Assembly: GCA_032622095.1 (NCBI GenBank)
Contig: CP136061.1
Span: forward strand, 16,430,440 to 16,494,439
Reading direction: 5' to 3'
DNA: 64,000 bases
From: Siphonodentalium dalli
Taxonomy: Eukaryota; Mollusca; Scaphopoda; Gadilida; Siphonodentaliidae
Below are positions 1 through 64,000 of this stretch, in pieces. The notes beneath the pieces are model-generated. The model ran no database searches. It saw only the letters and a program-made list of their open reading frames with translations, and was not told the DNA's origin. Both the position numbers and the translations under genes were made by a program. Position 1 is the first letter of the stretch. Each line of letters opens with the position of its first letter.

Positions 1-1529
1 TAGAGTTATCCATCCTTGTCCGTTTGAATAGTGTTTTGGTGTACACATCTCGCGCATATTGCGAAGTTGAAGGCAATTATTAGTACTCATCTCGAGAAAT
101 TAACAAATTTCAAAAATCAATATCTAATAACTCTGAGCTTTGTTTGATGGGTTCCTCGACTCGAATCAAATATGTTTTACCCCCAAAGCCAAAGAAATAG
201 TAATATAGGACCCTCTGATCGGATTGTTGTTGTTGGAATCTGTTGAGATGGGGACCCTCTGTTCGGATTGAGTACCTTTAATATCACAAATTATAGAATG
301 GGTTTATTGAATGGAATAAGGGTAGAATCATGTAATAAAATATGATAATAAATATTAAAAAGCCACAACAGTACTTTTTATTTATTTGGAGGGGGGTATA
401 TGTTAATTATGCCTAATTGCCTATAATATACCGATACACTAAAGGATTGGACATTTGGGGTATTTTTATTGCATAAAGAGTAAGTTTATCTCAAATTATT
501 ACATGATTTAAGGACACTATCCCATTTCTTTGAGTCCTTATCTTAAGTGAAGCATTTATTTTGCTTGCATGCTTTTCAACTTATTATTTTTTTTTATTTC
601 ATTCTAAATGACTGCTTTTCATATAAAAACCACTTCAATGTGATGCAAAGTTATTATTAACAATCAGATAAGAGCTAACACAGCTTATTGGGCTAAACAA
701 AGAATATGTTGGAAAAATTACTTTGATGAGCAGTATTTCACCCCTCAGCCTGCCTCAGCCATTACTATTATTTAATTTTGAGGAAATCCCCCCTGTACTA
801 CTATTCCGCCCCTATGTTTATTTGGATCATAGGCCTACTGAATGCAATGACTTCACTGAACTTCAATATGAATTCGAGAATTCTGTTTCTATTAAACTGT
901 TGAAAATTTTGGCCAAAATTAATGGCTGGGGGGGGGTGTAATTGACTGGCAGTCCTGTCATCAAGTCCCATGTATAACTTGAAGTTTTGAACTGTTATTG
1001 TTACAAACTACCTTACTCGTATTTAAATTCGCACAGTACAATTTTTCGCTCAGTTTTGAATTCGCGCACTATAAATTTGCGCACCTAGCTGCGCGAATTC
1101 AAAACTGACAAAAATATTTTTTATAATATTTCCATGATATTTTCGTATATCTTGGAGCTGATGACAGTTTCTGTTCTTAGTCATTGCTGGAGGTAGTATA
1201 TGCGTATATTAAACACCATCGCGGCGGATTCACATAGTGTAGACAATACACTAGTAGGCTAACTATACACACACCATCATATTGTGGCGTCCTGGAATGT
1301 TAGTATTTCTTATACACGTTTAACAAGAAAACCATAGTCAGAAATGGTAACGCCACCAATATCATATTATTAGCCATAAATATAAATTAAAATACAATTA
1401 TTCTATAAACTAGCTTTATGCGGGAAATTTGCATACTTCCATATTTCAAGTTTTCTCGTGTCATACATTACTTTCTTCAAACTGTCTTCTTTATTACACA
1501 AGCTGATAGGCCCGACTTCGCCCGGGCTG

Positions 1530-2070
1530 TTTCCCATCTGATTTCCGGTAAAAGGCGCGATTTGACCTTCAACTGACTATTTCGAAAGTCAAGGTCAGGT
1601 CAGGGTCATGATTTGACCAGTCCAAAACACCCCCACCCGGAGAAAAGTACCCCTAGGTATCAAATTTCGTCGAAATCCGTACATTTTAACCCACTTGACC
1701 TTTAATGAACAATTTTGAAGGTCAAGCTAAGGTCGGAGTCATGATTTGACCCGTCCAAAACACTCCCCCGACAACAGTACCCATAGGTATCAAATTTCGT
1801 CGAAATCCATCCGTTTTATCCGATTTGACCTTTGATTGACCACACTGAAGGTCAAGGTCAGGCCGATGTCACGATTTCACCCGTTCAAAACTCTCCCCGG
1901 ACCAAAGTATCCCTAGGTATCAAATTTCGCCGAAATTTGTCCGTTTTTACCCAAATTGACCTTGCATTGACAGTTTTAAATGTCAAGGTCAGGTCGGGGA
2001 CACGATTTGACCCGTCCAAAACACTTCCCGGACACAAATACCCATAAGTATCAAATTACGTTGAAATCTA
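1530..2070 (+). repeat. Four 130-bp tandem units rich in AGGTCA half-sites
   Basis: CAAATTTCGTCGAAAT recurs at about 1661, 1791, 1921 and 2051, exactly 130 bp apart. Each unit carries GTCAAGGTCAGGTC or a variant, and TTTGACCCGTCCAAAAC. A single inverted copy lies at 51740-51880. Confidence 0.8.
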
Positions 2071-2519
2071 TGGAAAGCCGAGGAGGACATGTTGGTTGCT
2101 AATTGCTAGATATACGACGCGGTATTTTAAAGGTGTTTCAAACTAGGAGATAGAAGTATTCTGCGTTTCAAATGGTGATGAATTATAGTATTTTATTCAA
2201 ATTTTATGGCATAAATTGTTATTAAAACCGTATATACTATAAAAAATGAATGACTCGAAAATTAAGTGGGCCTTTAAACAAAGTCACAATTGCAGTTAGG
2301 CTCATCTCATACTCGTCCATTCAGCGATATTCTGCTGCGCAGTTTGTTATAGCCTCCAGTATTCATTGAGCGTTGTTACCCCAACTGTTATAATTCGCCT
2401 TTAGCAGGCGTACTCTTGCCTCAGATTATTGAGATATTAGGTCACACGTAATCACACTAAATCGCATCGAAACATAGCAATTGTGTGGGCAGCTTGGCGT
2501 CAATATGTAATGAGAAATA

Positions 2520-3280
2520 AGGTCATACGTAATGACATTAAACTCAAGAAAACCCGCGAAAACAAAACAAAATCACATTTAATGTTTTAAGTTATTTCCT
2601 TCATAAAAAGAATCTTCGTGATAATGAACCCTCTCAATACTTTAGAATATAGAATTAACCTTAAAATAACAAAAATCTTCGGAACACAGAACCTTCGGAA
2701 TAACGAACGTTCGGATTGGTGAACCTTCGGAATAGCGAACATTCAGAGAAATTTCGGAATAGTGGACATTCGGGATAGTGAACCTTCGGAATAGAGACAT
2801 GCCCCCCCCCCTATTCATATTATATGCCCAGAGTTCAAAGCTATGGACCCATAAAATTATAAACTGGGCCCTTAAAATATTGAACTCCAAATTGGAGCCC
2901 ACACAGAACATCACTTAAGTCAACTGTACCTGTGTCATGTACCAATGTGGGAGTGTCCATATATACCACAACATTCATATTATATGCCAAGAATTCAACG
3001 GTATGGGCCCACGTAATGACATTAAATCTCAAGAAAACCCACGAAAACAAAACAAAATCACATTTAATGTTCTAAGTTAAGTTATTTCCTCTTGTATCTG
3101 TATCGGTGTGCGCGCAGGATCAGTTCGGATGTGAGCGCACACTCCATAAAAAGAATCTTTGTGAAAATGAACCCTCTCAAATTAGTCTCAAAGCTTTAGA
3201 ATATAGAATTAACCTAAAAATAACAAAAACCTTCGGAATAGAGAACCTTCGGAATAGCAAACCTTCATAATAGAAACATG
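2520..3280. repeat. Duplicated segment with CTTCGGAAT short tandem repeats
   Basis: AAACAAAACAAAATCACATT occurs at 2560-2579 and 3043-3062, followed in both cases by runs of CCTTCGGAATAGNGAA. The two segments lie about 485 bp apart in the same orientation. Confidence 0.65.
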
Positions 3281-4814
3281 TCCCCACAATTACACTGGTG
3301 ACGTAAAAACATGTGCTAATCTTTGTCGTACTATCGTAATTATCGGTACGATTTATACTCTAGTACGAAACAAGAATATATTTCTCCATTCGACCATGAG
3401 TCTATACATATCTCTACACCAGTGTACACCCACTTCGTGCGGTAATAATGTTTATGTTACCATGATTTGTCGCTCGGTATTGTGAGAAATGGTCTTAATA
3501 GCGGTTGGCCGAATATAATTATATGCATACATGTATAGGCGTAATTGTCTATTCAACCGTTCATAATAGATGTAAGCTCAACATATAGCCCTCTTGTATT
3601 ACCTATGGACTGTGGTTTAAATTAAACTTGGAAGTCGTACTATTTTTCGCTCAGTTTTAAATTCGCGCACCGATGGATGCGCGAAAAATAGTATTGCGCG
3701 AATTTAAATACGAGTAAGGTACTCAGATAATACCCAAACTTTTGCTTATTAAAAATATTGATTTGGCAGTCGAATTGAGTGATTGACTGATTGATTTACA
3801 AGACTTGCCCCCTACCAAATGTTCAATGTCACATATTTTCTAGCCCATTCCTCCTACTCATTAACTTTAGTCATTTACTTAAATTCTGAATTATGATATT
3901 TGTGTTCTATATTATACATGTTACTACTGTGCGTAATACATGCAATCGACACAGTGTCTATTTATCACAAAGTTTCCATTTCAACATCAAAGTGTCAATG
4001 ATCTCAATGTCACCACTTCAAGTTAAAAATAAAACAACAGTTTTTAAATCATACGGTACCTTGATGCAATCAATTCCAAATGAACGCCTAGTTAGTAGTT
4101 TTGATTACCAAGGTCGTTTCCAGAAAAATAACGATAAATGAAGCTAATGTCCCCAAATTTGTTGTGATTAATTTCCAATTCACGGAATATATTGCACATT
4201 TCCCGGATGATGATTTCCGTATATGAATGCAAAATTCAATGCGAATCGAGTTGATTTCAAAATGTGCGAACACTTATCACTTTACACGGAAGCGCGATGA
4301 CGTCATCGTGTTACGAAGTGCGTACGAAATCTAAGAGTATTACCTCAGTCTATGACGATCTACGCCAACCGAGGTCTGTAGTATTGGCATGAGGCCGCAG
4401 GCCGAATGCTAATACGATAGACCGAGGCCTCATAACTCGGTCAATGTGGAAACAACAAATTAATAAGTATTTTATTAATTAGCAACATTGGCAATAATTG
4501 TTTCACGAGATGAATATATTAACATATAGATATACCGTTGTCATTGTGTGTTTTATTACATTAACAATTATTCAAGCACTTTTTTATTCTTGTGAACCTT
4601 GTGAAGAACTTGCAGCGATTTCACAGTACTGTCAGTTTCCAATGGGAATGATATTGATACGGTTGCACGTAGTTCATCCACGTACATGTATATTTACTCC
4701 CAAAAACAGTGACTGTCCGTAATTCATCCGAAATCAACTGCAATCTATCTTCCGTCGACCCAATATTCTTTGCCGATCGAGCTAATTACGTATGACGTCA
4801 TTTACGTTACCTTG

Positions 4815-4925
4815 ACTTATTGGCCGTGTTTTCTACTTATTGGTCGAGTTTTTGTTACTTATTGGCCGCGTTTTCTACTTATTGGCCGACTTTTTGTTAA
4901 GTACTTATGACGCGGGCAGCGTTCT
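4815..4925 (+). repeat. Minisatellite of CTTATTGGCCG units
   Basis: ACTTATTGGCCGNGTTTTCT-type units occur four times, at about 20-30-bp spacing. Confidence 0.65.
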
Positions 4926-4962
4926 ACTTATTGCGACCGATAACCGGTAGCTAATTAATATA

Positions 4963-5159
4963 TAGTTATAAAGCGAATAAATGAGAAATTGTGTTGTGAA
5001 CATGCAATTAAATCACACGGGTATATAGTTCAGAAGGAAAACAATATGGCGTCTTCATTTTTTGGCAAGGCAATTTCTGTCTTCTCTGCTATTAAGCTTG
5101 TTTTTGGTTACATGTCAAGGTTGTTCTCTCGCGATGAATGTGTAGAATTGGAGAAGTAA
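4963..5159 (+). other. Short 37-codon ORF with TATA-like sequence upstream (uncertain)
   Basis: ATATAGTTATAAAGCG at about 4963 precedes an ATG at 5046 in the context ACAATATGGC. The ORF reads MASSFFGKAISVFSAIKLVF and ends VELEK-TAA at 5159; GAA/GTAAAT near its end could also be a splice donor. Phase does not fit the cadherin-like exon at 6412. It may belong to the neighbouring repeat. Confidence 0.2.
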
Positions 5160-5186
5160 ATGATTGTATCGCGCTCATGGAGTTGC

Positions 5187-6070
5187 GCTGAATTGGTCAC
5201 TCTCACCGGTTTTCTGTGATAAAGTTACCCAGGTTCCTGAAATTGTGATAAAGTTACCCAGGTTGGAGAGAATTGTGATAAAGTTACCCAGGTTAAAGGC
5301 ACGGTTGGCCTTAATTGTAGAAAATATTCATATTTGTTCCAAACACCGTAAACAGAAAAACATTAAAACGCATACAGTTTCGTTCATAGATACCATGACC
5401 ATCGCGTAAACTCCATGTTATCATAAAGATATACTATGTTTTACCTAAGCAAGAGCCTGATTGTGTTACAGAACACAGCACAATGCTTCTGGCTAATCAC
5501 ACCCAAATGGCATAAACGCTCTTTATTAGCTCCCTATCAGGAATTCACCAACAAAGAACGCTCTTTATGTTTACCATCATAATATAAACAAACGCCAAAA
5601 AAGTAACTTTTTTATGCTTTTGTTTACATAACAATGGTCAAACATTTGACAATAACATACTGTTTATGCGATATTTCTTATTTGTATACGGACAAAGTCT
5701 GTCTACATTTTGATGTTCTTTCTGTTTGTGGCGGTTTTTGACGTGTGTAAATATTTTCACAGGATACCCACCGCCAAGGCCAACCGTATACCTTTAAGCA
5801 AATATCACAATAAGAACTTGATTTAAAAGTGACGGAGGGAAATACTGTTCAGTTTTGGCGAGTAAAAGCCCTTATTTAGCACACATTAAGATATATTAGT
5901 ACTGTAGCTCGTCATTTTGATCGCAAAAATGAATAATTTGTTGCTAAACATGAAATATTCTTAACCTGGGTAACTTTATCACAATCCTCTCCAACCTGAG
6001 TAACTTAATCACAATTTCGGGAACCTGGGTAACTTTATCACATAAAACCGGTGAGAGTGACATATTCAGC
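5187..6070. mobile_element. Foldback element 1 with about 105-bp TIRs built of 29-bp subunits
   Basis: The left end GCTGAATTGGTCACTCTCACC and the inverted right end GCTGAATATGTCACTCTCACC open arms containing three iterations of TGTGATAAAGTTACCCAGGT at about 29-bp spacing. The loop (5300-5960) carries the ACGCTCTTTAT box pair and a segment repeated at 60.2-62.4 kb. Flanks TGGAGTTGC and CTCAGTTGC are compatible with a diverged 9-bp target duplication. No transposase. Confidence 0.8.
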
Positions 6071-6411
6071 CTCAGTTGCCTGGTCTATGAGGTCTCATGA
6101 AGCTTGCTACTTTTTTATTATAATTGGAAAGTATGAGTAAGTAAAACTTTAAAATATAAAAGTTATTGCATGAAGTATAATTTGAATTTGTCTACGGGGG
6201 TAGATTATTTTGAATTGGTACAATATTACTGAGTATCACAAACTAAGTTAAGGCCAAACCTTCACAGTATATTATCTTTCGTCTTCATACATTTCGTAAA
6301 CATTCCTCAAAATGAAATATAGACCATTCCAATGTATATGTTTTTAACTGGGTGGAATTATCCGCATAGTAGAGTAATGAAAGGTCTAATAATGCATTAT
6401 TCCATGTTCAG

Positions 6412-6586
6412 CCTCCAGTGATAACAAATGCTCCCGATTCAACGACGGTAACAGAAGACGAAACAGTGGCCAAAGCTCTGATTCAACTGACTGTTACAGA
6501 ACCAAACTCAGAGACTTACACTTGCAGAGTTGACTCCTGTAATGGCGCACCGATTTGTCCGTTCAGCTCTCGAGCGGTTGTTGGAG
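6412..6586 (+). CDS. Cadherin-like gene, first recognisable exon (first half of repeat 1)
   Basis: Frame PPVITNAPDSTTVTEDETVA runs from the acceptor TTCAG/CCTCC to the donor GGAG/GTTAGT and ends in phase 1. It encodes the first half of a cadherin-type repeat and contains three cysteines (CRVDSCNGAPICPF). A second AG six bases downstream (6417-6418) could serve as acceptor; it would start the exon in phase 1 like most of its neighbours. I prefer 6412 because PPVIT resembles the usual NxPP linker and makes the total coding length divisible by three. The intron that follows is 1359 bp. Confidence 0.8.
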
Positions 6587-6594
6587 GTTAGTTT

Positions 6595-6890
6595 GTAAAC
6601 TCCACGCAGCGCCCTCTCCGTTATCACTGCGATAGATCACTGCCGGGACGATGGTACTTTGCGGATAGATACATCTATTTTTACGTAACGTAAAGTCACC
6701 TATCTTATTTTGACCACCAGCTTGCAATAATGGTAATTATTTCGGTATTGATATGAACAATATGAACGGCATGAGGCAGACTTTAATCGTAAAACATAAG
6801 AACTATAAGATCATGTCAGAAACCCTTACCAAATCAATGGTATCTCAGCGGAGCGATGGGAGAGAACTCTACCTGAAGTTTGGTTAGTTT
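6595..6890 (+). repeat. Dispersed repeat also at 53930-54245 and inverted near 45305-45382
   Basis: Shared blocks include CATCTATTTTTACGTA, TTATTTTGACCACCA and CAATAATGGTAATTATTTCG. The copies differ by substitutions and small indels. No TIR or tRNA-like head recognised. Confidence 0.65.
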
Positions 6891-7630
6891 GCTGTGCTGT
6901 TAAAGATACCATGTCCATTGTGACACCAATCATCCACCACATATGTACGTTTTCTAATAATTCGATCGGATCCATATAAGCCAAATAATCGCTTCTCATA
7001 AAGTGCTTAAACAGCGGTCTCAAAATGATCTTTTGTGATAGGTTTCGACATTTCCCACCCCTGGTCAAGTGGTCCCGCTAATGTGGTATGATGCGGTTGG
7101 GTCCTGCTGAATTGCTATGATGCTGTTATATATAGGGCAAACTGAGGCTGTTAACAGAAAGTGCCGTTATATTTTTTTAATTTGTCTTTTTCGCGGTGTT
7201 CCGATAATCTGCACAATCCAGTAAAAGCCAGTATGCGTATCAAACATTCAAATACATATTTATTGCAAAATATAATTAATACTGGTTGTATTAGTTGTTG
7301 AAAATCGTCTATAATCAAGTTGGTTAGTCATGTCGTTTTAGAAACACCACCCCAGGCATTATTACATCATTAAAAAATATATATGTTCTTGGATATTTCA
7401 TACACTGGTTTTTCTCAAATCGCTCGGATTAGCCAAACACCGCGAAAATGACAACTTTAGACAAAATAACGGTACTTTTTCGTAACCGCATATTGGCATA
7501 TTATCAGGACCACTTGCCCAGGCGTATATACTACTTATGGATTAATTGGATGATTGTATTAATTTCGCAATTTACGTATGATACGTATGACGTTGGTTTC
7601 AAGTCAAAAGGAGACTAAACACATCATATA

Positions 7631-7794
7631 CATTAATGCCCTAAATAATCGACTCCTTAACCACAGCAGAATTATCGGTAACTTTTCACCGAGAGCTTTC
7701 CGATGAGTGGCAACAAGCCATACTTCCGACTAAATCCTGAAAAGTTACCCATAATTCTACTGTGGTTAAGGAGTCGATTATTTAGGGCATTACT
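7631..7794. mobile_element. Mariner-type MITE, diverged copy
   Basis: Inverted arms AATGCCCTAAATAATCGACT and the reverse complement at 7770-7791 enclose GAGAGCTTTCCGATGAGTGG. It shares the core with the copies near 43.2, 47.8 and 49.6 kb. The outer CAGT ends are eroded. Confidence 0.7.
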
Positions 7795-7945
7795 TTTTCA
7801 CACACCCAAGTTTCTGAGACGAGGAAATGGGAGCAGCTGAGATTGTATAGAACGTTTTTTCATTGTCAGAGCAATATTATATCGCAAAAATTTCTTTCGA
7901 GCTGATAAAGACAAGATGTTAGCTTTTTTTTTTTTTTTCGACCAG

Positions 7946-8119
7946 TGGCTTCCATCTGGATGGATGACAATCCCGGCTTCGCTGCAGCAGCGCCTCCTAC
8001 TTCCCAGTATGACCTGAACATCATATGCCAAGATGCCAGTGGTTCCGATTCCGCTTCGTACACGTACACGGTACGTGTTACAGCAAACCAACCCGCTGTG
8101 TGGGATGCATCCTTTCCAG
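7946..8119 (+). CDS. Cadherin-like gene, exon 2 (second half of repeat 1)
   Basis: A polypyrimidine tract of 16 Ts ends in CGACCAG at 7945. The exon opens in phase 1 and reads VASIWMDDNPGFAAAAPPTS, then YDLNIICQDASGSDSASYTY and VRVTANQP. The stretch ending NIICQDASG is the F-strand/turn region of a cadherin repeat, where classical cadherins have xxxAxDxG. The donor is CCAG/GTGGGT, phase 1. The cysteine in NIICQ could pair with one of those in the previous exon. The exon carries no intact repeat alone; two exons per repeat is the rule for the first three repeats. Confidence 0.83.
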
Positions 8120-8595
8120 GTGGGTATATCATTGTCTTACACGTACCTGCTTAAAGGTAGTCAATCTAATCAGACGGTCTCCATACCATCATGATACAAC
8201 AACAGCAACATTCCTTCAAAATACGCTTTAGTTATCAGAATCGATTAATTACAACAAAATAATGCTAACCACTGTCAACTGTGGTATAAAATTTCCTCAA
8301 AACGTGTTATTTATAAACATGTTGTTCAACGAACTATGACCGTATTATCACTTAATTATCACGAAATTTGTCCGTATTACCACTTGGTTTTAGAGTTATC
8401 CATCTTCATCCGCAATTTTGACCTATACCGTCGTCTTGACGATGTTTTTCCAGGCCACAAATAAGTACATATCTCGAGAAATAACAAATTGCAAAAATCG
8501 ATATCTGATCACTCTGAACTTTGATGGGTGGGTTCCTCGACTCGAATCAAATAATTTTTTACCCCCGTAGCCAAAGAAATAGTAATTTGGGAGAG

Positions 8596-8995
8596 TTAAC
8601 CCTTTACCCAACAGAAGGGCCCTGTGCCAATGCATTCTCTTATATATGCGAGTCGACCATAGGTCGCCTCGCATATATAAGAGAATGCATTGGCTTAACA
8701 CATTAAAAAATATATAATTGTTAAAGAATGTAAGAAAAAATGGTAAAAAAAGATTTTTTTTAGGCCAATGCATTCTCTTATATATGCGAGGCGACCTATG
8801 GTCGACTCGCATATATAAGAGAATGCATTGGCACAGGGCATAACTGTAACTATCACAATGTGGTCAAGGAGCCGGTTCCAATGATATCCATATTTGTATG
8901 GTTCTATTGAGACAGACCGAAGATATTTTAGGCTGTTGAAGCTTTATTTGGCCGGTTTTGGCCGGTTTTGGCCGGTTTGTTGGGTAAAGGGTTAA
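8596..8995. mobile_element. piggyBac-like MITE with TTAA target duplication and hairpin arms
   Basis: TTAA at 8596-8599 and 8992-8995 flank inverted ends CCCTTTACCCAACA. Known of piggyBac: TTAA duplication and CCC-starting TIRs. Inside are two inverted palindromic modules (8626-8694 and 8764-8834) and a triple GCCGGTTTTG. It has inserted into a repeat whose other copy lies at 1-240. No ORF. Confidence 0.8.
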
Positions 8996-9289
8996 TTCGG
9001 ATTATGCGTCTTTAACCATTTCTTTACTAAATGGATTCTCGCATTATTATAAAGGTATAGATTGGAATGGTCTAGTATTCACCTGGAGGGACGTTCAAGA
9101 AATATAAGCTATTTGTCGCTCCAACGTGGGTCGTCGGTCGATGGGCCACTGCAGATGTTCACATGGTTATTTTTCCAATCACAAATTATGTATAAATACT
9201 TTTTATTTCCTTGAAATGTGTTATTATATATCTTTTTGGTTTATTTGAAATTAATTATATGCATGTTCAGATATATAATTACACCTCAC

Positions 9290-9575
9290 ACTCTGTACTC
9301 TGACCTTCTCTCTAAAATTCTGACATTATCTTCTGTCCCTTTGTCTCGCCTCCACCTCATATTTCTTCTTTCTATGGATCTTTTTTGTGCCTCTATTATT
9401 TACCCCTACTTGACTTGCAGTCAAGTAGGGCTGTGCCATTGTCAAGGGAGAGGGCTTCAAATAAGCCTATGGCTTGTTGCCTAATCCCATTTTTCTTCTA
9501 AATTTGTATCTATTGTAATTATTTATCTGAATGTCCATAGAGGGAAAAATAAATACTGTTTAAACTAAATATAAG
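9290..9575 (+). mobile_element. LINE 3' UTR fragment (probable)
   Basis: The + strand segment TCAAGTAGGGCTGTGCCATT, the pyrimidine-rich stretch before it, AATAAATACTG near 9549 and the end TTTAAACTAAATATAA look like the 3' end of a mollusc-type LINE. No coding part is retained. The identification is by resemblance and is moderately uncertain. Confidence 0.4.
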
Positions 9576-9839
9576 CAGACGACAGCCAGATGAAGATATA
9601 ATACAAATGTGGAATAGTTCATATTCATTGGTGGGAAATATTCATAAATAGTTTGTTGAACTTATAATATCTGAATATTTCTAGGGGAACTACTTGTCAA
9701 TGAGTATTTAGTACAGAAAGGGTTAACGCTCATGCATACGATAATGGATTGTACAGCTGACAGTTGCATACACCGTTAGCATTGACAGATTTAACAAAGA
9801 ATCAGTCATGAAATTACTCGTTAAAGTTCATAACCCTCG

Positions 9840-10180
9840 GAACAAACGTCGCACAACCGACTCGAATTCAATTATTCGAGTCGACAACAGTGCGACGTTT
9901 GTTTCAAATAAATGCGAGTATAGAGGCACTACCGAAAAAGAATGAATGTGTGTCGGCAACACGAATCTAATTGCTGATGCATCTTAGATCCGTGTTTGAA
10001 ACAAACGTCGCATCTCTCCATGATCTCCGTAGAGTCCAATTTATATCTGAGAAATCCAAACGAGCTGCATAATGATATGCTGATGAGGGAATTTCAACTG
10101 AAACGAGCGTGACGTAATTTGGTGGTATTTGAATTCGAGTCGACAAAAGTGCGACGTTTATTTTCAAATTAAATGTGAGT
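9840..10180. repeat. Inverted GTGCGACGTTTG repeat family
   Basis: AACAAACGTCGCAC and TCGAGTCGACAACAGTGCGACG occur as inverted and direct copies at 9838-9903 and 10000-10165, with another at 21826-21860. Probably remnants of a small TIR element. Confidence 0.5.
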
Positions 10181-11656
10181 AGACGCACTAAATGAAATGT
10201 TATTCCGTTTGGATATACCCGATAATAGGGAAGTGGCGACGTGGGGGAGGGGGGGGGGGGGAGTGAAACATCACTTGACCTCAATTTGACTGAAATGGCC
10301 ATCAGTGGGAAATGTTCCAACATCATGGGGTGTTATAGGTTGGAAATTTCCAACACTTGGGAAGCTTGTGTCCTGGTCCCTCGTGAGCCCTGTGGCCAGT
10401 CAAAAACTGCTAATTAGTTTAAGAAAACATTATTTGCATATACTTTTGTTCAAAATCGTGAACTTAAATGGTCATCAGTTCGAAAATTTCCAACCTTAGT
10501 GGGGGTGTCAGGTTGAAAATGTCCATACTTATGGACAGCTTGATGCCATCCTAGCTGCTACAGGATTTTGCGATTTTATGTTGAGATTTCAAAATATTCC
10601 AACTATAATAATGATCGGATATTCATATTCAGATCTCTAATTGTTCGTATACTAGCAGAGCCATGGTCCGCCTAGTGCATGGTCACAAGTCTACTGATAC
10701 ATTCAGAATAGGCTATCATCCAAGCCTAGGGAGGAACAGCGAGGCTGGTGCAAATTGTCACTGTCCGACATGTTTATGTTATGACGCAGTTTTAGATAGG
10801 CTTACTGGCGTAATATAGTGTTATCCCGCGTTGATCTTAAAGGACTTATTCGCTCTAGAAACTACAAAACGCAATCGGAAAGCCCTCCCTGTTGTGATTA
10901 AAATGATCCAAGTCCCATTCCGATCGCATAATAAATAACCCGTAAAATAAATAAATAATACCAGTACCGGTATTCGGAGATTTCCGTGACTAAACTACGA
11001 GTGACGTACTTGTGGGGAGCGAATTAAAAACACAGATTCGGAGCCAGAGTTTATTATGCAGACTACGAGGACGTAATCGTAAGTCAGACGATACTAAAAT
11101 GCGGAGTCGTATGTGCGCGTGTGGTGTATAGATTACGTTACGCTTTGGCCGTTTATCTGGAATAGAAGACAATAGCTATGTGAATAAAGTAATTAATAGC
11201 CCCTAGAATGATTGTTGTTTTTGTAGCCATTAATAATTAACATGCCGGCACATGTCTGTTTTGGTAAATAGATGGCAGTAATAGTGCTTTGGTTGTCTCG
11301 CGCATTCACTCGGTGATTTGTAATCACTCAGTGACTATTCATCAGTGTCAGTCGCGAACTTGTTTGCACTCTATATGCCACAAAGTGAATAGAAAGAATT
11401 CGAACATTATCTCTCTGATCATACATATATAAGAAGCGCCCAAATTTATATAAACACTGGGCTGAATAATGTTAACTCTATTTATGCGCCTTTGTTTTGT
11501 GTTTGTTTGTTGTTTTACTTTCGATATAAATATCCCGAGTATCTGTCATCTCCACATATTCCAAGATGGCTAGTAGATGTAGTGTGTTCAGTTGTGGGCG
11601 GGCTAGCGATCCATTATTTAGTACCTCCAAAAAGACAACACAGTGCGTAATTTAGA

Positions 11657-11825
11657 ACGCTCTTTATTGTCTAACGCTTTTGGGAGACGGAAGCATGGAC
11701 GCTCTTTATATTTAATTGTCACAATACCACATACAAAATCACCCATGACATTGAAATAGAGCACGTTCATAATTGAGAACGCTCTTTGTTGTCTACACAG
11801 CGACGAAAACATGGACGCTCTTTAT
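11657..11825 (+). repeat. Tandem ACGCTCTTTAT box-pair repeat
   Basis: Two box pairs: 11657 with 11699, and 11779 with 11815. The pairs are about 120 bp apart. The same paired arrangement is seen at 5516/5558, 57624/57666 and 60290/60332. Confidence 0.6.
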
Positions 11826-13875
11826 TAGAGGCAATTATTGGAGTTTTTCTATGCTAACAATTCAAAAAAAATCCTCTCTAGAAAGTCAATATGTGCCATC
11901 AAAATGTAAAATAAAACAAACAACTAACTGAAAAACAATGCCAGGCTAGCCTTCAATTAAAAAAAATATCGTTATGCCAAACTGCAGTCTAACTAATAAT
12001 TATTGTAGTTTCAACAGTCTGTTGTGTATTCGAGTGAATTATTTTGTTTACTCACTTATCGATCTTGACTGGAATGATTTTAGCAAGCTGTTCACAGTCG
12101 TGCACTTCTCCACACAAAATGTTTCGTGTGAAGAAACAGACAGGAACATTATTATGACGAATTCAAGCCATCATGATACATGTACTAGTACAATAACTAC
12201 CACATTTTTAATCACACCCATTTGTAATTAATTGTACGCATATAGCGCACAACGGGGTGACACAAATGTGTAAACTAGCTTCCGAAATTGGTACCATACA
12301 ACGAAGAATGAAGTACCGGTATATGGCCTAACTTGTATTCTTTCAGAAACAGTTAAATTAGTTTTGCACGAAATTCCGCTCGCTCATTGCATTTCTGCAT
12401 AAATTAATCTCATTTCAAATAACTTTTATCGCATCAAAGTGCATTTTAGCCATCATTATTCGTTATATAATCCACATTCTAGTAAAGCCAGTTCATAATT
12501 CAGCACATTCTAACAGTTTTATTCCGTGATCGCTATTTATCGTAAAGGCTTAGGTAATTATCCAGCGTAATTTATCAACTCGTTACGCGATTGGCCGAAT
12601 TATTTCAAGCTCCACCCACCGCTGTCATCGGTAAGCGTCGATGGAGATGATCGGTCATGTGACCGCGTTGTGGTCATGTGATCGCACTCATTGACTGACT
12701 TCGGATATTTCCGCGATTTTTTTAATATCATAATAATATAAATACTATCTGCTCGATTTTGAATTTTCTTGGCGATATGTGTCTGTTAGACATATATTAT
12801 TATTATTATGACGATAACAAAAATATTTTTTTGAGAGACTAATTCCTTTAACTTGTTAATAAGGCACAACGCTTTCGTATAAAAAATCTACTGGACTGGA
12901 TTTCTTTCAGAGCAAAATACCACCTATAGAATCATGACCGACCTAAAATATGTGTCAAATACCTAAGAAATAGCGATATAAAACCAATAATGTCCACTCC
13001 TCAAAATATTAAAAAGGGTCTTTCGTCCACATTTTCTCTCTAAATTTTATGTTTTAGAATTGATATATATAGAGAAATTGTTCGGCCTTAATACCACGAA
13101 ATTTCTAGTCACTACTGTTTAGCTAATATGCTGTAAACCAAAATATGCATAAAAAGTTCATCAACTTGCGGTTGTATCTTTCGAACATCGAAAGGCTGAC
13201 TATTACTTTTATTAATTTTTGACCATTTTTTTTTTCGTTGAAATTCGAATTAAATTATAAATTATATTTAAAAAATAGTAACCGAATCACGAAAACTATC
13301 AACCAATGCGAGTGGCCTCACGGAGGATTATTTATAGTCTAGTCGTAATTCTCAGAAAAGACATTTCTAGAAGCATTTCCGCGGAAAAGTGTCAAACCAA
13401 CTTTTTTACAAATAATTCGAAGGTGCCGAACACGAATAGACTGCCTGTCGCCCGATTGGGTGAACATAGGGTTCAATAAAGGCTTTTAAAATCTTCGTGT
13501 TTTTTTTTTCGCTGGAGGGTTGTTGATACGGCACCGTACAACGTCATATGAAATCACGTAACTGGCCTTGAACATACTCAAACTTATATACTCCTCGCGG
13601 AACGTTCAAAGCCGCGTTGTATCATGATACTATCATCACAGTAATAATTCTGAAACATTAACATCATAGTCCGGGAGCCAATATGGGTACCCTGGCACCC
13701 GCCCCATGGGACTTAACATCATCCCACTCATTTTGTTCCTTATTCTGTCCTTCAACTTTTAAGCAATGTTAATAAGAAGAAAAAAAGTGGCCGTGTAGAC
13801 TTCGGACAAGATGGCGTCCATCCTGGCTGCCATTTTTCAGATCAGGCCCTAAGTCAGTTTTATGCAAATTATAGC

Positions 13876-14307
13876 GGGAACATCTAGTAAAATGTATAGA
13901 AATGTATATATTTTCGTGAAGCTAAGACATAGTGACACTTTTTTGGTGCAACCAAAATGGCCGCCGGAAGTTGAAAATTTGACGTTTTTTTCACAAATAT
14001 CTTCTAGATCAGTTCATATTGTTTGGAACTGGTTGAGTAATATGACTTTATTTTGTGTTTTGTATATTAACTGCTCATTGGAGCGGCGTGTATGAATACA
14101 GTATACAGTGATTTGCTGAATTGTCATGTGTGAGGTGTATATGCAAGTACGGAAGGTATAAGTGGTCGTGTGTGTGGGTATTGGTATATCTGGAAGGGCT
14201 CACCATTGGTGAGGTGTATATGTTACCTGGATTGACCCTATGGTCATAGGTATGGCGAATAGGTATACATGTAGTGGCTGTGTGGTCCATAGTGAGATGA
14301 ATATGTA
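13876..14307 (+). repeat. 432-bp direct repeat, left copy
   Basis: Identical base for base, as far as I can read, to 15445-15876 (offset 1569). It begins GGGAACATCTAGTAAAATG and ends GAGATGAATATGTA. The sequence spans the border between the flank and the 45-bp minisatellite. After it the LINE 3' end begins; after the other copy the minisatellite continues uninterrupted. Confidence 0.9.
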
Positions 14308-15444
14308 GGATAGGATATTTTATTTAAATATACACATATTAATGCATAATACATTTGACAAATATTATGTTGTATATTCGAGGGGTGGCATAGTCAGGCT
14401 AGACTGTCTTACTGCCACCCCCTTAAAAATGAAAAGATGTTATGATAGGCGGTCATGATTTCTTGTACAATGCACGGCTATATAATTATGTATCACAAAA
14501 TGGTTGTATTATATACATGGAGGGTATACGTCTAGATAGATTGTTTATTGGTTACTCGATGGTTTGTCTCTTTCTTGTCAGTGGGTTGTTCCTTGAAAGT
14601 CGAGTAGGAATGTACTGAGTGAGGTTGAGGATTGCGGTATAGGGGAAGTCACTTATTGAGGAGCTACTACACAGTCGGGACATCTTTGATTGTTGCATTT
14701 AATTGTTGCAGCATATTTTTTAATGCAATCGGCATGTAAACGTCGTTTAAATGTGTGTCTGGATTGGTATGATGTAAATTCGTTATCTAAGTTGTTCCAT
14801 ATGGTTGGAAAGGAATGAAATGGTAGTTGTTGGGACCAAGATGTTCTTGGTTTTTTTAAAAATAGTGGGTGCTTTTGTCGGGTGGCTGGTCCTGTTTTCC
14901 GTTTGGAAAATATGTCGGTAAATGATTCTATCAAACGCATATGATACCAATCATGCATGAAAACAGCCGCTTGTACTTTGTGGATGTCGTAGATTTTGAG
15001 TATATTTTCTTTTTTAAAGAGAGGTTCTGTGTGGCTTCTATATTTCTTATTACATATAACTCGTATTGCGCGTTTTTGAAGCATGAAAATTTTTTTGACC
15101 GCAGGGACGTGTCCCCATATTTGAACAGCGTAGACTAAATGGCTTTGTATTAGAGCATAATATAATGTTTTAAGTGCGCTACCAGGAAAGAAGTGTTTAA
15201 CTTTATTGATGTGGTATATGGCATTCACCATTTTTGAACAAACAGAGGACACGTGTTTTTTAAAAGTCAGGTTTTCATCTATATGGATTCCTAGGAATTT
15301 TGTGGAGGATTCGTGCTCAAGATTTCCTATCTTGTTTAGTTCCGTATTATTTAAGTAAACCTTTATAAAGTTCCATTTGTCATCATTGTTCTCTGGGTGT
15401 ATCAGCATATAGTTGCTTTTTTTAGTATTGATCACTAACTTATA
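14308..15444 (-). mobile_element. 5'-truncated LINE insertion inside a minisatellite
   Basis: Contains the C-terminal part of a LINE ORF2 and its 3' UTR, ending in iterated TATCC (GGATAGGATA on the + strand at 14308-14317). On both sides lie identical 432-bp direct repeats (13876-14307 and 15445-15876), read here as an exceptionally long target-site duplication. The element interrupts the left arm of the inverted minisatellite. It is related to, but distinct from, the intron 5 LINE in sequence and in its 3' repeat. Confidence 0.82.
14653..15444 (-). pseudogene. LINE ORF2 C-terminal fragment
   Basis: An open frame runs from the insertion border to 14653. Retrotransposon blocks include LVINTKKSNYMLIHPENN, STKFLGIHIDENLTFKKHV, LKTLYYALIQSHLVYAVQIW and LQKRAIRVICNKKYRSHTEP, ending CNNQRCPDCVVAPQ. 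The catalytic FADD part is absent because the copy is 5'-truncated. The ATG that can be placed upstream at 15507 lies in the flanking duplicated DNA and is accidental. No stop or frameshift interrupts the LINE part, so the insertion is recent. Confidence 0.85.
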
Positions 15445-15876
15445 GGGAACATCTAGTAAAATGTATAGAAATGTATATATTTTCGTGAAGCTAAGACATA
15501 GTGACACTTTTTTGGTGCAACCAAAATGGCCGCCGGAAGTTGAAAATTTGACGTTTTTTTCACAAATATCTTCTAGATCAGTTCATATTGTTTGGAACTG
15601 GTTGAGTAATATGACTTTATTTTGTGTTTTGTATATTAACTGCTCATTGGAGCGGCGTGTATGAATACAGTATACAGTGATTTGCTGAATTGTCATGTGT
15701 GAGGTGTATATGCAAGTACGGAAGGTATAAGTGGTCGTGTGTGTGGGTATTGGTATATCTGGAAGGGCTCACCATTGGTGAGGTGTATATGTTACCTGGA
15801 TTGACCCTATGGTCATAGGTATGGCGAATAGGTATACATGTAGTGGCTGTGTGGTCCATAGTGAGATGAATATGTA
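15445..15876 (+). repeat. 432-bp direct repeat, right copy
   Basis: Second copy of the duplication bracketing the truncated LINE. Minisatellite sequence continues directly after TATGTA at 15876, so this copy keeps the original right-hand context and the left copy keeps the original left-hand context, as a target-site duplication predicts. Confidence 0.9.
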
Positions 15877-16274
15877 TGCACTGAGTGAATGTATGATCGT
15901 GAATGTGGTGCATATGTATATATAGAGTGACTATATGGTCATGTGCCAGGTGTAGGAGTACACCTGGTGTTCATGCATGGTGAATCGTGGCTGTATCGTC
16001 ATTTGTGGTATGTACGGGTATAACCAAGTATGGCTGTATGCTCAGGTGTACGTGTATAAAGTGGGTGACTATATTGTCATTTGTGTGGTGTTTATGTACA
16101 TATGGAGTGACTGAGGTAATGGGTGGGTTGTACATGTGTACCTTGGGTGGCTATCGCTTTCCACAATAACTCAAGGATATGTTAATCAATAGAGAGGTCA
16201 TGTCAGAGAGTTCTCCACCTTGATGGTGTTTATGTACATGGGGGAAACGTTAAACATGGAAAGCGTTAGCCACC

Positions 16275-17960
16275 CATTATCACATAGTCATTCCATATAT
16301 ACATAAACACCACAGACACAACAATATAGTGACCCAATGTTTATACGTACACCTGACCCATTACCACGGATGACCATACATCCATGAGTCACAATGGAGG
16401 CCCACCGTGTATACTCCTAAACATGACCCATAACAATATAGTCACTCCGTGTATACCCATGCATTCACCTCACGATTGGTCATACGGTAATCCCCTGTAT
16501 ACCTATTCTCCACACATATGGTCAAATAGACATTCAATATATACGTCAACACCACAACAATGACCATAGAGTCACTTCAGGTACACATATGCACATCACC
16601 AATGGCCATATAGCCACTCGCTTCACATACCATCACCATGCCACCTGGTATACTCCTTCACCTGACATATGTCCATATAGTCACCCCGTGTGTACCTATT
16701 CAAAAAATTCATACATGCTCATGGTCAATCCTTTTATACATATTCACCTCACAATTGGCCATGTCACTCCATGTGTCCCTATGTGTCGCACCATAGCCGA
16801 ATAGCGACACACAATATACTAATACACCCCAGCTATGTCAGAAAAGTCACTCCATGTATGCATATGCACCTCACACATGGCCATATAGCCACTCGCTATA
16901 TACACATACCCCTCGCACATGACCATATAGCAACACGTGTGTATACCCGTATAACCTACACATGACCATACCGCCACGAGTCAGCATGCAGGAACACCAG
17001 GTATACTCATACACCTGACACATTACCATGTAGTCACTCCCTGTATAGATATTCATTACATTTATGATCATACAGTCACTCCTTGTATACCTACATGTAC
17101 TCATGTCACCATTGACCATACAGTCACTACATGTATACATATTCGACACCTAGTCATATAACCACTCGATATATACATATGCAGCCCACCCTAGACCATA
17201 GAGTCACTCCAGGTATACATATACACCTCACCAACGGCCATTCAGCCCTTCCAGATATACAAAAAACCTGCACACACGACCACTCATACCTTCCATACTT
17301 GCATATGCACCTCACACATGACAATTCAGCAACTCACTGTATAAGCATACACGCCATCCATGATCATACAGCTAATCCCTATACACCCACCAATGCTAAT
17401 ACATCCACGAGATATATAAATATATACCACAATGACACTCCATATATACCCACACGCTCGATAATGTCCATCCAGCTTACTCCAGGTATGCATATACACT
17501 TCAATCATGACCGTACAGTCATTCCATGTATACCTATACACATTTCCCGTAACCATAAAATAATTTATCCACCCACCCCACCCATGATCATACAGACAAC
17601 TCATGTACATCCCACCCATGACCTTACATTCACTCCATATACACATAGTCAACACATAGATGACCATGTAACTATATTCATACACCACATCAATGTCCAT
17701 ACAGGCACATCGGGTGCACCCGAACTGGATATACACAATCATACAACATACAGGCACTCCATTCATACCGATTCACCTCACACATGACCATGACCTCTCC
17801 CTGTATACCTATACATCTTACAATGGACAACCCACACATAACCATATAGTTACTCAGTGTATACATATTCACATCATTCATGACATACAATAACTCCCTG
17901 TATACATATTCACCTCAACTATGACCATAGAGTAACTCCCTGACTACCATCTTGGCATCC
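16275..17960 (-). repeat. Minisatellite, right arm, about 45-bp period
   Basis: Degenerate units of the form ACAGTCACTCCNTGTATACA followed by a TATTCACCTCAC-like segment and ATGACCAT recur about every 45 bp, the reverse complement of the left arm units. Since 45 is a multiple of three, long accidental open frames arise (for example 17131-17787). Confidence 0.8.
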
Positions 17961-19439
17961 ACCCTGCATCCAGTTGATATTTTTTGTTACCATAATGGAC
18001 CAGAATAGCCACAGATTATGGTTCATCTCAGTTCCGTCTCAACGTTCTGCCCATTTCCATTCAATAATATGGCCAGAATGACAAAAGAGGTTCTCGGCAA
18101 AATTCCATACTTTAAAATTAATTTGTCATGTTCCATACGGAACTGGGACAACCAGAATAGAACATATAGTTGTCAGTTAATTAACTAACACGTATAATAA
18201 CCAAGTGAGTCACAATTTACTACCTTTTCGGATAACACAGAGAATAATGTTCAGGATATATGTAAAAAAATAACTTTTTACAAATTTGGTTGCCATTTTG
18301 GAAGCCATCTTGAGCAATTTGGTCTATAGATACCATAGTGTGACACATTTAAGATAGACCAAAACAATAAACACATTTGAAACCAGAGAAGTTACATTTT
18401 ACCAATGATAGTTGCATTTTACTTGAAAAAATGGTCTATACCTGAAAAGTTAATGTTTGCCGATATTTATGTCGTTTTTGAGAGAAAAGTCCAATATTTT
18501 TGGTGATGTCAGTGGTAACAATAGTAACAATTAATCATGGTGCATCAGATATGTTAGTATTCAATGTATAGGAGGCAGAATAGCCAATTTTGTAAATCAA
18601 CCACAACTTTTAAGCGATTGTAGGACACGCTGGGGCAATATTTACCATTTTCCATATTTTGGCGGCCATTTTGGCAGCCATTTTGAGCCAAAGTAAGAAT
18701 TTTGGTTCCAATGAGTTGGAATATTCATAGGTAATGATATGTCTCACTTACACTACAAAGTTCTGTTCATTTCTTGTTGAAATATGACTAAAATCCCAAT
18801 TGTGATTTTTTTTTGTGAAATTTTATACCGTGTTCCAATAATTGCATATTTAATTGCTCCAATGATCAGTTAATATACAAAACACAATATAAAGTCACAT
18901 TACTCAAGCAGTTCCAAACAGCATGAACTGGTCTAGAATATATTTGTGAAAAAACGTCATATTTTCAACTTAATCCTGATTCACAGAACTTTCCACCGGG
19001 TGTGATTTCATGAAGAGCGTTTATTTAATAAATAACATAATTGTCCATATATGTATAGCAGATGATGAGATAGTTATGACAGAAAGGTCATGAGGGGTAA
19101 TTCAAATAACAAAGTATTCCCATATCAATGAGATTATATGTATAACGAGTGTGATATATGTCTCGATATTGACTTACTGTATTTTCGCGGCAATAAAAAG
19201 AGTATGTGACTTTAAGTTGATTTTATGGGTGAAATATGGGCCACAGGCAGCGACAGGCACCCTCATTGGATTCAGCATACTTGAATTATGCTAGAAAACT
19301 TAGTTTGATGCTTTTCCCCAAAAATGCCTCTAGGGTTCTAGTATTCCACAAATGTAGCTTTTCCGACCAGACTATTACGGGCTTGACAGATTTTCAAAAC
19401 ATAAGTTCCGCGAGAAGAGAAGCTTCATGTCCGTTTTCT

Positions 19440-20000
19440 ATGTACCCATACCATATTATGGTACACATAGTGTCGACGTCCGATAGACCACTCGTCGTTC
19501 GTTCGTCCGTCGGTCCGTATGTCCGTCCGTCCGTATGTCTGTCCATATACACTTTACGCATGGTGCGATAACTAAATTATTTTCTATCCGATCAGAACCA
19601 AATTTTGTATATGAGTCTTACAACCCAAAATACAGATCTAGTTCGAATATGGGTTTGTTCCGAGTTTTTCTTACGGAGTTATGGTCCTTATTCGATTTAG
19701 AATTCACGCACGCTGCCATAACTCAAATGTTTTATCTGATCGGAACCAAATTCGGTATGTGAGTTTATCATCCCAAAATACAGATCGAGTTCGAATATGG
19801 GTTTGATCCGGTTATTATTAACTGGAGTTATGGCCCTTTGACATAGAATCCATGCATGCTTCGATAAATCAACCATTTTTCATCTGATAGGAACCAAATT
19901 TGGTATATAAACTTAAAATACAGATCGAGATCGAATATGGGTTAGATCCGATTTATCATACTGGAGTTATGACCCTTTATCAACTAAGAATTAAACATAT
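19440..20000 (+). repeat. 149-bp tandem repeat with GTCCGTCC lead-in
   Basis: A GTCCGTCCGT-rich simple repeat (about 19496-19545) precedes three units carrying ATCNGAACCAAATT near 19591, 19739 and 19889 and ACAGATCGAGTTCGAATATG. Such arrays are frequent in mollusc genomes (from general knowledge). Confidence 0.7.
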
Positions 20001-22174
20001 TTGAGGTTTTCTGATGAAAGCCCTTAGTAGCTTACATCTAATTACCCCTAATACCAGCAGAGCTGCAAGAGACGAGATAATCTGTATTATTGAAATAGAG
20101 TTATTCACCTCACAGTAGTGTTAGGTGTAACCCATTCATGAATCAATGGACTCTCCCATTCAGTTCTAAAAGTATAAATTGGAATAGTCTATTGTCCATT
20201 GTGGCTGGCTAATTGTTTATCATCATATGTCAAATTGATTAATGGCTGCACGAGACTCTTGTTTATCCTATTCTTGAAATTTCATTACAGGGTGTGATAA
20301 GCGACCCCTCGCCTATATAAGTGTCTTCTATATTCCATTGCTATAATGTACATGGACTCTTCCTCATATCTCTTATATATGGTTATCTTTGCGCACTATT
20401 CACTTCTATCGATTTTGGTATTGACTGATTAATTGATTTTTGAAAAATATAGTAACCCTTCAGACACATGCTTTCAATATGAAATTATAATTGCTGATAG
20501 CCAATATGATTTATCTATGCAATAGGTAACAGGCAGATAAATCTACATGAATATTGTAGGTGATGCCTTGTTTCGAAAATCAAGATGTAGATGCTGTTAA
20601 TATTTTCCCATTTTTTCATATTGTCATGGTTGATTGAATTATAGGAGCAACATAGCGCTTAGAAGATGAACATTGAAGGTTATAGATTTTAGTTTCCAAG
20701 CTACTTGTAAAACATTGTAATTTGCGAAACCATTTAATTGAGGGCTACTTACTTTTTTATATGAACTATGGTAATCTGTTTCGATTAAATAGGGGTCATA
20801 GGGACCAGCATCCTCATCATATGTCTGTATAGCATTATATAGATAACACTTTTGTATTGTATAAACTACGCATATTTTGAAAACCATACACCCCTGTTAT
20901 GAAACACTTAATCTTGCATGTACCCAACAATATAAGCATTCCTTATTACACAGGTCAGATATCAAACATTTCAGACAAATAACAACTGGGAAGAATTGGG
21001 GTGGGGGTAATTAAAGTACAATTTAAATATGAGATGGAATCCCATATATGTATGTTGTTCTAAGCAGACTGGCTTGTTAACAAATGATAATTTCTCTTTA
21101 GAAGTGAATGCATTTTGAATATCTGGCAGGTCAAAAGTGAGATAGATAGGGATTTATCACTTTTGCTTCCAATGAGTTAACTTAAACTCCTAAACATATC
21201 CTCCGAAATCACTAAACAGTTAGAGCTCACATGACAGATCCTTGTGTGAATATAATATATATAGGGACAGAGTTATGCGATTTAAAACTACTCCTCCCAC
21301 CCAAATACTTTAACCCCTTCTTAAAACAAATTATTTGAGCTTTTGATTTCAAGTTGGGTACTGATATATGGATTCATGTGATCATATCTTTGACAAATTA
21401 TCAGTTATAGCTAATCGCTATCGCCAAAGTATGGGTTAAACATCTGCCGATCGTGATCGGCCTCCCGTTTTAATCAAATGTTGGTTCCCCCCATATATAT
21501 ATTTATCATTGTTGGCGAACTTTGCCACCCCGGGCTGCATGGTATTTACACCAACCGACGTCGCGTGCTATGACGTATTGGATTAAGTACAATTTTGGTC
21601 ATGTCATATTTGCGGCAGAATATCCTTTCCCAAATTGTTTACATATATTTTAATAACCGTGCCATTGATGTATTATAAAGTATAACTTCATATTTTAGCC
21701 GTCATGACCAAACCCTCATGAACGCTTTTTGCCATTTAAAGAAATCATTTAGATTTGTCTTGAATTAAATGGGACGTTTATTTCAACAGACGAATTTATA
21801 ATTAAACTGGAGTCTTAATTCGAATTGAATTCGAGTCGTCGGTAGTGCGACATTTGTTCCAACTTGCAAAAAAGAGTGGAATTTGAAGGAATTTGAATGG
21901 GTTTCGTTCGCTTTGAGTTTGACAGGCACGGCAGTTGCATATCCTTGAATCGGCTTTGATACGCTGGGTGATTTTTTTTTTTTAATTTGGGAGATCCTAG
22001 GTGTCTTTTTGCACGTTTATGAGATCCTGGGTGTCTTTTTGCACGAAACCATGGGACAATGACCAATTCAGCTCTATTGGCATCTAATACACATTGGCTG
22101 ATCACTATTAGTCAAATAAATGGTTCATGCTTGTATTTTTCTGATATTTGAAGCCCATGTTTTAATTCACGCAG

Positions 22175-22318
22175 CTGGGCATTCGGTGTCGACTTCTGCA
22201 CAGATAACATCGATTGGGACGTCTGTTTTCACGGCCGCAGCCACAGATGCTGACAGTACAGATCTGACGTTTAACATGACGTGTGCCGTTGCGAACTGTC
22301 CATTCCAGATAAGCGCCA
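22175..22318 (+). CDS. Cadherin-like gene, exon 3 (first half of repeat 2)
   Basis: After a 14-kb repeat-filled intron, the acceptor CACGCAG/CTGGG opens an exon in phase 1 reading AGHSVSTSAQITSIGTSVFT, then AAATDADSTDLTFNMTC and AVANCPFQISA. ATDADSTDLTF is the cadherin turn AxDxDxGxxxxxxY in variant form, and CPFQISA corresponds to the FxIDxxTG region. The donor is GCCA/GTGAGT, phase 1. The MTCAVANCPF cysteine pair echoes the exon 1 pattern. Confidence 0.85.
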
Positions 22319-22828
22319 GTGAGTATATAAAGTTATTATACATACTGTACACAACATTCTATAATGACATTTGTATTATCCATCTGTATGTTTATCCAAA
22401 TGACGTCACCCGGAGTCCCGATAATTTTTATAAATTCGATTCGAGTCCAATATTGACTTTCGGTAGTCCAATATGACTTTCGGGAGTTCAATGTGACTTT
22501 TTCCAGGATTATCATGTGACGGCTTTTGCCCAATCAGAATAGTGTTAGTTAAGGGATGGACAATAATATTGAATACAACAAGCTCGAATATAATCACGAC
22601 TCTCCACCGAATATTTTTTGTGAATGAAGATTATGTGTTGCATGCATGCATGGCTCCAGTATATTGCCACTGAATGTTCGGTATTTCTTTCTTGTTTAAT
22701 ATTTCCTGAGCTGCGCTTTCGATTATCATTCGCTGACTATAATGACTTCAATTTTGGAATTTAAAGATGAATATACCATATCTCTCTGCCAATATATATC
22801 AGACGTATGCAGCCAGTGGCTCATTATG

Positions 22829-23090
22829 GCTGAAGGAGTCACTCTCACCAAAAAGTGCTGAAGTGTGCACATGTTTTGAAAATGTGCTGAAGGGTACACA
22901 TGTTTTGAAATCTCGTTCTAAATTGCGTTTAGTTGTCGTATCTGTCATGATTTATGTTAGAAAATAATTGTTTACGTTCCAATGACCATTAAGATGAATA
23001 GAACTGTGTTAATGCAGATCACAAACCCTGTACATTTTCAAACCCTGTGTACCCTTCAGCACTATGTTTGGTGAGAATGAAACCTTCAGC
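22829..23090. mobile_element. Foldback MITE of the GCTGAA/TCACTCTCACC family
   Basis: The left arm GCTGAAGGAGTCACTCTCACC and inverted right arm GCTGAAGGTTTCATTCTCACC both carry iterated GTGCTGAAGGGTACACA units. Flanks CTCATTATG and ATCAGTATG match at 7 of 9 positions, consistent with a 9-bp target duplication. It lies in intron 3, close to exon 4. Confidence 0.75.
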
Positions 23091-23188
23091 ATCAGTATGG
23101 GTGTTGATTGCTACAATGTTCATTAAAAAGTGCTAACATTCCGAATTATACCTCCTATTTTTATATACGTTTACCCTCTTTTTGTTAG

Positions 23189-23314
23189 ATGGAGAAATAA
23201 CTGCGACACGTGATATTTCGCTAGAAAAGGTCGCTTCATATAACCTTGGCGTCTACGTTGCTGACACCAGTGGCAACCAGATCGGACCAAGAACAGTGAC
23301 AGTTACCATAACCG
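23189..23314 (+). CDS. Cadherin-like gene, exon 4 (second half of repeat 2)
   Basis: Acceptor TTGTTAG/ATGGAG, phase 1. The frame reads NGEITATRDISLEKVASYNL, then GVYVADTSGNQIGPRTVTVTIT. NGEITATRDISLE matches the G-x-I-x-T-x-x-x-L-D/E core of a cadherin repeat, and VYVADTSG is the F-strand turn. Joined to exon 3 it gives one continuous repeat without a frame slip. Donor ACCG/GTGAGT, phase 1. Confidence 0.87.
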
Positions 23315-24298
23315 GTGAGTGCAACATGTGTTTTGGCTATTTATTGCTTTAGTTTTCACTTCCCCGAAATATATCATGCATGATACAAAAGTGATTGGGG
23401 ACAAGTTACCAAACTTACAATGCCCTCTCCCGAGAGAAGTTGAAAAACTGTCAAACGGAAGACCGCCCCAGCGGTAATATAATCCGCACTCAAAGAAATC
23501 CTCGAGGTAATTTGGGAAATTTTTGTGTGCCAAAATTAAATGAACATTTCTGTCGTTTTTAGTTGAGAGTTTAAAAAAAAAACTCGGCAAGGTTTGATGA
23601 GGGATGGTTTGCGTGTGGACGATTTTTTTCGGTTTATCTGTTGCTAAGACTTAGTGGGTAGTGAGTATGGTCCAAAGGCATTATGACGTCTTTATAAACA
23701 GCACATGAAGTGCTGCCAAAGCTGGTTCGAACCCCGATATAGAATATATGTGTGTGTCGTTATTCAAGAGGGGGGGTCTGATTCGTGTATCTGGGCAAGT
23801 TTGTCAGTTGCTTACTGAGGAGGGGGATAAGTATTAGTATATGGTGCATGCAGTGATTTCCCCATGAAATCAACACTCTAACATTCTGTGCCGTCTTTCC
23901 TTCACCCCATAAGCTGACAAGGTCGTGATATTGCCTGGCAGCTAACTTGAACAACGCTAAGTTCCACATAATGTATTGCATTTTCTGGTTCCTCAAATTT
24001 CCAACACAGCACCTCTACATGTTTAGAACGTTTTCCACTCATCCAAAAAAATGACCGAAACTAGCGAAATTTCACATATTTAAAATGAAATATTTATATG
24101 AAATAACCAAACAACGTTGTGTCATGCATTAAATTTCCCAACTGTTAGTAACTTTCGCCAAAGTTGGAGAGGGTGAGACACTCTGCCTACCACCACCGTG
24201 AACCACCACCACCACCACCACCATGCCACTACTGATTGATCTCATACAACCTCCTCGTATCGTTCTTGGCGACTGAACAAGAGTGTATTCTGTTGCAG

Positions 24299-24481
24299 AT
24301 ATTAATAAAATCCCTGTGTTTGCCGCGGCCTCTGCTGTCGTTCCTATCGACGAGGACAAGGCCGTCGGGACCGACGTATACACCCTCGCTACGGCTACGG
24401 ACGCGAACGGAGACACACTCACGTACAGCATGACGTACAGCCCCACCAGTGGCGCAGATATATTCGAAATTGATAGTGCAA
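24299..24481 (+). CDS. Cadherin-like gene, exon 5 (first half of repeat 3)
   Basis: Acceptor TTGCAG/ATATTAATAAAA. The codon completed across the intron gives TITDINKIPVF, a degenerate DxNxxPxF linker between repeats 2 and 3. The frame continues VVPIDEDKAVGTDVYTLATA, then TDANGDTLTYSMT and ADIFEIDSA. DANGDTLTYS is a well-conserved calcium-site turn, and FEIDSATG (spanning the next junction) is the typical FxIDxxTG. Donor GCAA/GTAGGT, phase 1. The following intron is 13.3 kb and holds the large LINE and the BEL/Pao relic. Confidence 0.9.
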
Positions 24482-25791
24482 GTAGGTATCTTATCACGAA
24501 CAGGAATTTTATAAATGTAATTTTAGCCACATAAAAAACTGATTTGAATTTGAGATTTTGTTGAAATATTTTGGGTATTGTAGTAATTTAGAACATAAAC
24601 ATAACCATTTGATTGAGTTTCATTACTTAGAATAGGTCTAAGTTGGAAAAATTGACTTTGAAAACAATTCAGTTTTCAGACATGAGAAATTCATATTTCG
24701 AGAAATGCTCCAAAGTCGAACCCATGACATAGAACACACCAGGATTCACTCAGTTAGGTAATATTGTGTCCTTGTCTTACTTAAGGTTATATTCTGTTGA
24801 AATATGATGGAATTGATGGAATTAATTGTCAGCAATGAATGTGCCATGAGCGGCAAGTGGTGGACAACATGGAAAAAAGGAAGAAAATTGCAACATTTTG
24901 CCAGAATGTATATATATCTGGAAAGCAGCCTATAGAATGACACAGCATGCTGCAGCTAAGTTATGTGAATGACAATCCAGCTCACTTTATCGAATGTCCT
25001 TGATTTGATCTTGATAATATTGCCTTTCACTTCTTTAGAACTCCAAGAATGTGAAGTTCAAAATGTATAACTTGCCTCTCCCTTAAAATTACGGTAACTA
25101 AACACTGTGTCCCCCTGAGCACCATATATTGGAAATAAATGGGCATTGGGCTTGTTATTATGTTATCCTGATAGCATTCAGTCATACACTGTATGACAGT
25201 CCAGTGAGTGCATCCAATTGATTTTCAATAATATGTACTGTCACCACAGGCCTTCTAAACAGTGATTGAGATCTTAATAAATATAACTTTAATGCATCTA
25301 TTCTCCATCACTTTGTACAAGAAGTCCATTTATAGTAAGGTAAGTGGGTACGGTATCTGGAGAAGTCGGCCCCCACGGAGTCGGGCCCATACGAAGACGT
25401 CCCTATGCGAAGTCGGCCCCATTAATTAGAAGGGATTAAATCGGCTTAATTTTATTGAGGTAGTGTTTATGTTGGCTAATTGTGAGGTCCTCAATTTTTG
25501 CAAAAATATATAATATGATATCACTCAATTATGGAATGTGGTCCGTTTAGCATGAGTACAGTATCAAATAAATGCATGATGAAGACTTTTAATTTAAAGG
25601 TAGGCTCAGTTTACTATAGACCCTGCCTGACCAAGACTCAGAGCCCCATAAATGTTTGTGTTATAGCGACTGATGGTTCACTAAAGACCCACCCCTGTGC
25701 TCTACCACAACTGTTTAGAATGCCTGTGACTGTCACTACAAAACTTTACACATCACAGCTTTCAATGAGATTATTACATATATTATACATC

Positions 25792-25940
25792 CAAGCCTTG
25801 AAATAGTGTCTGTCATTTGCAGAATGAGGTCCCCAGAGGGCATATTTAGTGATGCTAACCAGCATAGCGTGTTAGCATCACCAAATTCACCCTCTGGGGA
25901 CCTCATTCTGCAAATGACAGGCACACTATTTCAAGGCTTG
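25792..25940. repeat. 149-bp hairpin, near-perfect palindrome
   Basis: CAAGCCTTGAAATAGTG at 25792 is mirrored by CACTATTTCAAGGCTTG ending at 25940. Arms of about 70 bp (GTCATTTGCAGAATGAGGTC and its complement) differ at few positions and enclose AGCATAGCG. Probably a small foldback MITE; no target duplication seen. Confidence 0.75.
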
Positions 25941-27614
25941 AATGCACAGTATAATATATATAAACCACTTTTACTTATGTTATACATACAGTTTATATTC
26001 ACACAATGTTATACTATTTTGTGTAAAATTACACTTTCAACGTGTTTATTGCTGCTAACAAAATAAAATATAATCTAACACCTGTAGCCATCAGCTGTTT
26101 TGACCAGGTACTTAGGTGTAATCGAAACTGAAAGTGAAACTGATATAACGGTAATCACAACAATTGATAAGTTGTGTCGGAGACAATGGGAACAAGGTCA
26201 TGGCACTCCGAATATACGTATTCAATGTTTAGCTTCACCTACCACAAAATAAACAAGTGAAATATATTCTTAGTATACCTTTTGCTTCGTAAAAAGCGTG
26301 CTGTTCGCGAAAACGTGCTTCAATTCATCAGATCTGGATCTAAAGCGGAAGTGAGAACTATTCAGCGAAACGAACCCTTGCCATATCCGTTTGTCTATTT
26401 ATAGCTACTATAAAATTTGGTTCGCCATTAACTTTTACCAGATATTCTAGCGGGTGGCCGATGAGAGCGCAGCAGGTAAATCATTTGTTTTTCTGTCTCA
26501 AACATTACTTTTTATCCACGTTAACTGCATTTAACCCCAATTACTGTGTCCGCCTAATTTTCGAAAAATTCTTTCATCATGTTCTAATTTAGTTGGTGGA
26601 CCCAACTATTCAAACAGAGCTAGACGCTCTCGAATAGTTGGGCCTCCGTAGTTTTATTCACGACCTCCAAGTGCTTTTCCATTATTATGAATTTTTTTCC
26701 CACTTATAACATGAAAATACAAACATTGTATATAAATTATGTTGAAGACTAATCTGTTCTGAGTGAGTATCAACAAGCTACCCGACGAAAAAAATAAAAA
26801 TGTGACATTTGTAGTTGTTTTAAAAATACATGGTAGACTGCTTGCCGAAAAACTATTTCGGGAAAAAATTAGACACTACCCCGCCTCATTTCAATCACCA
26901 AATTCACATATAAGTTATGATATAACTAGATGGTTGTATCTGCTACCATTTTGTTGTAAGGTCAAGTGATAGTGGCAGATTACGAAGTCATTGTGTACAA
27001 TACCTGACTCTTGAAATATAATCCGAACTTTGAGATAAATCCGAGACCGTTAATTTGTCAACATTTAAAACTTGATCTGTAGTAAATTGACGGAACGGAA
27101 AAGGCGGAACGAACTTACAACTACATAACCGGAAAGGAGATCAGATAATTACGGGAACGATCGACCGAGTGAAAGCAACAGCAACAAATAATTTTTGAAT
27201 TTTAAGTTTTAATTAACAATGGAGTTTGATTTCAAAGAAACAATGACCAAGGGCGTGGCGATATGTGCGGGGACACAATATAAAGTGTAAGCCAAGGCCG
27301 TGGCCGGCTCCAAATAAAATGTGTAAACGGGGTGTTATATGTTTGGACCGTTGTTTCTCAATGGATATTAATGAAATTTGGTATATATGTCCGGGCTGAG
27401 GCATGGAATACACTAACGTTTGAACTGTTTTTAAATTCACAAATTTGTCAATTTTCTTCAACTTTTTCGTTATGGAACACACATTAATATTCAAATAGTG
27501 GTCTCGGTATCAAACGCCCAAGTTCCGACCACGTCGCCATCGCTATGCTTACATAAGATTTACGTGCCAATAACGTTGACAAAGCATTAGCGACAATATG
27601 GAGTCGAAACCGAG

Positions 27615-28699
27615 TAGAGATCGGCGGTTTTGATTTTTTATGTTCGGTTTTTCTGGGAGAAAAAACATCGGTTTCGGTTCGGTTTTTTTTTACTAGATAG
27701 TGAAATTATACTGAAATGAATATACTTTCAAAGTAACCGCAATTAGAGTCAATAATGTCCCAATAACGTTCAATTTTTTAGGAAGGAAATGCGATCACAG
27801 GTAAACAACGGGACAAAATGCCGACGCAAACTGAATCCAACGCGATAAGATGATACAATTCGGTATTTAAAAAAATAAACACCCCCATCTTCACTGTTTA
27901 TCCCTTTCTGACATGTTTAAAACATATTTATCATATTATATGCATTAATTGGTGTCTGATAATTCAACCACAAACAGCAGCAAATTCACAAACAGTGGGC
28001 GTCCTTGACCTGACTGTGTAACAATTATTGACACGTGTATGATTGACCCACATTCAATGACTGCGGTGTGATCGCTTTGATGTGTGTGATGTTGCGACAT
28101 AGTTTACAAGCTGCACAATGGCTGCAAACTTCTACCAGATTACGTCACATCGGAATGTCCAGACGACCAAAGTGTTCATACCATTTACTTAAGTTTTCGA
28201 GTTAGCAGACGCTTCCATTTTTTTGGTTGGCGATTATCGCCTTATTTGGACTTGTGTACGTTCGGCATTCATATAGTTAGCCGGACTCTGGTTTAAGCGA
28301 CGTTTTTATGACATATTAAGCAGCGACATTTTTTTGCAGTCGTCTCCAGTTGGACGCGTAAAATAACTCCAAACAGGGCGTTTTGTTGAACCATGTTCGT
28401 TATTTTGTTCGGCCATATGTTTTGAAAAAGAACAAAAACAGTCGCCTATACGATATTATAACAACACATATCTGAGACGAAATGGACACATTCCGATATA
28501 ATATTGATCAGTGAGGCCGATAATTTGATAACAATATCAACTAATAAGTACCTGGGGAGGTATAATAAGTTGATTTAAGTGAAAAATAAACATATACAAA
28601 AAACGTAATGTCGGTTTGAGCAGAATCGCGTGGGTCGGTTTTCGGTTTATTGTTAAAAATCGAAACTGAGTTGTTTTCTCGGTTAACCGCCCATCACTA
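27615..28699. mobile_element. hAT-like non-autonomous element (tentative)
   Basis: The left end TAGAGATCGGCGGTTTTGAT and inverted right end TAGTGATGGGCGGTTAACCG resemble hAT-type CAGNGATGGGC ends. Both ends also carry GGTTTCGGTT/AAACCGA-rich subterminal sequence. No transposase ORF and no clear 8-bp duplication. Confidence 0.45.
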
Positions 28700-29695
28700 T
28701 CTGAATATTATAGTCTTAGAGTCGTCAATTAGTTAAAGCCCATAAGTGACCGTGTGGCTACCTTATATTACAATTTGACGACAGTTGGTAAGTTAAGGTG
28801 TCAATTTGGAACAAATTCTCACTCAATTAGGATGGAAAGAGGTTGGAATAATAATTTGGATACTTAATAAGGCACTTTAGCCACGCCCTTGAAAAAAATT
28901 GATTTGATGATATATTATGATGTCATGGCGATGATGATTTTAATAATAATATGTTGATGTCGGATGATGACGATGGTGATTATGAAATGGTTACATGCAT
29001 ATATACATATATAATCAATAAGTTTATTTCTCATGTTTATAAATATTTGAATCGAAAATAAACTCGAAACAAACAAGACATGTTATAGCCGGAATCCAAT
29101 TATGTTCGTTCCGTTTCCGATTCCTAATTCACTGTTTTGACGGATTTTTGCAAATACAAAATGGCTGAAAGTTCGAGGCGGTAGAAATATGCTCTCGCTT
29201 TATGCGAAGAATGACACGACTAACATCTTAAACATGCATTCACACATAACTAGAAGTGTACTAGAAGCTCTTATCTTCAAGTATGTAGCATTTTTGGCTG
29301 TTAAATAATATTTTGTAGGTTGTGTTATCGCTTGTGAAAAGTCGAGTAAATGTCCATACCATGATTGGAGACGGAGTACTGCTTTCAGTGATATACAGTC
29401 CTGACTTTTATAGAGCTATGCTCTGATAATAAAAGTCAGGTTTACGGACTAGTTCTAATTGATCCCGGTTATTTATTTGAGCACTAAATGATAGCTTATT
29501 TATTCGGATTTCGTTTTAGCGCGAAATCCAAAAAGATCTATAAAGATCGAGTGTCATGTGATTCCATAGATTGCAACACCCCGCTCCGGTTCCATGGTCG
29601 GGACGCCTTTTTTCATACCAAAAGTCAGCTTACGAGCGACATCTCGGGGGAGGTAATGTCGCTAGTAATTGTCTGATCTGGAGATGTCCAATGCC

Positions 29696-30377
29696 ATTCA
29701 AGATTCAAGATTCAATAAGATTTATTTCGTATTCAATATAATTATAATACATATATATCAACAGGACCCCACAAAAAGTATAACTTGTAAGGGCAGGGCC
29801 CTTATGCTTGTATAATGATACAGTGTTATGTGTACGTATATTGGGTGAATATTATTGTGTGTATTATTGTATAGAAATGGGCAAGAAGGGGTGGGGGCAT
29901 ATGGTGGGAGGGGGGAGGGTTGTGAGATGGTGATTATAGTCATTTTTTTTAGGTGGTATGCTTTATCTGGTAGCCAATATGATTATCGTGATGTCTTTAT
30001 GCTGAGACCTGCGCGATCGTCTTGCAATTTTCAATAATGTGGGGAATACCAGTATTTAAGGTGATCAATGAAATATGGGTGTGAATACTGCTTGATTTGG
30101 TTGAGGAATTGGTTAAGGTTATAGACAAGTTGATTATTTTTGCACTGTTGTTCAGATGAGTGATAAATAGTAACACATGGAGGAAAAGTGGCATAAATTT
30201 GTTTGGCCTGTTCCTCACCGGGAGAGCTGGCCAGGAGAGGGAGGATTATACTATGAGAATAAAGAGAAGTTCATTAATTTCTGCCCCCTCTTCTGGACAG
30301 TCTCTGCCGTAAGGGACTGCTGGCTGGTATTGACTTAGTATATATAATAGGGGAGAGAATACATACAAACTGGATTG
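29696..30377 (-). other. 3' UTR of the intron 5 LINE
   Basis: Non-coding sequence between the ORF2 stop and the iterated TTGAATC end. It contains an AATAAATC-like signal just before the terminal repeat, and a G/C-rich patch (GGGCAGGGCCC at 29791-29801) that fits a terminal stem used for reverse-transcriptase recognition (inference). Confidence 0.6.
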
Positions 30378-32627
30378 TTATTTGATATTTGGGGTGTATT
30401 TATTAATGAAATGTGATTTTAGGTACTTATGATATTTGTCACTAGTTTCTACGCGAAGCTTACAGTCACATGGGAGTTCATTCCATAGACATCTGGCTCT
30501 GGTTGATATGACACTTCTTGCTTTTTTTGTTCTTCTGAATTCACAATACAGATTTGAATTTGCTTTGAACCGGGTATTGTGGTTATGGATATCATGTATA
30601 TTAGTAAATATTGAAGACAGCGATTTGGGGAGTTTCTTTTGATGGAAATCATGTAAAAAATTTATTAGTTGCATGTTTCCAATGTCATTCATCAATAGCA
30701 AATTGTGGTCCCTGCATATTTCTGGTATGCTTTTTTTTGCGTAAGATAGTGTGGCGATAGCTTTGTTTTGTATTTTTTCAAGATTTTCAAGGTTTTTCTT
30801 TGTTGTTGCACTCCATATGGCATTACAATATGTGAGGTGTGGGATAATCAGTACAGAATAGATTGTTTTCATTGTATCTCTGGGTATGAAATCACTGATT
30901 TTTCTCATGACTCCTAAATTTTTTGACAGTTTTTTAGTAATAGATTCCGCTTGCATATTCCATGATAAATTTTCTTCAATAATAATTCCTAGGAATTTAG
31001 TGTTTTTAACTCTTTGTATCTGATTTTCATTGATCTTGAGCTCGGGTAGGACAGTTATTTGTTTGCATAGATCTGTATTCGTAAATATCATGTAATAAGT
31101 TTTTTCTAGGTTTAGAGATAGTTTATTAGCAAGAAACCATTTGCTCATTGTCTCCATTTCTTTGTTGACTACATCATATGCCTTATTTATATCTTTATTA
31201 GAGTAAAATGCATTTGTATCATCAGCAAATAATATTAGATTCAGGTCCTTACAAATATTTGGAAGATCGTTCATATATATCAGAAAGAGTAGAGGGCCAA
31301 GTATAGATCCTTGTGGAACTCCACATATTATGTCTGTTTGTGAAGACAAGTGGCCTTCATATTGTACAGATTGTTTTCTATTAGTCAAATAGCTTTGGAA
31401 CCAGTTCAGTGCAACCCCACGACATCCATAGTTTTCAAGTTTATTTAGCATTATATTATGATTTATTGTATCAAATGCCTTTGATAGATCAAGGAATACC
31501 CCAATGGTGTGTTCTCTATTATCTAGGGCTTGGGTAATTTTCTCTAAGAGATCAGTTAGTGCCAGAATAGTTGAGTGATTCTTTCTGAAGCCATATTGAC
31601 TTCTATATAGCAAATTGTATTTGGTTAAGTATTTGTTCAGTCGGTTGTACATCATTTTTTCTAGGATTTTGGAAAATACAGGTAGCACAGAGACTGGCCT
31701 GTAGTTACTTAATGTGATTGGGTCTTTAGCTTTGAAAATAGGTACAACTTTTGCTATCTTCATGAGGTCTGGAAATATTCCTTTAGCAAGAGAAAGATTG
31801 CATATATGTGTAATGGGTTTAATAATAAATTCGCTACAATGTTTCAATATTGAACACTTGAGATCATCAATACCGGCAGCCTTTTTTGCACTGATATTTT
31901 TGAGAATTTCTATGACTTCAAGTTCATCTGTTGGTTGGATAAAGAATGAAGAACACTTAGGTTGATTAAGGTAATCTGCTGGATTCTTGTTAGATTTAAT
32001 TTTTGAAGCAAGGGTTGGTCCAATATTGGTGAAGAATTCATTGAATTTGGTAGCAATTTCCTCTTTGTTATTAATATATTTATTTTCATAAAAGAACTCT
32101 GTTACATTTTTGCTTCCCTTTTTCTTGTTGAGAATGTTTTTAATCAGTTTCCATGTGCCATCGATATTACCTTCATATTGTTGGAATTTCCTATGATAAT
32201 AGTGTTGTTTAGCAGTACGGATAATTAAATTTAGTCTATTCGTATACTTCTTGTATCGATCATTATTATAGTATGTTCTGTTCTTAATGAATATTTTATA
32301 TAGTTTATTCTTTCTTCTAATGGAATTCAGTATACCTGCTGTTATCCATGGATTGCAATGATTAGAAGGTTTGATTTTCTTTCTGATGTTTGGAAAATTA
32401 TTATTGTAAATGTTTGTTAATGTTTCGTGGAAAGAATTGTAGGCTTTGTTGCAATCCTGGTTGTCTAACACCATAGTCCAGTCAATTTTGGATATTTCAG
32501 TTATAAAATTTTCTTTGTTTCTTTTTGAATAGTCTCTTTGCCATATAAATACGTCTTTCTTATTCATTGTTTTAGTTCCATTGCTCAAAAGGAGATAGAT
32601 AGGCATGTGATCTGTAATGTCTTCCAC
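30378..32627 (-). CDS. LINE ORF2, reverse transcriptase and C-terminal part (749 codons open)
   Basis: It begins MEDITDHMPIYLLLSNG; the SDHxP-like TDHMP is the last endonuclease block, so the ORF continues the upstream frame after one frameshift. Reverse-transcriptase blocks are intact: SNYRPVSVLPVFSKILEKMM (about residue 307), DLSKAFDTINH (380), GVPQGSILGPLLFLIYMNDL (436) and the catalytic FADDT (467-471). The C-terminal region (NTKFLGIIIEENLSW, ILxxHLTYCNAIW) is typical of jockey/CR1-type elements. No RNase H domain was seen. The motifs required for activity look complete, so only the frame breaks upstream argue against function. Confidence 0.92.
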   Translation of the reverse strand: MEDITDHMPIYLLLSNGTKTMNKKDVFIWQRDYSKRNKENFITEISKIDWTMVLDNQDCNKAYNSFHETLTNIYNNNFPNIRKKIKPSNHCNPWITAGILNSIRRKNKLYKIFIKNRTYYNNDRYKKYTNRLNLIIRTAKQHYYHRKFQQYEGNIDGTWKLIKNILNKKKGSKNVTEFFYENKYINNKEEIATKFNEFFTNIGPTLASKIKSNKNPADYLNQPKCSSFFIQPTDELEVIEILKNISAKKAAGIDDLKCSILKHCSEFIIKPITHICNLSLAKGIFPDLMKIAKVVPIFKAKDPITLSNYRPVSVLPVFSKILEKMMYNRLNKYLTKYNLLYRSQYGFRKNHSTILALTDLLEKITQALDNREHTIGVFLDLSKAFDTINHNIMLNKLENYGCRGVALNWFQSYLTNRKQSVQYEGHLSSQTDIICGVPQGSILGPLLFLIYMNDLPNICKDLNLILFADDTNAFYSNKDINKAYDVVNKEMETMSKWFLANKLSLNLEKTYYMIFTNTDLCKQITVLPELKINENQIQRVKNTKFLGIIIEENLSWNMQAESITKKLSKNLGVMRKISDFIPRDTMKTIYSVLIIPHLTYCNAIWSATTKKNLENLEKIQNKAIATLSYAKKSIPEICRDHNLLLMNDIGNMQLINFLHDFHQKKLPKSLSSIFTNIHDIHNHNTRFKANSNLYCEFRRTKKARSVISTRARCLWNELPCDCKLRVETSDKYHKYLKSHFINKYTPNIK

Positions 32628-32686
32628 GAATATACCAGCATTGATAGATGAGGAGAGGAGACAGTTGGAGAATATGTTGTCAATAT

Positions 32687-33692
32687 TTAAAGGGTTGCAC
32701 TGAACTCAGTTATTCTAGTGGGTTTCGTTATTGATGGCAAGAACATAAATGACTTGAGTAAGTTAAGGAAGTTGTTTCCGCTGGTGTTATTAGTATTTAT
32801 GTTTATATTAAAGTCTCCCATTAGGAAACAATCTTTTTTCTCTTTATGTATCTGGGTTAATACTGTTTCAAGTTTTTCAAGAAAGTCATCGACATTAGAA
32901 TTTGGGCTTCGATATATACATCCTACTACTTGTTTTTTGTTTTTTTTGTTTTTGTCAGGAATTTCAATAAATAAGCTCTCAAAGTTCTCACTGAACAAAG
33001 ACAAGTCTGATCGTACCTGTGCTTCAATGCTTTCATGTACATAAAGTCCAACACCACCCCCACCTCTATCACTCCTGTGTTTCTCATATAAGCTATAGCT
33101 TCCCATTTGTGTTAGATCCACATGAGATTCATCCTTAAGCCAAGTTTCAGTAACGCCTATTAGATCAAATCTGTGTCTACAGGTATACAGGAAAGTGGAT
33201 AACTTGTCCATATTTTTTAATAGTGAACGTATGTTGAAGTGTATCATTGATGATGACACATTTTGGTTTATTATTTTCAATTTATCGTTAAATTCATCAA
33301 GGAGGGTATAGTTAGAGGAGTTTTCAGGATTTACTGGGTTTAAATTGTATTCATCATCATCCATTTGATGTTCTTCACGAAAGTCATCATTTAGAGTGAA
33401 TGGGTTCATTAAAAATGATTTATTTGAATTTGTGTGAGTATATTCTTGTTTCATGTCAAATAATGCCAGTCGAAACAGTGCCTCTTCCTCCATGTGATTA
33501 AATGGAAATAACGTCGCATTACAATGGTAGCAAAACCATGGGCTATCATCATTAGCTAGCTTCATGAAATCTGTTTTTAGTAGTTTAGAGCAGCGGAGGT
33601 GAATCCATTGATCACACAGGTCACAACATAACGCATCTTGATTTTTTTCTCACTGATTTGTTGCATGTAGAGCATGGGTATTTTAGAGGCAT
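32687..33692 (-). CDS. LINE ORF2, N-terminal part: PHD finger and AP-type endonuclease, frameshifted
   Basis: The ATG at 33692 opens MPLKYPCSTCNKSVRK, then a run of seven As shifts the frame. In the next frame ALCCDLCDQWIHLRCSKLL and SPWFCYHCN complete a PHD-type zinc finger (C-x2-C, C-x2-C, H-x2-C, C-x2-C). The endonuclease follows: FNIRSLLKNMDKL, LIGVTETWL, DRGGGGVGLYV, VVGCIYRSPN, FLMGDFNININ and PSITKPTRI, which are the expected APE-like LINE endonuclease blocks. The frame stops after TEFSATL at 32687. The continuation NIDNIFSNCLLSSSINAG lies in another frame, consistent with a roughly 5-bp insertion (TAAAT) before ATTGACAAC. Confidence 0.82.
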
Positions 33693-33792
33693 GGTAATGT
33701 GGTTGTATGGGGGGGGGTATGGAGGGGGCGGTGTGTGCGAGTGGTGAACTTTTTGAAGTTATTTGTCCAAATGTAGGGTGTTCAGTGTTCAC

Positions 33793-34509
33793 ATCAACGG
33801 AGAAATGGCTGCAAGAAAAAAAGAGTGATGGGTGTATTTTTAGATGAACTGGGAGATGACTTATTCAGTTTATGATTTCCAGAAGAGAATGTGTATTACG
33901 TAATGGATGGTTGGATATATGTTGTTTTCCATGCACATGCTTGACAAAACTCAGGAAGTATAAGTATATACATAATAACGTATCAATCATTAGTGCATGC
34001 AATTATAGTTTTGTGAGTTAAACACATACATGTAAGCTTATAGCATGCAGCAACAGATGAGTATGTCACAAAAACAAAATAATACATATATAACAAAGAC
34101 ACACAAGAACAGAGGCATGCTAGTCGATGGATTAACATGAGATGGAAGTATGCTGTCCAGAGTCAATGACACGATACGCAGTCACTATGATGATGAGAGT
34201 ATGTTGTCCAGAGATGATTATACACTGTCATGACGTTGAAAACAAAACATGCTGTCCAGAGATTATATCTTTCACAGTTAGAATGATGAAATAGGCATCC
34301 ACAGTAAATCACGAGACAGAAGCATGCTGACCAGAGAATATATAACACAGTCATGAATGATGATGATCCAGATATTTTATCATTCACAGTTATGATGAGA
34401 CATGCATCCATAAACGATCACGAGACAGAATCAGAGAATATAACACAGATATGAATGATGATGATCCATGAATAAGAATGTGTATGCATTGTAGTTTGAG
34501 TATCTATGT
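33793..34509 (-). repeat. Spacer between LINE ORF1 and ORF2 with degenerate repeats
   Basis: About 800 bp separates the ORFs. On the + strand TGCTGTCCAGAG or a close variant recurs near 34150, 34202, 34250 and 34327. ATGAATGATGATGATCCA occurs at 34354-34371 and again at 34451. The units are roughly 50-110 bp and degenerate. Such a long repetitive inter-ORF spacer is unusual for these LINEs; it may be a minisatellite expanded in this copy. Confidence 0.5.
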
Positions 34510-35293
34510 TTAATTGTCCACATACTCTAGCTCATTTAGCTCCTTTACTAGGATTTTTTTGCCATTGTTTATGAGTGCAATTATTTTGCCATCCAGTGTC
34601 CAGGAGTTTTTAACACTGGGGTGAGAATTGACATCTTTCAAAAGTTTCATGTTCTTTTGAGTTAGGCTCTCAGTTATTGCCAGTTTGGTGTTGTCGCCAT
34701 AGAGCTTGCAGTTTTTTAGTGCTCTTTTGGTCATGAACATTTGGTGTTTTGTGTCATGTTTGACAAATCTTACAATGATAGCCCTTGGTCTGTTTTTGTT
34801 ACCGGTAGGTTTCCTCCCAAGTCTGTGAGATCGGCCAATTTCCCCATCTTGGATTGGAACATTTAGCCCATTTCTGAAGACATTGAGAGCAATATCATTT
34901 GTGTGTTCGTTGTTTTGTTCGGGGACGCCATGAATTAGTAGGCAGTTTCTGCGGCTGTATTGTTCAAGGTTGTTGACACTCTCTTTGAGCTCTAAATTTT
35001 CAACACGCAGTCTGAGTAATTCAGTTTCCAGTTCCTCAATACGTTTAATAATGGGATTGTCATTTGATTCATCAACCGATTTGGAAAAGGAGTCATTATT
35101 AACAATAGCTTCAACAAGTGATGACTTTGTTTTTCCATCAGAGAGGATTTGCTCGACTATTTTTTCAGCCAAGCTTTCAACAAGTTTTTTTAAGACTCTC
35201 ATCTTTTAATAGAGTGTCCGTAATTGATTTTTTGAGATCTTGTTCGTTTACCTCTTTTGAGCTTTGTGTAGAAGTACGTCTGGATTGTGGCAT
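34510..35293 (-). CDS. LINE ORF1 protein (coiled coil plus RRM-like, L1ORF1p-type), one frameshift
   Basis: The intact part (35202-34510, 230 codons) begins MRVLKKLVESLAEKIVEQIL. A leucine-heptad coiled coil (IEELETELLRLRVENLELK, then VNNLEQYSRRN) is followed by an RRM-like nucleic-acid-binding domain (NCLLIHGVPE, IGRSHRLGRK, RAIIVRF) and a basic C-terminal part. The likely true start is the ATG at 35293 (MPQSRRTSTQSSKEVNEQDL). That frame runs into a stop because of a run of seven As (T7 on + at 35185-35191); six As would restore LKKLVESL. Known role: ORF1 proteins of this type bind element RNA and act as chaperones. Start choice is by alignment of the two frames. Confidence 0.8.
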
Positions 35294-35312
35294 GTTGCCT
35301 AATTTCGTGCAC

Positions 35313-35703
35313 TGACAACAACAACAGTTTTAGATTAGTAAAATCCCAGCTTTCCACTTCCAAGTGAGTTCATATATTACAACATTTGTTTCAATAGTCG
35401 TATATGCTACTTATATTAAACGAACAAGTGTGATATATAGCGGAATAACATTTATTTACAGACAATCTGGGTTTCCAAGATGAATATAACATTGAACACC
35501 AACAGCTGTAGAGGATTAGTTACAATAAATCGATTTGTGATCTGTTAATTTCGGAGAATTTAATCGAACTAAAACAGGTGGTTTTCCACAACAAAGCCTA
35601 TATTGAGCGATGTACAAATAATAATGTTGGTCGCGATAATAGTTCCTGGTTTCTCACAACAACGCCTCTATTTGAGCGATGTACAATAATAGTTCCTAAC
35701 ACT
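35313..35703 (-). repeat. Candidate BEL/Pao 3' LTR
   Basis: Starts TGTTAGG and ends TGTCA on the minus strand, about 390 bp. It lies just downstream of the pol stop and contains AATAAATG for polyadenylation. It carries a degenerate internal duplication of the CATCGCTCAA segment (35577-35613 versus 35655-35690). The matching full 5' LTR is absent, so boundaries are tentative. Confidence 0.45.
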
Positions 35704-35735
35704 CCAGCGCAAACAAGATATGGCATAATTAATGT

Positions 35736-36307
35736 TCAGTCAGACTCTTCGCTGTCATCGCGTAACCAAGTGTTCATTCTGTCAAGTGCTTTAATTGCTG
35801 CACGTTGTTTTGGTCTGTTCTTGTGCGCATTTAACGACTGGTCACTGGTAGATGGAAACGAAACCATGTCCGTGTCTGCGTGAATATCAGATGATTTATC
35901 GTGGGTGTTTGGAGCTATGTCTGCGATACTGGCAAACACTTCGAGTGGGTACAGTCGCGAAGAGGGCGATTCGTCACACCAGTTGATGTTTTTAATGTCA
36001 CAGAGCGTATATAGCCATCCCTACCACGATGTAATTCTAGAACAATTCCCAATCGCCATTTCAACCGTTTAACATTGTCCTCTTGAATTTGTACTATAGA
36101 TCCCAATTTCACGCATTCTCTGTTATCACCGATGAATCTATGAAACTCCCGTAGTACTGTCAAATACTCATGCATCCACTTCTTTCTAAATTGGTCAACA
36201 AGTGTCGCGCGGATATTAACTCGTCGTTTCAGATCACTGGCGTTCAGAGAGAACTCGGGGTCATTTAACTGATGGGTGTGGTAGTGTAGATACATATGTA
36301 TGTCCAT
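35736..36307 (-). pseudogene. BEL/Pao pol C-terminal region (DUF5641-like), frameshifted
   Basis: The frame beginning at 36307 reads into LNDPEFSLNASDLKRRVNIR, then FRKKWMHEYLTVLREFHRF, LGIVLELHRGRDGYIRSVTL and TGVTNRPLRDC, the C-terminal domain that follows BEL/Pao integrases. A frameshift then leads to NRPKQRAAIKALDRMNTWL at 35939-35736, the expected end of pol, followed by DDSEESD and a stop. At least two frame breaks make it a pseudogene. Confidence 0.8.
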
Positions 36308-36420
36308 TTAACAATTGGGATGGTGTCAAGGGCTCATTGTCACGAATGTCGTCTGAAATATATGTCAATGGTCGGTTATTTATTGTTGCTTCTACTTCAG
36401 TGAGTATTGTTCGCAATTCC

Positions 36421-37179
36421 TCAAAGTTCATAGAAACCACCCTGCCATGGCGCGCGTTTGGTTATAAACTGCCACTCGAGTCCCTTATTTGCCAGTGTGT
36501 CCTGGAAAGAACTGAATTGAAACAAGTCACGTATAATTGTATTCGCTGACAGAAATGTGGTTGCATTGTCTGAGATAAATTTTTTTGGTAGAGATCTCCT
36601 ACTGGCAAATCTACGCAAAGCTGCCAAGAATGAGTCAGTGCTCAAGTCCTTCATGAGTTCCAAATGAATGGCTCGTGTCACTCCACATGTGAATAAACAC
36701 ACATATACTTTTTCAGAACTATTTTCACTTGTAACATTGAGTGGACCACAAAAATCTACGCCAGTGAAATAGAAAGGTGGAACGTCTGAAACGCGACTTT
36801 CTGGTAACGGTGGTGGGTTCGGTAAACGATATGGGCTGCACGTGAGTCTCCGACAAATTACACAGTTTCTAAGAAGTGGTCTAACTAGCTGGCGTACCCT
36901 TGGTATCCAAAATGACGAGCGGAGAGCGGTGACCGTTGCATTCACACCAGAGTGGTGCGTTCTCCCATGAATATCAAGAACTAGCAATCTGGTAAACGCG
37001 TTCCTTTTTTGTAGCAGAACAGGGTGTTTTGCACTGTATGTCAGTGGGGAGTTCTCAATACGTCCCCGACAACGGATGATATTGTTATCATCCAAAAACA
37101 GTTGTAATTGTTCAAAAAGTTCCTGGTTTCTCACAACAACGCCTCTATTTGAGCGATGTACAATAATAGTCCCTAACAA
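36421..37179 (-). pseudogene. BEL/Pao integrase fragment
   Basis: Open for 252 codons. An HHCC zinc-binding region (HGRTHHSGVNATV, RNCVICRRL) is followed by the integrase core with the acidic residues in TGVDFCGPL, FISDNATTF and GGFYE. Immediately after the catalytic Glu the frame ends. The following conserved block ELRTILTEVEATINNRPL lies in another frame at 36420-36310, so roughly 25 codons normally present after FYE appear to be deleted. The first 20 codons fall in the 60-bp repeat that also marks the LTR start. Confidence 0.85.
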
Positions 37180-37818
37180 CAGCTCGTTATAGGTGTGTCC
37201 ATTGCTACTCTTATTGAGCCACCACAGTAGTCTTTATTTGTCCTATAACGACCGGAATATGCGAATAGAGCGAACATAGTGACTATGCGAATAAGTAATT
37301 AAGGTGTCGAATTTTGAATAAGTAATCAACCAATGTCACCTCAGCTTCGGATTCTGCTAAGTTATTAGTAACTTCGTGTCTGGGTGACGTTATTACTGGC
37401 AATATTGTTTTTATACATAAAACAGGCCACATGACATTTAATCCTTATATTTATATACATTTAGCTAAAAAGCCACCTTTGTAAATGTATTTAAATCGAA
37501 AAGTGCATCGTGACAAAACCAGCCCAAAATATCCCAATGCACCCTTGTCAAAAGTTAACACGAACAATTTCAAAACGAGATGATTTATTAACGGTCAATC
37601 CTGCGCGAGTCCAAATGCGCCCAAAACATTACGCGTTCTTCGTTTCCAAAATCAATGACGCGTCGATGTAATTATGGTTGCAATTATGACCCTCTTGCGC
37701 GTTCACCGAGAAATAATTGCAACTAGCCACGTGGGCGCCGACCAATCGGAATGCTGGATTTAGTGATAATCACACTTAGTATGTAAATATAAATTCTCCA
37801 ATACCGTTTCCTTTACAG

Positions 37819-38021
37819 CTGGCACGGTAAGGTTAAAGACGACAGCAGACATCAACTATGAGACATTGAATCAATACGCATATGACCTCACAATCAAGGC
37901 TTTCGATGGCAAGGAGTATTCCGCAACCACATTCACACTGACGGCAAACATCCTCAACGTCAACGAACCCCCGACATTCCAACAAGCCTCTCACTCAGTA
38001 AACGTCCCAGAACCTACTGCG
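37819..38021 (+). CDS. Cadherin-like gene, exon 6 (second half of repeat 3 and linker to repeat 4)
   Basis: Acceptor TTTACAG/CTGGCACG completes ATGTVRLKTTADINYETLNQ, with INYE in the position of the LDYE calcium ligand motif. YAYDLTIKAFDGKEYSATTF follows, and the repeat closes with ILNVNEPPTF, the DxNEPPxF linker. The exon extends into repeat 4 (SHSVNVPEPTA). The donor is TGCG/GTGAGT in phase 0. This is the best cadherin match in the gene. Confidence 0.93.
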
Positions 38022-39584
38022 GTGAGTGCTCATGATTCTCTGAAGCTATATTATGACATATATTATGAAAGCCCCTGCCTACCCCCAAACATTAGTAAAA
38101 CAAATCTGAATATCTGGAAATCTCACATTTTAACCCACGGGAGAAATATGTCGTTTTTTTTATTTTTATGACTGACTGTAATTGCCATAATGATTTGACT
38201 ATTTCCAACAGCAGTGGTTGATAAATGATAAGTTGGAATTTTCCGATAGTTGGGAAGTTTTTGATGTATTCGTTGGGAAATTGCAAATCAAAGAATGTGA
38301 AAAGGAAATTCCCGAGTTGAAATTTTGAAATTCAAGGAAATTCATTTAAAATTTAAAGTTGAAATTTGATAAAAAGCACTCTAGATCGCCACGCTCCTTC
38401 TGTAGAAACCGTTGAAAAATGGATATGTGACCCACTCTTGGTCGTCACAATGTGGGGGGGGGGGTGACCGTTGGCCAACCGCCAATAGCGGGTGATTGTT
38501 CCTTCTTGTTTCAGGGATGGGTCACTTACTTTGCAAAGTGATGCAATAACATTACCATTACTTGCTATTTTCTCCATTACAATTACCATTGCTTTCAAAA
38601 CTAGAAGTGATACAATACCATTATCATTACTTTCAAATGTATAGCATTACCATAGATTTAAACATGACAACAGTGTTTGGTGAATTCTTACCTACTCTAA
38701 AACTCCATTCCGACTTTATCCTGTCCTATTCTTTAATCTGATGTCATATTCCAACTACTTTATTGTTTTACCTTTTGTTAAATTTTCATGCTTTTCATAG
38801 ATATTTTTATTAATTTTATTAATATGCCATATGCTATAAGATATGAATATACCACGGTTACCAACGTCACAAGACTTGTTTTATGAGCAGCCATGGGGCA
38901 GATATATATTGTATTAGTCCACGATGTGACATCGCAGCATGCTCATCAATGTATATATGAATATGTACATACAGAAACAAATTGCACCAATGATATCCAA
39001 CTTTCCTTCGTATCCTATCTGATTGGTGAGGCCATATTCGCCTTTCGCTCTTAATAATCAGAATTACGTCGAATACCCGTGTATATTTATGTATCTTTCT
39101 ATATTGGGGTTGACCCTGTCACCTAAAGTCTCCAATAACTGTAATAATAAGTCACATTCTTGACAGTAAACCGGTTTATTCCATAGAAAACATTATATTT
39201 GTTATGAACTGCACAACTGTCACTTTTCCGACATATAGGTGCCCGTGGCATCATGTATTGATGTGTTGGGTGAAAACGATTAAAATAAAAATCCCACACT
39301 GCAACTGGAAGGGCGTAAAGTCTGCTATAGAAATATTTATACACGGGGCTTCGACGTAAACATAGCCGATGCCACTAGCTGGTTTAAGTCGAAGGAAACT
39401 TGGACTAACTTACTGCCTGAACATGTCTCCACCAAGGAACATGACTGTTGTTTGCTTATATTTCCCGAATATCCATCTAGATGAAAAATAGACCATTTCG
39501 AATTATACTGTTATCGGTGTTGGAAGAATCCAGTTAGTTAGAAATGGTTAAAAGAATAATGTATACATTTACTTTTCGATACAG
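38022..39584 (+). other. Intron 6: mostly unique sequence
   Basis: No ORF or strong repeat beyond a G-run at 38455-38464 and a short dispersed repeat near 39330-39445. That repeat is related to 45970-46390, where the second copy is interrupted by a foldback MITE, so this one acts as an uninterrupted reference. Confidence 0.5.
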
Positions 39585-40336
39585 GTAAGTGATCCCGCAT
39601 TCCTGGCATCGATCTGGACGATGACCGACCCCGATCTGGGGGACACTCTTACCTATACACTCGATAACTCGTGTCCATATTCCAACTTTTTAACGATGAA
39701 TTCCAACACAGGTAACACACGCTGGGCTCAAAGCGCATATAATATAGACAACCCAGACTTGCAGTCTCGAGATGAGAGCTGTCAGGTTACAGTAACGGAT
39801 GCAGCGGGCGAAACCGCCTCAACTACACTAAATATACATATCACGGACACAAACGATGAAATACCGACATTCGTACAGACGGCATACACGTTCGGCGCAA
39901 CAACAACGATAACGAAGGGAGACAATGTTGGCACCGTCGCGGCAACCGATTTCGACATCGACACTCCGAACAACGTTATCACGTACACTGCTGAAGGTTC
40001 ATGTGGGGTCAAGGCCGATGGGACAGTGTACTCAGACGTAACATTCACTGATCCTGTAACTCTGACATGCACCGTGTACGCATCAGATGGAGGGAATCCT
40101 CAATTGACGTCATCTGTCCCAGTGACCATCGTCGTAACCGATCCAACCAGTGGCACCGGTGGCGGGGCCGCGGCAAATCCAGCAGCAACGACAACAACGG
40201 AACAAGCATACAACTATTCGATCGGGAACGATGGGGACATTGTATGGATGGTTCTACTCGCTCTGGCTGGACTGGCTCTTTTGACAGCTCTGATTTGTGT
40301 GTGCGTCAGATACTGTCATCATATACGATGCTGCAA
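39585..40336 (+). CDS. Cadherin-like gene, exon 7: repeats 4 and 5, transmembrane helix, start of tail
   Basis: This is the longest exon (752 nt). It starts at ATACAG/GTAAGTGAT in phase 0 (VSDPAFLASIWTM), and TDPDLGDTLTYTL is the repeat-4 calcium turn. ITDTNDEIPTF links to repeat 5, which contains ATDFDIDTPNNVITY and ends VTIVVTDP. A Gly/Ala/Thr-rich stalk (SGTGGGAAANPAATTTT) precedes a hydrophobic span beginning IVWMVLLALAGLALLT at 40239, followed by RYCHHIRCC. Cysteine pairs sit in repeat 4 (SCPYSNF and SCQVTV) and repeat 5 (GSCGV and LTCTVYASDGG). The donor is TGCAA/GTGAGT in phase 2. Unspliced read-through gives AAG-TGA and a stop at 40338-40340, so a nearly tailless isoform is possible. 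Confidence 0.93.
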
Positions 40337-42244
40337 GTGAGTCTCGTTGTGTTAACAAATAACATGCCACGTGAGAAGCCAGGGAGGGGGGTTATCATAT
40401 ATCGTCGCGTGAGAACCAGAAGGTTCTAACTACCATTACTCAAGTTTAGAGAAAATCGACATTGAAATTTTGAGCACCGGAATTTCGTACTAAAACCCAT
40501 TTGTTATATGCGCGGAAGTTATATATTGTGCCCATGGTCAGACTTTATGTACATGTGAGGTTTCACGCCCGAACAAAACGGATTCACTGCGTGATATGTA
40601 AAAGTGTGTTTGCAGATAGAACCATTAGCACACAGAATGGTCAGATTATGTGCGGATCAGAATGCCCTAGTAGATAGGACACTGTGGCACAATAAATCAC
40701 GGATCTTCTCAAACTTGTGAGTTCTATCTACGATAATCTCTGGATAACCACACTTCAAATTGTATCCCGGGTTTTGACCTGGCACAAACCTCAGTCTGAA
40801 ATGAAACCATGTCAGATTGACGATTGTGTCCGGTGGGACTATTCAATTTTGTGAATTTTATAAAGATTGTTTGGTGCAATATAATGAAGGACTTCGACAT
40901 GAATAAGCACAACCCAATGGTCAGTTAATAGACAGGATCAGACATACGTATGTGTAACTTGTAACGTGTGGTACTATTGTATTGTATAAATGATTGTCAT
41001 TTGTGCATAAAAAGTTTCAGCATTATATACCTGATTTATTAATATCAACATCACAAGCAATGATATACAACAAGCCGAGATATTTTCAAAAACTTAATTC
41101 TCCCCCTAAACTGATTTCTATCTGAAAATACCTGTCAAGTCAGAATAGCCCGTTTTCATTCCGTTTTGTCAACCAACTCAGAGTCTTATCATATATAATG
41201 GAATTAGCATGTATCTGAGGAGGTTTGTGTTATGGTAGAGTCTATTTTGTTTAAATATTTGATTTTTTGGGGGGTAAATTAGCTAAAATTTTGTTATTTT
41301 TATAGGAAATGTTTTTGAAAAATCCCATGACTTTGTCGGTTTTATGCATACAGCTGCACAACATGCACCACAATAAGCACACATTCTTCCCCAATATCAG
41401 ACATGAAATGCTATAATCGTGGACCAGACCATAATTAAGAAATAAAGTCAAACTTAACCCTACCCCAAGATAGTGTTCTCAATGCTTTCAATTTTATACT
41501 AAACTCGAAAGGTCATTCGTACTAGTTGACAGAAGATTCATATAACAAATTGCAATTGTTCTGCCCACGGATTATGTAATCTCATCTCCACTGTCACTGT
41601 AAAATGTGATGGTGTCGGTCAATAGAATTTCTGTGCAGCAGGAAGAATGGTTCAAACAACGCAGGCTGTCTATAATTGGCCGTCCATCCATAAATTGCTA
41701 CACTGGGAGTGGTTGATTTGGCAACGGTTGCAAGTCTCCACTGTTTTGCTATCATATCAATATGCTCTTTTTGAGTGTAGAATTAAAGATTCCTAACACG
41801 GTGGAAGTGCAGAAAGATCAACTATACCTTTTGCTGATTCTCGAACTTCTGCTGGAAAATTACCCACCTAGCTTAATTAACTTTTCTCGAATGTGGACCA
41901 TACATGTATAAGGCTTCCAAAATGGCAACCATTTTTTACATATATCTCGAACATTATTCTCTGCGTTTCCGAAAATGTAAATGTAGCAAATTGTGACTAA
42001 CTTGGTTATTTTACATGTTAGCCAATCAACTGATAACTAAATTATCTATTCTGGGTGTCTCATTTCATTATGGGGAATAGCAAATAAATTTTAAAGTTGC
42101 CTTATCTGTTTTTTTCGAGAACCTCTTTGATACTGGCTATATATTTTTAATAAATGGGCAGATCTTTGAAATGGAACTGAAATTAATCATAATCTGTGGC
42201 CATTCTGACCTACTAGGGTGAAAATTGATCAACACGATATAGGG

Positions 42245-43920
42245 TGGAGGTCAAGGTGGCAACATGGGAGTTACCGTGTGGCCATAGGTGATGTGAACAT
42301 GTATTAATGGAGTTAATGCGTGGTCATGCATGATGTAAATAGGTGTACATGCTTAGCAATATGGTCATGAAAGGGTGGGCATGGTGAGATGTATATGTAT
42401 GCAAGGAGTGAGTGTATGGTCAAGTGTGAGGTGGTGAATAGGTATACAGGGAGTGATTGTATGGTTTTTATGGTTATGACTACCCACTACATGTGTACAT
42501 AATGTTGCTTAATGGGCATTGGTGTGGTTTGTGAAATTAACGAGAGTAATACATGGTAATATGTATGTTGATTTATATATGGAGTGACTGTATGGTCATG
42601 GTGGGATCCACAGGTGCACCTTGTGTGGCTGTATTGCCATGGGTATGTGTATTATGTATTGGCTGTATGATTATGGGTGGGGTGAATGGATCAATCGATG
42701 TGCAGCTATGTGTAATGCATAGAGGTGTGCAGGGAATGGAAGTAGCCATAATGTGTATATGTGTACCTGATGTATGCTGAATGGTCATTGACAATCGTGT
42801 GGATGGTCATGTGTGAATGTATATGTGTATATATCGAGTGGCTATATGACTACTGACATGGAAAATATGTTTACAGTGAGTGACTCTATGGTCAATAGTG
42901 AGTTGCATATGTTTTCAGGGACTCACTGTATGGCCAATGGTGAGGTGAACAGTTATACAAGGAGTGACTGTATGCTCATGAATGTTGTGAATAGGTATAC
43001 ACGGAGTGACTACAATGTCATGTATATGGTTAAGGGTCAGGTGTAGGCGTATACAGTAACCTAGTGGGCCTGCATGGCTGTATGGTCATGTGTAGGATTT
43101 ACGGGTATGCACAAGTGTGGCTATGGTTACGGAGAGGTATGTGCATAAAGTGAGTGGCTATATCGCCATTAGTGAGGTGCATATGTTTAACAATGGAGTG
43201 ATTATATGGTCATGGTTGGGAGTATACAGTAATGCTCTAATTAATCGGTGAGAGCTTTCCAATGAATGGCAACAAGCCATATTTCCGACTAAACCTGAAA
43301 AGTTACCCATAATTATGTTATGGTTATGGAGTCGATTAATTAGAGCATTACTGTATGTATAACTTGCGTGGCTATTTTGCCATGGGTTTGGTGAACATGT
43401 ATACATCGAGTGGCCCATGATCAATGGTGAGGTGAATAGGTATACAGTGATTGGCTGTATGATCACGAATGCGTTGAATGGGTACACATGTGTGACTATA
43501 TGGTCATGGGTCAGGTGTATGAGTATACCTAGTGTGCATGGATGTATTGGCATGCGTGCGTGGGGGTGTACATGTATACACGAGTGTGGATATATATGGT
43601 CATGGGTGACGGTTACGTATATAAAGCGAGTGGCTATATGGCCAATGGTGATACGTATATGTATACATGTACATAGAGTGACTCTATGGTCATGGATGGG
43701 GTGTATATATTTATCTCGAATGGCTATTTTGGCCATGGCGAATAGGTATACGGGGATTGACTGTATGGACAATGGTGAGATAAATAGGCATACAAGGATT
43801 GACTTATGATCACGAAAGTGGTGAATAGGTATACAGTGACTATCTTGCCATTTGTGTGGTGGTTATGTGTATATATATAGAGTGACTGTATGCTACTGGG
43901 TTGGTTGTACATGTGTAATT
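42245..43920 (+). repeat. Minisatellite, second genomic copy
   Basis: Units such as AGTGACTGTATGGTCATG and GAGGTGNATAGGTATACA recur about every 45 bp, in the same orientation as the left arm at 14-16 kb. Flanks also match: GGCTTCCAAAATGGCAACC near 41925 pairs with 18290-18310, and CTTTCCACAATAACTCAA near 43935 with 16157-16175. It is therefore one mobile or duplicated unit, not independent arrays. Confidence 0.78.
43227..43353. mobile_element. Mariner-type MITE, internally deleted copy
   Basis: CAGTAATGCTCTAATTAATC and the inverted end GATTAATTAGAGCATTACTG are flanked by TA. The left arm lacks the AACCACAGCAGAATTATGGG segment of the full-length copy. It lies inside the minisatellite of the 4.67-kb TIR element. 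Confidence 0.75.
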
Positions 43921-45409
43921 TGGGTCGCTATTGCTTTCCACAATAACTCAACGATATATTAATATATAGTTCACCATGTTGATGGCGTTTATGCACGATG
44001 GAGGAAACGTTAAATGATTCCCCCTGATAATAGTTAATCAAGTTTTATGCTAATGGGCAGGTGATTCAAGTCAGATCTATCGAGATGTCAAATATACAGA
44101 AGAATACACTTATTGGGTTCCATTCCATCGCGGGTAGTGACTACCTTCCAAAAACGAAAAAGACGATCAAATATATATTTTTAGGAACGAATTGGGTTTT
44201 GGACAGTGACACACTTAACTCAAAAATAATATTTTTGTTTAGCTAATTCACCCACACAAATCAAATATTTAAACAAAAATAGACTCTACCATAACATAAA
44301 CCTCCTCAGATACATCCTAATTCCATGATATATGATAAGACTCTGGGACAAGTAATGACAACGGCTCAGCATGGCTTTGTGTTTTTGAGCTAAATCGGGA
44401 TTCATTAGGTCTAAGGTCAAATCGGGCAGTGCAAGTTGATACACGAGACAGAACTCGAAGGTCCAACTCACACGCATAACATGACGAGTCCTTAAATCAC
44501 ACTATCAAACTTAGATGGGACACTATGAAGTAACACATCAATCGCTCGCCCATAGCGCAAGAACGCTCTATCTACACGCACAAGGTCTAAGTGGAAATCC
44601 TAGGATTGAAAATCACAATGTCAGAACGTTCTATCTACAATATAGCTCACAAAAGTGTCTTATTGACTTGATCTTGATACTTTTGTATGTTGAACAGGTA
44701 AATAGTATTCAAGGGAACATTTATATTGGGCTATATCGTAATAATGTTGAAACGTTATAATATTTATCTCATATTATTGTCGAGATAACACAATTCACAT
44801 TTCGTCGGCAGCCATTCGCCAAACTTACATCACGTGACGCGGATCTGCCAATCCTATTGGCTCTGTAGATAGAACCATCTTGCTCTACCAAATAATGCCG
44901 ATTGGAGATAGAACTTATTTGCACAGCATTTTGTGTGAAAACTGGGACTCGATGTCACGTGATCATGCGTTTAACGGACAGATTATGAGCTGCCGGTTCT
45001 ATCGGTACCAATAACTCATTTTCCCGCCAAAATACAGTTAGAACCTTCTGGTTCTCACGCGACGATATGGCAAACGCCAGGCAGAGTTATATCCCATCGC
45101 TTCGCTTAGACATCACTGCCAGAAGGACATTTGGTAAGGAATTCTGACATGATGTTAGTTCTTATGTTTTAGGACGAAATTTGTCTTTGTCTGGTCCAGA
45201 TCATATTGTTCTTATCAATACCGAAAGAATTACCATTATGGCAAAGTTGTGGTGTCAAAATAAGATAATAGGTGACTAAATATAATTCCGACGACACGTA
45301 AAAAATAGATGTATCGGTCCGCAAAGTACCATCCTTGTAGCAGTGATCTATCACAGTGATAACGACGGAGAGCGCGCTGCATGGATTTTGCATATATGGG
45401 CCTATTATG

Positions 45410-45734
45410 GCTGAAGGGATCACTCTCACCAAAAAAAGTGCTGAAGGGTACACAGGGTTTGGAAAATGTGCTGAAGTGTACACAGGGTTTGTGATCGGCA
45501 CTAACACCGTTTCTAAAGCTGTATTTCTGAAAGTCTGATGCCCATTAGCAGTTTGTTTTCTGTTTATTTTAATGTTCATTGGAACGCAAACAATCATTCT
45601 CTAACAGAAATCATAGCAGATACAAATACTAAACGTCATTTAAAACGAGATTTCAAAACCTGTGTACCCTTCAGCACATTTTAAAATCCTGTGTACTCTT
45701 CAGCACATTTTTTGGTGAGAGTGACCCCTTCAGC
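45410..45734. mobile_element. Foldback MITE with perfect 9-bp target duplication
   Basis: Arms begin GCTGAAGGGATCACTCTCACC and, inverted, GCTGAAGGGGTCACTCTCACC. Each arm has two copies of a GTGCTGAAGNGTACACAGG unit about 30 bp apart. CCTATTATG occurs directly on both sides (45401-45409 and 45735-45743). The loop is non-coding. Confidence 0.85.
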
Positions 45735-46018
45735 CCTATTATGTCTATATTTATCTTGCCAGTATATGGGATCAATGTCATCAGACTGCACTGAGAATTT
45801 TCCACATTACACTACTACTTTCATTTGACAATGTTACTCTTGTGGAGTTCAGAACAAATATAATATTTTCTATGGTATAAACTAGTTTACTGTCACAACT
45901 GTGACATTGTATTAGTTATTGGAGAGTTTAGGTGAGCGAGTCAACAACGCTGAACCACGATATAGAAAGATAAATACACGGGACGTAAAACAGCATTTTC
46001 CCAACCGATGTCACTAGC

Positions 46019-46323
46019 GCTGAAGATGTCACTCTCAGCAAACAAAGTGCTGAAGGGTACAGAGGTTTTTTAAATAATGTGCTGAAGAGTACACAGGGTT
46101 TGTTATCGGCACTAATTCAGTTACTTTAACTGTGTTTCTGAACGTCTGGAGACCATCATCAGTTTGTGTTCAGTTCATTTTGATTTTCCTTGGAACATAT
46201 AGAATGATTTTCTCTAACAGAAATCATAGCAGACACGGAATCTAAAAGTCATCAGAACGATATTTCAAACCCTGTGTACCCTTCAGCACTTTTTTTGGTG
46301 AGAGTGATCCCTCACAGCGGCAC
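46019..46323. mobile_element. Foldback MITE with 9-bp target duplication and paralogous empty site
   Basis: The left arm starts GCTGAAGATGTCACTCTCAGC; the right arm ends GGTGAGAGTGATCCCTCACAGC. GTCACTAGC flanks it on both sides (46010-46018 and 46324-46332). A related repeat at about 39355-39400 carries the uninterrupted site (GCCACTAGCTGG), which confirms the insertion point. Confidence 0.85.
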
Positions 46324-46826
46324 GTCACTAGCTGGTTTGCGTCGAATGAAACTTGGACTAGTTTTCCAAGTCTGGAAACCCTCGAGGAACAATGTTATTA
46401 CATTCCATGAATATTAGTCATAGCGGGTTTAACTTGCATTTATCTCATGTTTAATTTACTAAAAGACAAACAATTAAGTTAGGTGAAAATTGACCTGTCA
46501 GAGTTAATTAATGTATGTTGTGTTCATGGGCAACCATTAGACGTCTCGATGACGTAACGAAAATCTGAGCTTCACCAACAGTAATTTCATTATGTAAATA
46601 TTTGTGTGAATGCCTTACATGTGGAAATTCTTAATAAATCATCGCCAATGAAGGCCAGGTGGCCGAAAGTCTTCGACAAAGAGTATCTATTTACTTATAT
46701 ACCATTTGTATGCTTGAGCCTTGTACTATCACTTGGAATAATATACTGCTAAAGCCCATTCAAATGTCAACATTGCTGTACATTATATGCTCAGGTCATT
46801 GTACAATTTAGAACCGTCTTTTACAG

Positions 46827-46870
46827 GAGGACCCCAAAGAGAGTTGTTACACCAGAGAAACGACCACCGA
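46827..46870 (+). CDS. Cadherin-like gene, exon 8 (cytoplasmic tail)
   Basis: A 44-nt exon between CTTTTACAG/GAGGACC and ACCGA/GTAAGT. It completes a Lys codon from exon 7 and encodes RTPKRVVTPEKRPP, a basic juxtamembrane stretch. Entry phase 2 and exit phase 1 match its neighbours exactly, which is the main argument for so short an exon. Excellent splice sites on both sides support it. Confidence 0.75.
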
Positions 46871-47224
46871 GTAAGTATAATATATATAGAGATCCAGCTC
46901 TGCTAAATTTGACATTGAACAGACATTGAACGAAGGATACACCACAGATACGCACTATTGACTATAATTGTGAAAATGTGTCTCATTTAACCCTTTCAGT
47001 GCCAAGTCCGATTTTTGTATCAACCCATATTTCCTTGATCATTTTTCAAATTTATTGATTATAATAATGTGATACATTGATGGAAAGAGCTCTTATAGCT
47101 CTTTCCATCAATGTCTTATCTCCGGATCCATGTTGATTTTAATTACTCATATTTGGCCAATAATGTCTAATGAAATTCATCAACTTTGTCCATTTTACGT
47201 CAGCGAAGAACCGCCAAACACTTA

Positions 47225-47430
47225 GTTACTATCTTGAGTAATTAACTTATCTATATCTTGATTAATCAACTTAGCTATATCTTGATTAGCTATCTTGATT
47301 AATCAACATAGCTATATCTTTATTAATCAAGTAAGCTATCTTGAGTTATCAAGCTTAGCTATCTTGATTAAACAACTTAACCAAATTAATATTCAATCTC
47401 GATTAATCAACCATCTTGATTAACTTAGCC
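47225..47430 (+). repeat. Minisatellite of CTTGATTAATCAAC units
   Basis: Eight or more units of the form TATCTTGATTAATCAACTTA, 18-23 bp long. The core TTGATTAATCAA is itself palindromic. Confidence 0.75.
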
Positions 47431-47808
47431 ATCTTGACCATATCGTACCGGGATAGAGCTGGTGAAATATTAACGGCATGTTTGTGTGTGTGATGTGTCG
47501 ATTCTGGCTCAACTGCCCGCTACTTCACCCTCTATTGCATGCAATACTGACCATGGGGTCCAATCTGAAGAGAATATGGTGTCACCGAGAAAAACGACAT
47601 TGTTATTGGGCGCTCGATGCAGACATCCAGTATACGATATATAGTGTATGGAGATGAGTAAAATAGTGCCAAATTTGAGCAGTAATCGCTTGTCGCATTT
47701 GTGAAATGTCTATATCGGCTCAATTAGCCAGCAATCAACCCACTACTCCCATACACACACGATATGGGAATCAGTTTTCAGAGTATGGGCGGGGATTTTG
47801 TCGATGTA

Positions 47809-47947
47809 CAGTAATGCACTAAGTAGTCGACTTCTTAACCACAGCAGAATTATGGGTAACTTTTCAGGATTTAGTCGGAAATATGGCTTGTTGCCATTCA
47901 TCGGAAAGCTCTCGGGGTTAAGAAGTCGATTACTTAGAGCATTTCTG
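47809..47947. mobile_element. Mariner-type MITE, full-length copy with TA duplication
   Basis: CAGTAATGCACTAAGTAGTC and inverted CAGAAATGCTCTAAGTAATC are about 33-bp TIRs, flanked by TA on both sides (47807-47808 and 47948-47949). The TA duplication and CAGT termini fit Tc1/mariner. It is part of a longer inverted duplication with 49.5-49.8 kb. Confidence 0.78.
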
Positions 47948-49539
47948 TAATTATACCCGCACGACCGAAGTAAATGGTGGGTATACTGAATTACAAACTC
48001 CCTGTCCCCCAACCGTCCTCCATCCGACCGAGCAGATATCTCAACCATAAGTTGTCGGATCTCAAAATTCTCAATGAAATTTTGTATGGATGTTCACCAC
48101 TATATCAGTACGTTCAGATGGGTGTAACGATTGTGCAATAGTTTTGTTTGGGTTTTCCGTTTCAGAGTTATTCGTCTAGATCTGTATATCTAGAAATGTT
48201 GACATTTGGTGTAAACAATATCTATTCCCAATACAACACAGATTAATATTTTAACAAAATGCTGGTGGATAATTATGGGTTATTGGAATGGGATGAGACA
48301 ACAAGCCTATTGTGCATTTGTTGTCATTGTGTCCGTCTCCCTGAGTATCTCAGTCATGGGTAATATGATCTTAATGAATTTTGGTATGTATGTGCTCATC
48401 ACATGGCCTTATAGTATTTATAGTGGTGTACACATTCTCCGTTCCAGAGTTATGCTCATGTGTTTATCTGTACAAGATTGTCTCAGTCACAGGATATCAT
48501 ATCTCAAATTTGGTAATTGGTTTGAATGTTCACCAAAGAAGTTTTAAATGGTTTTTGTGCTATGGTGGTATTTCTCTTTGTTCATATATAGCAATGTTGA
48601 TATATGTCTGTCCATATGATTGTCTCAACCATGAGGCATCAGACCTCAATGGAGTTGTGTAGATACAAGGACAGCTTTAAAAAAATTATGCGTTGATGCG
48701 ATCGAAAATAGTCGTGCGATGTCTCAATCCTGAGACGTCAGAGCTCAATGAAATTGGGTAGGGACTAATCATGCCCTGAATCTCGACTATTATTCATTAG
48801 GCTACCATAGAGTGAAACGTTTCATACATGCACGCACTTAATAAAACAAGAAAACCAATGTCAGAAATGGTAACGCGCTCAAGATCATATATTATAAACC
48901 CAAGATTGTAATTATAGAATATAAAATATAATGGTTTTGCGAATGACCAACTCAGAATTCCTTTAAAATAACAATAACAACCAGCACCTAATTAACGAAC
49001 CGGCGGTCGACTCGGCCGTCTCCGTCCAAACCCCCAGTGGGCTGCAGAACGAAAACTGTCTATAAAAGTTGAAATATAGGACTTACAAATTATCTTTTTC
49101 ATTTCTTTTATTTGTTATTGACATAGCTTATCACAAACCAAAATGAACATTAATCAATGTTAATTAACGCCAATAAACGAAATTGAAATTCCCAACTACA
49201 CCTTTTACCGGTGACCGGCCTCCTAATCGCGCAGTTCGACTTTTAATCATACCAAAAATTCCCATTCTATAAATAAAACCTCCATTGATAATGTCAGCGC
49301 CCATGTGGAACGATAATATCTCCACCAGTTATACACGCGGCGCGCGTAATTAATAATCATAAAGTTTACGACGTCAGTACTATCGATTGGACCTTGAGAG
49401 AGATTTTTGTTTATTCCTCCACGTAATGGAGACATAGTGTACAATTACATAATAATTATAGAACGACTTCAAAATATTTGAACTTCTTACACGATTAGCA
49501 ATGTTTGTTGACAGTTTTGTTTATATAAAGATGGTTTCA

Positions 49540-49646
49540 GTGAGAGCTTTCCGATGAATGGCAACAAGCCATATTTCCGACTAAATCCTGAAAAGTTACC
49601 CATAATTCTGATGTGGTTAAGAAGTCGACTACTTAGAGCATTACTG
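49540..49646. mobile_element. Mariner-type MITE, truncated inverted copy
   Basis: Begins at GAGAGCTTTCCGATGAATGG and ends with ACTTAGAGCATTACTG followed by TA. It lacks one TIR. The sequence beyond it to 49790 also matches 47662-47808 in inverted orientation. Confidence 0.7.
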
Positions 49647-49848
49647 TACATCGACAAAATCCCCGCCCATACTCTGCAAACTGATTCCCATACCGTGTAT
49701 GGGAGTAGTGGGTTGATTGCTGGGTAATTGAGCCGATATAGTCATTTCACAAATGCGACAAGCGATTACTGCTCAAATTTGGCACTATTAGTGTATATTA
49801 ATACTAAGCTAAAGTTGATTCGATTGTTTCGTCTCTTCATTGCACCAG

Positions 49849-49951
49849 CTCCACCCAGAGAACCCACTCCTCCACCTTCAAAACAATTAGTGATGCCGAA
49901 GGAAGGAGATTTGCCAGACTACTGGGGTGACTTCAACTTCCAGAAAATTCA
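49849..49951 (+). CDS. Cadherin-like gene, exon 9 (proline-rich tail)
   Basis: Acceptor GCACCAG/CTCCACCC, phase 1. It encodes TPPREPTPPPSKQLVMPKEG, then DLPDYWGDFNFQKIQ, with donor ATTCA/GTAAGT in phase 2. PPTPPREPTPPP, which straddles the exon 8/9 junction, is a plausible SH3-type ligand (inference). The acidic/aromatic DLPDYWGDFNF patch is not a catenin-binding sequence that I recognise. Without splicing the frame ends in a TAA that overlaps the donor. Confidence 0.78.
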
Positions 49952-50249
49952 GTAAGTTATAACGAACTTTCCTTCACTTTTTTGATATGCGGAATAACTT
50001 GTCATTTAGCTGAATAATTTTCTTCATCCTTTGGTAAATTTACCAGATCATAGTATTAATCGACAGGAGCTGGAGACATGCTTGGTAAGGAAGTGGATAT
50101 ATTTTTGAGGTCTCTCTTGGTGGGGTGTGTGCATGAGGCTGTAGCCAACGTAGAATTTCCATCTCCACCACTTTAACCAATCCGAAGTTGCACAAGTTCG
50201 GGGAATTCTATTACAGACCCGCCTCGAAACTGGTGCACCGAACTATCTA

Positions 50250-50510
50250 AATGTTGGACATTTTGGCCTCCATGGTGCGAAAAGATCGAAATGTTGGATA
50301 TTTCAGTCCAAAAAAGTTACCAAAAATTAGGAAAATATTCGAATTTTGGTCTAAAAACAACAAACTTCCAAATTTAGGACATTCTCCCCTCTATATATGG
50401 TTCGAAAAATCCGAAATGGTACGTTGTCGTTTCAGTCAAAACATTTTACCGAAATTAGGAAGATATTCGACTTTTGGTCTGAAAACAACGAATTACACAC
50501 TATATACTGG
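50250..50510 (+). repeat. Two 129-bp tandem units in intron 9
   Basis: AAATTAGGAAAATATTCGAA (50324-50343) and AAATTAGGAAGATATTCGAC (50452-50471) mark two related units. Bases 50512-50760 hold only unique AT-rich intron. Confidence 0.6.
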
Positions 50511-50766
50511 TTGCAGAATCAGATTATCAGAACAATTTCCATCCATTTTTGGTATGAATTTCAATCTGATGTTACAGTTGTGTCAGACATGAAATTTCAA
50601 ACTGTTGAACATTTTGACCAAAGTTTAATGGTAATACATATATATATCCACTTGTGTTCGAAAATAAGTTGGCAGGCCTACATTTATATGTGTACCCATG
50701 CGATTTTGGTATACATCCAATTGACGATCATAACATTGTCCTGATTCTGTCTTTTCATCTTTTCAG

Positions 50767-50782
50767 GAACACGTACCACTAG
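50767..50782 (+). CDS. Cadherin-like gene, terminal coding exon with stop
   Basis: The acceptor TTTTCAG/GAACACG follows a good pyrimidine tract. The first base completes a Gln codon and the frame reads N-T-Y-H then TAG (50780-50782). The protein end is therefore FQKIQNTYH, which is not a typical PDZ ligand. The 3' UTR should follow; no AATAAA was seen within the next 200 bases, so its end is not placed. Confidence 0.68.
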
Positions 50783-50929
50783 GATGGCGTCGTTGGAAAA
50801 GATTGTTTTTTTAATATATTTATTGAAATCAACAACATGTTAAAGAATGACATGGTATACAACAAAACTAAATTGAAAATTGTTCTACTGTTCTATTAGA
50901 GAGAGCGCGAGAGATAGAAATATATATAT

Positions 50930-51021
50930 ACAAAGAGAGAGAGAGAGAGAGATATATATATATATATATATATATTTTGAGAACTACGTGTATATGTGTG
51001 TATATATATATGTGTGTGGGT
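50930..51021 (+). repeat. GA/TA microsatellite just after the cadherin-like stop
   Basis: GAGAGAGAGA followed by TATATATATA runs and TGTGTATATATATATGTGTG. Confidence 0.85.
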
Positions 51022-51249
51022 ACTTCATAGAATCTAAAATGGCTGCGCGGATTGAGCTCAAACTTCCGATCTAAGGGTAAAATCCCACGGATACCGTCGG
51101 CGTCGCGTTTTGGAGAAGCTCAGAGCACCCGTTCTCCACTCTCAGTCGCAAAAAAACGGCACTGCGGTGGTTAATCAAGTGATAATTTAATGAGCGTTGT
51201 ATATGACGCGTCGCTATAAAAGAGCGTTTGTTTACAATTCAACGCAACG

Positions 51250-51605
51250 TTATCGCTCTAAATTTACCATCGAAAAAATTTAATTTCTTTTATCAAAAAC
51301 ATAATTACGTGCTGGACTCTGTCATTTTAAGAATATGTAACTATTATACACATACACACCAAGTTTCAGCTTAAAATTTTGATAAATAAGAGTTTTATTG
51401 ACATAAATCGATTTTAATGGGAAATACTATGTTAAAATTTAGCATCGAAAAAATTTAATTTCTTCCATCTAAAACATAATTACGTGTTGGACTGTTTCAT
51501 TTTAAGAATATATAAGTATTACACGCAGTCACACGAAGTCTCAGCTTGAAATTTTGAAAAATAAGAGTTTTATCGACATAAATCGATTTGAATGCGAAAT
51601 CATGT
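51250..51605 (+). repeat. Two 180-bp tandem units
   Basis: ATCGAAAAAATTTAATTTCT occurs at 51269-51288 and 51444-51463, each followed by CATAATTACGTG and ATAAGAGTTTTAT blocks. Confidence 0.75.
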
Positions 51606-51979
51606 GTTAATAAATTTTGGGGCTCAGCTGTTCTTTGTGTTTTCTAAGCTGCTTCATATTGGGCCCCAGGGTTATTATTTTCGATACACTGTTATAAATT
51701 CTATGGAAGCAAATTGGTCAACCCGGGACGGGTCAACCGATTGAGTACATTTGTCCCGAAAGTGTCACGGACGGGGGGAGTGTTTTGGACGAGTCAAATC
51801 ATGACCACGACCTGACCTTGACCTACAAAATTGTCAATTCAAGGTCAAATCGGGTAAAACTTACTGATTTCGACGAAATTTGGTACAAATGCAGCACAAG
51901 TGTCTCGGAACCTGTTGCAATTGCTTTTTCGAACAAAGCCATGGGACGAATGCCGCCAGTGGCGGGCTAACCTGCTAGT

Positions 51980-52181
51980 ATATATATATAGAGAGAGAAT
52001 GTGAGGGAGATAGATATAAATTACAGGGGTGCGAACTGCAGGCTGTGCTGGTTATATTATAGAAAGGGTGTAGAGTGGAGAACGGTATATTGCAAACAAA
52101 ATAAAGGGTAGCAAACAAAATAAAGGATAGCAAACAGACTATATATACTGAGAATATCTGCAACTCGAGACGAAGAGAGAT

Positions 52182-52239
<58 letters not shown>

Positions 52240-52350
52240 GAAAGAGAGAGAGGAGAGAGAGAGAGAAGAGAGAGATAGAGAGAACAAAATAGAGGGGATG
52301 GAGATAGAAAGAGAGAGAAAGAGAGAGAGAGAGATAGATCGATAGAGAGA
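51980..52350 (+). repeat. GA-rich microsatellite
   Basis: Long runs of GAGAGAGA with occasional A or G interruptions, especially 52165-52345. Minus-strand Leu/Ser-only frames here are artefacts. Confidence 0.9.
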
Positions 52351-52738
52351 TGGGGAGAGATAGTTTTAGACCGAATAAAGATATGGCGAGGGAAAGATTC
52401 TGTCTCACATTTCGTCAATTTAATCGTCAAATACGGATTATTTTTATGTTTTGTTATACTTCACAGATTATTTATTTTCGTAATTTGTTTTTAATAATGC
52501 TATTTCACTTCTGTGATGTTTCCTTCTCTTATTCCCATGTCATCATAATTGTAAGGTAAACTAACGTCCATGGGCTTGTTAAAATATCTAGTCCGGTTTT
52601 CAAGCTTGATCTGAGTTGAGATTCAGATCGATACTTGGCCATTTCAATAAGAAATGAGAATTTGTTCACGCTCTCTTGAGTATGCACATTGAAGCAATGA
52701 ACACTCATACTGAGTCCGTACCTCCATATATATGATAT

Positions 52739-52918
52739 ATGATATATTTAAGAATTGAATGTAGTGGGTGTGTGTTATTGGGGGATACGGCGCTGGGTTG
52801 TTGGGGTACATGTGTGAACCGCGAAACGGTTCATACTAAATGTTCACCCAACGACCACATCGCCGTATCCCCCAATAACACACACACACACCCACTACAT
52901 TCATTTCTTATATTGATA
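52739..52918. repeat. 180-bp hairpin element
   Basis: Arms GAATGTAGTGGGTGTGTGTT and its complement near 52875-52905 share about 50 bp, including GGGGGATACGGCG / CGCCGTATCCCCC. The loop contains GAACCGCGAAACGGTTC, itself palindromic. A foldback MITE is likely. Confidence 0.7.
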
Positions 52919-53371
52919 TAGCTTTTTGATGATTTATTCCCATAAAAAAGCTGAGTGTATTCTTAGCCCACGCAGCACATTACGTCAGCCCAATATAAGA
53001 TTTCCAAGCACTTAGCAACGGTAACGTGATCGATATAAACACTGACTTCAGATGTAATTGGGCTGAACATTGAAAATCACGCCCAATTATTCTGCTGACC
53101 GCTTTTAGTGATGCACTAAAGTCCAAATAAATCGAAATTGTGAAAACGGCTTACCATACTATACATACTTAAAAAAATATTTGTAGTTTAGTAAAAACGC
53201 AAATCAGTTGTGTCAGGACCCATCTTTTGAATTTCAGGTTGTGAATAACAGGTTTCTGCAAGTATCAAAAATTGGTCGCCTCAGCACCACCTTAAAGGGG
53301 TACTGTACACTAAATCCAGCCATTTATGGCCGGACCATCTCCTATTACACTCAACAGAATATATGCAATTA

Positions 53372-53784
53372 AAGGCCCACTTAATTTTCGAATCACCAGA
53401 TCACATGTTCCATGTTATATACCATTTGAAAGAAGAAGCTCCAAAACATTGTATTATTAATTGATCCGGTCGAATAAACTGGGAACATGTTGTTTTTGTC
53501 AAGGTACCAAGATGTGTTCTGTATTTAATTTTGATCCGGACTGTACTATAAAGTATATTATACTCAATGGAAGGGGAATAACTCTACCTCTTAGTTTGAA
53601 TTCTGATGCATTCTGGGTTGACAAGGGGGAAGTCTTGGAATGAATCTTTATCACTTGGTGGACAGTCCTAGGCAACAGCTGCTTCGTATTCTGGTGGAAT
53701 ATATATATTTTTTGGTTCCTCTTCCAAAACGTATATAATATGGAAGTATGTTATCTGGGCATTCGAAAATAAAGTGGGCCTTTA
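53372..53784. repeat. TIR repeat with AAAGGCCCACTT ends
   Basis: TTAAAGGCCCACTTAATTTT and its inverted counterpart near 53760-53784 (AAAATAAAGTGGGCCTTTAA) bound a 410-bp segment. A solitary end of the same family lies at about 2247-2276 (GAAAATTAAGTGGGCCTTTA). Confidence 0.55.
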
Positions 53785-54959
53785 ATCAATGAACTTGAGC
53801 CAGGGATGAGTGCAAAATACATACTTTAAGAAGAAAGCCCACCATCACTACAACGACAATGATAGACAATGATTATGTGCTATCTCGCTCTCTTTTTATT
53901 TTGCTCTCTTAATAAAACTATTGTTCCAAACTCCATGCAGCGCCATCTCCGTTAGGACCTATCACTGCGATTGATCACTGCCACAAGGAGGGTACTTTGC
54001 GGACCGATGCATCTATTTTTACGTATCGTCGGAACTATATTTAGTCACCTAAGGCTTATTTTGACCACCACAGGTTTGCAATAATGGTAATTATTTCGGT
54101 ATTGATGAGAACAATATGAACTGAGCCAGACACAGACAATTTTAATCATAAAACATAAGAACTAAGATCAGGTCAGAAATCCTTACCAAATGTCCTTGTG
54201 GCAGTGGTATCTCATCGGAGCGATGTGAGATAACTCTGCCTGGAGTTTGCTATTGTTCCTCATCCCGATCAACGAACAGCTTTTTTTGTATCGGATAACA
54301 GTGAGTCATTAGTAGAGGTATGTGTATTTGCTTGATTCCGTTGATAACACCCACGGATTCCCACTAATGGACGGCGTTTTGTTGAGGATATTATCGGAGT
54401 TATTGTTAAATGGATATTTGATCTTGCGAATGCTGGTCTAAAAACTAAAATATAGCCTGAAGCTTGCTGGATTGTGCAAACAGTTTCTGTCTACTGCGAC
54501 ATGTATATCTGCTACCCACATAGAATCATAGTCGAAAAATCGATAATAGGTTTCCACAAGCGAATTCGCGTTTAAAACATGTATAGTGCAGATTGCATTG
54601 AGGTCTATTAAAACTGCAAGGCAGAGTTCTGTTCCTCGATACGCTGGTCGGACCACTACCACCACGTACAGATGTAAGCTTTTCTCACATTTTGTATTAC
54701 AGACTTTTGTCAGTCATAGTTTTTTCTTTATTATTCTGAGAAACTAATCTGAAAATTGCCTGATCTGATCAAACTATAGTCCGAATTTGTCCGATATATA
54801 CACTGTAAAATGTCACCGTTGTTTTTAAGGTATAATACGGTAAATTAGTTACAGTATCGAGTCGTAAACTCATTTTCATTATAATAACAATGTTGTTTGC
54901 ATCGTTCTAGAGAACATGAGTGTATTTTGCACTAATCCATGGCTGAAATTCATTCATTC

Positions 54960-56010
54960 AATTATTTGCACTTAAGCGCAAATACCACATATTGTGCTTA
55001 AGCACAAATAGGGCGTTTACGCTTATGCGTATGAATTGTGCTTAAGCGCAATTAATTGCGCTTAAGCGTAATGAATTGCGCTTAAGCGAAATTAATTGCG
55101 CTTAAGTGTAATTGTGACTACTATCTAACCTACCCATAAACTATTGGCATGACCTGGTGTATCACCTAGCAACACAAGAGGAGCATATTGGGCTAATTTT
55201 AACCTGTTTGAATTAGCCTGAGTACTCAACAGTCAACTGAGAGTATGTGTTCAACAATGATAATCCCTAATTACATATTATCAGCATCCCTATATCCAAA
55301 GAATTGATGTCTCCTTCCCGGAACTCTAGTAATTTTTTATATGATGTTTTTTAATGTATTTTTGCACAGATTTGGGCCATTAATATGGTCATATACTATA
55401 GCATGCATGTGATGTCACTGCACGAGGGCTTGCTTACCTCATATGGTTTACTTATTGACTTAAATCATGAGAAAAACCATATTTTAATATTATCAGCATC
55501 CCTGTCCCAAAAAATTGGTGTCTCATTGCTGGAGCTTCGGTGTCTCAGTCCTCGAGCTCTAGTTTTTTTTTATTAAATCATCATCTCTTGCACAAATCTA
55601 TAGTATTTCCATGGTCATATAGTGTGAATGTGGTCCACCGAGGGCTTGGTTCCCTCATATGGTGTGCCTGTATACTCGAAAATTGAAGAAAATCAAAGTC
55701 GCCTCGACTAATACAGAAAGTAATGCTATTGCGAGTAGCCCCAACTAATATATACCGAAGATAATATAATGCTATCACGAGTCGCTCCAACTAAAACAGA
55801 AGGTGATACTATTGTGAGTCAGACATTTTGATAAAGCAGTTGGGCTAGCTCCCTACCCATCCACATCAATGAAAACAAGAGGTGATATGTCAATAGGAGT
55901 TAAGGTTAAGTTATGGATAAACCTATTTATTCACCAGGGATGTTTTGTTACATATAATCATGAGTTGCGCTTAAGCGCAAATAATTACGCTTAAGCGCAA
56001 TTAATTATTA
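54960..56010. repeat. Array of CTTAAG-centred palindromes
   Basis: Between 54960 and 55115 GCGCTTAAGCGCAAT or a close variant recurs about every 20 bp, and twice more at 55965-56005. Each unit is its own reverse complement around CTTAAG. Between them lie a 213-bp tandem duplication (55282 and 55495) and a roughly 60-bp repeat (55690-55830). Confidence 0.75.
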
Positions 56011-56339
56011 AATGTGAATTTGGCCTCCCATAATTGTCAATATAAATTTTGCCAACCCTAATTATTATATGGTTGAATCACCTATAGAAACTTTTCCAAG
56101 ATGACTTGGCACTGCAATGCTACATCGGGACAATACATAGGCATCTTTCCTGGAACGGTAATATTCACAAACCCACAGCAGTGTAGACCCATAGGTTTAT
56201 CGTTATCAAGTTGTAATATATATATAACAAGAGGTGTGCACTCGAGTGCTAACATACCCCCCACCGTGGCAAATTCAACCCGCATTATCCGTAAACCCAA
56301 CAAAAAAGATTTTTAACTTTAAAGAAAAATTCGGACTAA

Positions 56340-56575
56340 TAATATCGATATGGTGTCACTTCCTTGTGCGCTGTAACACATATGATAAGATGCGTAAACA
56401 CTTCTTTTATGAGATAGGGATGATGAGTGATAAATTTATTGGATTGAATGAAGGCCAAAAATTCCAATACATAATGCAAAATAACGAGCCTCATACATGC
56501 AACATAATCTGCAACATGGTCCGGACATTTTTCAAAGAAAGGTCAGATTCTGCTGATATAATAATGAAATAGTTA
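56340..56575 (+). pseudogene. LINE ORF2 C-terminal remnant
   Basis: The + strand frame WCHFLVRCNTYDKMRKHFF, then FIGLNEGQKFQYIMQNNEPH and MVRTFFKERS, matches the C-terminal zinc-binding tail of invertebrate LINEs (HFLLxCPxYxxxRxxF...FxxL...EKFxYIM...FxxxCFxxR). The expected upstream C-x2-C is not seen and the frame has no LINE context before it. Confidence 0.55.
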
Positions 56576-56694
56576 CTGCAGTATATGTATTATGTTGAAT
56601 CATTGTTGATATTGTTATATATATTTGTTATTTTGACATCGGTCTCGTGTGGACGTTTTATGTCATTAAACTATTTATCTATCAAGAAGCTTGT

Positions 56695-57180
56695 ACAGAA
56701 AAAATTATTCAAATTGGTTCATATTTGTTAAAGTTATTAAGTCGGACAAAATTTTCTAAGTCAAAATAAGTCGGAAATGAAGTGTAATATTACGAAAAAC
56801 AGTCTGAGCCTATCCCTAGCCGTATCATGTAGAGATGGTATTGTGAGAAGCATGTATACCAAAAATTATTGAAATCGGTTCATATTTGTTAAAGTTATTA
56901 AGTCGGACAGAATTTTCTAAGTCAAAATAAGTCGAAAATGAGGCGTAACCTAAAAACAAAAGTCGGACGGAACCGCAATTAGCATCATGCGGAGAGGCAG
57001 TCCTAAGGAGATTGCATACAATTTTTTTTTTAAATCGGTTCATAGTTGTTCGAGTTATGAGGTCGGACGGACGGACGGGCGGACGGACTGATACACGAAG
57101 GGAGAAAGCGTGACGGACGGACGGACGCAGTCAATCCAGTATACCCCCCATTTTCTTCGAAAGTGGGGGTATAAAAACAG
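56695..57180 (+). repeat. 160-bp tandem repeat ending in GGACGGAC and a hairpin
   Basis: GGTTCATATTTGTTAAAGTT or a variant occurs near 56716, 56877 and 57037. The array ends with GGACGGACGGACGGGCGGAC and the hairpin TACCCCCCATTTTC / GAAAGTGGGGGTA (57140-57172). This layout is typical of mollusc interspersed repeats (general knowledge). Confidence 0.7.
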
Positions 57181-57927
57181 CATAACATCGGTTGAGTAAA
57201 CATTTCTCACAGCAAGATTTTAAATCTTTTTATTACACACTCCGCCTGTGTTGAAGGTGTTTTTTCAGTAATTTAAGTCAACTAGCTTCCGTCATGGTAA
57301 CCTACTTAGGATGTAAACGGGTTTGGTCCGAGCCTCATGTTGCATTTACAAATAAAAAATATATATGTGCCGAAACTGTCAATTCCCTTTTATGTGCATG
57401 CTTCATTAAATAGCTGTAATTTTCTTTGTGCAGTTCTACAATTTGGTTGAACATCTGTCCACATCTCTATCTGCCATTATCCCTTGTGATATTGAAACGT
57501 CACATGGCTCAGTCGAGTCTACATAATTTGGAAGGAGGTATAAGATAGGTTGACCAATACACAAACTATTGATGAACCAGCTTCATTTGCTCTGAAAAAT
57601 ACTCTCGCTTAAAAGTTAAATAAACGCTCTTTATTGCTACCATATCGGGACTCGATCAACACTGGACGCTCTTTTTGGTTTCATGTGCAAATGGCTGTTT
57701 TAGTTTTGGTAGCGGATATCAGGTTTAATTTAGGTTTACAAGACGTATCGTGGCAGCCGATTGCACCAAATGTGCTCGCAAATGCCAGTAGACTATTCTA
57801 TTCAAGATGTTCCAGAAGAGAGAAGACTGAGAGATGCATCTCTTCTCGATGAAATATCTGAGGCGTCATTTCACTATCGAATTTGATTGATTTTCGAATA
57901 AAAAAACATGGCCACCAGGGGGGCGAC

Positions 57928-58523
57928 TCCTTTCATTACGCTCGCGTACTACGAGTAATGAAATCACACTGGGCAATGAATGGAATGACCGAGCGTAAAT
58001 TCAGCGTAAATACTCCGAGTACTCTGGGTAGTTTATAGAGTATTGTGATGTGACGTCACTTTCCGCGAAAAGATCGTTGTCAACTGAGAAAGCACATGGA
58101 AAATATTTATGTAATGAACTAAATGAATTTAATTTTAATAATTTGTCATAAATATGTAATATATAATTCAGAAATATATAATTCAATTGAATGACAGTTA
58201 AAATTATTTATCCAAAGTTTTAGAAACAGTAGTGTCAAGGTTTTTCTAAAAATAGGTATTTTGCTGGTTTGATAAAAGTCAAAATTATCGTTGGTTTCAT
58301 TGTGAATATCAGATATTTTTGCTAATCTACTTAAGTCTTCATCTGTTCGATACGCCCAGTGTGAGTTTTGGCAAATTTCCTGAATAAAAAAATACGTTTT
58401 GTTTGCAGTTTTTAGATTACTTCGGTTTGCTATTTTTAGATTACTCTCTCCGAGTCTCGGGTCACTAAAATCATTCCATTCATTTTACCGAGGGTAATTT
58501 ACTCGTAATGAAAGGAATCGCCA
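57928..58523. mobile_element. 600-bp TIR element with an unidentified open frame
   Basis: CGACTCCTTTCATTACG at the left is matched by inverted CGATTCCTTTCATTACG at the right, with GCAATGAATGGAATGA / AAAATGAATGGAATGA further in. The right half contains an ATG-less open frame on the minus strand (58146-58484). Confidence 0.55.
58146..58484 (-). other. Unidentified ATG-less open frame of 112 codons
   Basis: The frame opens after a TAA as NEWNDFSDPRLGESNLKIAN and continues NRSNLKTANKTYFFIQEI, NSHWAYRTDEDLSRLAKISD and FRKTLTLLFLKLWINNF to TGA. It is long for such AT-rich DNA and has protein-like composition, but I cannot assign a family. It might be an exon or remnant of a transposon protein. Coding status is unproven. 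Confidence 0.3.
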
Positions 58524-59049
58524 CCGGCAGCGATTTTGTATTTTACTCTTTGCTTGACTAAATCCTTTGGCACATACCCAACAGGCTATACCCCTCGTCC
58601 AGTCATCTCCAAACGTTTTTAGAATATTCAGAGTGACCTCTAGATGGGAGCCAACGATATTTTCCAAATTTCGTTAAGGATATTGTCTCAGCCGCCATCT
58701 TGGATTTTACTCTTTTCATGACTAAAATCCTTTGGCATACGTACCATACATGCCACACCCCTCACACAAACGTCATTATATGGTTATTTGTTGTGGCCTC
58801 TAGATTAAAGCTCTCAATTATTTTCCGAAAGTTGTTCAAAACATGGCGCCTGGAGCCATCTTGGAGTTCACCCTCCACATTTAGTGGAGAAAAGTTTGAA
58901 ATGAAATTAATTTCATTTACAAAATACAATCGATTTACTGAAACTTGTTCTTACTTCCTTCATTCTATTGACTGTTCAGCATAAAATTATTAACGCATCC
59001 CAAGTTGAGCTACAGTGTCATTGACACTTTCGTTTTAGACCTCTGTTGC

Positions 59050-59790
59050 ATTATCTCACAAATAAGTTTTTTTTCATATTATGTTTATATTCATTTACCA
59101 TTATGTATATAGTACAGAGTCGATTTTCCTTGCTTGTTTTATTTTATTAAAAAGTTTACAAAATTCTTTGTATTTTAAGACATTTATTTTAGAGGGATCC
59201 TGGTGGTTTTTTTTTTATATAAAACAGTTTAGCTTTATGTTCGGAGGAAATCATCAGTCCCTTGGAAATCCATGTTTTCTGTTTAGTAGATTTTTGTCTC
59301 GATTACTTCAGTGGACAAGCTATTTCAAGGGCATTTGAATAAATTTCCGTAAATGATTTATATGATTCCTGAGGACACGTTCTTCCAACAACACTATTAT
59401 AGTTAGCAAACATTAAAAGTCGTTTGAAGCAGAATATTTGTTCATATATAGTTCCGCTGGTATTCCGTCTTGGATTTTTGATCATATTTATTTTGTTTAC
59501 TCTCGTAACAGGAAAGTACCAAAGTGGTCAGATATATCAATTAGTATTATACCAGTTTTATAATCAATATTTGAGTCATTTATTAAAATTTGATCAATCA
59601 GAGTAGCAGTAAAGCCAGTCACTCTAGTCGGTTTTTGTTATTTTTGGGAGGAAACTAAGAGGCAAAGACATAGTTAAGAACAGTATTGGTTTTATCATGT
59701 CCATTGTATTTCAATAAGTACAAATTATTTCTTTATGCTCTTTAAACCATCTTCTCGTTCATTGTTTTAATTTATCTAGGTCTGCCTTTG
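59050..59790 (-). pseudogene. Decayed LINE ORF2 fragment (endonuclease end)
   Basis: Minus-strand frame near 59640-59510 reads KPTRVTGFTATLIDQILIND and ILIDISDHFGTFLLRE, the last endonuclease blocks of a jockey/CR1-like LINE. It continues in fragments with ESYKSFTEIYSNALEIACPL (59303-59485) and, after stops and shifts, TWISKGLMISSEHKAKLFYI. Several stops and shifts show long decay. The family differs from the intron 5 LINE. Confidence 0.75.
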
Positions 59791-60353
59791 GCTCTGTATT
59801 ACACAGTTCCAACTATCTTAGTTTTATTTCTGTTTGTCAGCACTTCAACAAAAAGTTACTCAAATACACGAGGAATACATATGGTTAGATATTACTTCTC
59901 CCAGTTTGCTGCTCAGATCTGTAAGATCCTGAACAGAGGAAACTGGGAGAAATATCTCCTCAGGCTCCGTATCCATCTGATGGTGACCATCATCCTCGCA
60001 TTCAAACCGTTGAAGTGACCGATCAACACGGGTTTTTTATAGGCATTGAGCTGACTCTGCATCTCCTCAAAGGCACGGGCGGTGTTCAAATCGCCATCAA
60101 CAGAAGGAATATTAAAATATATATATAGTTTTGTTCATACGCCAAATATAATCAGCGCGTAAATAGTATATTGTCGCCAAGACGTACGACGGTGTACGTA
60201 AACAAGTACCTGCTCGTGTTACAGAAGTTTTGCTTCTGTTTACATAACACAGCGCAATTATATTGGTCAATCACACACAAATGATAGAAACGATCTTTAT
60301 TATTTCCATATCAGGAAAACAGTAACAAATAACGCTCCTTGCGTTTTACCTTA

Positions 60354-62256
60354 TCCGAATCTAAATAATAGCCAGAGGCGTTATTTCGCTAAAATCCCGA
60401 TTCAGAATCTGGATTCAGATTACAGATTGGTCCCCGTACGACTTGATTCGGCAAAAGAACAGACCAGGAATTGGCAGAATCAGTAAACGAACAGACCGTA
60501 ATCTCAATCTCGTGGTAATCCGAATCTGGATTCGGATTCCGATTACGGACTCAAATGTTCGTAATGTAAACAAACCGAGATTTCGCCACCTCGGAGTTTA
60601 AAAACACAATAAAACATAAGAATCCGTCTCTTGTGTACAAATTATTGCAGAATATAAACGATCTATATCAAAGAATTTTAAATGCGGAGACAAATTTGTT
60701 TTATTGAATGTAAACTGGGAGAACATTACTGAAATTAGCCAAATAATAACGCTATTGATAGTAACGCTGGGGGAGCACTTCGGTTGATGGCGAGGCAAAT
60801 CATTGTTGATTGTCACTTTCATATGTCCATTTCATAATTCCATCCATAAAATACCGCCCGAACGCATGTCGATTTCGAATTCGGCGGATACGTCACTATT
60901 GACCGAATTCATATGAACCTGCATGGATATGTCTTCTGCTGTGTTCGTTATTATAATGTTTCTTCTTATTCAAGAAATAGTAGGATTATATGATATCGAT
61001 GGATTATCAGATACACGTATGTACTATCATCTAGTCTTATAGCAATTTCATGTTTAAAATGTTTTGTTTCGTTAAATGCAGTCGTTTTGCACAATAGTCT
61101 CTGTATAGACAACAGACACGTGTTCTAGTGACGTGGCTAGAAATTTCCTCAAATTTCCGGCCAACTACACCCCCCCCCCCCCCCATTGAACCAAACATCA
61201 ATCTCACAGGTTCGCAGAATTCCATTTGCTCCCCTTGGAAATATCCAACCCGACAAACACTAAGATTGGAAAATTACCAACTTTTACTGGTTGAAAAAAT
61301 TCAAACAATGAGAACAATGCCAACCAATATATGGTGTCAAATTAATGTCAACGGGTAACTAATGTTGTGTCATGCATGAAATTTCCGACTGCTGGAATGT
61401 ACCAAAGTTTAGTTTAGATATATTTATTTCAAATATATGTCAAATTTATATAACACATGATATATAACACATACATTTGTTTATACATACAAAGGAATTG
61501 GGGGACAAGTGCTGACTCACTTAAGGGTACCCCCTCTCCCATATGTTATTACACTGAAAAAATAAATAATTAGTAATGGCAAAGCAACATGACTACCAAA
61601 ACAAGTTGGACATATATACAGATCACTGGACACCCCCTCTCCCGAGTTAGTAATAAGTTTGTATATATATTTATTTAAAATCGGGTTTGTTTGTTGCGTT
61701 TGCTGGCTTGTACGTATCATTATTTGGAACAGTTAGTCAAAATAATACTGATTTTCCTCACGTATAAATGACTCCACAGCTAAGCAAATTGTACCAAAGT
61801 TCGGGGTGGGGGTCGAGACACCCAACCAACCCCTGTCGTCACGTTCCTGTTCAACTGACAAGTTTCGTGTGTTCTTCACAACATCTTCGGAATTTGATTC
61901 AGGAGGCCTAGAGCTGTCACGTTTAGATATGCTTGCCCTCATCAATAAACACACTTTAACTTGAAAAAAAGATGCGATTAAGTCGGATTGGCAGCAAATT
62001 ATGTGCCGTGTATATACACATAGAAGAAAAGCATGACTTTCACAACAAACATGAACTTTATTAATATAAGATACAAATGATACTTGTGTCAAATACATGA
62101 GCCATGTTTGACGCTGGGAGAACATTAAACATAGTTTCGGAGACCACGTGGATTTCAAAATCTGACCTAGAATCTGGAATTAGCCCCGCCCCCGTAATCG
62201 GCTTCGGATTCTGAATCCGGATTTTAGCGAAATAACGACTCTGGTTCTGTATCGGT
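60354..62256. mobile_element. 1.9-kb TIR element inserted in an older repeat
   Basis: CCAGAGGCGTTATTTCGCTA at 60372 matches the inverted right end near 62244 (CCAGAGTCGTTATTTCGCTA), and similarity may extend outward with indels. Palindromic AATCCGAATC/GATTCGGATT motifs lie next to the left TIR (about 60514-60555). The sequences on either side (to 60353 and from 62257) are two halves of a repeat seen intact at 5516-5790. It contains a LINE 3' fragment; no transposase. Confidence 0.65.
61402..61720 (-). mobile_element. LINE 3' end fragment inside a TIR element (probable)
   Basis: Read on the minus strand this segment has G-rich stretches (CTCCCGAG and CCCCCTCTCCC on +), a long AT tract with AATAAATATATC and an iterated CTAAA end (GTTTAGTTTAGATATATTTA on + at 61409-61428). 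This resembles LINE 3' ends elsewhere in the window. No coding sequence identified. Confidence 0.4.
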
Positions 62257-62624
62257 AACGCTTTTTTGCTTTTGTTTACAAAAACATTTGACAATAACAT
62301 ACTGTTTATGCCATATTTCTGTTTGGTATATTAACAAAGTCTGTCTATATTTTACTTTTCTTTCTGTTTATGGCGGTTTTTGACGCAGCTGAATATTTTA
62401 ACAGCATACCTACCGCCAACACCGCCCGTTTCTTTAAGCATAATCAAGACCTTTCGTTCAAAAACTGAAAAAAATGCTAAACAAATGCGAAAACAATTTT
62501 AAATAAAAAGCCCATGATCATAAAATATAGTAAAGTTGTATTACCACCATGTGTTCAAAACATCAGGTTGGTATAAAAATAGGGTAAACTTTTCAGTCAA
62601 ATTATTCCATCCACAATTAAGTTT

Positions 62625-63040
62625 TTGTTTGAAATCAATGTGTATGTCAGAATGTTGGCTGGAGTTACACACTTCGGGATAACCGAGCTGCGTATAGTGT
62701 ACTACAACGGGCCACCAGTCTGTCAGATGTGCAAGCAAGACAGTGAATCAATCCAGCATCTTTTGACCTCATGCACACATCCGGCCATTCAGCAGTCTAG
62801 GGATGCAGCACTGAAACAACTGAAGACCATCAACCATCTTCCTGATTATATGTCAATCAGAGATCACCCTGTCATCCTCGCTCAATTCACTCTGGACTGT
62901 TCATGTGACTATATCTAGGATATTCTTAAATTGGACTACTCACTCTTGGAGAAGGTCGAATATTGGAGAAGTGTTTGCATCATGGACCTTCATCAACAAA
63001 GATTATTATCATTGAGGAAGGATCACAGCAGACTGAGTTA
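62625..63040 (+). pseudogene. LINE C-terminal fragment with reverse-transcriptase zinc-binding motif, one in-frame stop
   Basis: The frame reads VRMLAGVTHFGITELRIVYY, then PPVCQMCKQDSESIQHLLTS and CTHPAIQQSRDAAL. The C-x2-C...H-x4-C arrangement is the zinc-binding tail common in animal endonuclease/reverse-transcriptase elements. A TAG at 62916-62918 interrupts it, but the same frame stays open beyond with DILKLDYSLLEKVEYWRSVC and MDLHQQRLLSLRKDHSRLS, so the stop is a disabling point mutation rather than the natural end. Confidence 0.65.
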
Positions 63041-64000
63041 ATTTTTCTACTAATCTTTTATACACTCAATCATGTCAATTGGGAATTAGAAATTAATATC
63101 ACTCCAACACTGAGGTTCAGCGAACAAATACCGCTGGAAATTCAAGAGGAAGAAGCGTAAAATAAATAGTTAAATATTCACTACATATGCAGTCCTTGAA
63201 ATTGACCACGCCAATTAGCAATGCCGTGGGAAAACGCCGTGGCTGCACATACTAGTAAGTACCGTAACAGTTAATAGTGCGATGAAATCAGATTAAATTG
63301 TTCGGAGCAAAGATCATAACTTTAATATTATTCTATAATTGCAAATTATGTTTTGGAATTGATTACTGCACCTCTTTTCTGTCGGTTTCAAATGGGAATA
63401 ATTATTTAAGAGTGAGAAAGTTCACACGTTTGACAGTGGGAAATATTAGACCACAGTGATATACATATGATAATCATTAAACACTCAAGTTTAGTTTTGA
63501 TGCAATTCAAATAATATTGCAATGGTGAATTATCTATCAAGCATCTAACATGCAGGGCCCGACGTCAACGACAAAGGGATCAAAATGTGTTCGGGCCGTC
63601 AAAAGATCGTCGGAAGAATAAAAACCAGCAGAAATAGATGAAATTGTACTGTAATCAGATGATTTTGATGAGCACCATTCCGTTTTGGAACAAGTCTCTG
63701 TTTAATGGCGCCAGTCATGTAAACTATGATGCGATCTTCAAAACAAATTTGCTGTCATCCCTATTATAAGTTAGAAAATTTAAGTAGATAGATAATTAGA
63801 TATAAGATTTCAACTTTTCACAAACTCCCCATTTCTCTACAGCATCTGAATTATATCGCATGTTGTGAATGACACTAAACTTTAAGCCATTTAATTGTTA
63901 TCTCTGGATCAGTCTAATCCAGTGTAAGCTTCAACGGGAAATCTGGCTTTTACAGAAGATTAGACGCACACCGGAACAGGGACTCTGATGAATTTCCCGC

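Follow-up and report, generated by a model that had tools for sequence, protein, structure and literature searches.

In the Siphonodentalium dalli genome, a truncated LINE lies between two identical direct repeats of 432 bp. This structure was probably produced by one recent, 5'-truncated, target-primed LINE insertion with a target-site duplication of about 432 bp. A target-site duplication should leave identical direct repeats whose inner ends coincide with those of the element, and such repeats are found here. The outer border on the minisatellite side is also native, and both results support the proposal of the first-pass annotation that the repeats are a target-site duplication. Features of the locus are listed below, with positions counted in the window (the whole 64,000-nt stretch of DNA that was analysed).

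13869-13875, + strand: TTATAGC in the upstream flank; TTATA is also at the LINE 5' end (15440-15444), a possible microhomology (from the sequence; chance about 1%)
13876-14307, + strand: left 432-bp repeat copy, the probable target-site duplication (exact maximal repeat; adjoins the LINE 3' end)
14102-14307, + strand: start of a degenerate minisatellite of about 42 bp within the duplicated stretch, left copy (inverted similarity to the right arm, 81 nt at 91% with 17263-17343)
14308-14317, - strand: presumed LINE 3' terminus TATCCTATCC, equal to two GGATA units on the + strand (from the sequence at the repeat border)
14308-15444, - strand: 5'-truncated LINE, C-terminal part of ORF2 and 3'UTR (open frame to stop; homology to ORF2 of a fuller LINE)
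14381-14422, - strand: predicted 3'UTR stem-loop with a 10-bp GGGGGUGGCA/UGCCACCCCU stem (RNA fold; limits read from the fold)
14653-15444, - strand: ORF2 remnant, 263 codons and stop, from near the end of the reverse-transcriptase (RT) domain (open frame; alignment start)
15445-15876, + strand: right 432-bp repeat copy (exact maximal repeat; adjoins the LINE 5' end; runs on into minisatellite downstream)
15877-16140, + strand: minisatellite past the right copy, the native right flank (alignment to relatives; far end approximate)

The direct repeat and the enclosed LINE fragment

The first-pass annotation had described 13876-14307 and 15445-15876 as apparently identical and as enclosing exactly a 5'-truncated LINE. 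Alignment of the two copies bore this out: 432 of 432 bases match on the + strand, forming a maximal exact direct repeat with an offset of 1,569, and the repeat ends are the two ends of the LINE. Outside the repeat ends, identity drops to 0.2-0.45 in three 20-nt blocks on either side. The same annotation named identity running past the LINE borders as evidence against its reading; no such identity was found, apart from a 5-nt, out-of-register TTATA. An ordinary tandem duplication extending past the LINE was rejected, as identity stops at both insert borders.

The window was compared with itself using blastn (word 16, E<=1e-6), and pairs of at least 40 nt and at least 90% identity were printed. 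The 432-bp pair is the longest of these, and an exact match of 432 nt is beyond the reach of chance. Two other plus-strand pairs exceed 100 nt: 7691-7794 with 49542-49645 (41.7 kb apart) and 43248-43355 with 49540-49648 (6.2 kb apart). These two pairs come from a dispersed repeat. Blastn and self-comparison of the 64,000-nt window showed the 432 bp in two copies and no third.

The insert between the repeats (14308-15444, 1,137 bp) is a piece of a LINE in minus orientation. In that direction it opens with YKLVINTKKSNYML, continues as 263 open codons to a stop, and ends in a 345-bp 3'UTR whose terminus at the repeat border is TATCCTATCC. A second LINE in the window, fuller and also on the minus strand (30378-35205), has three ORFs:

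34510-35205, - strand: ORF of unassigned type, with no Pfam match (ORF and Pfam)
32687-33649, - strand: ORF carrying an endonuclease domain, plus a PHD-finger match slightly under the Pfam cut-off (Pfam)
30378-32705, - strand: RT ORF of 775 aa in a different frame (RVT_1 match)

The different frame of the RT ORF suggests a frame break inside ORF2 of this fuller LINE. Exact direct repeats of at least 10 nt that might flank it as a duplication were sought between 29300-30400 and 34800-36800; one 12-mer was found and taken as chance; the ends of this LINE are provisional.

BLASTP of 261 fragment residues against the 775-aa ORF of this relative (30381-32705) gave 30% identity over 183 aa of its C-terminal part (E 2e-18), and the insert encodes LINE ORF2 protein. 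The alignment starts at residue 528 of the relative, in which RVT_1 matches residues 329-576; the fragment therefore has lost most of the RT domain. The LINE is thus judged to be 5'-truncated, a feature that is frequent but not obligatory in LINE insertions, and with most of the RT domain missing, the copy was presumably dead on arrival. No Pfam match was obtained in the ORF2 fragment (251 aa tested, E<=1), as expected because the piece starts near the end of the RT domain. The enclosed LINE may belong to the L2/CR1-type clade, a tentative placement for a fragment that lacks most of the RT domain.

The 3' end of the insert was reported earlier as an iterated repeat. A short terminal repeat is present and consists of just two GGATA units (+ strand). 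Further copies of the enclosed LINE were absent from the window (blastn, E<=1e-3), so its 3' end was judged from this terminal repeat and is placed provisionally at 14308. The 3'UTR region 14308-14470, folded as the minus strand (163 nt), gave -33.9 kcal/mol with a z-score of -2.41, and 3 of 200 shuffles folded equally well. At gathering score, Rfam had 0 matches in the window. Protein searches for relatives of the LINE and its target gave 8 pattern stretches in viral_contigs and 22 in genome_contigs; none of either set was confirmed. Short DNA patterns from the LINE and target had no exact match in these same two collections, and no relatives were found in phages. As none of the three is a collection of animal genomes, these negatives carry little weight.

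Target array and joints

The duplicated 432 bp consist of about 226 bp of other sequence followed by about 206 bp of the degenerate 42-bp minisatellite. Beyond the right copy, the minisatellite leads to a central box near 16.14-16.28 kb (16140-16280; GGGTGGCTATCGCTTTCC...GGAAAGCGTTAGCCACCC), on the far side of which it continues, with its orientation reversed, to about 17.94 kb. Another array of the same family, the second, occupies about 42.2-43.9 kb (outer limits by eye for both). Because the minisatellite continues outside the element and is common to the opposite arm and the 42-44 kb array, the repeats were rejected as LTRs or as a terminal repeat made by the element itself. The idea of tandem LINE copies made by template jumping, in which the 432 bp would be 3'UTR, was rejected for the same reason.

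Positions 13968-18971 as a whole form a large, diverged inverted arrangement of the minisatellite family around the central box, which looks, by its layout, like a foldback or composite mobile repeat. The second family member spans 41912-44000; its 41912-42607 part is 72% identical, inverted, to 17609-18306, and by eye it has a related central box at its right end.

The two outer borders of the repeat pair were compared with these relatives. The stretch 15619-16140 includes the right outer border (15876/15877) and can be aligned over it with the opposite arm, reversed (score 401), and with the second array (score 165); an ungapped inverted match of 15832-15937 with 17155-17260 (106 nt, 73%) also spans it. 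The opposite-arm alignment has two small gaps, of 4 and 2 nt, no more than ten bases from the border, but none at the border itself. The array is thus continuous across the right border, which is native and old, and the LINE interrupts an older array there. On the left, 13968-14084 matches 18971-18856 of the right arm (91%, inverted), where strong similarity stops. No relative spanning the left outer border (13875/13876) was found in the window, and a looser alignment further out was unconvincing. The first-pass annotation suggested that the minisatellite target may have favoured the event; of the two insertion joints, it contains only the 3' (first-nick) one.

On the + strand, the 3' joint reads GAATATGTA/GGATAGGATATT. 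If this is the priming site, the last two bases of the primer (TA) match the end of the GGATA unit, which, at two bases, fits weakly with annealing to a TATCC-repeat tail. The 5' joint reads AACTTATA/GGGAAC on the LINE side, against AAATTATAGC/GGGAAC in the upstream flank. Both have TTATA ahead of the repeat, 2 nt out of register, with GC following it on the left and absent on the right. With this shift, the duplicated stretch could also be read as about 437 bp with a 2-bp loss.

Microhomology is frequent at truncated L1 5' joints, and annealing-type 5' joining of LINE inserts has been described (PMC4245944). The shared TTATA hints at microhomology-assisted joining, although chance may account for it: among 200,000 random position pairs in the window, 1.0% shared 5 nt at a shift of no more than 3 nt, in a test devised after the match had been seen. 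Taken as microhomology, TTATA would fit the annealing-type joining of that report, and this likeness too could be chance.

Origin of the duplication and precedents

A single insertion would proceed as follows. The LINE nuclease would nick the + strand inside the minisatellite, between ATATGTA and TGCACT of the empty site, and the TATCC-repeat tail of the RNA would be reverse transcribed from the nicked end, with 14308 as the true 3' end of the element. Reverse transcription would arrest inside ORF2. Joining of the cDNA end at a point 432 bp upstream of that nick would then leave the 432 bp between the joints on both sides of the LINE. The upstream joint may have used a distant second nick, or the cDNA end may have annealed to TTATA in the flank and been extended by copying. 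These two routes give the same sequence product and are indistinguishable here. A broader possibility is that this LINE family regularly pairs the end of its cDNA with microhomology lying hundreds of bases upstream, instead of using a nearby second nick, and that duplications of hundreds of base pairs are normal for it; we give this a small chance.

Several observations argue for a single insertion. The 432/432 repeat ends abruptly at both insert borders; the enclosed DNA is the 3' part of a LINE, carrying a stop, a predicted hairpin and a short terminal repeat; minisatellite relatives align over the right outer border; the TTATA at the 5' joint resembles truncated L1 5' joints; and duplications of this length have published precedent in ZfL2-2 and L1. 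Against it, 432 bp is an outlier among usual LINE duplications, the 3' repeat has only two units, no relative in the window spans the left outer border, no second family copy there fixes the ends of the LINE, TTATA is two bases off register, and small gaps (4 and 2 nt) lie near the right border in the opposite-arm alignment.

The main rival gives the same final structure in two steps. A longer LINE would first have entered at 14307/15877, duplicating little or none of the target. A later microhomology-mediated unequal exchange or template switch with a LINE-free homologue, from TTATA in the LINE ORF2 to TTATA in the upstream flank, would have removed the 5' part of the LINE and duplicated 432 bp. 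TTATA on either side of the joint is in keeping with this history, which also accounts for the 5' end being the ragged one. It requires two events and a LINE-free partner, however, and in a variable species two alleles would be expected to differ somewhere over 432 sites, whereas 0 differ; we regard it as unlikely. Exact repeats beside a minisatellite are also error-prone in assembly, and an artefact could be suspected, either a spurious duplication or the collapse of an array whose unit was repeat plus LINE. By reasoning, a simple mis-join of one non-duplicated insertion cannot yield the two inner joints (14307/14308 and 15444/15445), each of which has to be carried by reads of its own, but a collapsed array escapes this argument; the window also has 0 N letters, a weak argument in the same direction, and the chance of an artefact seems slim. 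Tandem arrays are common in the window (36 rows), so a 432-bp tandem duplication could have existed before the LINE arrived exactly at its junction. Such an insertion must hit one exact base, and a third 432-bp copy is absent from the window, which leaves this history very improbable.

Usual LINE duplications are 5-30 bp (PMC5223499). In the human and chimpanzee genomes, L1 target-site duplications peak at 14-16 bp (PMC2912911), and in DT40 cells ordinary duplications are 15 bp for L1 and 5 bp for ZfL2-1 (PMC4245944). As in those short duplications, the S. dalli direct repeat adjoins both element ends, but theirs are about 30 to 90 times shorter than 432 bp. Long duplications have been recorded for human L1. 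In HeLa cells, at most 10% of events had duplications over 100 bp. NER-deficient lines had a median duplication of 1,495 bp (range 5 bp to 5.3 kb), and the complemented line one of 14 bp (range 2 bp to 1.6 kb; PMC5223499). The authors of that report propose a more distal, unrelated nick for long L1 duplications and cite Gilbert 2002/2005 and Symer 2002 for large ones. The S. dalli locus shares with these cases direct repeats of more than 100 bp to kilobases around an insertion, but L1 has a poly(A) tail and its large duplications are most frequent in repair-deficient cells (PMC5223499), whereas the tail of the S. dalli LINE is a TATCC repeat.

ZfL2-2 is, by its name, a zebrafish LINE of the L2 clade. 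In wild-type chicken DT40 cells, 24 of 25 insertions of ZfL2-2 carried alterations no larger than 20 bp, and the remaining one had a 1,228-bp duplication (PMC2666801). This case is alike in that a LINE prone to 5' truncation has long, directly repeated target DNA on both sides; it was an engineered insertion in cultured cells with 1,228 bp (PMC2666801), compared to a natural one with 432 bp here. The length had been called exceptional at first, and 432 bp is unusual, but both L1 and an L2-type LINE have documented long duplications, which range from more than 100 bp up to kilobases. In the titles and abstract openings of open-licence literature, no long LINE duplication from a mollusc was noticed, which carries little weight.

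With 0 of 432 differences between the copies, the 95% upper bound on divergence is 0.7%. Together with the still-open ORF remnant, this indicates a recent insertion, as the first-pass annotation reasonably argued, unless gene conversion kept the copies alike. Read as one insertion, the locus shows, in nature, a LINE integration outcome that is rare but already described, and as a single case it leaves existing knowledge unchanged. How LINEs make the second joint is unsettled, and a natural, recent and cleanly readable long duplication provides exact joints for comparing distant-nick and annealing models. It also warns that long direct repeats around truncated LINEs are not automatically segmental duplications.

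Other elements in the window

Several further repeats and frames were recorded. Inverted repeats of 252 bp at 47662-47913 and 49542-49789 are 96% alike and 1.6 kb apart; pieces related to them lie at 7.7 kb and at 43248-43355, the latter within the second minisatellite array. They are perhaps a terminal-inverted-repeat DNA transposon family. Open frames at 37770-40340 (+ strand) resemble, by eye, cadherin-type exons; the two frames tested with Pfam (37770-38171 and 39552-40340) had no match at E<=0.001. A 61-bp direct repeat (98.4%) joins 35641-35701 to 37118-37178, and the latter copy lies inside an integrase ORF (36421-37233; Integrase_H2C2 and rve). A perfect 76-bp inverted repeat with a 69-nt spacer is present at 8619-8839.
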